The notes beneath the pieces are model-generated. The model was not told where the DNA came from. It worked only from the letters and a program-made list of their open reading frames with translations, and ran no database searches. This document shows, piece after piece, positions 1-64,000 of a stretch of DNA of 64,000 bases. The position numbers and the translations under genes were made by a program. The first letter of the stretch is position 1. Each line of letters begins with the position of its first letter. The DNA is from Owenia fusiformis (Eukaryota > Annelida > Polychaeta > Sabellida > Oweniidae), in the NCBI GenBank assembly GCA_903813345.2, contig CAIIXF020000010.1, forward strand, positions 29,876,828-29,940,827, given 5' to 3'.

Positions 1-2448
1 ATTTCTCATATGATGTGTTTGTGATGTGATTGTATTCCCCGGAGGTCAGCTCCTGGCCATCTTGTTGTCGCAGAACCAGATGCATGGATGCTAACATATG
101 CGCCAAGTTCTCTCTCTGGATTGGAATCATCCAATTAACACCTGTAATCATGTAACAATTTGGACATAAATATCCATTTTCACTCACAACAGCAGAAAAA
201 ATTAGAAAACAATATCTAAAATGATGATTTTTCAACCATTGTTTGAATTACACTGTATTAAATGTTGCAAACATTATGACAATGTTAACCCTTCTGTTTG
301 GACAAACCAATGCTTGTAATACAACTAAACTGAATTGAACATAAGCTCCAGGTCCTTGACTTTTTTACTTACCCTCCAGATGGAAAGCTGCATGTTCAAC
401 GAGCTTTGCCCTCGGCCAATGTGGAAACCAGATGAAATTGATGTTTTTAGTGAATGCTGGGTATTCCCGACATCTCTTTTGAAACTTCTTCCCACCACTC
501 GAGGCAATGAAACAAATACGGAAGTTTGTCTGTACCGTTCTGAAATAAAATATTTGAAAATATATATATTAAGTGTACAACTTTACTGTAAAATCCTTAA
601 ACACTTGGCACTCTGAACTGTATAACTTTATTCACCCCTGTACATGGTGTATCTTGCATTTTTCTATAACATATGTTTTGGATGAGTTTATTCATCAGTA
701 GACACCACCAGGGAACTGCCAGCTATGAGAGTATCCTTCATGGCAGATTGGAAGGAGTTAAATGGGTGTTTATACTCATTAAAAGGGTTACCCTCATTAA
801 CTAGACATTATATGCCAACTCCATTATATAAGAATTATGAAATAAGTAAAAGTTAATTGAATTGAACTATTTTACCTCAAAAAGAAGTCCCAGGCAACGT
901 CCCTTGTGTACGTCAATCCTGCTTGAGTTACATCAGTCCTTATTGAGTTAATAATTGTTGTACGCTCTTCAAAGTTGAACAATGGCGTGATGTCACTTGA
1001 GACAATGAACTCCGTTACAAACACAAGGAAATCTTCGTCAACCAGTTCCTCTTCTTCAATCAAGAAGAGGGTCTTCTCAGACTGAAAAAATGTTATCCTT
1101 TATTTAATACTTCTATTTGAATATTTGATTTGTACATTTCCAAATTTTTTTCTTCAAAAACATTAATTCAGGCAACTAAACTGAGTGAATGGGTTTTGCT
1201 ACTATAGTAATGTGTACATTTCTTTTACCTCTACCCATACCATCATTCATATTATCAGTGAAAAAAAGTTTAAATATTTTAACAATACACTTCACCTTAA
1301 ATCTTTTGATAAAATGAAGCGTCTTGTCAAACTTCCTACCTTAACACCTGCTCGAGTGTATGCATTCACAATATCTGATTTAAAAGTGTCTATTTTGTAC
1401 TCCACGGTGCTTGTCATGGGACTAGGACTGATTTTGAAGGTCTGGAATCCGCAAAGATTGGCGGCGAGTTTAGCCATTGTGATGCACCTGCCAGGACAAC
1501 CTTCAGCCACAAGACACGTGTGAGCTACCTCATGCGGTGATGACATCACACGAGCTAGACGGCAAACTTGTTGTATTACACTCTGAAATAAAAAGGGTAT
1601 TAAAATATTTATTGACTTAATGCTATAAAGGGAGAGAACATACATCAATCACTTTTGGATAACTAAAAAAGAAAACTTATATTAAATATATTTCCTTTAC
1701 AAGATAGGTATCTTAAAAATAAGTTTATTTGGGCTTGTCAATACGAAGATTAGATTTTCTCCTATAGCACTCACTATAAATCAAACAATTCTTTACTCAC
1801 CCTATAAAGGGCTAACTTTATTCGAGGATGGGTCTTATTATACTCATCCAGGCCATCTTGTAGGAGTGCTTTCACATATTCCACATCAGTGTGAGGCATA
1901 TAAACATCTGTATCAGTCTCAGCCTCACTCACATCCTTGAACCCTTTATTGCCAACATTGTTGCCAGCGGTTACAAAGCCACCATCTTGTTCTACCAGGT
2001 TACTGAAAAGTGGCTGCTCTGATTGGATGAGCAGCTGGATCTGAAGTTAAAATATTCAAGATATCAATTGAGTACGTTTGTGTAAAAAATTAACTTTTAG
2101 ATTGTTCACAAAAAATATAAACATGGACTTTTCAAGATTAAAAGCTTGTTTTTGTGACAATGATACATTAAAGTTTGTGATTAAAAATGCTATTTTGAAT
2201 ATGTACTGTTGATATCTTCTGGTCTTCTATAAACTGAATGTGACCCTTTAACAAACAAACAAACAAACAAACAAACCTGATCCTCATCAGAAAACATCTT
2301 GCGAATGGAGCGCACAAATGCTGCCTCGTATCTCTCAAGGTCAACTTCACTGACCATGCGGTTGCCATAGATCCATTGACATTCGTGACGCCAGAGTTTA
2401 AGGACGTTGTCCCTTTTACATCCTGGTCTTAAACTCAAGCATATATTC
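1..2448 (-). CDS. Dynein exons 61-66: AAA4, cut by window edge
   Basis: Exons at 2277-2448, 1801-2040, 1340-1582, 876-1081, 373-539 and 1-141 (partial). The LLQDGLDEYNK lead-in, the DEDFLVFVTEFIVSSDITPLF stretch and the FIWFPHWPRAKL segment align with AAA4 of other heavy chains. The P-loop normally reading GVGGSGRQS is AEGCPGRCI here, so nucleotide binding is doubtful. The final exon matches the short region just before the coiled-coil stalk. The stalk, microtubule-binding domain, AAA5 and AAA6 would be to the left. Confidence 0.88.
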
Positions 2449-5400
2449 CTGTGGTAAACAAGAAATAGCATTTAAAGCCTAGTTTGTTGGTCAACAGATT
2501 GTCATTTTTGTAATGCAAAATTGGTGGGAGTAAAAAGGAATTAATGCAAAAATATAAAACACTCACAGAATTGGAAATGCCACAGAATCAGATTCAATAG
2601 TTCCTTTAGTAGATTTTATTGTTGAGTATCACTTATAGGCAAACTAGGAAAAATAATCAAGCCATACTAGACATCAGTATTTGAACGAATATTTTAATTC
2701 CTCAATTACTGGCGTCATACTACATACTAGAGCTAAAGGAAATGTGAAAAAGTGGACAGAAAAAATCAGTTGAACATTTTAATAGCCAGCGCATAAAAAA
2801 CTGAAAAAATCAATAAAACAAAAATCAAAGATCCTCTCTTACCTGAATATCCTTCCAAGGTCATTCATTGTGAATATATAGTGACATCTTTGGGCAGTAG
2901 GGAGGAACATCGAGCACATTTTGTCTTGAAGCTCTATGTTCACTTTCACCATGAGCGACAGCAGTAGCTTTAAGGCTTCCTCTTCCTCTCGAATAACATT
3001 CTTAACCTTTAATAGTACAAGGAGGAATTTTCTTGAAGATCATTGTTAGAATGGGTGTTGAAGCTCATTGTATAAGCTGAATTTTGATGCTCATTGGTTA
3101 AAGCTCAGTGTGAGAAATAATGTTTGAAAATCATTGTTGAAGCTCAATGGTATATTGGATTGTTGAACCTAATTTGTTAAATGTGATAGTTGGAGCTCAT
3201 TGTTAAAATGTAATAGCTCAAGCCCATTGTTAAAAGCAATTTGAAGCTCATTGTGAGAAATTTTTGTTTTGTTCTTCATTATACAAGCATATTGTCTTCT
3301 GAGATATACACATCCTTGTATTTTAACTTATTTCAAAATTATATTCTTTCATATGTTCAATTGCAGCACTTTAAACCATTAGAAATATCAATCCAAACGT
3401 GATGTTACTTTCACACTCAATATATATGAATTCTTCTTATGTGTTAAAATTACAAACCAATCCTAAAACCAGGGGTCCGTTGTTAAAATTTGTTGTATAA
3501 AATCATAAAACACTATTTTAAAATTTTCTAAATAATATTCCCAGAACTCAAAATATTTAGAACAATTTCCCTTGGTTATTTTATGATTTATTTAAAATTG
3601 AATTTTAAACAACGGGTCCTTGGTTTCACATCAAACAAGTAAATATCAAAATAAAAAGGTATAATAGACAGATCAGTATTTTAAGTCTGAATCCCTAGCA
3701 ACCTGAATAGACACAAGTATTCTTCTGTGACACATTGATTCCAGATATTGACACATGTATTCTGAGTATAAGACACTTTTCTGATATTCTGAGTTAATGT
3801 GATGAAAAATTTGCTGATCATGAGACACATATGAATTTGGATATAACAAGGGGTATTCAATAACTTATAAGACATGAGGGATGATTCAAAGGGTTTCATG
3901 ACTTTCGTTTACAATTTGTATTATTTTAATTGAGTATTTGTATTATACTTCATATTTTTTTTATTAATAAGTCACATAACGTGAAAGTTTCAAAAGTCTG
4001 TATTGAAAAATAAAAAATAGAGAGGTATGAGAACTTTCTGTTCAATACTCTTCTGTATTCCAGATGTATGCATCGGGCACACAATTCTTGAACATATGGT
4101 ACTCAAAATGAAATCCAGTTTAATGGGTATTCAAATAGAAATCCAGTTTAATGGGTATTCAAATAGAAATCCAGTTTAATGGGTATTCAAATAGAAATCC
4201 AGTTTAATGAGTACATATGTATTCAAATAGAAATCTAGTTTTTATTTTGGAACATACATCAACCCACTTTTATGGGTAACAAATAGAAATTCATTTCAAT
4301 AGGTAAAACAAGGAAAACCAGTTTTATTGATACCATATACAAATCCAGATTAATGGGTAACAAACAGATATTTAGTTTAATGGGTAAAACATAGAAAATG
4401 TAGTATAGAAGGTAACAAAGGAAACCCAGTTAGAGCAAACCAACAAACCTACAATTCAAACACACAAGGTGTAGCAATCCCAGAAACACTCAGATGATAA
4501 AAACACATAAGATATTTGACACCAAAAGAGAAATAATTCGTGGCACAATTATTGAAGGGTATAATTATATGACAGGTCGTGTTTATGGGTCAAGTGAATC
4601 AATTGAGCATTACATAATATCAAGGATTAACATTTGTGTGGGGGTTACAATTATGTTGAGGTTACATTCATGTGGTTGTTACATTTATGTGGGTGTTAAT
4701 ATTATGGGAGTTTTAAATATACATGTTTGTTATAATTAAGTGATGGTTACATTTATGTGGGGGATACATGTATGTGGGTGTTAATATTATATGAGAGTTA
4801 TATTTCTGTGTTTAATATAATTAGGTGAGATTACATTTATGTGGGCATTAGATTTATGTGGGTGTTAATATTATGGGAGTTATATTTCTCTGTTCAATTT
4901 AATTAGGTGGAATTACATTTATGAGGGGGTTGCATTTATGTGGGGGATACATTTATGTGGGTGTTAATATCATGGGAGTTAAATTTCTCTGTTCAATTTA
5001 ATTAGGTGGAATTACATTTAAGTGGAGGTTACATTTATGTGGGGGATACATTTATGTGGGTGTTAATATTATGGGAGTTATATTTCTCTGTTCAATTTAA
5101 TTAGGTGGAATTACATTTATGAGGGGGTTGCATTTATGTGGGTGTTAATATTATATGAGAGTTATATTTCTGTGTTTAATATAATTAGGTGAGATTACAT
5201 TTATGTGGGTGTTACATTTATGTGGGTGTTAATATTATGGGAGTTATATTTCTGTGTTTAATATAATTAGGTGGGATTACATTTATGTGGGGGTTACATT
5301 ATAAGTGGGTTACAAGTGGGTATTAATATCATGTGTGTTTTAATTAAGTGGGGGTTACAAATATGTGGATGTTATATTTATGTGATTGTCACTCTCATAT

Positions 5401-8400
5401 TAGGGTTATATGTCACAAAAGCAGGAATACATCTGTTAGGTGCTAGTGTTTAGACTTGATATTTACGCAGTTCTCTCACTGAAATCCAAGACAACTATTT
5501 CCATAATATTTCTGAATTTTTCTTATATAGTCTCTCAGTATTTTTTCAATGTTATAAATGTTTATATATGACTATACATTTATCCAAAAATATGTACTAA
5601 AATGTACAGTTAAACTTGTTAAGCGAAACACTTTTCTGAGTCAAGTGGAGCAAATCCTAACACTTTTAGCAGAACCAAGAGTGTTCCATTTACACAGGTT
5701 TCACTGTAAAACTCAAATATTTATATATTATATGAAAATAGTTTCTTGGATTTTTTGATTGTGAGAATTGAAAACTGCGTAAAGTGCACAGCGACCTGTC
5801 GTGATACCTTTTCATCATGTATTCCCAAGTGATGCGCCGTGGATGCAGCAATAGTCACCGTGGATGACATCTCAGGCGTGATGAAATGCGTATTGAGCAA
5901 TGTGGTGAAGATCCCTTGTAATTCATTTTCGCTGGAAATAACATAATGCATGCTCAATTTGAAAATGGTGATGCCACAATGACTAATATCTCAATCTATC
6001 ATTACTGAGGACAGAATCTTTTGAGGACAGATGCATCAGTAATTTTTCAGAAAAACTTTGTAAGAGAAAAGGTATGTGACCAAGAATCTTTAATTGACTA
6101 ATTAAAACACATTGGATGTATTTAGCTAAACAACAATTGAGAAACACTAAAGCTTTTTTAACATTGTATTTTCTTACCTTGGGTATGGGCACCCAAATAC
6201 AGCAAAATGCCTGAGCAGCCTCTGACTAAGTTTGGGTACAGTTGCTGTACAGTTGGGGTTGACAGTTGTGACGTAAGTAACATTTTTGATGTATCGCCAT
6301 GTGTGTGTGATTGGATCGTAGAATCCTCCATCGTCAATATGCTGTCTTACCAGCTCTGTTGCTGTCTGGTTTCCAAACTCATCGACCTATGGGAAAATAA
6401 AATGAATTAACAATACAGAAGCAGATCTTGAGGCTGACGAGGGGGGGCAAACTTTTAACTGGGACAAAATATTTAGCCATTCTTCAGTTTGGGCCAATTT
6501 TCAGATAAATCTAAAACAAAATGCCCACCTTAGGCTCGGAAATGTTGGTTTGCTTTTCACTGTAACTTTTTCCAATTTTTTTTGCTAACGAAATTGTCAT
6601 TTATCCCCTCCGCTAATGAAATCAACTTCGCTCCTTCACAACACTAGTGAACTTTGAGCACCATACCTGTGAGAGATTGAGATCATCAACCAGGCACATC
6701 AATCTTTTGTTGCCCTTAGGAACATAAGTTCTCCCGTGTTTCCATTCTGTTCTCTCATCTAGGCGCTCACATAGTAACTTAGCATTTGTGAATCTGCAAT
6801 ACAATAGAGATTCAGGTATGAACTATGAATCATATAGAAGATTTTTAATTTGCTCTTTTAGACAAATCTTGATATTATTTCTTTCTCTACCCTGAGTATT
6901 TACATAACTCCTGTGCCTGTTTCAATTTAAATTTCTTTTTTGAAAAGATAAGCATTTATAATCACAATTTTTTAACATGCCTTATGCAGTGTTTATTTCT
7001 TGCTAATTCCACTCCTTTCCACTCTATTTTGCATTTTTAAAACATGGCCACCATAACATTTTTCTCGTGACAATTCTAATATGAATATTTATTCATAAAA
7101 ATCACAATTATTTCTACAGGCCTCTTGTCTATTTCACTGACCTATTTGTTGTTATAGTAAGAGCTAAGACCTCAGCCACCTCTCCTGAACATACTGTTCT
7201 GATTCTATCAGTCACTATAGATGTCTTCCCGCAACCATTGGGGCCCACAAGCATGACAGGTTTTCCAGCATCTGAGAGGATCCCCATCATGTATGTCAGT
7301 TGCTGGAAAATTTTTAAAATCAGTTAGACATGCCATAGTATATTCTTAAGTTTGTTACCATGAACAAATGCATTTGGCCATGCGAACTGGTTGTCATCAA
7401 TTCAATTGTAATGACCAGATTCTTTCTGACCCCCACCTGCCAAGAGACACATGATAATTACAATAAAAACTTAAAAAAACTTTTTAAATGCAATAAACAC
7501 TAAAAACTGGATTTCACTATCATACTTTGACTGTGCTTTCATACCTTAACATTTGCATTGTATACAAAAGCCTCTGGTGTTATAATAAGTTGAGACATTG
7601 CACATAAAAGAGAAACTATAAAGTGAGTCCATACAGTTCGGATGATTCTCTTACTGTTATTAGGGTTATATCTATACATACCTCAGTATTGACATTATGT
7701 ACAAAGGCCTCTGGGGGAATACCATAATGTGGGGTTGCACTATACGCTGGTACAAGTTCTGTCCACTTGATGAACTCATGACTCTCTTGGTCCACCATGT
7801 AATCAAATACCTGAAAAAAAGAAGTTAAATGTATGAGGACATAATGTTTAAAAATGCAATATAGAGTGAAAAAGAGAATTATTTAGCAATGAAAAGAAAC
7901 ACAAATGGTTTATTTAAATTTTAAGAAAAATTCTATTTAAAAAGCATTAACAAATGGATATAAAAAACTTTCTTGACCAGAAGAGTTAAAATGTATGTTT
8001 TTACAGTTGACATTCTAAAATTATACCCCATTATTTAAAGACAGGTATTACATGGCATAATTTAGCGTCTGACTTACAGAGCCACCTATTGGGTATTCTA
8101 TGTGTTTCTCGAATGTTCGTCTCCACCACTGACTAAAGGGTTCCCTGTACTGGACTTCCAAAGTTCCACCAAATGCCCAAATCACCGCGAGAGTGAAGTA
8201 TCGTTCATACTCTGTTTCTGATAGGTCAGGATATATCAACATCATACTCTGAAATAATTACCATATATAGTCAAACACAATTCCCTATCCATTAAAACTG
8301 TTTTATGCTTAAAATTCCATTACTGTATCAGCCATGGAGAATAAGTAGTAATAACGACATCTTTCTAAATGTAATGAAAAAACATGATAAAAAAATTAGC

Positions 8401-11400
8401 CCCAGAGGGCAGCACTTACATCCATTAGTGCCGTCATAGTGCTGATCATGTTTTCTTCCGTCTGAGGAATCACACGTTTATAATGTGGCAGCAAACGTCC
8501 AGTCTTGGCTGGGCGTGGTTCCAACATGGGTGGACGACAACATTGGGTCAGGTAGTTCACAGTCGCCATTATGTAAGTGTCAACGAATGCCTGTAGCATA
8601 TCCCGATCTGAGCTGTTCTTTCTGGCAAGCCATTGGGCAAGCATTAACTCCCATCCGACATCACTCCGCTGCATCGCCATGACGCCAACATTGGCCAATA
8701 CAGAGGGACTCAGGTTGGATATACTCTCCATCTATTGAGAAAAATGTAAAGTTATTTACAGAGATTATTGTCCTTCAAACAGAGAACTCAAATATACAGA
8801 GTATCATCTTCCAACTTTCAGATATTTAGATCCTAAAACAGTTATCAATTCAAGAAAAATCTCTTGGAGATTTCTCAAAACTTGAGTTTTATCAATGAAA
8901 CATTCATTACATAAACTGTCGTGTTTTTTTGTTTCCATTGTTGATATAAACTTTTATTAAGAAACAAATGTATAATGGAATACATGTACAAATTATCATA
9001 CCTCCCAAACAAATCTGAGTGTGTCAGAGACATTGATCCTCTCATTGTTGCCCATGACAATGGCCCCATCATTGTGCAACATTGCAGACATTAGCTCCAT
9101 CTGGCGGGGGTCCAACTAAAACAATAGTGAAATAATTCAAACATTTTGAACAAAAATGAGCTCAATCAACTAAAAACAAAATATTATTGAATTCTATTGA
9201 ATTTAGATGATATTCCAATCTAAAATTATCATTATCAATAATTTTACAAAACAACTTAAAACAATTTCATGGGTTTAGCTAATATAATACAGAATAATCA
9301 AAATTCAAAATATACTAATGCTCAAACTAAAATGATGGTACAAGATATTTAGCATGGATCTACATGACTGTTTAAGCATGTGTAGAAAAGAAGTAGTAAA
9401 ACCTAATAAATCAACACTAACAAGGATCTGGAATCATTTTAAGGTAAATGTTGCATTATATATTGTATCAAACTTACATTTCCATCCATTTGTAGAATCT
9501 TGATTACTGGCTTAATATTCAGTTCATAGTTTGCCTTTGAGTGCTGAATACAGAACTTCCTCAATAAACTTGCCATAAGTCCATCTCTCCACTCCCTATT
9601 AAACAAATATATATAAACAGTAAAGTATCAAAATGTATGACAAAATGGCACCAACTGGTTAGTGCAAATAGCTAAAAAAGTTGGTAGGGAAACCAGCCAA
9701 TTCTGCTTCTAATTCATGCAGTTCTAGATGAAATGACAAAAATTGTTGATTCTAGTCTGTATAGAATTTTGCTGAAATTACAGTGATCAAATTTCAAAAT
9801 TTTGCTGGTTCATGGACATACCGTGTTTTGGGGTCCCAGTGCCCCAACAAGTCCTCTGACTCCACTGCTTTTGTGAAAACAGATTGAATGTTAATGATTT
9901 TTCCTCTTTCCCTCTCAGCCAGAGCGAATGTCTTGATGCAGTCTGTTTTTCCACAGCCAGGTGGCCCACATACTATGATCTGAAGCAAAAATATATGTTG
10001 CATTCAGATAGTCTCAAAGCCAAACTATCATATGTAGTAAAAATATATGTTGCAATCAGATAGTCTCAAACCAAAACTGTGTTATGTAGCAAACATATAT
10101 GTAATTGGATAGTCTCATATCCAAATTATGATCTGCATTAGAAAATATATGGTGTCTAATCAAACATATACATGTAATTAACTATGATCATTTATAGTGG
10201 AAATCTCAAATTCTAGGTTTGGACAGATATTACTGTACTTACTGTCTGATGTGCAGTGTTAAGCTGTGCCAATTGGGCTACTCTAGCTTGGAATGCTGTA
10301 CCAGGAAGGAGACCAAGGTTACTGGTTGCTATGGCAATTGCATCCTCTAATTCCTCTAGGACCTGTTTGTTAGTCTGGTCCAGTAGAGCGCTGAACCTGG
10401 TTGGAGCCGCAGAAGCAAGGCTTACTACAGGAGTGTTCAAGTTGAGAGTTTCTGCAAATGAATTAAGTTTCATGGATAGTATGAATTTATGTATTGTGTA
10501 ATGTTTTGGCTTTGACCATTAAAATTAAAGTGAAATGATTAATATGTGCATCTGAATCCTCAATTATTCCAAAAAATTTTATGAATAAATTTATACCTCT
10601 GAAAGTTGGCATATGGGCTGACATTCGACTTTTGGCTTTATTCAACCGAGATTGTGACTTTGACATCTTAGTCGGTGACCTTGACTCAATATCCATATCA
10701 GGGCTCCCTCTATCAACTAATCCTCCAAAGTTCATTGGAACGTTAACCCCTTGCCATAAATCAAAGGTCAAGGTCGTGAAAATGGAGGCATCTCTGGCTT
10801 TCATCCTCGGCATAAAGCTGTTGCGGAGAGCCGTCACTAGCGCCTCCGATTCCATCTGGAGTGTCTCTTCCGCAATTTTATCAATCTGCTCGGGATCCAT
10901 TTGTCCTTGATCTGCTTCATCTTTTTCACCTTCAGTTGTACGTGGTTTATCACGAGTGACCTTTACTGGGGAGGCTTTAGTGGATTTTTCTACATGCTCA
11001 CAAATAAATTTGTCCAAGATGGCGCCAGCCTCAAAGACAACATATTTTAGAGTTTGTAAACTCCAGCCATGCACGCCATCGTTTTCATCATAACCTGGAA
11101 TTCAATAAAGTCATCGTTTTGACACAGTATAATGTACAATCTAAACCTGAACACTCCCTTGACTGCTTGTCAAAACTATTTGAACCAGCAGGTGTCCGCA
11201 GGTGTTCACATGTAAATATCTTTTCACCTGCATTTGCATTTTCTTGACAAAAAGCATTCTGAATCTTAAATACACAGACAAGATGTGGCTAGAGTAATCC
11301 ACAAGGGTTCAAGCAAAAACAATAATTCTTACCAAGGTTAACGTTGCTAGTGATGGGTGAGTCTGTTCCAATAAGTTTCCTACACATCTCATACAACAGT

Positions 11401-14400
11401 GTAACTTTATGGGCCAACTCTCCAGCATTAAGAAAACCTAAGAAATAAAAGATTTGAGCATCAGTCACATTTGCAGTTGTACAGGGGCCATAGGTACACA
11501 AATGTAAAAAGTCTACGTCGTATATCTTAAAGTCTACATACATCGTACTGCATTTCCTTGCATTTTATGCAGCATCTTTAACATAAATCAAATCCTTTAT
11601 TGTCAAAGTATAAGAGTTTATGTATACATTATGTATAGGGGACACCAATATTTGTGATTAATTGGGTCTGCAATGCATCACAATTTAATATTGAATATCA
11701 GAAGTCTTCTAAAATCATTGTCAGTACCTTGACTTGCAAGCATACACTCCAGGGTCAATCTCATATCCGGCCTCATTATAGCTATTGCTCTGAACTGGTT
11801 TAATATTGTAGCAGGCAGCTTGGACAATCTGAAACATAATGTGGGGGTTACATGTTGCAATCCAGGGGAAATGTGGGGATAATAAATCCCAGGATAAATA
11901 GGATGTTTTGTTTCATTATAACTATCCCTGAACTGGTTTACATATACATAATACAGGTGGAGAATAAAATATGTAAATACCTTGAGTTGAAGAGTAGTAA
12001 TTTCTCTGGATTGCCAGATTCTGCCTTCAGTGATGTTTCAATTGTTGCAAAACATGCTCCAGTCAATGAAAGTGACACCTTGAAAAGAAATTTCAATTAT
12101 TCCATATATTTTCAATTTTTCCATGTGTTTTTCTATATAATTTTTTCGATTTTTAAATTTTATTATTATTTTTTAAGTTTTGAAAAATCCATTTGAACTT
12201 GAGTTTACCACTAACTACATGGCATATTATATATTCAATTACAATGTCAATTGCCAACTATAAAACACTTTATTATTTTCTCTCTTACATTAAAAGTTTA
12301 TATCAAAACATTTCTATTTTTTTCAAAGTAATATTGACATGCTACAATTACATCCTAGACACTGAATAAGAACCCCCAAATTCCTTCATTTTTTCTTGAT
12401 GTTTTCAAAAAGTCTATAATAATGTTTTGATAATAATATTTTTACCTCTTCTGTACTAATGATGACATTTGCCTTTCCTGCTTTGATTGCATCAAGCACA
12501 GTTGACAAATACTGTGCACAGACACTCAACACAGCGGGACTCAACACATTCAGATTGTTTAAGCCAATCCATGCTCCTGGAAAAACAATGTTTGATCAAT
12601 ATAGCATTTTTAAAGAAAAATTTGCAATAACCATGAGGTAATTTACTCATGCCAAAACCCAAATCAGAACTTTAGAAGCTGAATAGGTAAGCAGTTTTCC
12701 TGGAATTTTGTTGTTAAGGTTAATGTGGTGCCCAGCCTACCCAGATCTAAATCATTCTGGTAAAAACATTAAAACAAATTTTTTGCTCAACATCATTACA
12801 GAACAAAAGGTGATCTATGGAAAACCTCGTAAAACACATAAAATATTTTTAAAACTGAAATATGAATTTGGCTTAGCAATCATGTCTTGAAAAATACTTT
12901 TCAGGTTCAATATAATAAATAACTCTTGAAACTGGGATAGAACATCAATAGAACAAATGTCTTTGGGGTTGTAGGGATTCTCAGTTTCATATTAAGGTGG
13001 AATCAGAAAAACTACGACAAGATTTAAAAAATATTTTTCAGATATTAGTATAAAGGTGATAAAGAACCTAGTGATTTGCTAAAATTTAAAATTAAAATCT
13101 GTTTTTTCGAATCCTATCTTATTAGTTAAATAGATGGCATTGCTGATGTATTACAATTAAGTTTTGTTGAATTGAGGGAGAAGAAGTGTTAAAAGATAAC
13201 ATTTTATTTGGTTTAATGATTAACTTATCAACTGCATATAACATTGATAAAGATAAAATGAATCAAAAACTTTTAAAGTTTAAAAACTGTTTAAAGATTA
13301 AGGTCGCATCACATGATATTTGTGCTAACTAAAGTACAAATCACAAAAATGGCGTCAGTAATTGGAGATCGTCATAAGGAAGCTCTTACATGTGGACTGT
13401 GTCTGGACACTCTTTCTGAACCGAGGACATTACCATGTTTACACCAATATTGTTTGAAGTGTCTACATGATCTTGTAGAGAAAATAGGGCTTAAAGAAGG
13501 GAGCATCAATTGCCCTGAATGTCGTCATGTATGCTATGTGCCGCAACAGGGAGTGGCAGAGTTCAAGGTGAGCCCTACAATTACCTTCCTCTTGGATGCC
13601 TATAAGGATATCAACCTGACCCAGGAGCCAGAATGTAGCACATGTCGTGAAACAGATGAAACACACATCCCGGCTAAAGTCAAATGCCTAGATTGCAACA
13701 AGAAGTTGTGTAGAAGATGTTGTAAATTGCATGACTCATTTATGCAAGGTCATAAGACACTTGAACTTACAGGGGATAGCGCACATGATCTACAAACTGC
13801 ACTTCAGTCGATAAAAGAGCGTACTGTGTACTGCCGAAAGCACCCTGCTAAACCACTGGAGATCTACTGTAAGGTGGACAAGGTTGTGTTGTGTCAGCTA
13901 TGTTATACATTAAAACACACGGGTCATGATGCTGAGGATATTAAAGAAACAGCTGCTAAGAATATGAAGCCAATCGGGGCATTGATAACACAAGGTAAAG
14001 GACTTTTGGATATATATGAGCAGGCCATTCAAGATACACAAACCTATAAAAGTCAACTGGAACAAAATGCAGAAGATGTCACAGCAAACATTAACAATTA
14101 TATGAACACACTGTTTCAAGCTATTCGCAAGAAGTTTAAGTCTTACACAGATCAAGTGGCGAAAGAAAAGGAAACCAATGTGAAGCAAGTCATGTCCCAT
14201 CTCGGTCACCTGCAGCTCCAGAAATCCATCACTGAGGGCCAGGTCAACAAATTCTGCACCATCGTTGATCATGTTCATCCTGTAGAACTAGCTGGTCTAA
14301 TAGAACAGATCAATGACAAGGCTGAGCAATGGTCCCAACAACCAAAACTTGAGTTTAATGGTAAAATAGCAATGGACTTCAAAGAGGGAGTAATCAAGGA

Positions 14401-17400
14401 TGATAGAATTGAGTTTGGAAAGGTCTTAGTCAACAAAGGACTTGAAATTAATAAGAGAGTTAAGGTTCCATTAAAACTTATGACTAAGCCAACAGTAAAA
14501 AAACATGAACTTCAATCAGAAGGTATTATCAACTTAATCTGCACATCTGTAGGAGATTGTGTAGTAACAAATGAATCATCACAATGGAGTCAAAATTCAA
14601 AAATATATAATGCAAAATATAAGCAAAAAAGAGATTTGCATGAAAAATATGAGAATGTAACAATCATGAATGATGGCAATATAGCATTTACTGATACTTC
14701 CAATACCATCAGCATCCACAATCAATCTGGGGACCATGTGCATGATATCATTTGCAGAGAATTAAAGAATCTGTCTGGGATAACTGTGAACAGTGAAGGT
14801 GATCTGATTGTGTGTGATCTGGATACCAATACAGTACATCATGTAGATCCAACTACTGGGGCATCCAAATCTACATCAAAGCCAGGCATGTTCGAGTTGC
14901 CATACTATGTAGCATATAATAGAAATGACACAGTTATTGTTAGTGACTATCGTGGCCACTGTATAAAAGGAATAGATAAGAATGGTGAGGAACTATTCTC
15001 ATATGGAGAGCTAGGTGATGGTGATGGACAACTTCGATATCCCTATGGCATATGCACTGACCAGGCTAACCATATATTTGTGGCTGACAGTTGGAACAAA
15101 CGGGTCCACATGCTAAGTGAAGATGGAAAGTTCATCCAGCATGTTCTAACACATGAGGATGGTTTAGAGTATCCACTTGCTGTAGCAATCAACAATGAGG
15201 GACAACTGCTGGTTGGAGATAGCAATGGCACCCTCTTCATTGTCAATTACAGGGAATAAGGTAAATACCAACTCATTTCAAGTTACAAGTTACAACATGT
15301 ATTAACTTAAAATAAAGGGATATGACAAGACAAGACTTTTACTCTTTAACTCATTGCTGGCCAAAGCTATTTTGGAGGTTTCTGCTGGTGACTGGCCATT
15401 TTGATAAAAAATTGGTCAAAATGGCATGTTTTCATATTAGCATCAAATGAAGTGAACCACCCTCTGTGCTATGTTTTATGCCATTGTGAACCCCATGAAA
15501 ATATATTGTTCAGCACACCGAGGTATTATGGGTTGGTCTGAGATACGATTATGACATCATAGACAAGATATGTCGGGGTTGGTCAGCGATGAGTTAAAGT
15601 AAAAGTTGTATGTTAGGAATTGAGGATGTAGAAAATAAATTTAATGGTGGGTGAGTTTAGTAAAATACTTCCTTTATAAGAGATATATGATAATATTAGC
15701 GCAAAAGTTATTTCTCATAAAAATATGTGCAAGAGAGCTTAAATGTGTAATTTGTTTCAGCACAGAAGTGACTGCAATATATGATATCATTTGATCAGTG
15801 ACAAGAGTCCACAGAGACCAAGATAGAAGACAAAAGTGAGCTATGAACTGTAATTTACATTACAACTATTGAAATCTAAAACTTAAATTAAAGTGAGTCA
15901 TGGATATTACAACTAAAAATATCATAAAATGGATTAACACCTCTTAGTTAAAAAACCAACATCAGTGAAAAACATTATAAACTAATTAGATATACTTTAA
16001 AAAAATAAAAATAATATATATTGTACTGTGAAAAAACTATTAATATAGGAATGTGCTCATTCCCACGCTCCATTTCCAATGAAAACTTTAATTGTTTATA
16101 TGGAACATAGGGTAGGTACTAATCAGACCTCCTGATAGCATAATTTTGCTCAGTAGTATCATAGCTATTAAGCCCATGGCAATATGGATGAGCAGACAGC
16201 AGTATGATCAGCTAAACACCTATCCTAAAATCCTCACAATGCATGTATGTTGAGGTCTGATTATGCCATTTGATAAAGATTATGTATTTCATTCTCATAA
16301 CATCCATACATGTATCATACACTTTGAGGTCTAAGTTATCATTTTCTGTTAAGAAATGTTTAAACACCATCTTTCTCCTGTAATTAAAAATGAAAATGTT
16401 ATTTATTTCACTTCTTGTTAACTACAGAAAATATTGTACCCTAAAAATATAAAGACTCTTGAAATATAGGCCATCACAGGCACGATGCATTCTATATTTG
16501 ACTTGAATTGTTGAATAAGTTTATATCATTATACTGAAACAGAAGTTTATGCAAAGAAAGATCAGACAAAATCAAAACATTATCCTCATGTCTAGTGTGT
16601 TCACATTTCATGATTTTTCCAAAGAATAATCTTAAACATATATTGGAGAAAAAATAATGAATGGCCATTCAATATGGTGAAATTCAGCACTCATTGGAGA
16701 GAATGTCCAACTCGTGGTGAATATCATCATATTGAATGACCTATCATTATTTATTCCAATTCAAACATAAAAAATTAAAATATTGTTTAGTGAATTGGGA
16801 ATTGAGCTCCTTGAAATAACCAAACTTGCTGTTATTTTCACCATTCCCAGGTATGACGTCACAATACAACACAATATGAAGCAGATCGAATAGATGCACG
16901 GTCATGCATTTATGGAGAATTAGAGAACAGCTATGCTGCAATCTGATTGTTTGAGAAACTCAATTAAAGAACTGTCATGTTTGAATTGTTGATTAAGTAC
17001 ATAATTCGTTGTTATTATGAATCACTCAAAGGTTTGCATATGACTCTCTTTTGTGGGAAGGGATGGTGATTTGACAAAATAAAAATTTGGATGTCAAATT
17101 CCCTATCCTGGAAAGAACATAGCGAATTAATTTCCTCTCCTATTAGGAGCACCTTGTTGAGGTGCAGAATCTTTCTGGAGACATTTTTGAAAAATTGCTA
17201 TACCTACCTGTGTTATTTGTTTTATTTTAAAATGAGACATGTGTGTAAACCCTAATATTTTCAAGTAAAGTGTATCCTGATATTTCAAGAAAAAAAATAT
17301 TCAAAATGGTCACCCTTCCATATTTTCATATTTTTCCATACTCCTTCTTCAAGTTTGTCAACAGTATTGGATTACCTGATCTTACACTAGATGCAACAAG

Positions 17401-20400
17401 GATGTTTTTCACACAAAAACAATACAACTTGTTCAGCTCCTGACATTGTAATAGTATTTTACCTTAAGAAAGATAAATAGATGGCATATGCTACATATCT
17501 TGATTACTTTTTGGATATACATGTACACAGTCCTATGGGCTATTGCAAGAGAGGGGTAACACAACTTCCCAAATTCAATATATGAGCAAAACCTGGGGTT
17601 TTAAAAATTGAAGAAAAATGTTTCCAGTATACAGATTCCAAGAAGAATCTTATATTTTTCATATACGATAATTTAGAGAAACATCTAATAAATGATTATT
17701 GTTCATAATATAATACAAAATGGAATTGATCATACTTATGGCAATAATAAAAGTTTGTATTCACACCTATCCTTCATAATAATTTAAGTGTGCCATCATT
17801 TCATAGATGTAGCTTCTAAATAATAAATAAATAAATGAAATTATAATAAACTGATTTCAAGCAAATTAATGCAGATCTATTTACTATTGCCTAAAATTTA
17901 AAAGGCTTTTTAAGATCAAGGTTGCAATCACACAATACCCATGCTTTACTGATCATTATGCTTTGAAATGGTCCTGTGGATAAAACATTCTCTGCAAATA
18001 TGTGTTCTTTCAATGATTTATTGCTTTTAACTCAAGTCTTTGAATAACAAATAGAAACAGAATCATGTGTTTTATTAGCAACGTGATATCTCATGTGGTT
18101 TTATTGAATTCCAATGGGCTGAATGAGTGCCAGGTCATAGTGTTCTAAGTTATTGACTAGATGTTTAAGAATAGTGTTGCTGTAGAGAGTAATGTGTAAA
18201 GTTAAAATGGCGTCAGTAACTGGAGATCATTATAAGGAAGCTCTTACATGTGGACTGTGTTTGGACACTCTATCTGAACCGAGGACATTACCATGTTTAC
18301 ACCAATATTGTTTGAAGTGTCTACATGATCTTGTGGAGAAAATTGGGCTTAAAGAAGGGAGTATTAACTGCCCTGAATGTCGTCATGTATGCTATGTGCC
18401 ACAACAGGGAGTGGCAGAGTTCAAAGTGAGCCCTACGATTACTTTTCTCTTGGATGCCTATAAGGATATCAACCTGACCCAGGAGCCAGAATGTAGCACA
18501 TGTCGTGAATCAGATGAAACACACATCCCGGCTAAAGTCAAATGCCTAGATTGCAACAAGAAGCTGTGTAGAAGATGTTGTAAATTGCATGACTCATTTA
18601 TGCAAGGTCATAAGACACTTGAACTTACAGGGGATAGCGCACATGATCTACAAACTGCACTTCAATCAATAAAAGAGCGTACTGTGTACTGCCGAAAGCA
18701 CCCTGCTAAGCCACTGGAGATCTACTGTAAGGTCGACAAGGTCGTGTTATGTCAGCTTTGTTATACATTAAAACACACAGGTCATGATGCTGAGGATATT
18801 AAAGAAACAGCTGCCAAGAATATGAAGCCAATCGGGGCATTGATAACACAAGGTAAAGGACTTTTGGATATATATGAGCATGCCATTGAAGATACACAGG
18901 TCTATAAAAGTCAACTGGAGCAAAATGCAGAAAAGGTCACAGCAAACATTAACAATTATATGAACACACTGTTTCAAGCTATTCGCAAGAAGTTTAAGTC
19001 TTACACAGATCAAGTGGTGAAAGAAAAGGAAACCAATGTGAAGCAAGTCATGTCCCATCTCGGTCACCTGCAGCTCCAGAAATCCATCACTGAGGGCCAG
19101 GTCAACAAATTCTGCACCATCGTTGATCATGGTCATCCTGTAGAACTAGCTGGTCTTATAGAACAGATCAATGACAAGGCTGAGCAATGGTCCCAACAAC
19201 CAAAACTTGATTTTAATGGCAAAATAGCAATGGAATTCAAAGAGGGAGTTATCAATGATGATAGAGTTGAGTTTGGAAAGGTCGTAGTCAACAAAGGACT
19301 TGAAACTAATAAAAGAGTTAAGGTTCCATTTAAACTTATGTCTAAGCTAACAGTGAAAAAACATAAACTTCAATCAGAAGGTATTAATGACTTAACCTGC
19401 ACATCTGGAGGAGATTGTGTAGTAGCAAATGGATCATCACAATGGAGTAAAAATTCATCAAAAATATATAATGCAAAATATAACCAAAAAAGAGATTTGC
19501 ATGAAAAATATGAGAATGTAACAATCATGAATGATAGCAATATAGCATTTACTGATAGATCCAACACCATCAGCATCCACAATCAATCTGGGGACCATGT
19601 ACATGATATCATTTGCAGTGCATTAGAGAAGCTATATGGGATAACTGTGAACAGTAAAGGTGATCTGATTGTGTGTGATCTGAACACTAAAACAGTACAT
19701 CATGTAGATCCAACTACTGGGGCATCCAAATCTACATCAAAGCCAGGCATATTCCAGTCGCCATACTATGTAGCATGTAATAGAAATGACACAGTAATTG
19801 TTAGTGACTATATAGGCCACTGTATAAAAGGAATAGATAAGAATGGCAAGGAGATATTCTCATATGGAGAGGAAGGTGAAGGTGATGGACAACTTCGATA
19901 TCCCTATGGCATATGCACTGACCAGGCTAACCATATATTTGTGGCTGACAGTGGGAACAAACGGGTCCACATGCTAAGTGAAGATGGAAAGTTTATCCAG
20001 TATTTTCTAACACATGAGGATGGTTTGGATTGTCCACTTGCTGTAGCAATAAACAATGAGGGACAACTGCTGGTTGGAGATTACAAGGGCAACCTCTTCA
20101 TTGTCAATTACAGGGAATAAGGTAAATAACAACTCATTTCAAGTTACTCTAATACAACAATGTACATTATATAATCACCTATGTATCTTTTATATCAACA
20201 AAATACAATGTTTGATTAGAAATGCTTAATTATGAATAATATGGCAGATATATATGATAATATGAACACAGTTATTATAAAATATGAGCAAGCAAGCTAA
20301 AATATGTAATATTTGTTTCAGTAAAGAACTGCCTGTGAAACATGATGTCAAATGATACAAATGGTACTTTGGATCAGTGACAAAAGACAACAGGGAGTGA

Positions 20401-23400
20401 GATAGAAGACAATAGTGAGTGACGTGAGTCATTGAATGTAATTCATGTCACAGTAAATGGAAATAAAAATAAATGTGTAATATACTTTCATGATATCACT
20501 GGTGATCCACTCGATTACGCTGGTTAGTGAAACGCTTCATTTCGGTAACAAAATGTTGGAATGTCAAATGTAGGCAGAATCCCCATGACATTTTTTCTCA
20601 CAAACGTGTATCAGTATCATATGTTTTAGAACACCTCACATTACATAAACGGTTTGAGTTAAAAGTCCAGATCTTAACTGTTTTTCGAAATACTGAGTGT
20701 TTATGTAACTTAAGTGAGGAATTAAATCGATACTGATACATGTTTGTGATAAAAATGTCATGTGAATTCTGCCTACAACCTGTGAATTAAGGAAAAAAGA
20801 AAAATCGTACCTTTGACGTTCCGACATTTTGTTACCGAAACAAACCGTTTCGGTAACCAGCATAATCGAGTGGATCACAAGTGATATCATTGGTTTGCTC
20901 TGGGTTATCATAGCTCAGGCATTGGACTTTATGTATCAGTGAACAGTGTCTTGTTAATACTTATACCTGTGAATAAGCAATAACAAACTCACCTGTAGTT
21001 GCAAACCCCTTGAATATATCAGCCAGCATGTAGCTATCTAGTTGTTGCGTACAATTGAACATGTATAGAGGCTGGCCTAGGGCACGGCTTAATTCATGGA
21101 TGGTGGCGAGTTTACCTGCCCCCTAAAAAATAATTTCATGACATGAATATATTAGTTTGTTGTGTAAATGTGATAGAGAGGCCTAGGCCAGCATGGCTTC
21201 ATTTTATAAATAGTGGCTTTTAAATGCAGAAACTTCTAGAAAAATGGACAAATTGAAAATGAATACTAAAACATGGTTAATTCTTGTATGCAGTTTTCAG
21301 AACTTTTTGGTTTGATTAATTTTCATAAAAAAGATTTCTTTAAGAGATTATTTACAAATTGTAACAATGTAAATATTATTTTAATACACTCCAATATTAT
21401 ATGTGAAAGCAACCAACCCATTGAAAGGTATATTAAATAAATCACAGTCAAGTTCCACTTACACAAGTTTTACTGTTATCACTGTATATATAATCTACAT
21501 TAGTCTACATGTACTTTTTTGTTATTTATAATAAATCTTTATTTTCACATATTATTTTACAGGTCATTAATGTTGTTTACTAAAGGAGAGAGAGAAAGGA
21601 AGATTACATTGATTTATGTCACTTTGTATAAACTGATGATATTAACATGTACTTACAGATGGTCCCATACATAGTCCTCCTACATTTGCCTTCACAGCTT
21701 GCGTCAAACTAACAAATGCCTTCTCTGTCATTGGCGTAATTACTTCCCGTGTGCATGAACCCATATACTCAAACCCATAGTCAAACTCTGCATCAAGGCA
21801 CTTGACAGAAATCGTCAAATCCTCTGTGTTGAATTTATACTGGAGTTGGGATCGCCAGTCAAATGCTTCCTCAAGGTTTGTGTCTGATTCGTTGGTTTTC
21901 TCAATTAAACGAACCAGCAGGTCCCTTTGGTGAGTAAGGACAGCTTAAATAACAAAGTAATATAATTTGTTGTGATCTTCCAAATCCTTTTCTTTAAAAG
22001 ATATAATGTCTAAAATGAAATAATCATATAGAAATCATTCAAAATTATATTTCATTTTTTAAAGGACTTACATATAAGACTGCTTATTTTCTGGATCTGA
22101 CTCGGGAAGAGCATCAGTTTCAAATCTGTTTCCTCGGATTGTTGCTTCTCACGATTCTGTTGAATTTCAACCTCAAGGTCATGGTCACTCTTTTTGGGTA
22201 TAAGCACAACCGCACCAAGATTCATTGTATCTATTGGTTCACTAGTCTGTGGTTCCAGAAGTGCTGAAAATATAGTAAAATAAAATGTAAACCTTTTGGT
22301 TGTCTGCTGAAGTAATGTTGCATTATGGGAAAGGATTTTTATTCCCAGGTGTATTGAAGGCAGCAAGATTTATTGTTTCTATTGGTTCGCTAGTCTGAGG
22401 TTCCAAAACAGCTGAAAATATAGTAACTATTTTGGTCATCTGCTGAAGCAATGTTGCATTATGGGAACGAATTTTTATTCCCATGTGTATTGAAGGCAGC
22501 AAGATTTATTGTTTCTATTGGTTTGCTGGTCTGTGGTTCCAGAAGAGCTGAAAATATGTCAATATTTTGGTCGTCTGCTGAAATAATGTTGCATTATGGG
22601 AAAGGCTTTTTAGACAGAATCAAAGCTTCAGTGCAAAGGTTCATTTAAACTAGTCAGATTTCAATTTTCCCTATGGGTAGAGAAACTCTACTAAACCTAC
22701 CCTCAGAGCCATCTGCATGTGAACCCTCCTCAGGTATCGTTGCTTGAGGGTTCTCAATTGTGAGGTCATAGACAGAGCCTCTGTTTGAAGTCCCGAACTG
22801 ACTCTTGCCCTTGTACGACGTGGATTGGGACATTGTCTCTCTTTCATTATCTTCCTTTTCTTTTTCTGGAATATCAAAAAGATTTAAATTACTTGAAACC
22901 ATATCATAGGGGGAATCATAGTTTTCTCTAAACGTCCTTGCTAAATATAGGACTTAAGCGATGTGTATAGCTTCAAGCATCATTGTTTGCTGTATTACTA
23001 ACTTCACCTCTTTTCCACTGTATTTTATATTTAACAGTTCAAAACATTTTTCATTTAAAAATGTATGCTTACCATCTGCTTCAAGCTTTGCCTTTTCTTT
23101 TCTTGCTCTTGCTTCTTTCTCATCTTCAAGTCCTTTAAGCATCATAACTGTTGCCTGGACACTGGAGTTGATCTTCACCAGTGCAACCTAGAACAGAAAT
23201 TATGGGATATATGTATTAACTATTTGGGATGCCTGTTTCTTGGACATTATACACCCATTGCAGCACTCAGGAAGATGTATGTATTTTTGTCTATAAAATC
23301 CAAATACCTTATCCTTGTTCAAATAGGGCTGAAGACAACATAAAATACAATTTAATCTCTCATTTGTACTCACCTGTAGAGCGTCCTTGTCTCCATTGTT

Positions 23401-26400
23401 CATCTGCTCAATGATCTCATTCACTTGTTGTGTCATTTGTATTTGGGTTGTCAGGCACACTACCTCAGCAACATGGTCCAAAGTCCATGATCTGAAATGT
23501 AAAATGAAACATTATCTTCCCCCATTTTTGAGGCAATCCCAATTGCATTCAGATTGATTAAATTGGTTTTACTGTAGAGAAGTTTTACTAAAACACTGGC
23601 AAAAAAACAAGCATGTCTAAAATTTTCCAAAAGCCAAATTAACAACACTGTTAATAGACTATTAGAAAATAAAAAAGGAACAAAATAATTAGTTATGCAA
23701 ACCTGGACCCTTGCTCTGCGGATTCTTCTTCTTGTTCAGCAGGGGTAGCAATACGACTGTCCTTCACTCTACTACTAGCTAGGCGGCTGCCGGATCTACT
23801 TCCTGCACGCTCTAAAACACGTCACAGCATAACACATTAATGATGGATAACAAAACCAGGTATTAAACATAAACAAAAGTATCGGGTCTTGCAACTTTTA
23901 TATTTTTGCTAGGTGATCATTAAAACCTGGGAATTGGTCTGCAATTTCAATATTTTTCAACTAATTTAGTGTGGTACTTATTAACGGTCAAAATAATATG
24001 GGAAATGCAATTCATTTCATAACTTAATGCAACTTTAAAGTTATAAACAACAATTAACAGAGAACCATCAGTATCAATAAAAATCCCATTTTAACAATAT
24101 TATTCTATAAGGAATCTTAATAAAATATCAATATTTATCAAAGATTTCAAAAGTTTTTTTAAGCCCTTCATGCCCCAATTTTACACAAAGTATTAACATG
24201 CAAAATGTCACGACCTGCCATTTGTTACAGATGCCGGATGCCAACCACCGTCACTCCGTCACAAAAAGTGGAGACCATAATAATTTTGGTGGTGACATAA
24301 AATGTTATTGAATGATATTGAATTTGGTATTTGCTTCCAAATGAAAGAATTAGAACCCTATCCCGAGAACCTTACCATCGATAGAACCTTTGTTTTGATT
24401 AATATATCCATTATATTATATTATTGTATATTAATATATAATTTTCTATAATCACCTGAATTAGCTGAATCTGCTGGATTAGTCCAAATAAAATAAATCA
24501 AACATATTAGTAATCATTCATTAGTTAATATTAAGACATTCCATATATTACACTCACATTATATACTGTATGTATATGTAATGGTATAGTTCACAATATA
24601 CATTTTGATTTTCAATTGTTAATTTATAGTTAATACAAGACAATATGCATGTCAAATATTATCAAAAACATAAATATTATGGGGCTGTTTTAAAAACCTG
24701 TCAGGGCTTATGGGTAAAAACAATTATGGTGCAAATATAATTAACTAGGTGCATACTAAATCTGGGTCAGATGTAACCAATCAGACTGGCAGATTCTATA
24801 GTCCAACTATGGGTAAATATGGGACTTGGTTTGCGGATTCATTTTTAAAAAGTAGGTTAAAAGCTATTGAAAAATCTTAACTACTGTATAGGTCATAGTA
24901 TAAAGCTCTTTCCACCTCAAACTATGGGTATATCATAAGCTTGTCTTTTCTATGGTGCATTCTTAAATAACTAAATGGAATGGAAGTAAAACTGACAAAC
25001 GGCTTCATTTCTCCACATTTTTCCACTATCCTCTACATTTTTCCTGTGGGAAAAGCAAGTAAAAACAGGATATTTCCTGATGTTACTTCATTGTTCCACA
25101 CTACAAATGGGAAAAAATTAAGAAAATTTATGGATAAAAGTGTGGGGAATTTAGTAAGATCACCTATGGGCTATCCTTAACTACTGGTCAAATGTCAACC
25201 TTTTATTTTTTCCAAAATTATGGGTGCGTTCTTAACTATGGGTCATATGTTAATAAAAGCTCATCAACTATGGGTTCACCTCTGTGACTGGGGGTATGAG
25301 ACCTAGAATTAGGACCATTGTCTCTAGGGGTCTGGCCTATACTGAAACTATTGCCTAATAACACAAACATATAAAATACAAAAGAATAAGTCAGAGTTAA
25401 ATACAGGCCTAAAGTATATTCGAGTGCAAAGGAAATATTTTAGAAGGGGGGAAAGGGGTAGATAGACTAAGGTAGCTCAATTGGTATAGTTCAGAGCTCA
25501 ACATTTTGAGTATGAAGCCATGAATCATCATACAATTACTGTTTTGTATGTCACTATGGTTACCATCAGATTCATTGCATATTGCGCAATCTAGCATTAT
25601 TTTAGCATATACAGCAACGAAAATGAAAACATTTTTCAAATATTCTTGATTTACATTTTTGTTGATATTATTATACTGCTTGAGCTACCTTTCAGAGTAT
25701 TTAGAATTTTGTAGAGGAAAAAACTTAAAAACTCAAAAGTTATTTCCCAAATTGGATATCGTTCATAGAAAAGCATGAATCTGTTGATTGAAATGTTCAC
25801 CTATGTTTGACCCTCTGGTGACGGGTCGGCTTCCTGATTGGCTCCCTAAACATATATGTATATGAATACATTATAAATGTAAACAAGCTACATGTATCGT
25901 GCATAGTGCAGACAGAAAAACCACATAACTCAATGTCTAAACTAAAAATAAAATATTTATGACAGAATCTACATTTAAAAAACAATAACAACAACAACAG
26001 ACAACAGATATTGTGAAAAAGTGAATCATCAAATTAGTACAAAAATAATAATTTTCATTATCGAAGGAATACCAACCTCGTCCTCCCTGTCTGCTTTGAG
26101 AGCGCGACTGGACTTGGACTCGCCTCGCCCCCGCACTGTGTATTTCACGTTTTGGAGGAGGTTTCTCCAGACCCATAGCTGTTGCTAGCTGGTATTGGAT
26201 ACCCTCCTTTATCGCTTGTAGGAATGCTGTCAACCAGCCTTCGATAGCTCCTTCACAGAGCACAGGCTGAAACACAACAATGGTATTCTTGAGAACAATA
26301 TAGGTATTTCAGCTCAATGTTGGTATTTCAATATATAAATGCCATTTAAGGAAATGTTCAATATATAAATGCTATTTAAGAAAATGTTCAATACATTAAT

Positions 26401-29400
26401 GCTATTTAGGAAAATGTTCAATATATAAATGCCATTTAAGGAAATGTTCAATATATAAATGCTATTTAAGAAAATGTTCAATATATAAATGCTATTTAAG
26501 AAAATGTTCAATACATTAATGCTATTTAGGAAAATGTTCAATATATAAATGCTATTTAAGAAAATGTTCAATATATAAATGCTATTTAAGAAAATGTTCA
26601 ATATATAAATGCTATTTAAGAAAATGTTCAATATATAAATGCTATTTAAGATCCATTAGAATGGTTTAACATAATATTAAACAAAATGGATATGTCATGG
26701 TGTTCCAACAACAAGGTTGTATTTATACATCTATCATTATTTTTATTTAACAAAGAAAAGATACAAAATGGAAGGCTGATACTTTACTTATCAGGAAATA
26801 TAATCTTCATAATGAAAATCAGAGGCAATAAGGATATACTTAGAGGTTATGTCACTATGACGTGAAATATGCCTGAGTTCTCCCAATATAGGCCGACCTT
26901 GGGAGGCTCTATATTTGGGCAAGAACGAAGGCATATTTCACGTCATAGTGACATAACTGATGTATTACATGCCTTTGTTCCCATGGTTACTTTGTATCAA
27001 TGACGTGACGTCATGATATTATCATGGTTATTAAAGAAATCTAATATCAAAACGAGGTAAGCGGGCTATATCGGGGTAATCGGGCAATATCGGTGGATAT
27101 AGCTCGCTAACTTTCCCATTGACTTCCATACAAATGCTTCGCTAGGTATGTAATACTGTAGTATATATACTATAGTAGATCATTCAACTATCACACAGAA
27201 AAATAACACCGACTTCAAAGAGACTCAGAGATGTATAGATCTATAAAGTCAAAATACATTGAATGTCTACAATTAATTCTAAGGCATGCTTCTTCAATGA
27301 ACCTTTCTACAATACAGCACAATACAAATTCTTAATAAATATAATGGACCAATGTTCCAATCTCAATGAATATTTGTAAAATAAATGAAAATTGATTCAG
27401 TGAAAATAGCATGCTTTACATTATTCTACATACTTTAAGAATTAAGTCATCAAGTTTTTCATCTAAAGAGACCTATAAGATAGGACATCTCATAATTTAC
27501 TCAAACCCTTCTTAGTTTATACTTCTAACTAACTGGAAAGACAGAATTGTCCCAAGATAATAAGGAAAGTAGCTAAATATCTTCTTCCTTTATAATAAGT
27601 AAACTAGCTACAAGGCCCCTTGATAATATGTAAAGTAGCTATATAGCCCCTTGATAAAAAGTGAAGTGGCTATATAGCCCCTTGGTAATAAGTAAAATAG
27701 CTATATACAGGTAGCCCCTGCATAATAAGTAAAGTAGCTACATAGACTCTTGACAATAAGAAAATAGCTAGATAGCCCCTGGATAATAAGGAAAGTAGCC
27801 ATATAGCCCCTTGGTAATAAGGAAAGTAGCAATATAGTCCCTTGATAATAAGGAAAGTAGCTACATAGACTCTTGACAATAAGGAAAATAGCTAGATAGC
27901 CCCTGGATAATAAGGAAAGTAGCCATATAGCCCCTTGGTAATAAGAAAAGTAGCTATATAGGCCCTTGATAATAAGGAAAGTCGCTATATAGCCCCTTGA
28001 TAATAAGGAAAGAAGTTATATAGATTCTTGACAATAAGGAAAGTAGCCATATATTAGCCCCTTGGTAATAAGGAAAGTCGCTATATAGCCCCTTGATAAT
28101 AAGGAAAGAATCTTGACAATAAGGAAAGTAGCCATATACTAGCCCCTTGGTAATAAGGAAAGTAGCTATATAGCCCCTTGATAATAAGGAAAGTAGCTAT
28201 ATAGACTCTTGGTAATAAGGAAAGTAGCTAGCCCCTTGATAATAAGGAAAGTAGCTATATAGCTCCTTGATAATAAAGAAAGTAGCTAGCCCCTTTATAT
28301 AAACCAAGGTAACTTAAGAACTAACGTAGATATTCAAGGAGGGGGCCATTGCAAATAGTATTTATCAAACCTGTCTCAAAGCTATCCTTTCTCCTAATAA
28401 ACTTCTGACACCAACTATCACCTGATTGTACACAAAATATGATGTCTTGAATATGTGATGAACTTGACATATGGTGATGTCATAAATATGTGATGATGTC
28501 ATAGATATAAATAAAAATGCATATACTATACATATTAATAGGATCTTATTAGTACTGATGCCCTTTTAGGGCCAAACGTACATCCGATATACAATTTTCA
28601 ATAACAGTAAAAAATAAAAAAGGATGGTATAACGTTTCTTGTTCCGTTTTGAATAAGCGCGTTAGACGATTGGGTTTACAACTGGTGAAATCACCGAACA
28701 AAGAACCAGACTTCAAAAAGATCATATTGAAACAAACAAGAATAAACATGGTATTAAAAATAGTACAATGGGAAAAACACATATTTTATTTTTCAAAAAA
28801 TATGCAAATCATTAGTGTGACCCAATTTAACAGAAGTATTGAGTCACTGCCCTCTATCTTTTGTCCCATACACATATAAATGAATTTGGGCAACACATGG
28901 TGCTTCATGCAAGGCTAACTTATCAAACATGCTACATTACCTGTTTCAAAGGAAGGCGTTCACCTAGAGCACTTTCTACACCCTTAAGTTGGAAGTTACA
29001 TCTGTCATTGTCGACCTCCTCATAAACAAGACTTCCAACATTTTCAAATAGCTTGTTGACGTACAGGTTCACTTGATTGACGTCATAGCCTGTAATATAT
29101 GTATAACGTGTATAATTGTTCAGTTATTTTCATTTATATCTAGAAGTAATGTATGTAGGGAGGTTGGGAAAAATGTTGGGATAATTCTCTATTATACACC
29201 AAACTCCACCATTCTTATTATCAGTTGACAAAAAAGTTCACATTTTCATTTACTTTTCATATTTATTAACAATGGTTAATTCTCTTGTTATTGAAAACAG
29301 GACTTCATATTCAATATTTTCAAGTAAGGAATAAACAAAATTTAAAAATTCTCACAGAATCTAAAATCCTAGCTGATTATTTTGGATAATATTGAAATTA

Positions 29401-32400
29401 CCTATAAAACTTACCATTACACACAATATGTAAGACGTCAGTCATTGACAGGAAGTAGAATCGTGGGAATTTCTGTCGTCTGCGGTCAAGGTGACTGATT
29501 AGAGATTTCTTACATTGTTCCAAGTTTGAGTTCATCTTTTCCAAGATTCTCATTACATCTGCAAATTGGGACAATGGTCATATTTTAAAGACCCCATATT
29601 GAGTTTTAAAATATGTTTTCATTATTTTTAATCTGTTTTCCAGTACTTCCATGAAGTTGTTGAAAAATGCATTACTCTTTTTAAGAAAAAAGTTGTTTTC
29701 AAACATTCCAATTTTGCATTATTTTTACAATAACAGCTTTTTCTTGATATAAGAGGGGTTTCACAAGAATTTCTCACAACAGGCTAAATAAATGTAAACA
29801 ACAGGCAAAATTAATGGATATCATAAATTTTACATGGAAAGTTGGAAAAGTCCCTAAAAACAACAGGCGATTTTGTGAAAACAAAACGCCTGTTGCCTGA
29901 AGCTTACGAAACCCCTGTTTTATGTCTTTTTTGATTCTTACTTTTTCTTTGGCAGCACTGAAGGACATTTGGGTTCTTCTCAGTTGCTCTCATAAGAAGT
30001 CTAAAGTCTCTGTTCACGCTAGAAAATAGGCTGGCATCTTGGTACAGGGTGATCTTTACATCAGACCCAGTGTAAATCTGAAATAAAAATGTCAACATTT
30101 ACAGGGTGTGAATAATAAGTTCAAAGTCTCTATTTACTTGAGAGGAAAGGCTTGTATCTTGGTGCAGGGCAATTTGAAAATGTAACTCTGAAGAGAAAAT
30201 CTATTGTACTGTTTCATATGTACACTGTACAAAAATACATTGTACAGATTTGATATGCACACTGTATGGCTTCAGTGTGCAATAAATTAGTATCAATTAA
30301 AAAAAATAAAAACAACAAATTATTGCTTAAAAATATTTCTTTGTACCTCTTCAAGCTCGACCCATTTATCCTGTACTTCTAACCAAGCTGTAAGAACTGC
30401 TTCTATGGTTTGTAGCCTCTTCTGCCACTTGATCACCTCATCTAAGAATGAGCCTGCTGCACTGTTGCCTAAAATCAGGATAATACTATCGCTGAAAATT
30501 GACCTGTATTTTGCTTGAAATCAAGATAATACTATTGCCGAAAAGGGATCTGTATATTCCAAGAAAATATTAATATCAAAACATAAAAAAGTTTAATGTG
30601 CTCTCTATATTGCATCCTCTCCTCCTATTACAATACATATAATCACTTCAATTTTCCTTATAGACTTAAATATGCATCTTCGCACACTCCGTCTTCATTG
30701 TGTTCCAACCAATGGGAGCCAAGTGGATGACGATGCGACAGAAGCCAAGTGAATTAAGATGAAGATAGTAGATAAGAGGGGGTCCAATGAATCAGACTAA
30801 CCCCCTTTCTCCCAAATAACAGGATTTATAATATTTTACCTTGCATCGCCTGCAGTGACACCTGGTGGCTCTCTAACTGTTCAAAGATGGCGTCTGTGTC
30901 AGTTATCAACTGCAGCTGACCAGAGTCCTATAAATTACAAATATATATTCAATATTTATCTGAGATGCCATGATTTGAAATAAAAAAATACAATAGAAAA
31001 AGTGGGCAAAGCAATTAAAAAAAGTTTGATGCGTACAAAGTAAGCACTATGAATTGTACAGAAATGTCTTAAAATTAAGAAACTCATTCAAATTTTTGGG
31101 AGAAATTGCATGGTGTAAGTATACAAAGAATGAGTGCACTCTCAATTAACTCCATACAAAATACAAACACAAAATTGAGATCTGTGACATAACATTCTAT
31201 ATTTCAATTCTGATTGACCATTTTTTGCAAAATGAGTATAAAAATACTATCAAAAATTCAGAACACCGACCTCTCCCATATTAAGCAAAGACGCAGGAAG
31301 TGATGAAACGCTAGTACGCCGTTGCCTACTTTGGGCACTCTGGTTGGATATCCGACTGGCTGACGTCGTAGTTCGCATCTGGGTCTTACTGGCAAGGTTA
31401 GATCCTGCTTCACTGTGGGACTCACTTTGAGTGTCCTAATACATAAAGCAGTGCATTGTGGGTGCAGTCATGCAGTGTGATGTCATAATAAAGCTTTTAG
31501 AGAAATTAATGGGATATTTGTTGAACTTTCTGTGCAATGTGATTGGAGCTTCTTTGTGCAATAATCTAATTATATTTTCATGATGTAGAACCATGCATTT
31601 CATGATGATCACAATACATAAAGTGCTTAGAGGAAGGTGAATTTGTAGGATTCATAAATTATTAAAACCATTCAATTTCCGTTAATTAAAAATGGATTTC
31701 ATTCAAAAAACAAACAATTTTTGACCACTTTTTCAATTCACTTGTAGTTGTAGGCTATCAAAATTATAAATCAGTTGAAGAATATTATCATGTGAATATA
31801 TATAATAAAAAATGTGCTTTGAAAAATCTATGTGTAAAACAGGTCTAAGAACATGAGGTGTAAGACAATATACCAAGGGCCCCATATATTTGCATGCAAA
31901 GGATCACTGTTAACTTACTACTACAGGCTTTGACTTGTGGGGATCTATATAGGAAAATATGTGATGATCAATAAAGTATTTTAACAGTTATGTACATTTG
32001 TAAAAAATGTTCGTGAAGCAAGGGTAAATAAAGAAGGATTATGATCCACATTCATTTGAATTTTAATATCATATGATAGATTTCTAATATCATATGATAG
32101 ATTTTTAATATCATATGATAGCTTCTTCTAATATCATTTGACAAATAATCCAATATCATATGACAATAACTCTAATATCATATTAAATATACTCTTAATA
32201 TGATATGATATATATTCTAATACCGCATGATGGATATTCTAATACTGTAATATGATTGCCACTCTTACTCTTAATATGATATGGTATATTCTAATATCAT
32301 ATGATTGCCACTCACATCTTGTTTGCTTTGTTCAATGACAGTCCCAGCAGTAGTTGGCGCTTTCACACGGACATGAGATCGAAGATCAAAGATCTTAGAC

Positions 32401-35400
32401 AGCCATACTTCCTCATATGTCTTCAGAGACTGTTCAATGGAAAGATCTTTAACAGCTCGTTGTACAATGGCACGTACATCATCCACATGTTCTGTGAGGA
32501 GAAAAAATGACAAAATGTCATTGGGGCCATAATTTAAAAGTGAAAATAAAGTGAAAATATAGAGAATAAGTGAGAAATAAAGTTCACAGGCATCAAGGCA
32601 ATACTCTAAATTGTATAGAAATGCTCAAAATTGAGGCAGTTTATTCAAATTTTAGAGAGAAATGGAGTGAAATAAACATACAGTGAGCAGACAAATGTTG
32701 GAAAAAATATTGTAGTATTGTCGAAGATTTAAAGATCAAGTGTACTTATAAGAACTTTTTTCAGAAAGGGAATATTTTTACTTTTTAGATTTCCAATGAC
32801 TTATGATAAGAAAATAATCATTGCTGTATAAAATATTTTACTTTGGAGGCCGAGACTGAGCAATTCTCCCAAGGTCATTCGTTTGAGGGTGTCATTATCA
32901 ATCTGTAGGGCGCCACCTGTCACTCTGACCAGTTGTTTCCAATGACGTGTCCTCATAGCAGGGTTGCTAAGATCATCAATCAGAGGCAGGCAGGCCTGTA
33001 AAAAAACAAAAATCAGAAATATAAACACAATGGGATGAAATACAGGCAAAATGAGATATGTACTGGCCTGTAAAAGACAAGTATCAGGAATATATACACA
33101 ATGGGATGAAATACAGGCAAAATGAGATATGTACTGGCCTGTAAAAGACAAGTATCAGGAATATATACACAATGGGATGAAATACAGGCAAAATGAGATA
33201 TGTACTGGCCTGTAAAAGACAAGTATCAGGAATATATACACAATGGGATGAAATACAGGCAAAATGAGATATGTACTGGCCTGTAAAAGACAAGTATCAG
33301 GAATATATACACAATGGGATGAAATACAGGCAAAATGAGATATGTACTGGCAAATGTGAACTACATATAAAATAAAATGTACAGACAACAAGGCAAAATG
33401 TCACCACCCGCCATTTGTTAAGACACCAATCACTGAATGCTGACCGACGAACACTGTCCATAAAAAAGTTGGAGACGATAACAATAAGTCACCACTTCTA
33501 GTGATGACAACAATCATGAAATGAAACATATATATACAAAAAATACATTTTGACAATGCAAATACAAACCTGAATAGTCGTAATAGACTCCAAGAGGCCC
33601 ATATAAACATCCCACATAAATACATCTTCTGGCAGAGTCTTAACAATATCAAGCTGTTTGTTGGTTTCATCACGTAAGAACTTTGTGTTCATTTTCTGCC
33701 AGCGATGACGCTTCCATTCGCTCTGCTGGTCGTCAATGAGACGAACTGTCTCCCAAACTTGCTTCAAGTTGTTCAAGTCATGGCGACATCTGTAAAATAA
33801 TATAATATCATGATTTAAGTTTTGTCAAACAGAACAAGGCAATAAGGCAAACTGTCACCAACTGCCATGCTGACTGCCAAATGCTAAATGCCAAACTGCC
33901 AAACACCATCCACAAAAAAGTTTGAGACGATGTTACCACTTCTGTTAGTGAGATATTATAGATGGGAATAGTTTAATGGCCTTCAGGATTGTCAATAGAT
34001 GGCGAAAAATTCAGTAGGTTTTATAACATACTTTAACATGTAAAAATGTTCCAAAAATCTCCCAAGATAAATTTTATTTAGAGGAAAATATGATATTTAT
34101 TTGATATATGTAGAGAATTTTAAGTTTCAAAAATGGGCCAGTTGTTGAGAACAACCTAGTAGTTAACTGCCATCTATACGAGTCCTGGCTCCCATTAAGT
34201 GATTAGTTATGTTACCATTAATAAAAGCTCTTTATTCAGAGATGTAAAATGCACTCAATGAGGAAATATTTTTACCCATACATTTCTGTATGCAATCATG
34301 GTATATAGTGTGAACTTTTCCTGATAACTCATCTATTAAACTTTGTATGTTAAATTTCTGTAAAGCTATGATGATTGCATGTTCTATGTATAAAATAGAA
34401 AGAGAAAAAATGAACTTCAATTTTGGGAAAAGTTTAATTGCAGGAGAAATAAAAACAAAACTTACTGTGGAAGGATGGAAAAGTTCACCACAGATGTTTC
34501 CAGCAACTCTTGAAGCTCTATCAAATCTTGCGCTTCATTTTCCAAGACAGTCAGACTTGACATGAAGTTATCTAGACTGCTGTAGGCATCACCAATGCTG
34601 TAGTCGCGATTGTATACCTCCGAATCTTCTAAGTTTGTGTTCAGGGTGTTTACTCTCTCTCCAAATGCAGCAAGGTCCTGAAAATGTGGTAATTATAATG
34701 GTTATGAGTCAAATATAGGCACTTGGGAAACGCCCCCATTATTTAGAAAGAGGCTAGTTCACCTATATAGAAAACATATAGAAGCATACAAAGCATTTGC
34801 TCATTTTGGGGGTGTTGCAGTTTTAATGGTTCAATTAACATTGAGTCAATGGGCCAAGTATTCCACTTGATACAGAGGTGTTCCACAAAACAGGTTTTAC
34901 AGTACAATATCTTTTTGGCTGGTAAGTGCATTAAAGTTCATTAATGTACCTTTGTGATTCTTTCAGATTCCTCTTGAATTCTAGGCCCAAGTCTTTGCTT
35001 CGCTAGCGACACCTTTGTTTTGAGATTATTCCATCGACCAGGAGCTGCATTGAATAGTTGTTGAGTCACATCTGGTAGCTTCTGGCTGTATTTTTTGAGC
35101 AACAGTACTGTCCTGTGCATCGCTCCAAACTTCCCATCCATTTCTGACTGCTGTGCTGACACCTAGTGGTAGAAAGAAAAACTTCAGTTTACTCAAAAAT
35201 TCTATTCTTTTTTTCTTATATTTGCATCTGAATTTGTATCTGAATTTTTATCTCAAAATTAGGCAGTGATAAAATGTCAAAATGCTCAATTGTTAATTTA
35301 ATATCAACATGAATATTGAGAAATCTTTCATGGGCAATCTGTTAAACATACAAGATTTTTTCAAAGGTCTAGGAAACTACCGCTACAAGTTCACTTCCCC

Positions 35401-38400
35401 CTAAAAGTATGGCAACTGGCATGGGGAACTGCCAGTTGCCAAACTTATGGAGAGGGTGTAACAACTACCGATTCTTATTCAACAAATCCAGGCCAGATCT
35501 CATACTACAACATTCTACTAAAGTGTACTATATGTGTTTAGTATAAAGCAAAAATCACGCTGAAAAGGTGATAAAAATTCACCTCTGAATATCCTGTTGC
35601 ATATTATGGAAGGAATGGTCTCCAAATGTTGACGGGTCATATAACAGAGATATCTTTCATTGGACGAGGGAGTAAGTAATGGTTTCATCAGTAAAGAATT
35701 TTGAATTTAAAAAATGCATCTTTGAGGCAAATCTGTATTTTCAATTTTTGTATATGGGACAGGGGGTTTAAACCATCATAAAATTAACTTTACACTTCCA
35801 AAAATGACAACATGGGGAGACCATCCCTAATTGAAAGTAAAATCGCTAGTACCCCTGATACCCTAGTGAATCTTTTTGAAAATATAAAACTAAGTAAACT
35901 AAATAGAAAGAACAAAGAATAATAGAATAACCTAAAAGACACATATATTATTCATTTAATGGTAAATGTTCAAATCTTTTGAGCACAAAATGAAAAAAAT
36001 ATTGAATATTGCAAAGTGTGGAAAACCTGCCAAATTCAAGTGTGGTATGATAGATAACAGATTGTGGTACTGAGAAAATTCACCTAAATCTTCATTTTCT
36101 GGAGTGAAAATGAAGTTAAACTTGCTTTTTCAGTATTTCCAAGATACATTCAGTATTTCAGATGAAAAGACTAAGTAGATAAATTGAAGGTAGAGTTTTT
36201 TTGCAAAAAGCATGACCTCCAAAGAAACAAACCTGAACGCCCCACTCATGACGTAACCTGGAAATCTACATCATCCATGCAGGGTGAATATTTAATAAAT
36301 AAAAATTGTTTATTTCAATTTACTTAAAGGTGCTGTGTGAATAATGCAAATTTCATTTCTATGGTTTTATTCTTTATACAGCACCTTTAAGGAAAAGGTT
36401 AAAGTATGAAATAATAACACAGAAATTAATTGATGAAAATTGTTACGGGTTATGGATTAACTAACATCTAAATCAAACTTAAATCAATTCAGCTAATTGG
36501 ACAATTGACAAAACATATTAATGTTAAATTCACCATCTCAATTGTTACGATTGTAAAATAAATTGCAACTGGATAAATAGATTTTAAGAAAATCTTGATG
36601 GTCAATTTATCATTTGGGCTAGTTATTAATAATTCTACACAACGCTATCAGGTAATTTAAAACTTAACACACAACAAGTTTTTAATTTAAAATGGGTAGA
36701 AAAAGTAAAATATTTTGACACTCAAAAGTTAAAAACATACATGTAATGTAAATCTTACGTGTTAGCCTTTCTCCCTAACCATTCCCCTTTTGCCCTCCCC
36801 ACCCCATTTATGTCTAGCACATAAGCAATGCGCATTTTGAAAAACAGAATAGTTTTTGGCCCTTACTGGCCCTGATTGTGCAAAAGATAATAAGGAAAAG
36901 AGGTCACCATATAAATCAATGGAGAGTAGGACCATAAATTGATAGGACCTCCTTCCCTTTTACAATGTGTATGTCATGTTTTTTGTGTTTGATCCTCTTT
37001 CCAAAACTTTAATGTTTGACAGACATGCATTTTGCAAAGCTGAAAAGTGTTGTTTTAAAGCCAAACTCATGTGCAGGTATTATGCGTTCTGTTTTCACCC
37101 GATCACTTTTTGTCCTCCAAAAGGTTTTAATATATTTTGCAAAGCTGGAAAGTTTTATCGTTTAATAAAGCTAAATCCATCATGCAAAAAGTCTCAAGTT
37201 TTCACCACACCCCTTTTCCAACCCAAATCCATGTACATTTGCAAAGCTGAAAAGTTTTATCCATATGCAAAAAGTCTCTAGTTTTCACCACACCCCTTTT
37301 CCAACCCAAATCCATGTACATTTGCAAAGCTGGAAAGTTTTATCCATATGCAAAAAGTCTCTAGTTTTCACCACACCCCTTTTCCAACCCAAATCCATGT
37401 ACATTTGCAAAGCTGGAAAGTTTTATCCATATGCAAAACGTCTCTAGTTTTCACCACACCCCTTTTCCAACCCAAATCCATGTACATTTGCAAAGCTGAA
37501 AAGTTTTATCCATATGCAAAAAGTCTCTAGTTTTCACCACACCCCTTTTCCAACCCAAATCCATGTACATTTGCAAAGCTGAAAAGTTTTGTCTTAAAAC
37601 CTAAATACATGGTGGTTGACATACATACCTCATTGAAAAGGCGCATAATCTTCATGAATGAGGCCGTGTCTCTTTCCTCTCCTGATATACTCTCCAATTC
37701 TGGCTCAATACGCTTCAGGAACTGGTCTAAGCCTTGAAGCATGATCGTCACCTGCAAACAAGATCATTTTTTGAAATGTGAGATACAACGAAAAAGAATG
37801 GAATTAGCAAGGATTAAAGTAAACAGACAAATAATGAATACTTCAAATTTTGTTTGTATGGAAATATTACAAAAATGTAACGAAATATAAAAATGAGCTA
37901 TAAAATTACCTGGCGAAACAATACATTTCTGATAATTGAAAAATGAGCCAAATAACTTACAAAAATGTAAAATCATAAAGTTATAATGCCAAAAATAAAG
38001 CAGTCAATTCAAAATTGATGGATCTATACATCGGCACACATGAAATACCTGATCAGAAAGATATTTGGTGAAGGTCCACATCCACTTGCTAGCATACGTT
38101 GTAAGGACTTGTTTGATTGGCTGAAGATCCACGCGTAACCAACCAACATCTTGATGGTCTTCGAGAGCATACACCTCATCCCTGGCCGTCTGAAAAGCAG
38201 AATTATAGATAAATGATACAATAATAATATATATTAAATACAGAAAAGGTCATTTATTTAGTACTACTTTATTAACCTATGTTTCATAACATGTGTATAC
38301 CAACACCTTGGAGAAGTACACCCCCTCCAAAGGTTTGGAAACCTTGATTTTCAATTTATTTATGTTTGTTTAAATTTTTTCATCAAATACAGTACATTAT

Positions 38401-41400
38401 GTCAGAAATTTATGACTTTGTATCCATTAGATTTCTCTAATGAACAGGATTATACTCATGAAATACATACACCCTTTGGGATGTTTTTTATGTAATCAAT
38501 GAAATATTACGATGAAATGTTGAACCAAATAAAGTGAATTGAATTAAAATGAAGTACCGATGATCTCATCTGTACCAACACTTTGATTTCATTCGAGATA
38601 TACAGATTCAGGGTAAAGCATCTCCTTGGAAACAACTTGTTCAGTTTTCAAGTCAATTAATTTGATTCAATTAATATATTTGAGTAGATTCTAAAGTGGA
38701 GGAATCAAATCACTTTTCTCATTAATAATTCAGATTCATAACAGATCAAATAGAATTACATTTATATTGTATTTTTTGCATATCAATTTAAACAATCAAA
38801 TAACAATAACAAAAAGTCTCTCATTGAACATGTGTGGTAAAGAAAATTGCGAAATAAATTAATAATACAAAAATTTTATTACATTCCAGTACTCGTATCA
38901 GCTCCTTTTTAGTAGGACACCAGAAACAAGTGGACAAAACAAATTCATTTTTTTGCTTTCATCAGAAGTAACTTGCGGACTGTCTGTGCCGCATTAAAAA
39001 TGGACTTGTAATGAGTATCAATCCAGTGTTATAGGCTCAAACAAACAAAACAAACAAATTCATTTTTCTGCTTACACCAGAAGTAACTTGCAGACTGTCT
39101 GTGCCGCATTAAAATGGACATGTAATGAGTATCAATCCAGTAGCTCAAACAAACAAAACAAACAAATTCATTTTTCTGCGTACACCAGAAGTAACTTGCA
39201 GACTGTCTGTGCCGCATTAAAAATGGACATGTAATGACTATCAATCCAGTGTTATAGACTCTTTTTGGGGGATGACTGAAGGAGATTTAACTGATGATAG
39301 CCTTCTCTTTAAGGAGCAGAAAGGTCGCTCATTAATGTGGAACCGACTGGCTGTAGTATTATTAACTCCAAAATATGGACAAAAAATGGCATCTAAATGG
39401 CAACAAGGACAAACATTTTTTTAAGGAACCTGTGTTAAGTTGTAAATAATGAATGCAACGTCAGACAATGGATTTCATTTAAGTGATTTTGACTATATGA
39501 TAATCATTGTAGGTTTAGTCCTATTGGCACATATAGCTGTCAGCAATGGACTGTTAGTTGCAGCTATATTTAAGAAGAGACTACTTCATACACCGACCCA
39601 TGTTTTGATTGGTATAGTTACAACAATTGATTTTCTCACAGGATGTATTATCTTTCCTCTATATATATACGCAAGGGTGTTCAACAACATATATTGTCCA
39701 ATTTCATTCTGTCTAAGTTATGTATTCTTACATGTATCCATTAACATAGTTCTCTTGATAGCGATTGAAAGATATGTTGCTATTTTGCACCCATTCACTT
39801 ATCAAAAATGGATGAGTTTAAAAACAATCAAGCGGGCGGCAGTTTTTGCGTCTTTAGTACCGTTTCTGAACAGTATCTATATTGTGATATTTTATGCTAT
39901 ATTACCATCTGGTTTAGAAATACTAAAGAATGCAAATGACCTGAGGTGTTTACCTCCCAAGTTATTTCCAAAAGCATATGGCCTCATAATACTTGGACAG
40001 TTGATGTTAGTTGGAGCATTGATAGTGGTAATATATATGAAAATATTAGTAATTGTGCGAAAACAGCTAAGGGATATCGCTGCAATGGAAATACAAATTT
40101 CTGACAATGGAAACCAAAGAATGAACAATCAGGGTATCAAAAAATCAATAAAAAAGACACTTTTCCTGTGTTTTATGGCAGGTTTTCTTATTTTATCTTG
40201 GATGCCTTTTACAATTGTAACCATATTAGAGTATGAAGAAATGTCATCATCATCCGTAACTTGGACATTTGTCCTGGCAATAGCCGCTCTAAACCCAGCT
40301 GTCAATCCAATTATGTATGGCATATATCAGAAAGATTACAGGAACGCTATTAAACAACTATGTTGTAGAAATACAAACGATGAAGTATCGGAAATTCCTA
40401 TAATTCAAACAAACAACTAAGAGATTGAAATGCCCTCAGGGAGTAAGCAGAGTAATTGTGTGATGATAGTCAATGAAACGAGGAATATTATAAAGCTCAA
40501 TAAAGGCACTGAGCCCAATCTCACGTTTTACTCTGCTTCATTTGTAAAGTTTTGTCATTTGAACATTTAGATGTGTATTACTTTTAAAAAATCAATAAAT
40601 GTCAAGTAATGTTACATGATTTATGATTGTTTACATCGTAACTATGACTTCAGTCCCAGAAAATTACAATTTTCAGTGTTTCAAATCTTACCCTATAGAT
40701 GTCAATCTCAGCATCAAACTCATCAAGTGACGGGACATTTATGGGGACGGCCTCTCTGGATTGCTTTGGGGTAAGGAATGTCTTCTCTGCCGTTCCTACG
40801 AGACCCTGGGAGTCAATGCTGCGTATGGATGATGCCCTGAAGTGTATAAGGGTTATGTACTGGGAGGTTTTGGATATGGGGTTTATTCAGAGGTAGATGT
40901 GCATATCTCATGAGGGAGAAACCCCATATCCAAACCGAATATACATAACTGCTTTATCCTATACCCAGTAGAATTTACTAATTTTTAAAAAAAATCTGAT
41001 TTTTTCCAAATTTTTTTCATAGTGGGAAGATATCCCCTGGAGTGGGAGATATGGGGCACTGAGCATAAGATAAAATAATGTACATTTTCAACAAAGGATA
41101 TACAAGTGGAAAAATTGCACCCGGTAAACAGTTCAGTCCTCATCTTATTCAAATCTGCTGTTCGATACCCAATGGCTCTAAAGATTTTGTGCATGTGAAT
41201 TTTTTATATCTTTTGTCATACATGTTTTAGATTTGTAAAGGTGGTTCAAAGGAGCAACTTTTCATCTCAAATTCTCTAAAATTTGAGGAATAACTGCTTA
41301 ATTTTCTTGCACTTCTAGACAAGAGAATTTATTTAACTCTATGTACTTTATTCCTTGCTGATTTTTCTCTTTTTCACTCTATCCTGAATTTTAATACATA

Positions 41401-44400
41401 AATTTGGGGATAACAATCTGCTATTTCACTTCATTTCTCTCTAACAAGTGTCTCATTTTATTGCTTTTCCATACAATTAAAATGCTGACTTTATGGCCAT
41501 TTACTTGATTCCTTGCCATTTACTTGATTCCCTGCTAATTCCTCTATTTTTCACTGAATTTTGCTTTTTAAAACATGACCTCTTTGACCTTTGACATTTT
41601 TCTCACCTTGAGCTCCTTGAGGCGGCCGAGGCAACCTCTCTCATTATCGTTGTATTTGGTTTCGATGACTGTCGGAGAGGATTTGGAGAAACTTTCCCAT
41701 TGAGAAACTCGTCGAATGTTTGATTGACATCTTGTATCCATAGAAATGAGTAGTCTTTGAAGAGTTGGAATAATTTCTAAAAAGAGAACAATTTGATTTA
41801 AAATTTAAATTTAAAAAATCTAAAACAATTTTCTCAAGATACATGTATAACAGCCAGTTTAGAACTAATGGAATCTTATGTTCATTAACGAACACCTTAT
41901 TCATACTGAACACCTTGTGTTTGTCAAAGGACAGAAAGAAAATACTTGAACACAAAAAAATATTTTTTAAAAACACATCATTTACCTTGCATTCTTCTCC
42001 ATTTTCCTCCACTAATTTATTTATCTGCTCCAGTAAATATTGAACTTCTTCGTCAACCTGTATATAATCTTTGTAGTCACCCTGTAGACAGAGAAAACAT
42101 CTATTCATTATACTTTTCCGATTTCAAGACAATCTCTGGGATTCTAGCCAGGATCAAAATTGTGGTGAGTCAAATGTAAATAGGTGAGGCAAATTTAGGC
42201 TAATGGAGGTATTTAGCGAGGCAATTGCCTCAACTGCCTCATTCTCGGCTACCAACATGATCCCTCAACTAGTTTTTCTCTATACATTTCTAAATTTCTA
42301 AAGTATCATATTACGCTTGTTCCTCTGCATGGACCAACAGAGTGGTTTCAAATTGATAATAGAACTCCTCTGAATGCAAGCCTTTTATAAGGGGAACATT
42401 TCAGAGTCTGATTATTCAAAACTAATGTAATATATGAGCTTCCTAAAACAAAACACCTCCAAAAGTGGAACATTTCAAAGCCATTTTACCCATTACCACT
42501 CTAAAAAAATATTACTTGACAGCTAGCTGAAGTAATTTGATTAATTACTAAGTAATTTATAAATTACTTGTGTCACCTAAAATGTAATCATATTACTTAG
42601 TAATTGTTTATTTGTGTGAATTACTTACTTTAGTAATTGTAATACTTTATTTGTAAATAAATTGTTTCTGTTTCTGTTTTATTTGCATATAAAAGTAATA
42701 ATACAAGTACTAGGTAATTTTATTCCCCATTTGCATTTGAACATTTCATTAATAGTAATACTAGCAATGTAAATGAATTATTATGTTTAATAGCATTTAA
42801 TTGAAAATACATTATTTAGTAATTCTTTTAACATTCAAATTACTATATTGAAATATTATACTACTAGCAATGTAAATAAATGGTACCAATATATATTATA
42901 TTCAAATAAATGTTTAATTGCACTAAATTCAAAATACATTACTGAGTAATCTTTTTAATATTTGAATTACTTCATAGAAATATGATAATACCAGCAATGT
43001 AAAGGAATTACTAAGTTTAATTGCATTAAATTGGAAATACGTTGCTGAGTAATCTTTTGATATTTGAATTACTATATAGCAATAGCAATGTTAATGAGTT
43101 AATATGTTTAACTGCAATAAAATGATAAGATTAAACTGAGTAATTCTAATACTTAGTATTCTAAATTTTTAAAATAGTAATTAAATTACTTAATGTAGTT
43201 TTGATATCATGTTTTTTAATATTTTTAAAATCAAGATTTAATTCTTTATTAAAAGAAACTGTAACAAAATTATAAAATTATAAATTTGCAAAGAACTATG
43301 TCAATTTTATGTGAAGCTGATTAGCATACGATTAATAAATGCTAACTCTATTTGATATTAACCTAATAAGACAAACTCCTAATTTATGGTATCCAGTTAA
43401 CTATTAGGTCGGGTCCCCAAAAGTAAGGTTACAATTTGTTCAAAGCGCTGTATGTAATCATGGACATATGTGGAAACTTGAGAACAAAAGAATATTTTAA
43501 TTATATGTAAATAAATCCTAGCCAAGTTAAAAAAAAGAAAAAAAGTCTTGAACAAATTATTCAATTTTAATTAGGTAATTTTAATACTTAAGTAATATAA
43601 TTACTTAGTAATGTTATCCTCAAACATAAAATACCCTTTGGAACAAAACAATTACTTATAGAATAGAGTAAAATAATTACTTAATAAGTATAATTATTTA
43701 TAATACAAGTAATTTTTTAATTACTCAATATAGTAATTCAGTCAAAATAATACTATGCTAGTAATATAATTACAAAAATGAAAACCCCTTTGGGACAAAA
43801 ACAATTACCTGACCTAGTAATTAAATTACTTGTGAATACAAAGATAATACAAACTTAAGTAATTATTTTTTAGAGTGACCTTAATATAAAAGTGAGCCTC
43901 TATAAGTGGAGAAGATTAAGTCAAGATCATCATTTTAAGACACCAAAGGTGTTCCACTTACACAGGTTTTCACTGTATATCCAATGTCCTTGTATGAAAA
44001 TATACTCACGTTGCCACCTAGCATGTTGACCAGTTTTCCACGTGCCACAAATACTTCCAGCCATTTTTTGACTAGTTCTTGGACACTTATCACGGATGTA
44101 CTTTGGTCTAATGGTGGACGGAATGCTACCTAGAAACACGAAAAACACAGAAAATCAGCATCCATTTTATTGTTAGTGGATCAAATTTCAGGAAAGGTGC
44201 ACCGAAAAATCAATAACATAGATTTACACAGTTGTTTTTCATTCCTATTGAAAAAAGGTTAAAAAATCTATAAACATTGATTTACTCTTTTAAGGATAAT
44301 GTTAAAGATGATAATTTTAAGGTGATTCCAAATTAATCCACATGTCAATAAGATAATCTAGTTGCATGCCAATAGAGTTTAAAAGTAATCCAATAAAATA

Positions 44401-47400
44401 TTTGAGAAATTAAGTGTCATTGGGTCAGTCTTCTCCATATATTTTAAGTGATGGCATTCTGGCGCGACTATGACCACTACTGCCATCTATTGTTAGAAAA
44501 CTCATAGTACAAGGAGTGTTGGATTAATATTGCACTGTACCTCATTTTCTATCAGTTCCAATCGGATTGTCAAAATCGGTATGATGCCATCAGGGTTCAT
44601 ATTACACTGCACAATGGTGTTGAGCATTGATTTCAAGCTAGCCAATGTTGCCTGTTTTAACCCATCTAATACTATGGCATCAATGTAGTCTACATAATCA
44701 ACCCAGGCTGGGGAAGCTTGACTTATTTGTACTGCACCAAATGATCCCTGTAGTAGGCTATGAATCTTGTTACCAGAGGGCACCACATGGTTTTCGAATT
44801 CTTCATCGAGTACACTAAATTAGAAAATTGGTTAAATAGAAAGAATAAAAAATGCCTGAAAATAATGTTAAATGTGTATGAAATTCGGGTCAATCTGACC
44901 ATTCTTGAGTTATTGCTTCACATTCAATAATTCAATATTTAAATAATTTGTCACAGATGAAAATGCCAAATGCCAATGTCAACAGATAAAGAAAAGAAGC
45001 ATGCACGCATACCCATCAGCTCAAAATGACCACAATTTAGCACTTTTTCAAAAATCATACTAGAAAGTTTGTAGTAGGCTAGACCATGCATTGCATAATT
45101 TTAATTATTGTGTACCTTTGCATTGAGACCAAATTCTCCATCGAGTAGCTCTGATCTGACTGACGTGAGGAAAAAACATCCAGCATGCCTTGCGACCACG
45201 ATATTGTGATCTCAGCAACATCGTGGCAATTTGTTTGAACAACATCTAGGTTCTGATGCACATCCAAACAGACAAGCGATGTCGAGATTTCTATAAAATC
45301 AGCACTCTCTTTTGTCTTCCATGTATAGTGGTTCAACCCTTCCTCAAACAGCTAAATAATTAGAAAGACAACAAATGTATAATGTTGAATCGGATGCAAA
45401 TTATTAGAAAGACAAAGTACAATCTTGAATCAAATGTAAATAATTAGAAAGACAGTGTACAATCTTAAATCAAATGTAAATACTTAGAAAGACAATATAC
45501 AATCTTAAATCAAATATAAGACAAGAACTATTGCCCCCCCCCCCTCTATAAACAATGTACTTACATTATCTATCTTTGCCAGTTTTCTTTCAAACAATGG
45601 TTTCTCAATATCAGTGATTGTTCTCATGATTACATTATACTTCGATACAATGGTCTCCAGTCTTGTTGCCGTGACACGTAACTCATACGCATTCGTATTC
45701 CGAAGCAATTCCCGCGCTGGGGCAGGCAGATGGATGTTATGAGGTTCTTGTGATAGGTAATGGATCTCCCGTAGTAGCAATAATAGTTTCGGGTCTAAGT
45801 TAACATGAACCACCTGGGGACGCTGATCTACATCCTCATCATACTCTTCTGCCACCTATTGAACAAAAATTGAACTAGTTATAGTGAATCTCATATTTGT
45901 TTATATTAATGAATGAAAATTAATTCAAACAATTTTTGGATGGGGATATAAAAACAGGAATGCAGAATAAAAGACAGGACCCCTCCCCTGATGACACACC
46001 CCAAACACACATGGTTCAATTCTATCAAATCCATCAGGTGGTCATTTCTCAAAAGTCCAATAAATGAAGTGATTTCTGACGAGATTTGTGCAAAAATGTT
46101 GATATAAATGTTAAAAATCAAGGATTGTAATGTTAATTGAAGATGAATTACACAACAATTACCATAACAAAAAAAGTTAAAACATTTCTTCAAGAAAGAT
46201 ATGTGTTACTTTAACTAAATTAAAAATGTTAAAAAAGAAAATCTTAAAAATATAGTATGAATTTTGTTAAAAGTTTAATGGTTAGTATCACTAATATACG
46301 AAATCAACCCCCAAATGTAGATTCAGACATCATCCATTTTGCTCCTACTAGATACCATCTTCATGTTAGGAGCCATGTGCATAGAAGATGAAAGTTTTGC
46401 TCCAACACATGGGGCAAAACCTCACTTGCAAAGTCCCACCAAGCCCCTTCAATAATGAACATGTTCATTATTTCCATGGGGCATCATGGGATTGTTTTGA
46501 TCTTTTTTTTTATCCAATTTATTTTATATTCCAAATGAAATTTCACAAATCGAAAAGGAAAGACAGTAGAATACATATCATGACACAAAGTGTGTTAATG
46601 ATGAAAACTGAAGGCATTTCAATTTTGTAAATTACGTATTTTACAGTCTTCTCTACAATACTTATCTAACTAAATAAGAGTGTTATAAATAATTAACCAT
46701 CAATTTTGAATTTCCCACAATCCTTTGCAGACAATTTTCCATTTACTGACATATCCTACACAGAGGCCCTCGTCTTTTGCTATACACTAATGTTATGCAA
46801 AGAATTTTGAAAAATTCAAAATTGCTAAAAGTTCCTATCATCTTCAAAAATTACCATCCAATCAATAGCCTCTGTTCCTTTAACCTGTAGCAAGATAAGT
46901 ATTTTTAGGCAATGAAGGTTTATATATTTCGACTGAAAACCCTGTGTCTAAATACTTTATTCCTTGCTGATTCCACTTTTTACCACGGATTTATGTACAG
47001 GGTGTTCAATATAAGTAGTGACAAAAATGCTGAAACCTTTTTTGTTTCTGATCAATTATTCATCTTCACGTTATTGAGTAATGCTGTACTGAACTGTACT
47101 GTACCGTACTGTACTGTACTGTACTGTACTGTACTGTACTGTACTGTACTGTACTGTGCCGTACCGTACTGTACTGTACTGTACTTCACTGTACTGTGAA
47201 AGTGATAGAGCTTTATAATCATGGAAAAATGCTAGTAGGTTAAGCCAAAGTTGATAGCCCTTTACTTCAAAACATGACACACCAAGAAATTTTTTCTCAA
47301 GGGCTATGCCTTCTCATGGGAATTTATTTTAACTTTTATATGCAATAAAAAAGCTTTGTAATGGCGAAATTAAAACAATACAAGCTAAATTTAACATTAA

Positions 47401-50400
47401 GCCATCAAAGTCTAAAAAATATTTCATTTCAAACTCAGGTTTTACCTTAAACAGAAAACAACATCTATATTTTATAAAATTCATATTTTCGTTATTTACG
47501 CCTTCTTCACAAAAAGCCAACAACAGTTCGACTAAAAAATTCACATTGAACTTTTTTAGAATTGAATACTTACTAGAAGTGGTTGTTTCAGCCGTGTGGT
47601 TAATTCAGCGGTAATGTTACTCTGCCACTCATTGCTAATTTTGTCAGTGTATTTTTTGAAGTCTTGCATGGCCTCGTTGTATTGGTCGCGTAACTGCCAG
47701 CCGGAGTCACCTTCAAGAGAATGAGGACTAACTCGCTTCATTTTCTCCATAGGGATCTAAAAATAAACACGATAAACGTGAAACGTGAATAGTTCGTTCA
47801 GGATCGTGTAGCCTTTTCCCAGGGAATACATAAAATTGAATATGGAATGGAAAATATCATTGATGCAATAGGTGCGATAGAAAAAAGCATTTTTGTTGAA
47901 AAAAATTATAGTTTGAAATGCATAGAATCCACCATATACTATGTCAATTTTAAAAGATTTCTGGGGATGAAAAAAAAATTTGCATCCGCTTTACATTTGC
48001 TGGCTATGCCCCTGTACATACTGAGATTATATGTACAGTCCGAAAAGAATATTTACAGGTATTACAATGCTGTGTGCTCAACTATATCAATGCAATTAGT
48101 TATTGAGCCTACTTTTCATTAGTAGAAGGGGTAACCTATACTAACTACTATGCATATAAGGTCTTGCCTCTCCTTGTTATGTGTACAAGGGGTCTTACCT
48201 GCACTCGCTGTCTCAAGGCATGCACCCATAGAAGTTTGCTGACTACAGGGGGCATATTTCTGTGGGTAGGGGGATGCCTGTTATCCTGATTGAATAGATT
48301 CCTGACTTGGATCAACTCCTGCATGAAAGCCTTCACAAGTACTGTGTCTTTGTCTCTTAGGTTTTGCTAAAATAAGAACATTAGATTCATTTAATTGAGC
48401 CTCAAGCCCGAGAGCATCATATTTACAACTATTAATTCTACAAACACATACTGAAGAACAAAAATTCGTAATTTTCCACGGATTTGATCATATGTTTCTT
48501 TTTGTGAACTGATGTTTTCGTGTTTTTGAAAGACATCAATTTGTGCCTGAAATACAATTGACTTTACCCATTTTTGCACTTTGAATCCTTAATAACTTCA
48601 CCAATTGATAACATATCATGAATCTTTTGGGAAATTTTGTATTTGAGATTGTAAGGAATAGATTGGTAGGTCATTTTACATATTACTTGTAATTTTGTCA
48701 CCCCTATAGATCTGATTCTGCCTTTAAATTTGGAAAAACATTCATAGGCAAACGAGAATATAATCAATGTGATGGGATATTAGAATTTAGAACAATCATG
48801 TTATGAACTTTTTTTGTATTCATTAATAATTACCTGCACAAGTTCTCTGCTACTGATTCCTTCAAACACTTCAAGCAATCTTAACTGCGCTCCAATTGTT
48901 GGACATTGCATGAAACTTGCCCTCAATATATCAGCCAGCTTACGCTCCAAATCCTAAAATAATAAAGACATGTTTTGTTGAATGTACACTGAGGAAAACA
49001 AACTTTAGAGTGTTCAAAACAATGCATAAACAAGCCAATGAAAGAGGCATAGCCATGCAAGGCAAACTTAAATCAATTGGTGTACTTTTTATCTGCATCA
49101 TAAGACATCATTGTCCCAACTTCACTGTATACCTGATTATATACGATATTAATTATGAAAATTCATTAGCTTCAATAGTTTTATCCGGATATTTTTTCTT
49201 ATAACTTACCTTCACGACTGAGCGGAATGAAAAGAACGCTTTCTCAAATGCTTGAGTGCCATCTATTGAGAGAACATTTGTGACGTATGAGAAGAATTCT
49301 TCCATTGATGCTTTGTATTTTGAGTCTATCTCCTTGACGAGGGCATCGAGGCTTTGACTACCAGCGCCACCTATTGCAGCAGCATCAGCTAGAAGACGGA
49401 AGTGACGGGTTGTCTGGACAAGTTCAAGGACATCATTACATCTACAAAATATAAAAATTGAATCCAATAGTTGAATTCATTTTACCTCACTTTAGGGATT
49501 AAAGACAGTGACTTTACAGATTCAAGATCGAAGCTCAAAAACTGACCTCTCCATGAATGCATTGAGCAGATCAAAACATGGTGCATTTCTTGGTGGCCAA
49601 GGACTCGACATCCACAAGTCTTCATTCAGTTCATCCTGGCTCTCTGTGACATCACGAGGTCGCACACCATATTTGGGTGTATATGCACCGGAGCCGTACA
49701 TTTTGGTATTCCATAAAACACCCTGCGGTCGATGAAGCCTGGAGAGAAAATTAATTTTGTCAAACTTTAAAATATAATTCAGAGTGAAAAGGTGAGGATT
49801 TTGAAGGAATAGTTAATAACACATTTTGCTAAAATTTGAAATACATGTATGTGTACATAAAAATACTGTAATCGAACTAATATAAATTGAAATAAGCTCA
49901 AAGTAGAAAAAATATGTACATTTCAGTTTTGAATATGGTAAATTGTGAAAAGTTTGGGAATCCAAGGCAGAAAAAAATAAAATTTAATTTGTGCACCATG
50001 TTATGAAAAAAATCTACAAAACAGTAAATTTATTTAGAAATTCTTCGAATATGCTGATAATATCACATATCACAAAAAAATCATGAATAAAACACAAAGT
50101 TTACATTTTTTCTGAATTGTCCTGAACATTCTGCCCATTCATTTCATCAGCTTTGTCTTTATAGTCCAAGTATGTCCCTCTAAATGCGGCACACACACGT
50201 AGGGCCTCTTTCAGCTTAGTATAGGACTGGAAAAATATGAAAAATATATATGGTTTTAATATGTTTGATGTATTAATAAATGTACAGTATATGAAAATGT
50301 GTATTGAAAATTTTAATTTTAAACATTCATTAATGCATTAATGAACAAAAAAAACTTTATGAAAATAAACTAAGAACATGTATATAGATATCATCCTATA

Positions 50401-53400
50401 TATAAGGTTCAGGATATTTAGATGCAGATATGCTATATGGGCCAAGGGATATACAGGGTGATCCAGAAGTAACGTCAAAGACATTGTAATTTCAAAAGTA
50501 TTCATCAGATCTTCATGAAATTTGGTATACATGTACCCACAACATTTCTGAGTTACCATCTCAAAGATTGGAATTCAATCATTTCATTGGTTGAAATTAT
50601 GGTTGCTATAGTAACCCGATATCGCGTAACCCGGGGCAAATTGAAGAGAAACCATAACGTTTTTGTGAATTTCTCTAATTTAAAAAGTCAGTAACATTTG
50701 AAAATGTTCATTGTTTGTTTTCTATGATTTTTATATTTGTTGCCATGGTAACAAATATGTAATAGTTGTGATGTCACAATAGGCATTCATAAAAAGCTTT
50801 CAATTTCTTTGAATTGCTTCCATCATCCATGACAAATACTAACATGACCAAGGACACTAACCCACCCAATTCAAGATGGCGCCAAGTCAGAGTAAAATAG
50901 AGCAAAGAACAGACATTAAGTTCTGTGTAAAGTTGGGGAAAGGTGTAAAAGAGACTATAAGACAGATAAAGAAGGCATATGGTAAAGCTGCCATTGCTGA
51001 GAGAAACATTTACAGGTGGTTTAACAAGTATTCCAGTGGATATGATGAAGTGGTAGACAAGCAGCGAGGAGGCAGGCCAGTGTCGTCATTCGATGATCAA
51101 ACCATCAAAGCAATTGAAGCTGATGTTATGGACAATAGGCAAATTTCTATCAGAGAATTGGCTGAAAAACACGATCTGAGCTATGGGACTGTGCAACGGA
51201 TACTGACAAAGAACTGTCTGTTAAAGAAGGTGTCTGCTAAATGGGTGCCGCATGACTTGACACAGGAGCAGAAAGACCGGCGTGTTAAGGCTTCAAGGGA
51301 CTTTCTTGCAAAATATCGGAGAGATGGAGATGACTTTCTTAACAAGATCATTACGAGTGACGAATCATTGCTATCATTCTACATCCCAGAGACCACGCAA
51401 CAAAGTTCATCGTGGAAACATGACAACTCCCCAACACCAACCAAGCCTAAAATAGTACCAGGAATTCCACAAAAGAAACAAATGGTTGTGACATTCTTTG
51501 ACATTAGAGGAATGGTGTTAACCCATTTTGTTCCCATTGGCCAGAGAATTAATGCCGTTTACATTGCAAAGGTAAGATATCATTTGTTCTAATAATACAT
51601 CATACTGTGAATTTTATTTTTAAATTAAAGTATTTAAATGTTGTTCACTGTCAATATAATTATAACTCCATGGCCATGATTCAAATCCAAATCCAAATCC
51701 AATCAATGAAACAACTGGTTTAACAACCATTAAACATTTGTTTTTCAGGTTCTGAAGCGTGATCTTCAACGTTCCCTGAGGAAAAAGCGTCCCGGACATC
51801 TGCAGCAGTTTATCTTGCATTGGGACAATGCCCCTACGCACACTGCAATCCTGACCAGCAACACAGTCCAAACACTTGGATTTCAACAACTTGAACATGC
51901 CCCTTATTCACCTGATCTTGCCCCCAGTGACTTTTATTTGTATGGGGAACTAAAAAGAAACCTTAGTGGAAATAATTTTCAATCCTGTGAGGAATTGAAA
52001 AATGCCGTAGTACTAGCCCTACAAGGAATGAGTTCTAATGGATTTAATTCTGTGTTCAAGGAATGGGTATCCAGACATGAGAAATGTGTTGCAAATGGTG
52101 GCAATTATTTAGAATGAACTATTATTAGTAACTGTGCAATAGTATGATTTATATTGTTGTGAAATAAAATGTTGAGGATATAACAATTTCAGATCTTGTT
52201 GATATTTTGAGATTACGCATTACACGTTAAGTAATTTGCCCCGGGTTACGCGATATCGGGTTACTATAGCAACCATAATTTCAACCAATGAAATGATTGA
52301 ATTCCAATCTTTGAGATGGTAATTCAGAAATGTTGTGGGTACATGTATACCAAATTTCATGAAGATCTGATGAATACTTTTGAAATTACAACATCTTTGA
52401 CGTTACTTCTGGATCACCCTGTACATGTACTAATATCCTAGATGCTGAAATACAACATTTTACATAGCCTTGCCCAAGTCAGTCTCTATTACCTAACTTG
52501 ATTTCTATAATAATTCAAGATCAGATAAGTAAAAAAATACTGACATGGGCAAGGCTACATTTTACATACCTGCTTTATGTACCTCAAACATGTTAATCTA
52601 TAGGATAAACATACAGATGTGCATATATTATATATCCAATTAAAATTTAAAAAACTGACCTCTAGTGGTTCATGGAGCACATCTTCTCCGACCATGGCTT
52701 CTGCCCTGTGAACTACTTCATTTGATATGACCCTCAGAAGATTGTGGAATTGGTCTGGTAGATGGTAATATCTAGATCTGAAAACGAATGATAAACTTTA
52801 ATTATTGAAGTAAACTACATGCTATACAGTGAATATCTATTTGACGGGACCCTCAATAGATTGTGGAATTGATCAATTAGATGGTAATATAGAAAACAAG
52901 GGTGGAAGCCTGAGTTCAAGGGCTGTCAATACTCCTGGGAAAGCTTGTGGAAATCAAAATTTAAGATTCTGCAACGCTGCAGCCCAAGACTAATTCCAAT
53001 AATGCTCTGTACAGTATACAAGTATAAACAGAACAATACGTTAATATGCAAAATGCACCACCAGCCATTTGTTACAAATGCTGAATGCCAACTGTAAGAC
53101 ACTGGCACAAATGCTGGAGACCACTTGTGGTGTTGCCATGATAATTTTTAAATAAAAGTTTTTATAATTATGGATTTTAACCTACCTTGACCAAACTAGC
53201 ATTATTGTATGGATCAAAGGTGGAAACAATTTCATCATCAAAAGTGGTTGAAGCTCAGCATGTAGCTGGTCAAACCAGGGGCTTAGGGTTCCAAGAAATT
53301 TCAAAATCTCATTTGTTTCTTGTTCCGCTTTGTAGATCTCTTTACGAACATTTTCAAATGAGTGTGCATATTGACTGTTTGCATCTTCTAAATTTCGTAA

Positions 53401-56400
53401 AATGTCAACTGCGACTGGAGAATCCAATTGTTCATTTATGGAATGTAATTTTTGGAGTCTTTGTTCCCAAATTGAGATTTCATCCAACGGACCTGGATGT
53501 GGCCCAAAATGGCGATCAAGTTCATGAATTGGGTCGTGTTTTAGAATTCCTTTGATTTGTTTAATCCAGCCAATCACAGTGGACTCCAAAACATGTAACA
53601 CTGCACCACGTCGTGAAGGATTGGCGGCTGCTTCTGCAAGGACCTCTATTGATGGAAATGGTAACACAATTTGCCCCTAAAATTACAAAACAGTGTATAT
53701 GTATAAAGATACCATAAAATACCATCTGTTACTCCAATCTAGAGATCTAGCATTTTAAAACCCATTTGCTCCATTATGAGGCATTTAGACAAAAAACTTC
53801 TTAGTGAAGGAATTTCAAGGTGAAACAAAGGCACAGAAACCCTTCTTTATGAAGTTTTGTTTGCAACAAGCCTTGAATTTCCCTGGGAGGTGGATGGGAC
53901 CCATTCTTCTTCAATTTTCAGACTCACATCACTTTGTAAGCCATAGGTAAATAATAAAAATTGCATTATTAAATGTTACACCATGACCAGAAAAATGCCT
54001 AAGGTATTATAATTGATTACTGATTACTGAAAAATCATCCTACAATCAACAAGAGACTATTACACACCTCAATATGACCTTGAGCAACTTCTACAGTGGC
54101 CATAAGCCTGTGTAATACATCCATCAACTTATCAGCATTTATTCCTAAGGCACTAGCATGGCTCTGGTCTATACACAAAAGAGGGAGGTACACTTCTCGT
54201 GTGAGCAATTCTATGTGTTCTAGTGGCACATCTGAGCAATCAGTGTAATACACCTCCTCTCCTAAAATGCAAGCAAGGAACATTTTAATTCATTTTATTC
54301 TACAAAAGAAGTCTTACATTTTGGACAGTCCGTTAAATACTGACTATGAGCTCCAGTGATATTTCTAGTGAATAAGTTCCTTTGTTAAAACACAACACAT
54401 TGGACAAATATTTAAATGATTTAAATCAAATACGACATCTTATGTTTTGACCCTCAAAATCTCAAAATAATCATCAACATACATACATGTACTTTATGTA
54501 CATACAATAACGAAATGTTATCTCAAAAATACATTAAAGGCAGAATCTGATATATAGGGGGTGACAAAATTACAAGCAACATGTATAATTGACCTACCAA
54601 TCTATTCCTTACAATATCAAATACAATATCTCCCAAAAGATTCACAATATGTTATAAATTGGTGAAGTTATTAATGATTCAAAGTGCAAAAATGAGTGAA
54701 AAATGTTTAAATTCTCCCAAATAATAAGACTGGTAACCATTCTTATAGAAAAATAATACATTATTGTAAAAAGCTTTAGTTTTCCCTTGAATAAAGTATG
54801 AACTTTTGTGATTTTTAGAAAATAGACATGACAAGGAATGACATGAGCCAAAAATATTCTAAAATTGAAACAATTTTTTGTTTAGCCTGCTCGCTATATC
54901 TGATTCTCTCTTTAACAACTTATGTACACACAATAACAGTAAATACAATAACCAAGAGTGAACTACTTAATAATAAAGCAACATTGATTATCACAATTTC
55001 ACAACCTTCACAATTAAAACAATGTTTTGAAATGTACAAAAGACTGTACAGACTTTGAAGAACGTACAAAAGAATTGAAGGAATTCAACTGAATATGAAC
55101 CTTAAACAAAAATTATATTATACAAATATTAAATGATGTTGAGTGCAATACCTTATACATTTCTATATTTCCCCCAGAAATATATACAGGTATTGCATGA
55201 AAACAGAATTCAATATTTGTTTTATTATTTCACCCATTTACATGTTTACCAAAATCTGAGAAGAAAAGAAATACATATTAACAGTTAGTTAGAGAAATAA
55301 TAATGAGTAATATTCTCCTTTTTAGTTCAAGAATTTCAAATTGATTTTAGAATGACATAAAACAGAAGCAGGGCTAGATATTATAAGTTCAGGAAAAGAA
55401 ATATTTAAAACAAAATTGATATAGTTTAAATTGTCATCTTTATTTTAAACTATCTATCAACAGTTTGCTTATGACAATAGACTTACTTATATTTTCCTTT
55501 GTGATTTTATTCCCTGAGCCGCATTTCATGAAGAAAATTGACTTGAACGTGAGATCGTGCGGAGGCTGTAATGACGCAATAATCTGCTTGGGTGGTCTGA
55601 TGAAGACGAACAGACGGCGCACATCTTCATTGTTAATGAACTCATGGAAGGCTAACCTGAAACAGAATTTTTTGTTTTCCTTTATTTTTATGATTATTAT
55701 GGCTGAAAATGTGCTAAAGGACTTCACAGTACTAGATGGAATCTGTGAGTTATAACTTGTAAATGCATGGAAGGCTAACCTATGTTATTGTTTGTAATAA
55801 GAGACTTCCAATCAGCATGCATGCTTGTTAAAGTATCTGTGTTTTATCACTAGCACTGGTAAGGACATTCAATGAAGTGAAGAATAAGTTTAGCTGTGAC
55901 TGCTTTGAGCAAAAATTTGGGTTTGGCTAATTTGCCACCCCCACCAAGATGAATTCCCAGTTACCCAAAACACCACTCCATGCCAGGTCTGGCAAGGGAA
56001 ATTGAAAAAAGATCCTACATACGAGGTAGCTAGGTGGAAATCCACCCTAAATCACTTATGTTTTACAGATACATGTATATAAACCTGCCAAGATTTTTTA
56101 GAGACTTGCTTCAAACACTTTATATTCCCTTTAATTTGCTGCCACTTTAACAGTATATAAATGAAAGGAATAAAAGTTCACATCTTTCCTCTCCAGATTA
56201 TCGATTTACTGTATTTCATACAATTTAGGGTGTTGATTTATAAATTCTCTATTTACATGTACTTTCTTGTATTCAATGCACTTTCTACTCTTCTCATTCA
56301 CAAAACCACTGTGTAACTAAAACTGTACCTATTTTCATCATTCTGTATCATCTGCTTGAGATCTTCATTTCTAGGTCTAAGTGAGGAGCTGATCCTCGTC

Positions 56401-58625
56401 TCTAACCACCGTAATCGCTCATCGACCTGCATCTTTCTGTTGTTATCTGTTTCTTTACTCAGATCTAAAATTAATAAGACATGAAAATTGATGTCCAAAA
56501 CCATTCATATTGTACATGCAAACCATTTGAATATTTCAGATTGATTAGTTTTTCGAAAATAACATGGCAGAGAAGCACTAAAATAAAACAGGTCACACAT
56601 TTGATTAGTCAAACCACTTACCACAACCAATCCAATATATACACATGTTATATGTTTAAAGTATGAATGTATTTTTCCATATGATATTGCACTGTTAGTC
56701 TTTTGATTGCTTATACGAAAAGAAAAAATGGGATGGAGTTTAAATGCAAGTTTGACCACCCCGCATTTTCAATGATTGAGTGGTGTCAAACGTTGACCTC
56801 TTTATCTTCAGTGTAGTAGTCTATCCAATATTTATACTACTTAGTGAGTAGTAAGTTTACAGACCACAAAAAAATCTTCAAAATTTTTGGCTGAGGAAAT
56901 TTCTAAAAATTAGCCAAAATTCCTTGTTTAGTCTTATTTATAGTTTATTTCAGTCCAAATAGTGATAAAAGTACGTACCCGATATAATAGTTGATAATTT
57001 TGCGAATCTATATATGTTCCATCAGTCATAGTTTCATGAAAATATAAGATATAAATATTTTCATTTTATTTTTCACCGCTGAAACTTATCCGCCATATTG
57101 TTTCTGTGTTGCTAGTAAGTTAATTTGCATAACTACGTTCAGTCGTTGTTTCCTTCACATTCTAAAGAGGCACTTAATTTTACTTTTAAACCATATATAA
57201 TATTTATTTAAATATTTTTTAATTAAGTTTGGGTAGTGGAATCTCAGAAATAGCAAATCTAAATGAAATCTCGTGCACCTTGTTTTCGGATGACGTCATA
57301 TGCGGAAGTGAAATTTTATTTTTAAAAACATTTTATTCTTTCGCGATAAAAAGGTAAATATCAGGAATAATCACCATTTTATATTTGATATTATTGCACT
57401 ATAACTTGTCTTTGATATGTATTGTTACATATGTAGTAGTAATTTTGTTTCTGTACGCGTTAGATAGCTCTAGACTGAAGTAGATATAGAAATGTGACTG
57501 TGTTGATTGAATTTTGGACAATTTTTAGGCAAATCTACACTCGCAAATGATAGTCGCCTGAATCTTGTGGGTGCACACTAGAATGAATTGAAGATGGAAA
57601 TCCAAACTTGTTTCTTATTTTTAATATTTTGCACAAGAATGATAAAATATAAGAACGCCAATTCGACCCCACATTTATGGGGGTAACATCTATGGACCAG
57701 ATGCGAGTAGAAATAATCTTGATTTATGTCATTTAATATTCAAAATTTAGTCAAAGTGACGTCATATTTGAAATCTTAAAATTGTAAACATGTAAAAGTA
57801 CATCTTGAAATATGGTTTCGAACATAGGCCCCGGGAACATGTATAAAAAAAGTCGACACAATTTTTTATACAAGTTCCCAGAGCCTATGGTTTTTTTCGA
57901 AAATTTTCGAAAATTTTTTATCTACTTTGAAATTTTTTTTGAAAATGTGACTTCTAGTTCAGGTTGATTTCCCCATAGACCCTAGTATGTATCCAACAGA
58001 CTGACTAGAAGTCAGTCTGTTATGATGTACTACTTTCCTGTGGAAATTGCAGTGAAATTTTTTGCACAAAATTATCAATTGGAGGAAACATTTTTTCAAT
58101 AAAATAAACATTACAAAATTTCAATTAAATAGTAAGGTACAATTAAATGCAATAAAAAGTAACACAGCATATTGTCTAGTGGAAATAAAGCTAGTTGAAG
58201 TAAAAATGTGCAAATTAATTTTACCCAATCGGCCATTTTGAATAGCACTTCCTATGTAAACAAATATTTGGAATTACCAAACTTTAACATATGTGCCTTA
58301 TAGTCTGAATATAATTCAGACTAAATAGGATATAGTCTACCATAGACCCCATGTTACAAAATCACAAAAAGTGAAATACCTTTTCTTGTATTATGAACAG
58401 ATAACATTTTCTTTTACTGGACATATTTTAATTTGCATAACTATTAGATACATTAGGGTTATATGAAAATTGAACAACTAAAACAGATTTCAGTTAAAGG
58501 GAACTTTCTACTATACCTGCCATGCTATCTGACTCAAATATGCCACCTGGTGGTGAAACTGATAACTTCCTACTCGCATCTTCGTGATTAAACACCAGTT
58601 CGACACCATTACTCCCAATCTTCAT
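1..58625 (-). CDS. Divergent dynein heavy chain, 5' 66 exons (gene continues past left edge)
   Basis: A very large minus-strand gene. I traced 66 exons by GT-AG boundaries, phase continuity and dynein similarity, giving about 3,730 codons before the edge. Domain order is tail (DHC_N1-like, about residues 200-1000), linker (DHC_N2-like, about 1200-1950), a low-complexity insert, AAA1 (P-loop near 2321), AAA2 (P-loop near 2752), AAA3 (P-loop near 3101) and AAA4. Dyneins couple ATP hydrolysis, mainly at AAA1, to movement on microtubules. Here AAA1 lacks the Walker A Thr, both Walker B acids and the sensor-I Asn, so ordinary motor activity is unlikely. The tail resembles axonemal heavy chains more than cytoplasmic ones. 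A DNHD1-like identity is possible but unproven, so no symbol is given. Start is the ATG at 58625, the first codon that opens the frame continued by the next exon. Residue numbers depend on this model. Confidence 0.9.
2843..8248 (-). CDS. Dynein exons 54-60: AAA3
   Basis: Exons at 8078-8248, 7682-7810, 7142-7302, 6667-6793, 6178-6386, 5808-5931 and 2843-3006. The lead-in is FTLAVIWAFGGTLEVQYRE. Walker A is canonical (GPNGCGKTS) and Walker B reads CLVDDLNLSQ, like FIDDLNMPQ of axonemal dyneins. The module ends HYIFTMNDLGRIFR, matching FHYVFNLRDLSRIF. AAA3 normally has a regulatory nucleotide site, and on sequence this is the best preserved site in the protein. A 2.8 kb intron (3007-5807) holds tandem repeats. 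Confidence 0.92.
3035..3270. repeat. Degenerate array of TTGAAGCTCATTG-type units
   Basis: Irregularly spaced copies of GAAGCTCATTGTT-like words, about 25-35 bp apart, just upstream in transcript sense of the exon 2843-3006. Confidence 0.65.
3466..3626. mobile_element. Small MITE-like element
   Basis: AAAACCAGGGGTCCGTTGTT at the left and its near complement ending ACAACGGGTCCTTGGTTT at the right form about 25-bp terminal inverted repeats around 110 bp of AT-rich DNA. Confidence 0.65.
4105..4440. repeat. About 26-bp tandem array, decaying rightward
   Basis: Exact units of AATCCAGTTTAATGGGTATTC followed by AAATAG at 4110-4215 give way to diverged copies up to about 4440. Confidence 0.88.
4610..5400. 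repeat. Compound minisatellite
   Basis: Repeats of TTACATTTATGTGGG and GTGTTAATATTATGGGAG, arranged in larger units of about 120 bp with TTAATTAGGTGG. Open frames on the plus strand are repeat artefacts. Confidence 0.92.
7545..7602 (-). pseudogene. Relic copy of the 3' half of dynein exon 7682-7810
   Basis: Read on the minus strand this gives ITPEAFVYNANVK then a GTATG donor, against IPPEAFVHNVNTE plus GTATG at the end of the true exon about 80 bp away. No matching 5' half or acceptor in frame is present, so it looks like a decayed exon duplicate rather than an alternative exon. Confidence 0.65.
8420..9979 (-). CDS. Dynein exons 50-53: AAA2
   Basis: Exons at 9822-9979, 9478-9595, 9002-9115 and 8420-8731. 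Walker A is intact (GPPGCGKTD). The Walker B region reads KILQMDGNLDP, keeping the Asp of the usual FDGDVD pattern, followed by NNERINVSDTLRFVWE. AAA2 in dyneins binds ATP structurally and supplies an arginine finger to AAA1 from the ATVSRCG motif. Here that motif reads PSVLANVGV, so the arginine is absent, in line with loss of the AAA1 site it would serve. Confidence 0.9.
9971..10155. repeat. About 50-55 bp tandem array at a dynein 3' splice site
   Basis: Three to four imperfect units with AAAATATATGTTGCA and TCAGATAGTCTCAAA. The first overlaps the acceptor and first bases of the AAA2 P-loop exon (TATGATCTGAAG). Confidence 0.8.
10243..11094 (-). CDS. Dynein exons 48-49: AAA1-AAA2 connection
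   Basis: Exons at 10597-11094 (498 nt) and 10243-10451, both phase-consistent. The long exon begins with the end of AAA1 (GWSLQTLKYVVFEAG), then a charged insertion of about 40 residues, then a helical part (ALRNSFMPRMKARDASIF) matching the AALRD..LPKL region of other heavy chains, then a Ser/Lys/Arg-rich stretch of about 45 residues. The second exon carries the AAA2 lead-in (NLGLLPGTAFQARVAQLAQL). The two low-complexity tracts are extra relative to ordinary dyneins. Confidence 0.87.
11333..21943 (-). CDS. Dynein exons 42-47: AAA1 module with degenerate nucleotide site
   Basis: Exons at 21657-21943, 20993-21122, 12446-12576, 11981-12078, 11728-11828 and 11333-11437. The run FGYEYMGSCTREVITPMTEKA is unmistakable AAA1. 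The P-loop spans two exons (GPS then GAGKLATI), with Leu where Thr/Ser should coordinate magnesium. The segment matching canonical CFDEFNR reads GLNNLNV, so both Walker B acids are Asn. The sensor-I stretch NPGYAGR is replaced by unrelated residues. The fold-level framework (LPATILNQFRAIAIMRPD and GFLNAGELAHKV) persists, so the domain is probably folded but catalytically dead. An 8.4 kb intron between 12577 and 20992 holds two TRIM-NHL genes. Confidence 0.9.
13349..15259 (+). CDS. TRIM-NHL E3 ubiquitin ligase, copy 1
   Basis: Single coding exon of 636 residues counted from the ATG at 13349 (context AAAATGG), the start shared with copy 2. An in-frame ATG at 13313 would add 12 residues. Order: C3HC4 RING (Cys15, Cys18, Cys30, His32, Cys35, Cys38, Cys55, Cys58), two B-boxes (about 94-140 and 155-195), a coiled coil (about 200-320), a linker, and NHL-type beta-propeller repeats to the end (patterns YPYGICTDQANHIFVADS and PLAVAINNEGQLLVGDS). 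TRIM-NHL proteins are RING ubiquitin ligases whose propeller binds RNA or protein. It lies in a dynein intron on the opposite strand. Directly after the stop, a GTAAAT donor and an acceptor ending at 15760 suggest a 3'-UTR intron. The exact substrate is unknown. Confidence 0.93.
   Translation: MASVIGDRHKEALTCGLCLDTLSEPRTLPCLHQYCLKCLHDLVEKIGLKEGSINCPECRHVCYVPQQGVAEFKVSPTITFLLDAYKDINLTQEPECSTCRETDETHIPAKVKCLDCNKKLCRRCCKLHDSFMQGHKTLELTGDSAHDLQTALQSIKERTVYCRKHPAKPLEIYCKVDKVVLCQLCYTLKHTGHDAEDIKETAAKNMKPIGALITQGKGLLDIYEQAIQDTQTYKSQLEQNAEDVTANINNYMNTLFQAIRKKFKSYTDQVAKEKETNVKQVMSHLGHLQLQKSITEGQVNKFCTIVDHVHPVELAGLIEQINDKAEQWSQQPKLEFNGKIAMDFKEGVIKDDRIEFGKVLVNKGLEINKRVKVPLKLMTKPTVKKHELQSEGIINLICTSVGDCVVTNESSQWSQNSKIYNAKYKQKRDLHEKYENVTIMNDGNIAFTDTSNTISIHNQSGDHVHDIICRELKNLSGITVNSEGDLIVCDLDTNTVHHVDPTTGASKSTSKPGMFELPYYVAYNRNDTVIVSDYRGHCIKGIDKNGEELFSYGELGDGDGQLRYPYGICTDQANHIFVADSWNKRVHMLSEDGKFIQHVLTHEDGLEYPLAVAINNEGQLLVGDSNGTLFIVNYRE
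15260..15830 (+). other. Probable 3'-UTR of TRIM copy 1, with putative intron
   Basis: The sequence after the stop reads GGTAAATA, a usable donor. The matching acceptor TTTGTTTCAG ends at 15760. Both signals recur at the same relative places after copy 2 (20121 and 20321), which supports a spliced 3' UTR or a conserved 3' flank. An AATAAA at about 15634 lies inside the putative intron. A 270-bp MITE-like insertion sits at 15336-15605 in this copy only. Confidence 0.4.
15336..15605. mobile_element. MITE-like insertion with about 25-bp inverted repeats
   Basis: The left end CTTTTACTCTTTAACTCATT and the right end, read on the reverse strand as CTTTTACTTTAACTCATCGC, form imperfect terminal inverted repeats. 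There is no coding potential. The otherwise homologous flank of TRIM copy 2 lacks this block, so it is an insertion after the gene duplication (or a loss from copy 2). No clear target-site duplication was seen. Confidence 0.6.
15831..17890. other. Spacer between the two TRIM copies
   Basis: About 2 kb of AT-rich sequence within the dynein intron. I see no convincing coding exon. A perfect CRE palindrome TGACGTCA is at 16854-16861. Short open frames here are what base composition predicts. Confidence 0.5.
18207..20120 (+). CDS. TRIM-NHL E3 ubiquitin ligase, copy 2
   Basis: Tandem paralogue of the gene at 13349, 637 residues from the ATG at 18207; an in-frame ATG at 18192 is less favoured. The domain layout is the same, with all RING and B-box Cys/His retained and no frameshift. 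The RING to coiled-coil half differs from copy 1 at only about ten positions. The linker and propeller differ more, including a one-residue insertion near NSSKIYN. The possible 3'-UTR intron is also shared (donor after the stop, acceptor ending at 20321). Shared sequence extends upstream to about 17.9 kb, but copy 2 has roughly 250 extra bases between that block and its ATG, possibly a 5'-UTR intron or an insertion. Confidence 0.93.
   Translation: MASVTGDHYKEALTCGLCLDTLSEPRTLPCLHQYCLKCLHDLVEKIGLKEGSINCPECRHVCYVPQQGVAEFKVSPTITFLLDAYKDINLTQEPECSTCRESDETHIPAKVKCLDCNKKLCRRCCKLHDSFMQGHKTLELTGDSAHDLQTALQSIKERTVYCRKHPAKPLEIYCKVDKVVLCQLCYTLKHTGHDAEDIKETAAKNMKPIGALITQGKGLLDIYEHAIEDTQVYKSQLEQNAEKVTANINNYMNTLFQAIRKKFKSYTDQVVKEKETNVKQVMSHLGHLQLQKSITEGQVNKFCTIVDHGHPVELAGLIEQINDKAEQWSQQPKLDFNGKIAMEFKEGVINDDRVEFGKVVVNKGLETNKRVKVPFKLMSKLTVKKHKLQSEGINDLTCTSGGDCVVANGSSQWSKNSSKIYNAKYNQKRDLHEKYENVTIMNDSNIAFTDRSNTISIHNQSGDHVHDIICSALEKLYGITVNSKGDLIVCDLNTKTVHHVDPTTGASKSTSKPGIFQSPYYVACNRNDTVIVSDYIGHCIKGIDKNGKEIFSYGEEGEGDGQLRYPYGICTDQANHIFVADSGNKRVHMLSEDGKFIQYFLTHEDGLDCPLAVAINNEGQLLVGDYKGNLFIVNYRE
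20491..20889. mobile_element. Fold-back (long inverted repeat) MITE-like element
   Basis: The ends TGATATCACT and AGTGATATCA are exact reverse complements, and the arms stay complementary far inward. Left landmarks GATCCACTCGATTACGCTGG, CGGTAACAAAATG, GTAGGCAGAATTC-like and TGTATCAGTATC all recur inverted on the right. The whole 399 bp could form one large hairpin with a short centre. It is non-coding and lies 100 bp from the dynein exon that carries the AAA1 P-loop. Confidence 0.75.
22072..25845 (-). CDS. Dynein exons 35-41: Ser/Gly/Arg-rich and charged insert before AAA1
   Basis: Exons at 25801-25845 (45 nt), 24456-24473 (18 nt, tentative), 23703-23811, 23374-23491, 23073-23187, 22701-22865 and 22072-22263. 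The short exons are symmetric and keep phase 1. Translated in order they give a Gly/Ser/Arg-rich chain (SQSGSRPVTRGSNI, GERAGSRSGSRLASSRV), then a conserved-looking segment with QMTQQVNEIIEQM, then two charged coiled or disordered exons rich in Lys and Glu. Ordinary heavy chains pass from linker to AAA1 without such an insert. Presumably a flexible, possibly phosphorylated region, but no function is shown by sequence. Confidence 0.7.
22216..22625. repeat. Three tandem copies of a dynein exon start, about 140 bp each
   Basis: Units begin near 22216, 22357 and 22500. The first contains the 5' end and acceptor of the real exon 22072-22263. The other two repeat that exon start (minus-strand TTTTCAG, then Leu-Glu-Pro-Gln-Thr-Ser-like codons), the intron 5' of it and the phrase ATGTTGCATTATGGGAA. 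The two extra copies run into stops and lack the rest of the exon. Confidence 0.85.
24191..24305 (+). repeat. Dispersed about 110-bp repeat, copy 1
   Basis: Shares ATGCAAAATGTCA, CTGCCATTTGTTACA, ATGCC, GTGGAGACCATAATAAT and GGTGGTGACA with five other sites in this window. GTCACCAC-type ends form short inverted repeats. Confidence 0.75.
24690..25300. repeat. Degenerate repeats with CTATGGGTA words
   Basis: Recurring ACTATGGGT and TTAACTACTG phrases at irregular 50-100 bp spacing in the intron between microexons. No coding signal. Confidence 0.5.
26077..35162 (-). CDS. Dynein exons 23-34: linker (DHC_N2)
   Basis: Exons at 34950-35162, 34466-34677, 33570-33789, 32842-32995, 32316-32491, 31271-31435, 30840-30927, 30347-30468, 29942-30077, 29415-29558, 28941-29089 and 26077-26266. 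Hallmarks are RHWKQLVRVTGG with LGELLSLGL, and FPRFYFLSMTDVL. The linker is the lever that docks on the AAA ring during the power stroke. The exon at 31271-31435 codes for an atypical Ser/Thr/Arg-rich segment of 55 residues and ends at a weak donor (GTCGGT). The last exon ends in an Arg/Ser/Gln-rich tract, also before a weak donor (GTTGGT), leading into the low-complexity insert. Confidence 0.87.
26318..26650. repeat. 30-bp tandem array
   Basis: About eleven units of AATGTTCAATATATAAATGC plus TATTTAAGAA. The 30-bp period gives an accidental open frame on the minus strand with a ten-residue repeat. It is non-coding intron. Confidence 0.93.
26846..26957. repeat. 29-bp perfect inverted repeat with paired loop
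   Basis: GTTATGTCACTATGACGTGA... at 26846-26874 is the exact reverse complement of 26929-26957. The 54-bp centre also pairs (GTTCTCCCAATATA with TATATTTGGGCAAGAAC), giving a hairpin of over 100 nt. Confidence 0.85.
27540..28300. repeat. About 31-bp minisatellite array
   Basis: Some twenty imperfect units built on CTTGATAATAAGGAAAGTAG and CTATATAGCCC, with unit-length changes. It fills much of the dynein intron 26267-28940. Confidence 0.92.
30117..30195 (-). pseudogene. Relic copy of dynein exon 29942-30077
   Basis: AAAGTCTCTATTTAC, GGCTTGTATCTTGGTGCAGG and neighbouring bases parallel AAAGTCTCTGTTCAC and GGCTGGCATCTTGGTACAGG of the adjacent exon, in the same order and spacing. It is degraded and not open as a full exon. 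Confidence 0.7.
32045..32310. repeat. AT-rich TAATATCATATGATA repeats
   Basis: About twelve variants of TCTAATATCATATGATAG, each nearly self-complementary, ending at the donor of the dynein exon 32316-32491. Confidence 0.85.
33003..33350. repeat. 71-bp tandem array starting at a dynein 3' splice site
   Basis: About five copies of a 71-bp unit beginning GCCTGTAAAAGACAAG. The first unit begins at the acceptor of the exon 32842-32995, and each copy re-creates the acceptor (minus TTTTACAG followed by GC). The units are nearly identical, so the array is recent. Confidence 0.92.
33388..33510 (+). repeat. Dispersed about 110-bp repeat, copy 2
   Basis: Contains AAGGCAAAATGTCACCACCC, GCCATTTGTTA, AAAAGTTGGAGACGATAACA and CACCACTTCTAGTGATGACA. 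It lies directly beside the 71-bp array. Confidence 0.8.
33833..33955 (+). repeat. Dispersed about 110-bp repeat, copy 3
   Basis: AAGGCAAACTGTCACCAACT, repeated TGCCAAA words, CATCCACAAAAAAGTTTGAG and ACGATGTTACCACTTCTG, only about 320 bp from copy 2. Confidence 0.75.
36326..36392. repeat. Hairpin in dynein intron
   Basis: AAAGGTGCTGTGTGAATAA and TTCTTTATACAGCACCTTT are near-complementary around about 28 bases. The rest of the intron 35163-37628, up to the 83-bp array, shows no other structure I can support. Confidence 0.65.
37195..37600. repeat. 83-bp tandem array
   Basis: Nearly identical 83-bp units with CACCACACCCCTTTTCCAAC and CATTTGCAAAGCTG, ending about 30 bp from the donor of dynein exon 37629-37751. 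Open frames seen here come from the repeat. Confidence 0.93.
37629..42081 (-). CDS. Dynein exons 18-22: end of tail, approach to linker
   Basis: Exons at 41986-42081, 41607-41776, 40692-40836, 38049-38189 and 37629-37751. The second encodes FKDYSFLWIQDVNQTFDEFL, matching the conserved FLWLED region, then a Ser/Pro/Arg-rich stretch of about 50 residues not typical of dyneins. The third ends VPSLDEFDAEID, and the fourth contains VGWLRVDL, the usual lead-in to the linker. The interval 38190-40691 between the third and fourth exons hosts an intronless GPCR gene on the opposite strand. Confidence 0.85.
38930..39255. repeat. About 110-bp repeat, three copies, upstream of the GPCR
   Basis: Three copies containing CAGAAGTAACTTGC, AGACTGTCTGTGCCGCATTA and AATGAGTATCAATCCAGT, with CAAACAAA tracts between. 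The last copy ends about 200 bp before the GPCR start. Confidence 0.9.
39449..40420 (+). CDS. Intronless class A (rhodopsin-like) GPCR
   Basis: 323 residues with seven hydrophobic segments (about 15-40, 50-74, 84-106, 128-151, 177-203, 236-260 and 271-292). Class A marks are Asn33 in TM1, Asp61 in TM2, ERY 107-109 ending TM3, SWMPF 250-254 in TM6 and NPIMY 286-290 in TM7. Cys83 or Cys88 with Cys167 could form the usual extracellular disulfide. An N-glycosylation site lies at Asn2, and a Cys305-Cys306 pair after helix 8 may be palmitoylated. TM4 lacks the usual Trp. The short loops and ERYVAILHPF suggest the melanocortin/adenosine/cannabinoid-like group, but the ligand is unknown. It lies in a dynein intron on the opposite strand, probably derived by retroposition or local expansion. 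Confidence 0.93.
   Translation: MNATSDNGFHLSDFDYMIIIVGLVLLAHIAVSNGLLVAAIFKKRLLHTPTHVLIGIVTTIDFLTGCIIFPLYIYARVFNNIYCPISFCLSYVFLHVSINIVLLIAIERYVAILHPFTYQKWMSLKTIKRAAVFASLVPFLNSIYIVIFYAILPSGLEILKNANDLRCLPPKLFPKAYGLIILGQLMLVGALIVVIYMKILVIVRKQLRDIAAMEIQISDNGNQRMNNQGIKKSIKKTLFLCFMAGFLILSWMPFTIVTILEYEEMSSSSVTWTFVLAIAALNPAVNPIMYGIYQKDYRNAIKQLCCRNTNDEVSEIPIIQTNN
40499..40599 (+). promoter_or_regulatory. Polyadenylation signals for the GPCR
   Basis: AATAAA occurs at 40499-40504, 79 bp after the stop codon, and again at 40594-40599. Both lie before the next dynein exon (40692), so either could end the transcript without overlapping it. Confidence 0.55.
42497..43877. mobile_element. 1.4-kb non-autonomous element with terminal inverted repeats
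   Basis: Starts CACTCTAAAAAAATATTACTT and ends with the near complement (TAATTATTTTTTAGAGTG). The inside is very AT-rich and full of diverged palindromic words such as AATTACTTAGTAATT. No open frame. It lies in a dynein intron (42082-44009). Confidence 0.6.
44010..50226 (-). CDS. Dynein exons 7-17: tail domain DHC_N1
   Basis: Exons at 50105-50226, 49547-49738, 49210-49441, 48834-48953, 48427-48546, 48199-48366, 47574-47756, 45565-45855, 45116-45351, 44541-44814 and 44010-44129. The fragments HRNMPPVVSKLLWV, VNLDPKLLLLLREI and LFEEGLNHYTWK are diagnostic of dynein tails, which bind intermediate and light chains and dimerise. All phases agree except at the fifth exon of this block. There the strong donor GTATGTG at 48451 would break the frame, and a donor at 48426 (GTAAAT) restores it, so that boundary is provisional. 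Confidence 0.85.
45355..45519. repeat. About 40-bp tandem array at a dynein 3' splice site
   Basis: Four units carrying TTAGAAAGACA and AATCTTRAATCAAATGTAAA follow directly upstream (in transcript sense) of the exon 45116-45351, starting at its acceptor. Confidence 0.85.
45856..47573. other. Dynein intron without genes
   Basis: 1.7 kb of AT-rich intron. Apart from the GTACT microsatellite I see only short open frames with no protein-like pattern on either strand. Confidence 0.5.
47088..47190. repeat. (GTACT)n microsatellite
   Basis: About twenty copies of the pentanucleotide CTGTA/GTACT with a few C changes. It gives repeating Tyr/Cys/Thr/Val/Leu frames on both strands that are not genes. 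Confidence 0.95.
48585..48722 (+). repeat. Dispersed about 150-bp repeat, copy A
   Basis: TTGAATCCTTAATAACTTCA, AATAGATTGGTAGGTCA and TTGTAATTTTGTCACCCC reappear inverted at 54534-54692. Confidence 0.8.
50454..50642 (+). repeat. Left terminal inverted repeat of mariner element
   Basis: 189 bp, the reverse complement of 52233-52421 apart from a few mismatches. The outer end is CAGGGTGATCC and the inner end is GGGGCAAATT. Confidence 0.93.
50739..50752. promoter_or_regulatory. X-box-like RFX site in the mariner leader
   Basis: GTTGCCATGGTAAC matches the RFX consensus (RYYNYY, spacer, RRNRAC) and sits in a 26-bp near-palindrome, 124 bp before the transposase ATG. RFX factors control ciliary genes. 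Whether it acts here is unknown. Confidence 0.4.
50876..52117 (+). CDS. Mariner transposase (two exons)
   Basis: Exon 1 is 50876-51571 and exon 2 is 51749-52117, with a 177-bp GT-AG intron. Joined, they give 354 residues, normal for mariner. Residues 1-115 form paired-type helix-turn-helix DNA-binding domains (GGRPVSSF between them). WVPHDLT at about 124-130 is the linker motif. The catalytic triad is Asp162 (SDES), Asp258 (HWDNAPTH) and Asp293 (YSPDLAPSD), with 34 residues between the last two: the DD34D signature. Reading through the donor hits a stop within a few codons, so splicing is needed for activity. No frameshift or stop breaks the frame. AATAAA follows at 52163. Confidence 0.93.
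52233..52421 (-). repeat. Right terminal inverted repeat of mariner element
   Basis: Partner of 50454-50642. It begins AATTTGCCCCGGG and ends GGATCACCCTG just before the TA duplication. Confidence 0.93.
52660..58625 (-). CDS. Dynein exons 1-6: N-terminal tail
   Basis: Exons at 58517-58625 (ATG), 56329-56464, 55487-55656, 54068-54261, 53186-53676 and 52660-52777. Phases agree throughout (1, 2, 1, 0, 2, 0). The third and fourth exons encode the globular start seen in axonemal heavy chains. The 491-bp exon opens the classic tail domain with the pattern FGPHPGPLDEISIWEQRL and a preceding ESTVIGWIKQI segment typical of DHC_N1. The first exon (about 36 residues, few hydrophobics) is the least certain because little in it can be checked by homology. 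No splice acceptor is obvious upstream of its ATG and an in-frame TAA lies just 5' of it. Confidence 0.82.
52838..52897 (-). pseudogene. Relic copy of the start of dynein exon 52660-52777
   Basis: CCCTCAATAGATTGTGGAAT and GATGGTAATAT match the true exon (CCCTCAGAAGATTGTGGAAT, GATGGTAATAT) some 120 bp away. The acceptor is not preserved. Confidence 0.7.
53039..53150 (+). repeat. Dispersed about 110-bp repeat, copy 4
   Basis: GTTAATATGCAAAATGCACC, CAGCCATTTGTTACAAATGC, TGAATGCCAACTG and GGAGACCACTTGTGGTG. Confidence 0.75.
54262..55486. other. Dynein intron without genes
   Basis: 1.2 kb of AT-rich intron. Only the dispersed repeat copy at 54534-54692 stands out. Confidence 0.5.
54534..54692 (-). 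repeat. Dispersed about 150-bp repeat, copy B (inverted)
   Basis: Reverse complement of the copy at 48585: GGGGTGACAAAATTACAA, TGACCTACCAATCTATTCC and TGAAGTTATTAATGATTCAA. Both are in dynein introns, about 6 kb apart. Confidence 0.8.
57285..57312. promoter_or_regulatory. CRE plus ETS site cluster in dynein intron 1
   Basis: TGACGTCA at 57291-57298 is followed by CGGAAGTG at 57303-57310, a pairing typical of TATA-less promoters. A second perfect TGACGTCA lies at 57757-57764. The function is inferred only. Confidence 0.35.
57830..58021. repeat. Two hairpins in dynein intron 1
   Basis: CATAGGCCCCGGGAACATGT pairs imperfectly with ACAAGTTCCCAGAGCCTATG (about 57830-57890). AACAGACTGACT pairs perfectly with AGTCAGTCTGTT at 57995-58021 around three bases. 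Confidence 0.7.
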
Positions 58626-59110
58626 GATTTATTCAAATATTTAGAATCTCTTCATTTTTTAAAAATTACAACTGAAACACAATTGAATGATGAATCACAG
58701 GTAAATGAAATCGAAGAGATTGGTCTATAAAAAGCACCCTTGTAAAAAAGCGTCCAATATTGATCAGATACCAATATACTGATATATTGCTCATATATCT
58801 CTTTTCTTGACTTCTTGCTATTCTTTCAGGAGAAATCAGAATACAATTCATCATGAGGTGAAATCTCCATGTAATAACTTAAACCCACATTGCTGCATAG
58901 TCCTAGGTGTGACATGCAAAAACAATTTATCAATCCAAAAGGTCACTGCAAATTAACACAAAAATGCAGCAACTGACATCCAAGTGCAGCAAATTAGGCA
59001 ACTAAATTTCTGACATCAAACTGGAGCAATTGACATCAATCTGCAGCAACTGACATCAATCTCCAGCAGCTGACATCAAACTACAGCAACTGACATCAAG
59101 CAGCAAAACA
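58626..59110. promoter_or_regulatory. Divergent intergenic region between dynein and BACE genes
   Basis: About 485 bp separate the two head-to-head start codons, so promoters of both genes may lie here. I see no TATA box, CCAAT box or RFX site that stands out. The right part (58964-59107) is a degenerate 17-18 bp minisatellite around CAGCAACTGACATCAA. Confidence 0.45.
58964..59107. repeat. Degenerate 17-18 bp minisatellite upstream of BACE
   Basis: About eight loose copies of a unit like GCAGCAACTGACATCAA end next to the BACE start codon, so they are probably in its 5' UTR or promoter. Confidence 0.7.
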
Positions 59111-63962
<4,852 letters not shown>

Positions 63963-64000
63963 TGAAGAATTCAAGAACATTTGATTTCCAGAGAATATTA

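What the first reader, a model, noticed from the sequence alone, without database searches (positions are those of the whole stretch)
11981..21943. A dynein heavy chain whose AAA1 ATPase site has lost every key catalytic group
AAA1 hydrolysis drives dynein movement. Here Walker A is GPSGAGKL (Leu for the Mg-binding Thr), Walker B DE is NN (GLNNLN), and the sensor-I NPGYAGR stretch is absent, yet about 3,700 codons around it are open and spliced in phase. So the gene is under selection but probably not a conventional motor: a pseudo-motor, a cargo or assembly scaffold, or a DNHD1-type protein.
Basis: partly seen in the sequence, partly recalled or inferred. Interest (0 to 1): 0.82.

Follow-up and report, generated by a model that had tools for sequence, protein, structure and literature searches.

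The report
Dynein gene with a dead engine
A genome, probably of an animal, carries a full-length relative of the outer-arm dyneins that power cilia, in which almost every residue needed to burn ATP at the drive site has been replaced while the rest of the machine looks maintained, so it is probably a structural, non-moving part of cilia; the best known comparable gene is human DNHD1.

Summary
On the minus strand the window carries most of a dynein heavy chain gene: in my model 105 exons, about 86 kb and 5,477 codons, of which 68 exons and 3,573 codons lie in the window; it leaves at the left edge and ends in a stop just past the conserved C-terminus. AAA1 reads GPSGAGKL / GLNNLN / TIETS where 15 of 15 canonical dynein genes of the same genome keep GPAGTGKT, CFDEFN and the sensor-I Asn. 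Two further losses were not in the finding: sensor-II Arg to Gln and the AAA2 arginine finger to Asn. Of seven catalytic side chains only the P-loop Lys remains. No canonical AAA1 piece lies in any minus-strand frame of 11-22 kb. Tail, linker, AAA3 site, stalk with microtubule-binding domain and C-terminus are recognisable. Five segments from tail to stalk match outer-arm beta heavy chains best; trees put the gene at the base of that class, not beside this genome's own beta gene. DNHD1 identity cannot be tested here, and two other non-canonical dyneins of the genome are rival candidates. Best reading: an old dead-motor relative of outer-arm beta, working as a static axonemal part. Function is inferred.

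The parts
56329..56464 (-). first N-terminal exon kept in the model (KMQVDERLRWLETRISSSL...); start codon not settled
   Evidence: exon model; low confidence
47574..54261 (-). tail, DHC_N1 region (exons 54068-54261, 53186-53676, 52660-52777, 49547-49738, 49210-49441, 48834-48953, 48199-48366, 47574-47756)
   Evidence: Pfam DHC_N1 141.3 and 175.6 bits on two pieces; best PDB match outer-arm beta heavy chain 7kzm_B, 276.5 bits, query residues 4-565
26077..38189 (-). linker region (DHC_N2 and preceding coiled part), exons from 38049-38189 to 26077-26266
   Evidence: Pfam DHC_N2 298.5 bits, E 9.7e-89; best PDB matches DNAH9 265.4, DNAH17 235.1, 7kzm_B 233.7 bits
21657..21924 (-). AAA1 exon 1, ends inside Walker A (...GLCMGPS)
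   Evidence: AAA_6 hit 34.8 bits
20993..21122 (-). AAA1 exon 2, rest of Walker A (GAGKL; Thr -> Leu)
   Evidence: AAA_6 hit 32.0 bits
12446..12576 (-). AAA1 exon 3, Walker B GLNNLN (Asp -> Asn, Glu -> Asn)
   Evidence: AAA_6 hit 27.5 bits
11981..12078 (-). AAA1 exon 4, sensor-I region TIETSLKAE (Asn -> Glu; NPGYAGR absent); weak splice-site scores
11728..11828 (-). AAA1 exon 5 (LSKLPATILNQFRAIAIMRPDM...)
11333..11437 (-). AAA1 exon 6
10597..11094 (-). sensor-II stretch SLQTLKYVV (Arg -> Gln) and a long insertion before AAA2
   Evidence: alignment
8420..10451 (-). AAA2: Walker A GPPGCGKT kept (exon 9822-9979); arginine finger VSRxG -> LANVG (exon 8420-8731)
5796..7302 (-). AAA3: Walker A GPNGCGKT (7142-7302), Walker B LVDDLN (6667-6793), VNP and RLLRHF (6178-6386) kept
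   Evidence: Pfam AAA_7 157 bits; alignment to DNAH17, 179.1 bits
876..1582 (-). AAA4 exons (GCPGRCIT; no P-loop lysine); the exon border between 1053 and 1348 is probably a few codons off in my model
   Evidence: Pfam AAA_8 100.5 bits
373..539 (-). last exon of the model inside the window; stalk, microtubule-binding domain, AAA5, AAA6, C-terminal domain and stop codon follow on C10 down to about 29,847,458
   Evidence: L001-L003, exons, PDB match of stalk and MTBD 122.1 bits

Best explanation
The gene encodes a full-length dynein heavy chain that split off at or near the base of the outer-arm beta class and has lost AAA1 ATP hydrolysis. SHOWN by sequence: tail, linker, AAA modules, stalk with microtubule-binding domain and C-terminal domain are recognisable; six of seven catalytic side chains of the AAA1 site are replaced (Walker-A Thr, Walker-B Asp and Glu, sensor-I Asn, sensor-II Arg, AAA2 arginine finger) and only the P-loop Lys is kept; the AAA3 site keeps its motifs; no close second copy was found. 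INFERRED: without a working AAA1 site the ring cannot close around ATP, so the head should stay in the nucleotide-free-like state, linker straight and stalk strongly microtubule-bound. The protein would then act as a static tether or spacer on the doublet, held by a beta-type tail, perhaps taking the place of an active beta head in some outer arms or serving in assembly of the axoneme, with the kept AAA3 site a possible regulatory nucleotide site. Rough confidence by step: catalytically dead at AAA1 0.95; beta-class neighbourhood 0.8 (I had first written 0.85; lowered because the AU test does not separate inside from just outside that class); older than the split from the mammalian lineage 0.7; maintained protein-coding gene 0.9; static structural role in cilia 0.5.
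For: Motif losses against 15 of 15 canonical genes of the genome and against two solved beta chains. Whole-gene architecture. Best PDB matches are beta-class chains in five segments: tail 276.5 bits, linker 265.4, AAA1-2 244.7, AAA3-4 323.7, stalk/MTBD 122.1. Linker tree: the six other canonical genes sampled form a UFBoot-100 group that leaves the window gene with the beta chains, and the window gene falls outside the DNAH9/DNAH17/own-beta clade (100). AU test rejects a sister relation to the genome's own beta gene (p 6.2e-18 for linker+AAA1, 5.5e-4 for linker alone). Constraint: of positions identical in DNAH17 and algal beta, 117 of 233 (linker), 79 of 163 (AAA1), 40 of 106 (AAA2) and 54 of 129 (stalk/MTBD) are kept; the stop lies four codons after the conserved C-terminal WI..G.AL.L. 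[quoted passage not shown] with AAA1 empty the motor is microtubule-attached with a straight linker.
Against: No expression, protein or localisation data. The C-terminal segment (AAA6/CTD) matches weakly and not to beta chains best: 8glv_JG 53.9 bits, algal beta 26.3, DNAH17 23.2. In the tail an inner-arm I1 chain (148.1 bits) scores as high as DNAH9 (148.4). AAA4 lacks the P-loop Lys, and the whole protein evolves fast. The loss is not significantly concentrated on catalytic motifs: 7 of 22 invariant motif positions kept against 25 of 42 other invariant AAA1 positions (Fisher p 0.064). In the AU tests a tree with all sampled beta chains as a clade without the window gene is as good as the best tree (p 0.55, 0.59), and a clade with the animal beta chains is not rejected (p 0.16, 0.26); in the AAA1 tree its pairing with algal beta has support 55. 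The long branch makes attraction to the base possible. The exon chainer accepts only open frames.
Confidence: 0.55

Rival explanations
1. It is the orthologue of vertebrate DNHD1, the orphan dynein-related gene, and works as DNHD1 does in building cilia and sperm flagella. (Not exclusive of the best explanation.)
For: DNHD1 is a dynein-related gene coding for 4,753 residues, called a 'ghost gene', an orphan, maybe becoming a pseudogene; zebrafish dnhd1 knockdown reduced cilia number and length without impairing ciliary motion, which fits a non-motor. The window gene seems older than the split from mammals, so a vertebrate counterpart is expected unless lost.
Against: No DNHD1 sequence was available here and none is named among the PDB chains listed (lists capped at 60). 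Two further non-canonical dyneins in the genome (C7, C11) compete for the same identity and look more orphan-like. [quoted passage not shown]
Confidence: 0.3
2. It is a decaying pseudogene that happens to be still readable.
For: Fast evolution (branch 1.8 substitutions per site in the AAA1 tree, 1.3 in the linker tree); DNHD1 has been suspected of the same.
Against: No stop in the model; about 723 new stops are expected per unit of neutral change over the 5,719-codon model, so even 2% neutral divergence would give about 14 (that model holds some doubtful exons and the chainer prefers open frames, so this overstates the case). The six AAA1 exons carry coding signal (0.156-0.257 log-odds per codon against a mean of 0.246 elsewhere; off frame 0.077 and 0.099). 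AAA3 motifs and the C-terminus are kept.
Confidence: 0.1
3. Alternative exons supply a canonical AAA1, as may happen in another dynein gene of this genome with three AAA1 exon copies.
For: C9:7.08 Mb has three copies of the AAA1 core exon, so the mechanism may exist here; the intron 12,577-20,992 is long.
Against: No canonical motif or half-motif in the minus-strand frames of 11,000-22,000; no further AAA_6 hit in the gene; the window has no N; sensor II and the arginine finger are lost too.
Confidence: 0.02
4. AAA1 still binds ATP through the kept P-loop lysine and the head works as a nucleotide-bound, hydrolysis-dead switch, or AAA3 drives a reduced cycle.
For: GxxGxGK kept in AAA1; AAA2 and AAA3 P-loops kept.
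Against: Mg-binding Thr and Asp, sensor-II Arg and the arginine finger, which hold the phosphates and close the site, are all gone.
Confidence: 0.1

Closest known systems
Outer-arm dynein beta heavy chain class (DNAH9, DNAH17, and by recall DNAH11; algal and ciliate beta)
   Same: domain order, DHC_N1 tail, linker, AAA3 motifs, stalk and microtubule-binding domain; best PDB matches in five segments
   Different: AAA1 catalytic set lost; long insertions; attaches at the base of the class rather than beside the genome's own beta gene; C-terminal segment does not match beta best
DNHD1 (vertebrate dynein heavy chain domain 1)
   Same: dynein-derived heavy chain of doubtful motor function, extra to the 15 human heavy chain genes (passages)
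   Different: sequence relation not tested here; DNHD1 residues at AAA1 not seen
AAA1 Walker-B mutant dyneins used in the laboratory (Glu to Gln)
   Same: hydrolysis-dead AAA1
   Different: those are used to look at the ATP-bound state; here binding residues are lost too, so a nucleotide-free-like state is expected
The two other non-canonical dyneins of this genome, C7:1,528,542-1,539,035 and C11:18,681,310-18,687,806 (AAA1 parts)
   Same: altered AAA1, sensor-II Arg lost
   Different: C7: GPSGTGKS, FDQTD (Glu to Gln), Asn to Asp; C11: GQTGVGKT, LDDFQ (Glu to Asp), Asn kept; little class preference

Membership tests
Dynein heavy chain | tail/linker, AAA1-6, stalk, C-terminal domain in order | tested here: met
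   DHC_N1, DHC_N2, AAA_6, AAA lid, AAA_7, AAA_8, MT, AAA_9, Dynein_heavy, Dynein_C over their cut-offs on spliced pieces; AAA2 by alignment
Conventional (AAA1-driven) dynein motor | complete AAA1 catalytic set (Walker A Lys/Thr, Walker B Asp/Glu, sensor I Asn, sensor II Arg, AAA2 Arg finger) | tested here: not met
   1 of 7 kept
Outer-arm dynein beta class | closest sequence relationship of tail, linker and motor to beta chains | tested here: met
   best PDB matches in five of six segments; not met for the C-terminal segment
Outer-arm dynein beta class | nested inside the beta clade rather than just outside it | tested here: inconclusive
   it attaches at the base; trees with it inside or just outside are not rejected
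Outer-arm dynein beta class | located in outer dynein arms | not testable with these tools
   no protein data
Recent duplicate of this genome's own beta gene | sister to the C9:30.94 Mb gene | tested here: not met
   AU p 6.2e-18 and 5.5e-4
DNHD1 | orthology with vertebrate DNHD1 in a tree | not testable with these tools
   no DNHD1 sequence held; not named among the PDB chains shown
Pseudogene | broken reading frame | tested here: not met
   5,477-codon model without a stop, ending at the conserved C-terminus; the chainer prefers open frames

The most novel reading that the evidence does not exclude
Animals carry an ancient, conserved line of dead-motor outer-arm dyneins (of which DNHD1 may be the vertebrate remnant): full heavy chains whose drive site was switched off long ago while the AAA3 regulatory site, microtubule-binding stalk and beta-type tail were kept, so that some axonemal positions hold a passive, strongly bound head instead of a motor.
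Probability: 0.3. Interest if true: 0.82.

Novelty: new variant of a known kind. Interest (0 to 1): 0.6.

Why it matters
A review of the field states that AAA1 carries the complete catalytic set in all dynein isoforms (passage), and DNHD1 has been described as a ghost gene or pseudogene in the making (passage). A full-length, apparently old heavy chain near the beta class with six of seven AAA1 catalytic residues gone would suggest that a dead dynein can be kept for a long time, would give DNHD1 research a comparison outside vertebrates, and would make testable whether cilia use passive dynein heads as brakes, spacers or assembly parts.

Tried and rejected
Rejected: sister relation to the genome's own beta gene (AU); canonical alternative exons; mis-splicing of Walker B (the joined exons align residue by residue with GAWGCFDEFN). 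The idea that catalytic residues were lost preferentially was tested and is only a trend (p 0.064). A shared origin of the three non-canonical dyneins is not supported: in the AAA1 tree the C7 and C11 genes pair weakly (68) and the window gene goes with algal beta (55). Shared introns gave little: of the window gene's 5 AAA1 introns mapped one (before VSLS, phase 0) coincides with others, the C11 gene and one canonical gene (L16).

Led nowhere: relatives in viral contigs (5 pattern matches, 0 confirmed) and in prokaryote genome contigs (73 pattern matches, 0 confirmed); paper searches for a described inactive dynein (one unrelated paper; none recognised in the listings); Kollmar 2016 is not held; one search did not help to name the organism. 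Passages of PMC2239267, PMC12338079 and PMC4047620 were seen; the first says that extremely divergent dynein-like sequences were left out of its tree, so genes like this one may have been passed over. AlphaFold was not used because a spliced protein is not read letter for letter from the DNA.

Corrections and dropped rows: some of the 15 canonical AAA1 models contained chaining artefacts that I cut by hand before alignment (L6, L8, L10, L14, L18), as was a 159-residue insert of the C7 gene; in L8 one of three alternative exons was used; in L11 I also replaced an artefact between MNP and YAGR by one G, so for L11 that G is my edit (its Asn, Walker A and Walker B are as read), and it may be one of the 22 motif positions counted. 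L16 has NPAGKGYGGR. Three models (L9, L11, L17) lack the start of the domain. For the AAA1 tree 80 more residues of the C7 gene were removed. The linker tree holds 6 of the 14 other canonical genes. Doubtful model exons were left out of the queries, and a low-complexity insert of the linker was left out of the tree.
Full report
THE OBSERVATION. The window is G000:C10:29876828-29940827, in an unnamed 498-Mb genome of 525 contigs. A home-made exon chainer (codon log-odds plus splice-site weights) run on the minus strand of the window and then of the window plus 40 kb of flanks (flanks) finds a dynein heavy chain gene that enters at about 56.4 kb and leaves at the left edge. After removing six exons that I judged to have no counterpart in known chains the model has 105 exons and 5,477 codons; 68 exons and 3,573 codons lie in the window. 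The last exon runs to a stop four codons beyond the conserved WI..G.AL.L end. Small errors remain, for example at the AAA4 border between 1053 and 1348 and in the N-terminal exons.

AAA1. The six AAA1 exons are 21657-21924, 20993-21122, 12446-12576, 11981-12078, 11728-11828 and 11333-11437, with AG/GT borders. The spliced domain scores 207.2 bits against Pfam AAA_6. Aligned with 15 canonical AAA1 domains of the same genome (loci, models), it reads GPSGAGKL for GPAGTGKT, GLNNLN for CFDEFN and TIETSLKAE for TMNPGYAGR. 15 of 15 canonical genes keep GPAGTGKT, CFDEFN and the sensor-I Asn (hand edits told in Tried and rejected). Beyond the finding, sensor II reads SLQTLKY where canonical genes read GLRAIKS or alike, and the AAA2 motif [ST]PATVSRxG of two solved beta chains reads SPSVLANVG. 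In the algal beta chain this Arg lies 407 residues after the Walker-A Lys, the spacing that I recall for the yeast arginine finger (Lys1802, Arg2209; recalled, from no call). So of seven catalytic side chains only the P-loop Lys is left. AAA2 keeps GPPGCGKT; AAA3 keeps GPNGCGKT, VDDLN, VNP and RLLRHF; AAA4 has no P-loop Lys.

CONTROLS. No canonical motif exists in the minus-strand frames between 11,000 and 22,000. Because an intron cuts Walker A in this gene I repeated the scan with half-motifs: only GAGK of this gene, FDE at 19462 (opposite strand of a TRIM-like gene, not FDEFN) and PGY at 11098 (unrelated) appear. The genome-wide AAA_6 search gives three hits in this gene, on degenerate exons. 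A tail exon finds itself at 100% and two other places at 32% and 24% identity, and the AAA1 query finds its own exons and distant paralogues, so no close second copy was seen. The intron 12,577-20,992 holds two plus-strand intronless RING/B-box/NHL genes, through whose opposite strand the chainer at first read.

CLASS. PDB searches by segment give as best chains: tail 7kzm_B (outer-arm beta) 276.5 bits, other outer-arm beta chains 231.9, two unnamed putative chains 174.8 and 167.9, DNAH17 163, DNAH9 148.4, inner-arm I1 beta 148.1, DNAH10 103; linker DNAH9 265.4, DNAH17 235.1, 7kzm_B 233.7; AAA1-2 7kzm_B 244.7, DNAH17 225.5; AAA3-4 DNAH17 323.7, DNAH9 283.5; stalk and microtubule-binding domain 7kzm_B 122.1, DNAH17 108.9. 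The C-terminal segment is the exception: 8glv_JG 53.9 bits, algal beta 26.3, DNAH17 23.2. In the linker tree (13 sequences, 423 columns) the six other canonical genes sampled form a 100% group; the window gene stands with the beta chains but outside the 100% clade of DNAH9, DNAH17 and the genome's own beta gene. AU tests on linker+AAA1 and on the linker alone reject a sister relation to the own beta gene (p 6.2e-18, 5.5e-4). They do not reject a clade with the animal beta chains sampled (0.16, 0.26), a place beside the algal beta chain (0.47, first data set only), or a place just outside all sampled beta chains (0.55, 0.59), which is in effect the best tree. The branch is long, so attraction to the base is possible.

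CONSTRAINT. Positions identical in DNAH17 and algal beta are kept at 117 of 233 in the linker, 79 of 163 in AAA1, 40 of 106 in AAA2 and 54 of 129 in stalk/MTBD. AAA1 as a whole is thus no more worn than the rest. Among columns invariant in the canonical genes, 7 of 22 motif positions are kept against 25 of 42 others (Fisher p 0.064): a trend only. Coding signal of the six AAA1 exons is 0.156-0.257 log-odds per codon, mean 0.200, against 0.246 (sd 0.102) for the other exons and 0.077 and 0.099 off frame. About 723 stops are expected per unit of neutral change over the earlier 5,719-codon model; the chainer's preference for open frames weakens that argument outside homology-anchored exons.

NOT ALONE. 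Two further genes have altered AAA1 sites: C7:1,528,542-1,539,035 (GPSGTGKS, FDQTD, LDP; a 159-residue insert) and C11:18,681,310-18,687,806 (GQTGVGKT, LDDFQ, VNPG); both lack the sensor-II Arg. Hits to DHC_N2, AAA_7 and Dynein_C near both suggest full-length chains; DHC_N1 hits were listed near the C11 gene, not near the C7 gene. Their AAA1 domains show little class preference in the PDB. The AAA_6 search thus gives 18 gene loci, 15 canonical and 3 not (my grouping of the 88 matches; a lower bound).

MECHANISM. From the review PMC4879348 (passages): with an empty AAA1 site the motor is microtubule-attached with a straight linker; catalysis needs Walker A and B, the sensors and the arginine finger. 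Losing these predicts a head held in the nucleotide-free-like state: a passive, strongly bound element with a beta-type tail. That the protein sits in the axoneme, or in an outer arm, is inference from class alone. Zebrafish dnhd1 knockdown lowered cilia number and length without impairing ciliary motion (PMC9749982, passages), which shows that a dynein-related chain can matter for cilia without an effect on motion, but not that DNHD1 is this gene.

COMPARISON WITH WHAT IS KNOWN. DNHD1 is described as a ghost gene, orphan and possible pseudogene in the making (PMC8754002, passages) and as a 4,753-residue protein whose mutations go with sperm flagellum defects (PMC9916431, passages). I could not obtain its sequence. 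Searches for a described catalytically inactive dynein listed none that I recognised as such; the library misses most subscription papers, and Kollmar 2016, which per PMC8754002 treats DNHD1, is not held. I therefore rate this a new variant of a known kind.

Noticed in passing
G000:C9:7082562-7082861, 7083728-7084045, 7087077-7087388 (L008): One canonical dynein gene carries three copies of the AAA1 core exon (profile positions about 56-164), each with FDEFN; possibly mutually exclusive exons that swap the motor core.
   Followed up: partly
G000:C7:1528542-1539035 (L020, L021): A second non-canonical dynein with Walker-B Glu replaced by Gln, sensor-I Asn by Asp, sensor-II Arg by Ser and a 159-residue insert in AAA1; Glu to Gln is a change used in laboratories to block hydrolysis.
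   Followed up: partly
G000:C11:18681310-18687806 (L022): A third non-canonical dynein with Walker-B LDDFQ and sensor-II Arg lost, but Walker A GQTGVGKT and sensor-I Asn kept.
   Followed up: partly
window 13295-15259 and 18186-20120, + strand: Two intronless RING/B-box/NHL genes (654 and 644 aa, 586 of 643 aligned residues identical) lie in one dynein intron on the opposite strand.
   Followed up: partly
G000:C4:3132508-3135806 and 3169657-3174372: Dynein C-terminal exons matched twice about 37 kb apart, a likely partial duplication of the 3' end of one dynein gene.
   Followed up: no
C10 about 29866636-29867876 (window -10191 to -8951): Long acidic, Glu-rich stretch encoded between the stalk and AAA5 of the window gene; not compared with other chains.
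   Followed up: no
window about 47074-47313: Short tandem repeat reading YSTVQYSTVQ on the minus strand, in an intron of the gene.
   Followed up: no
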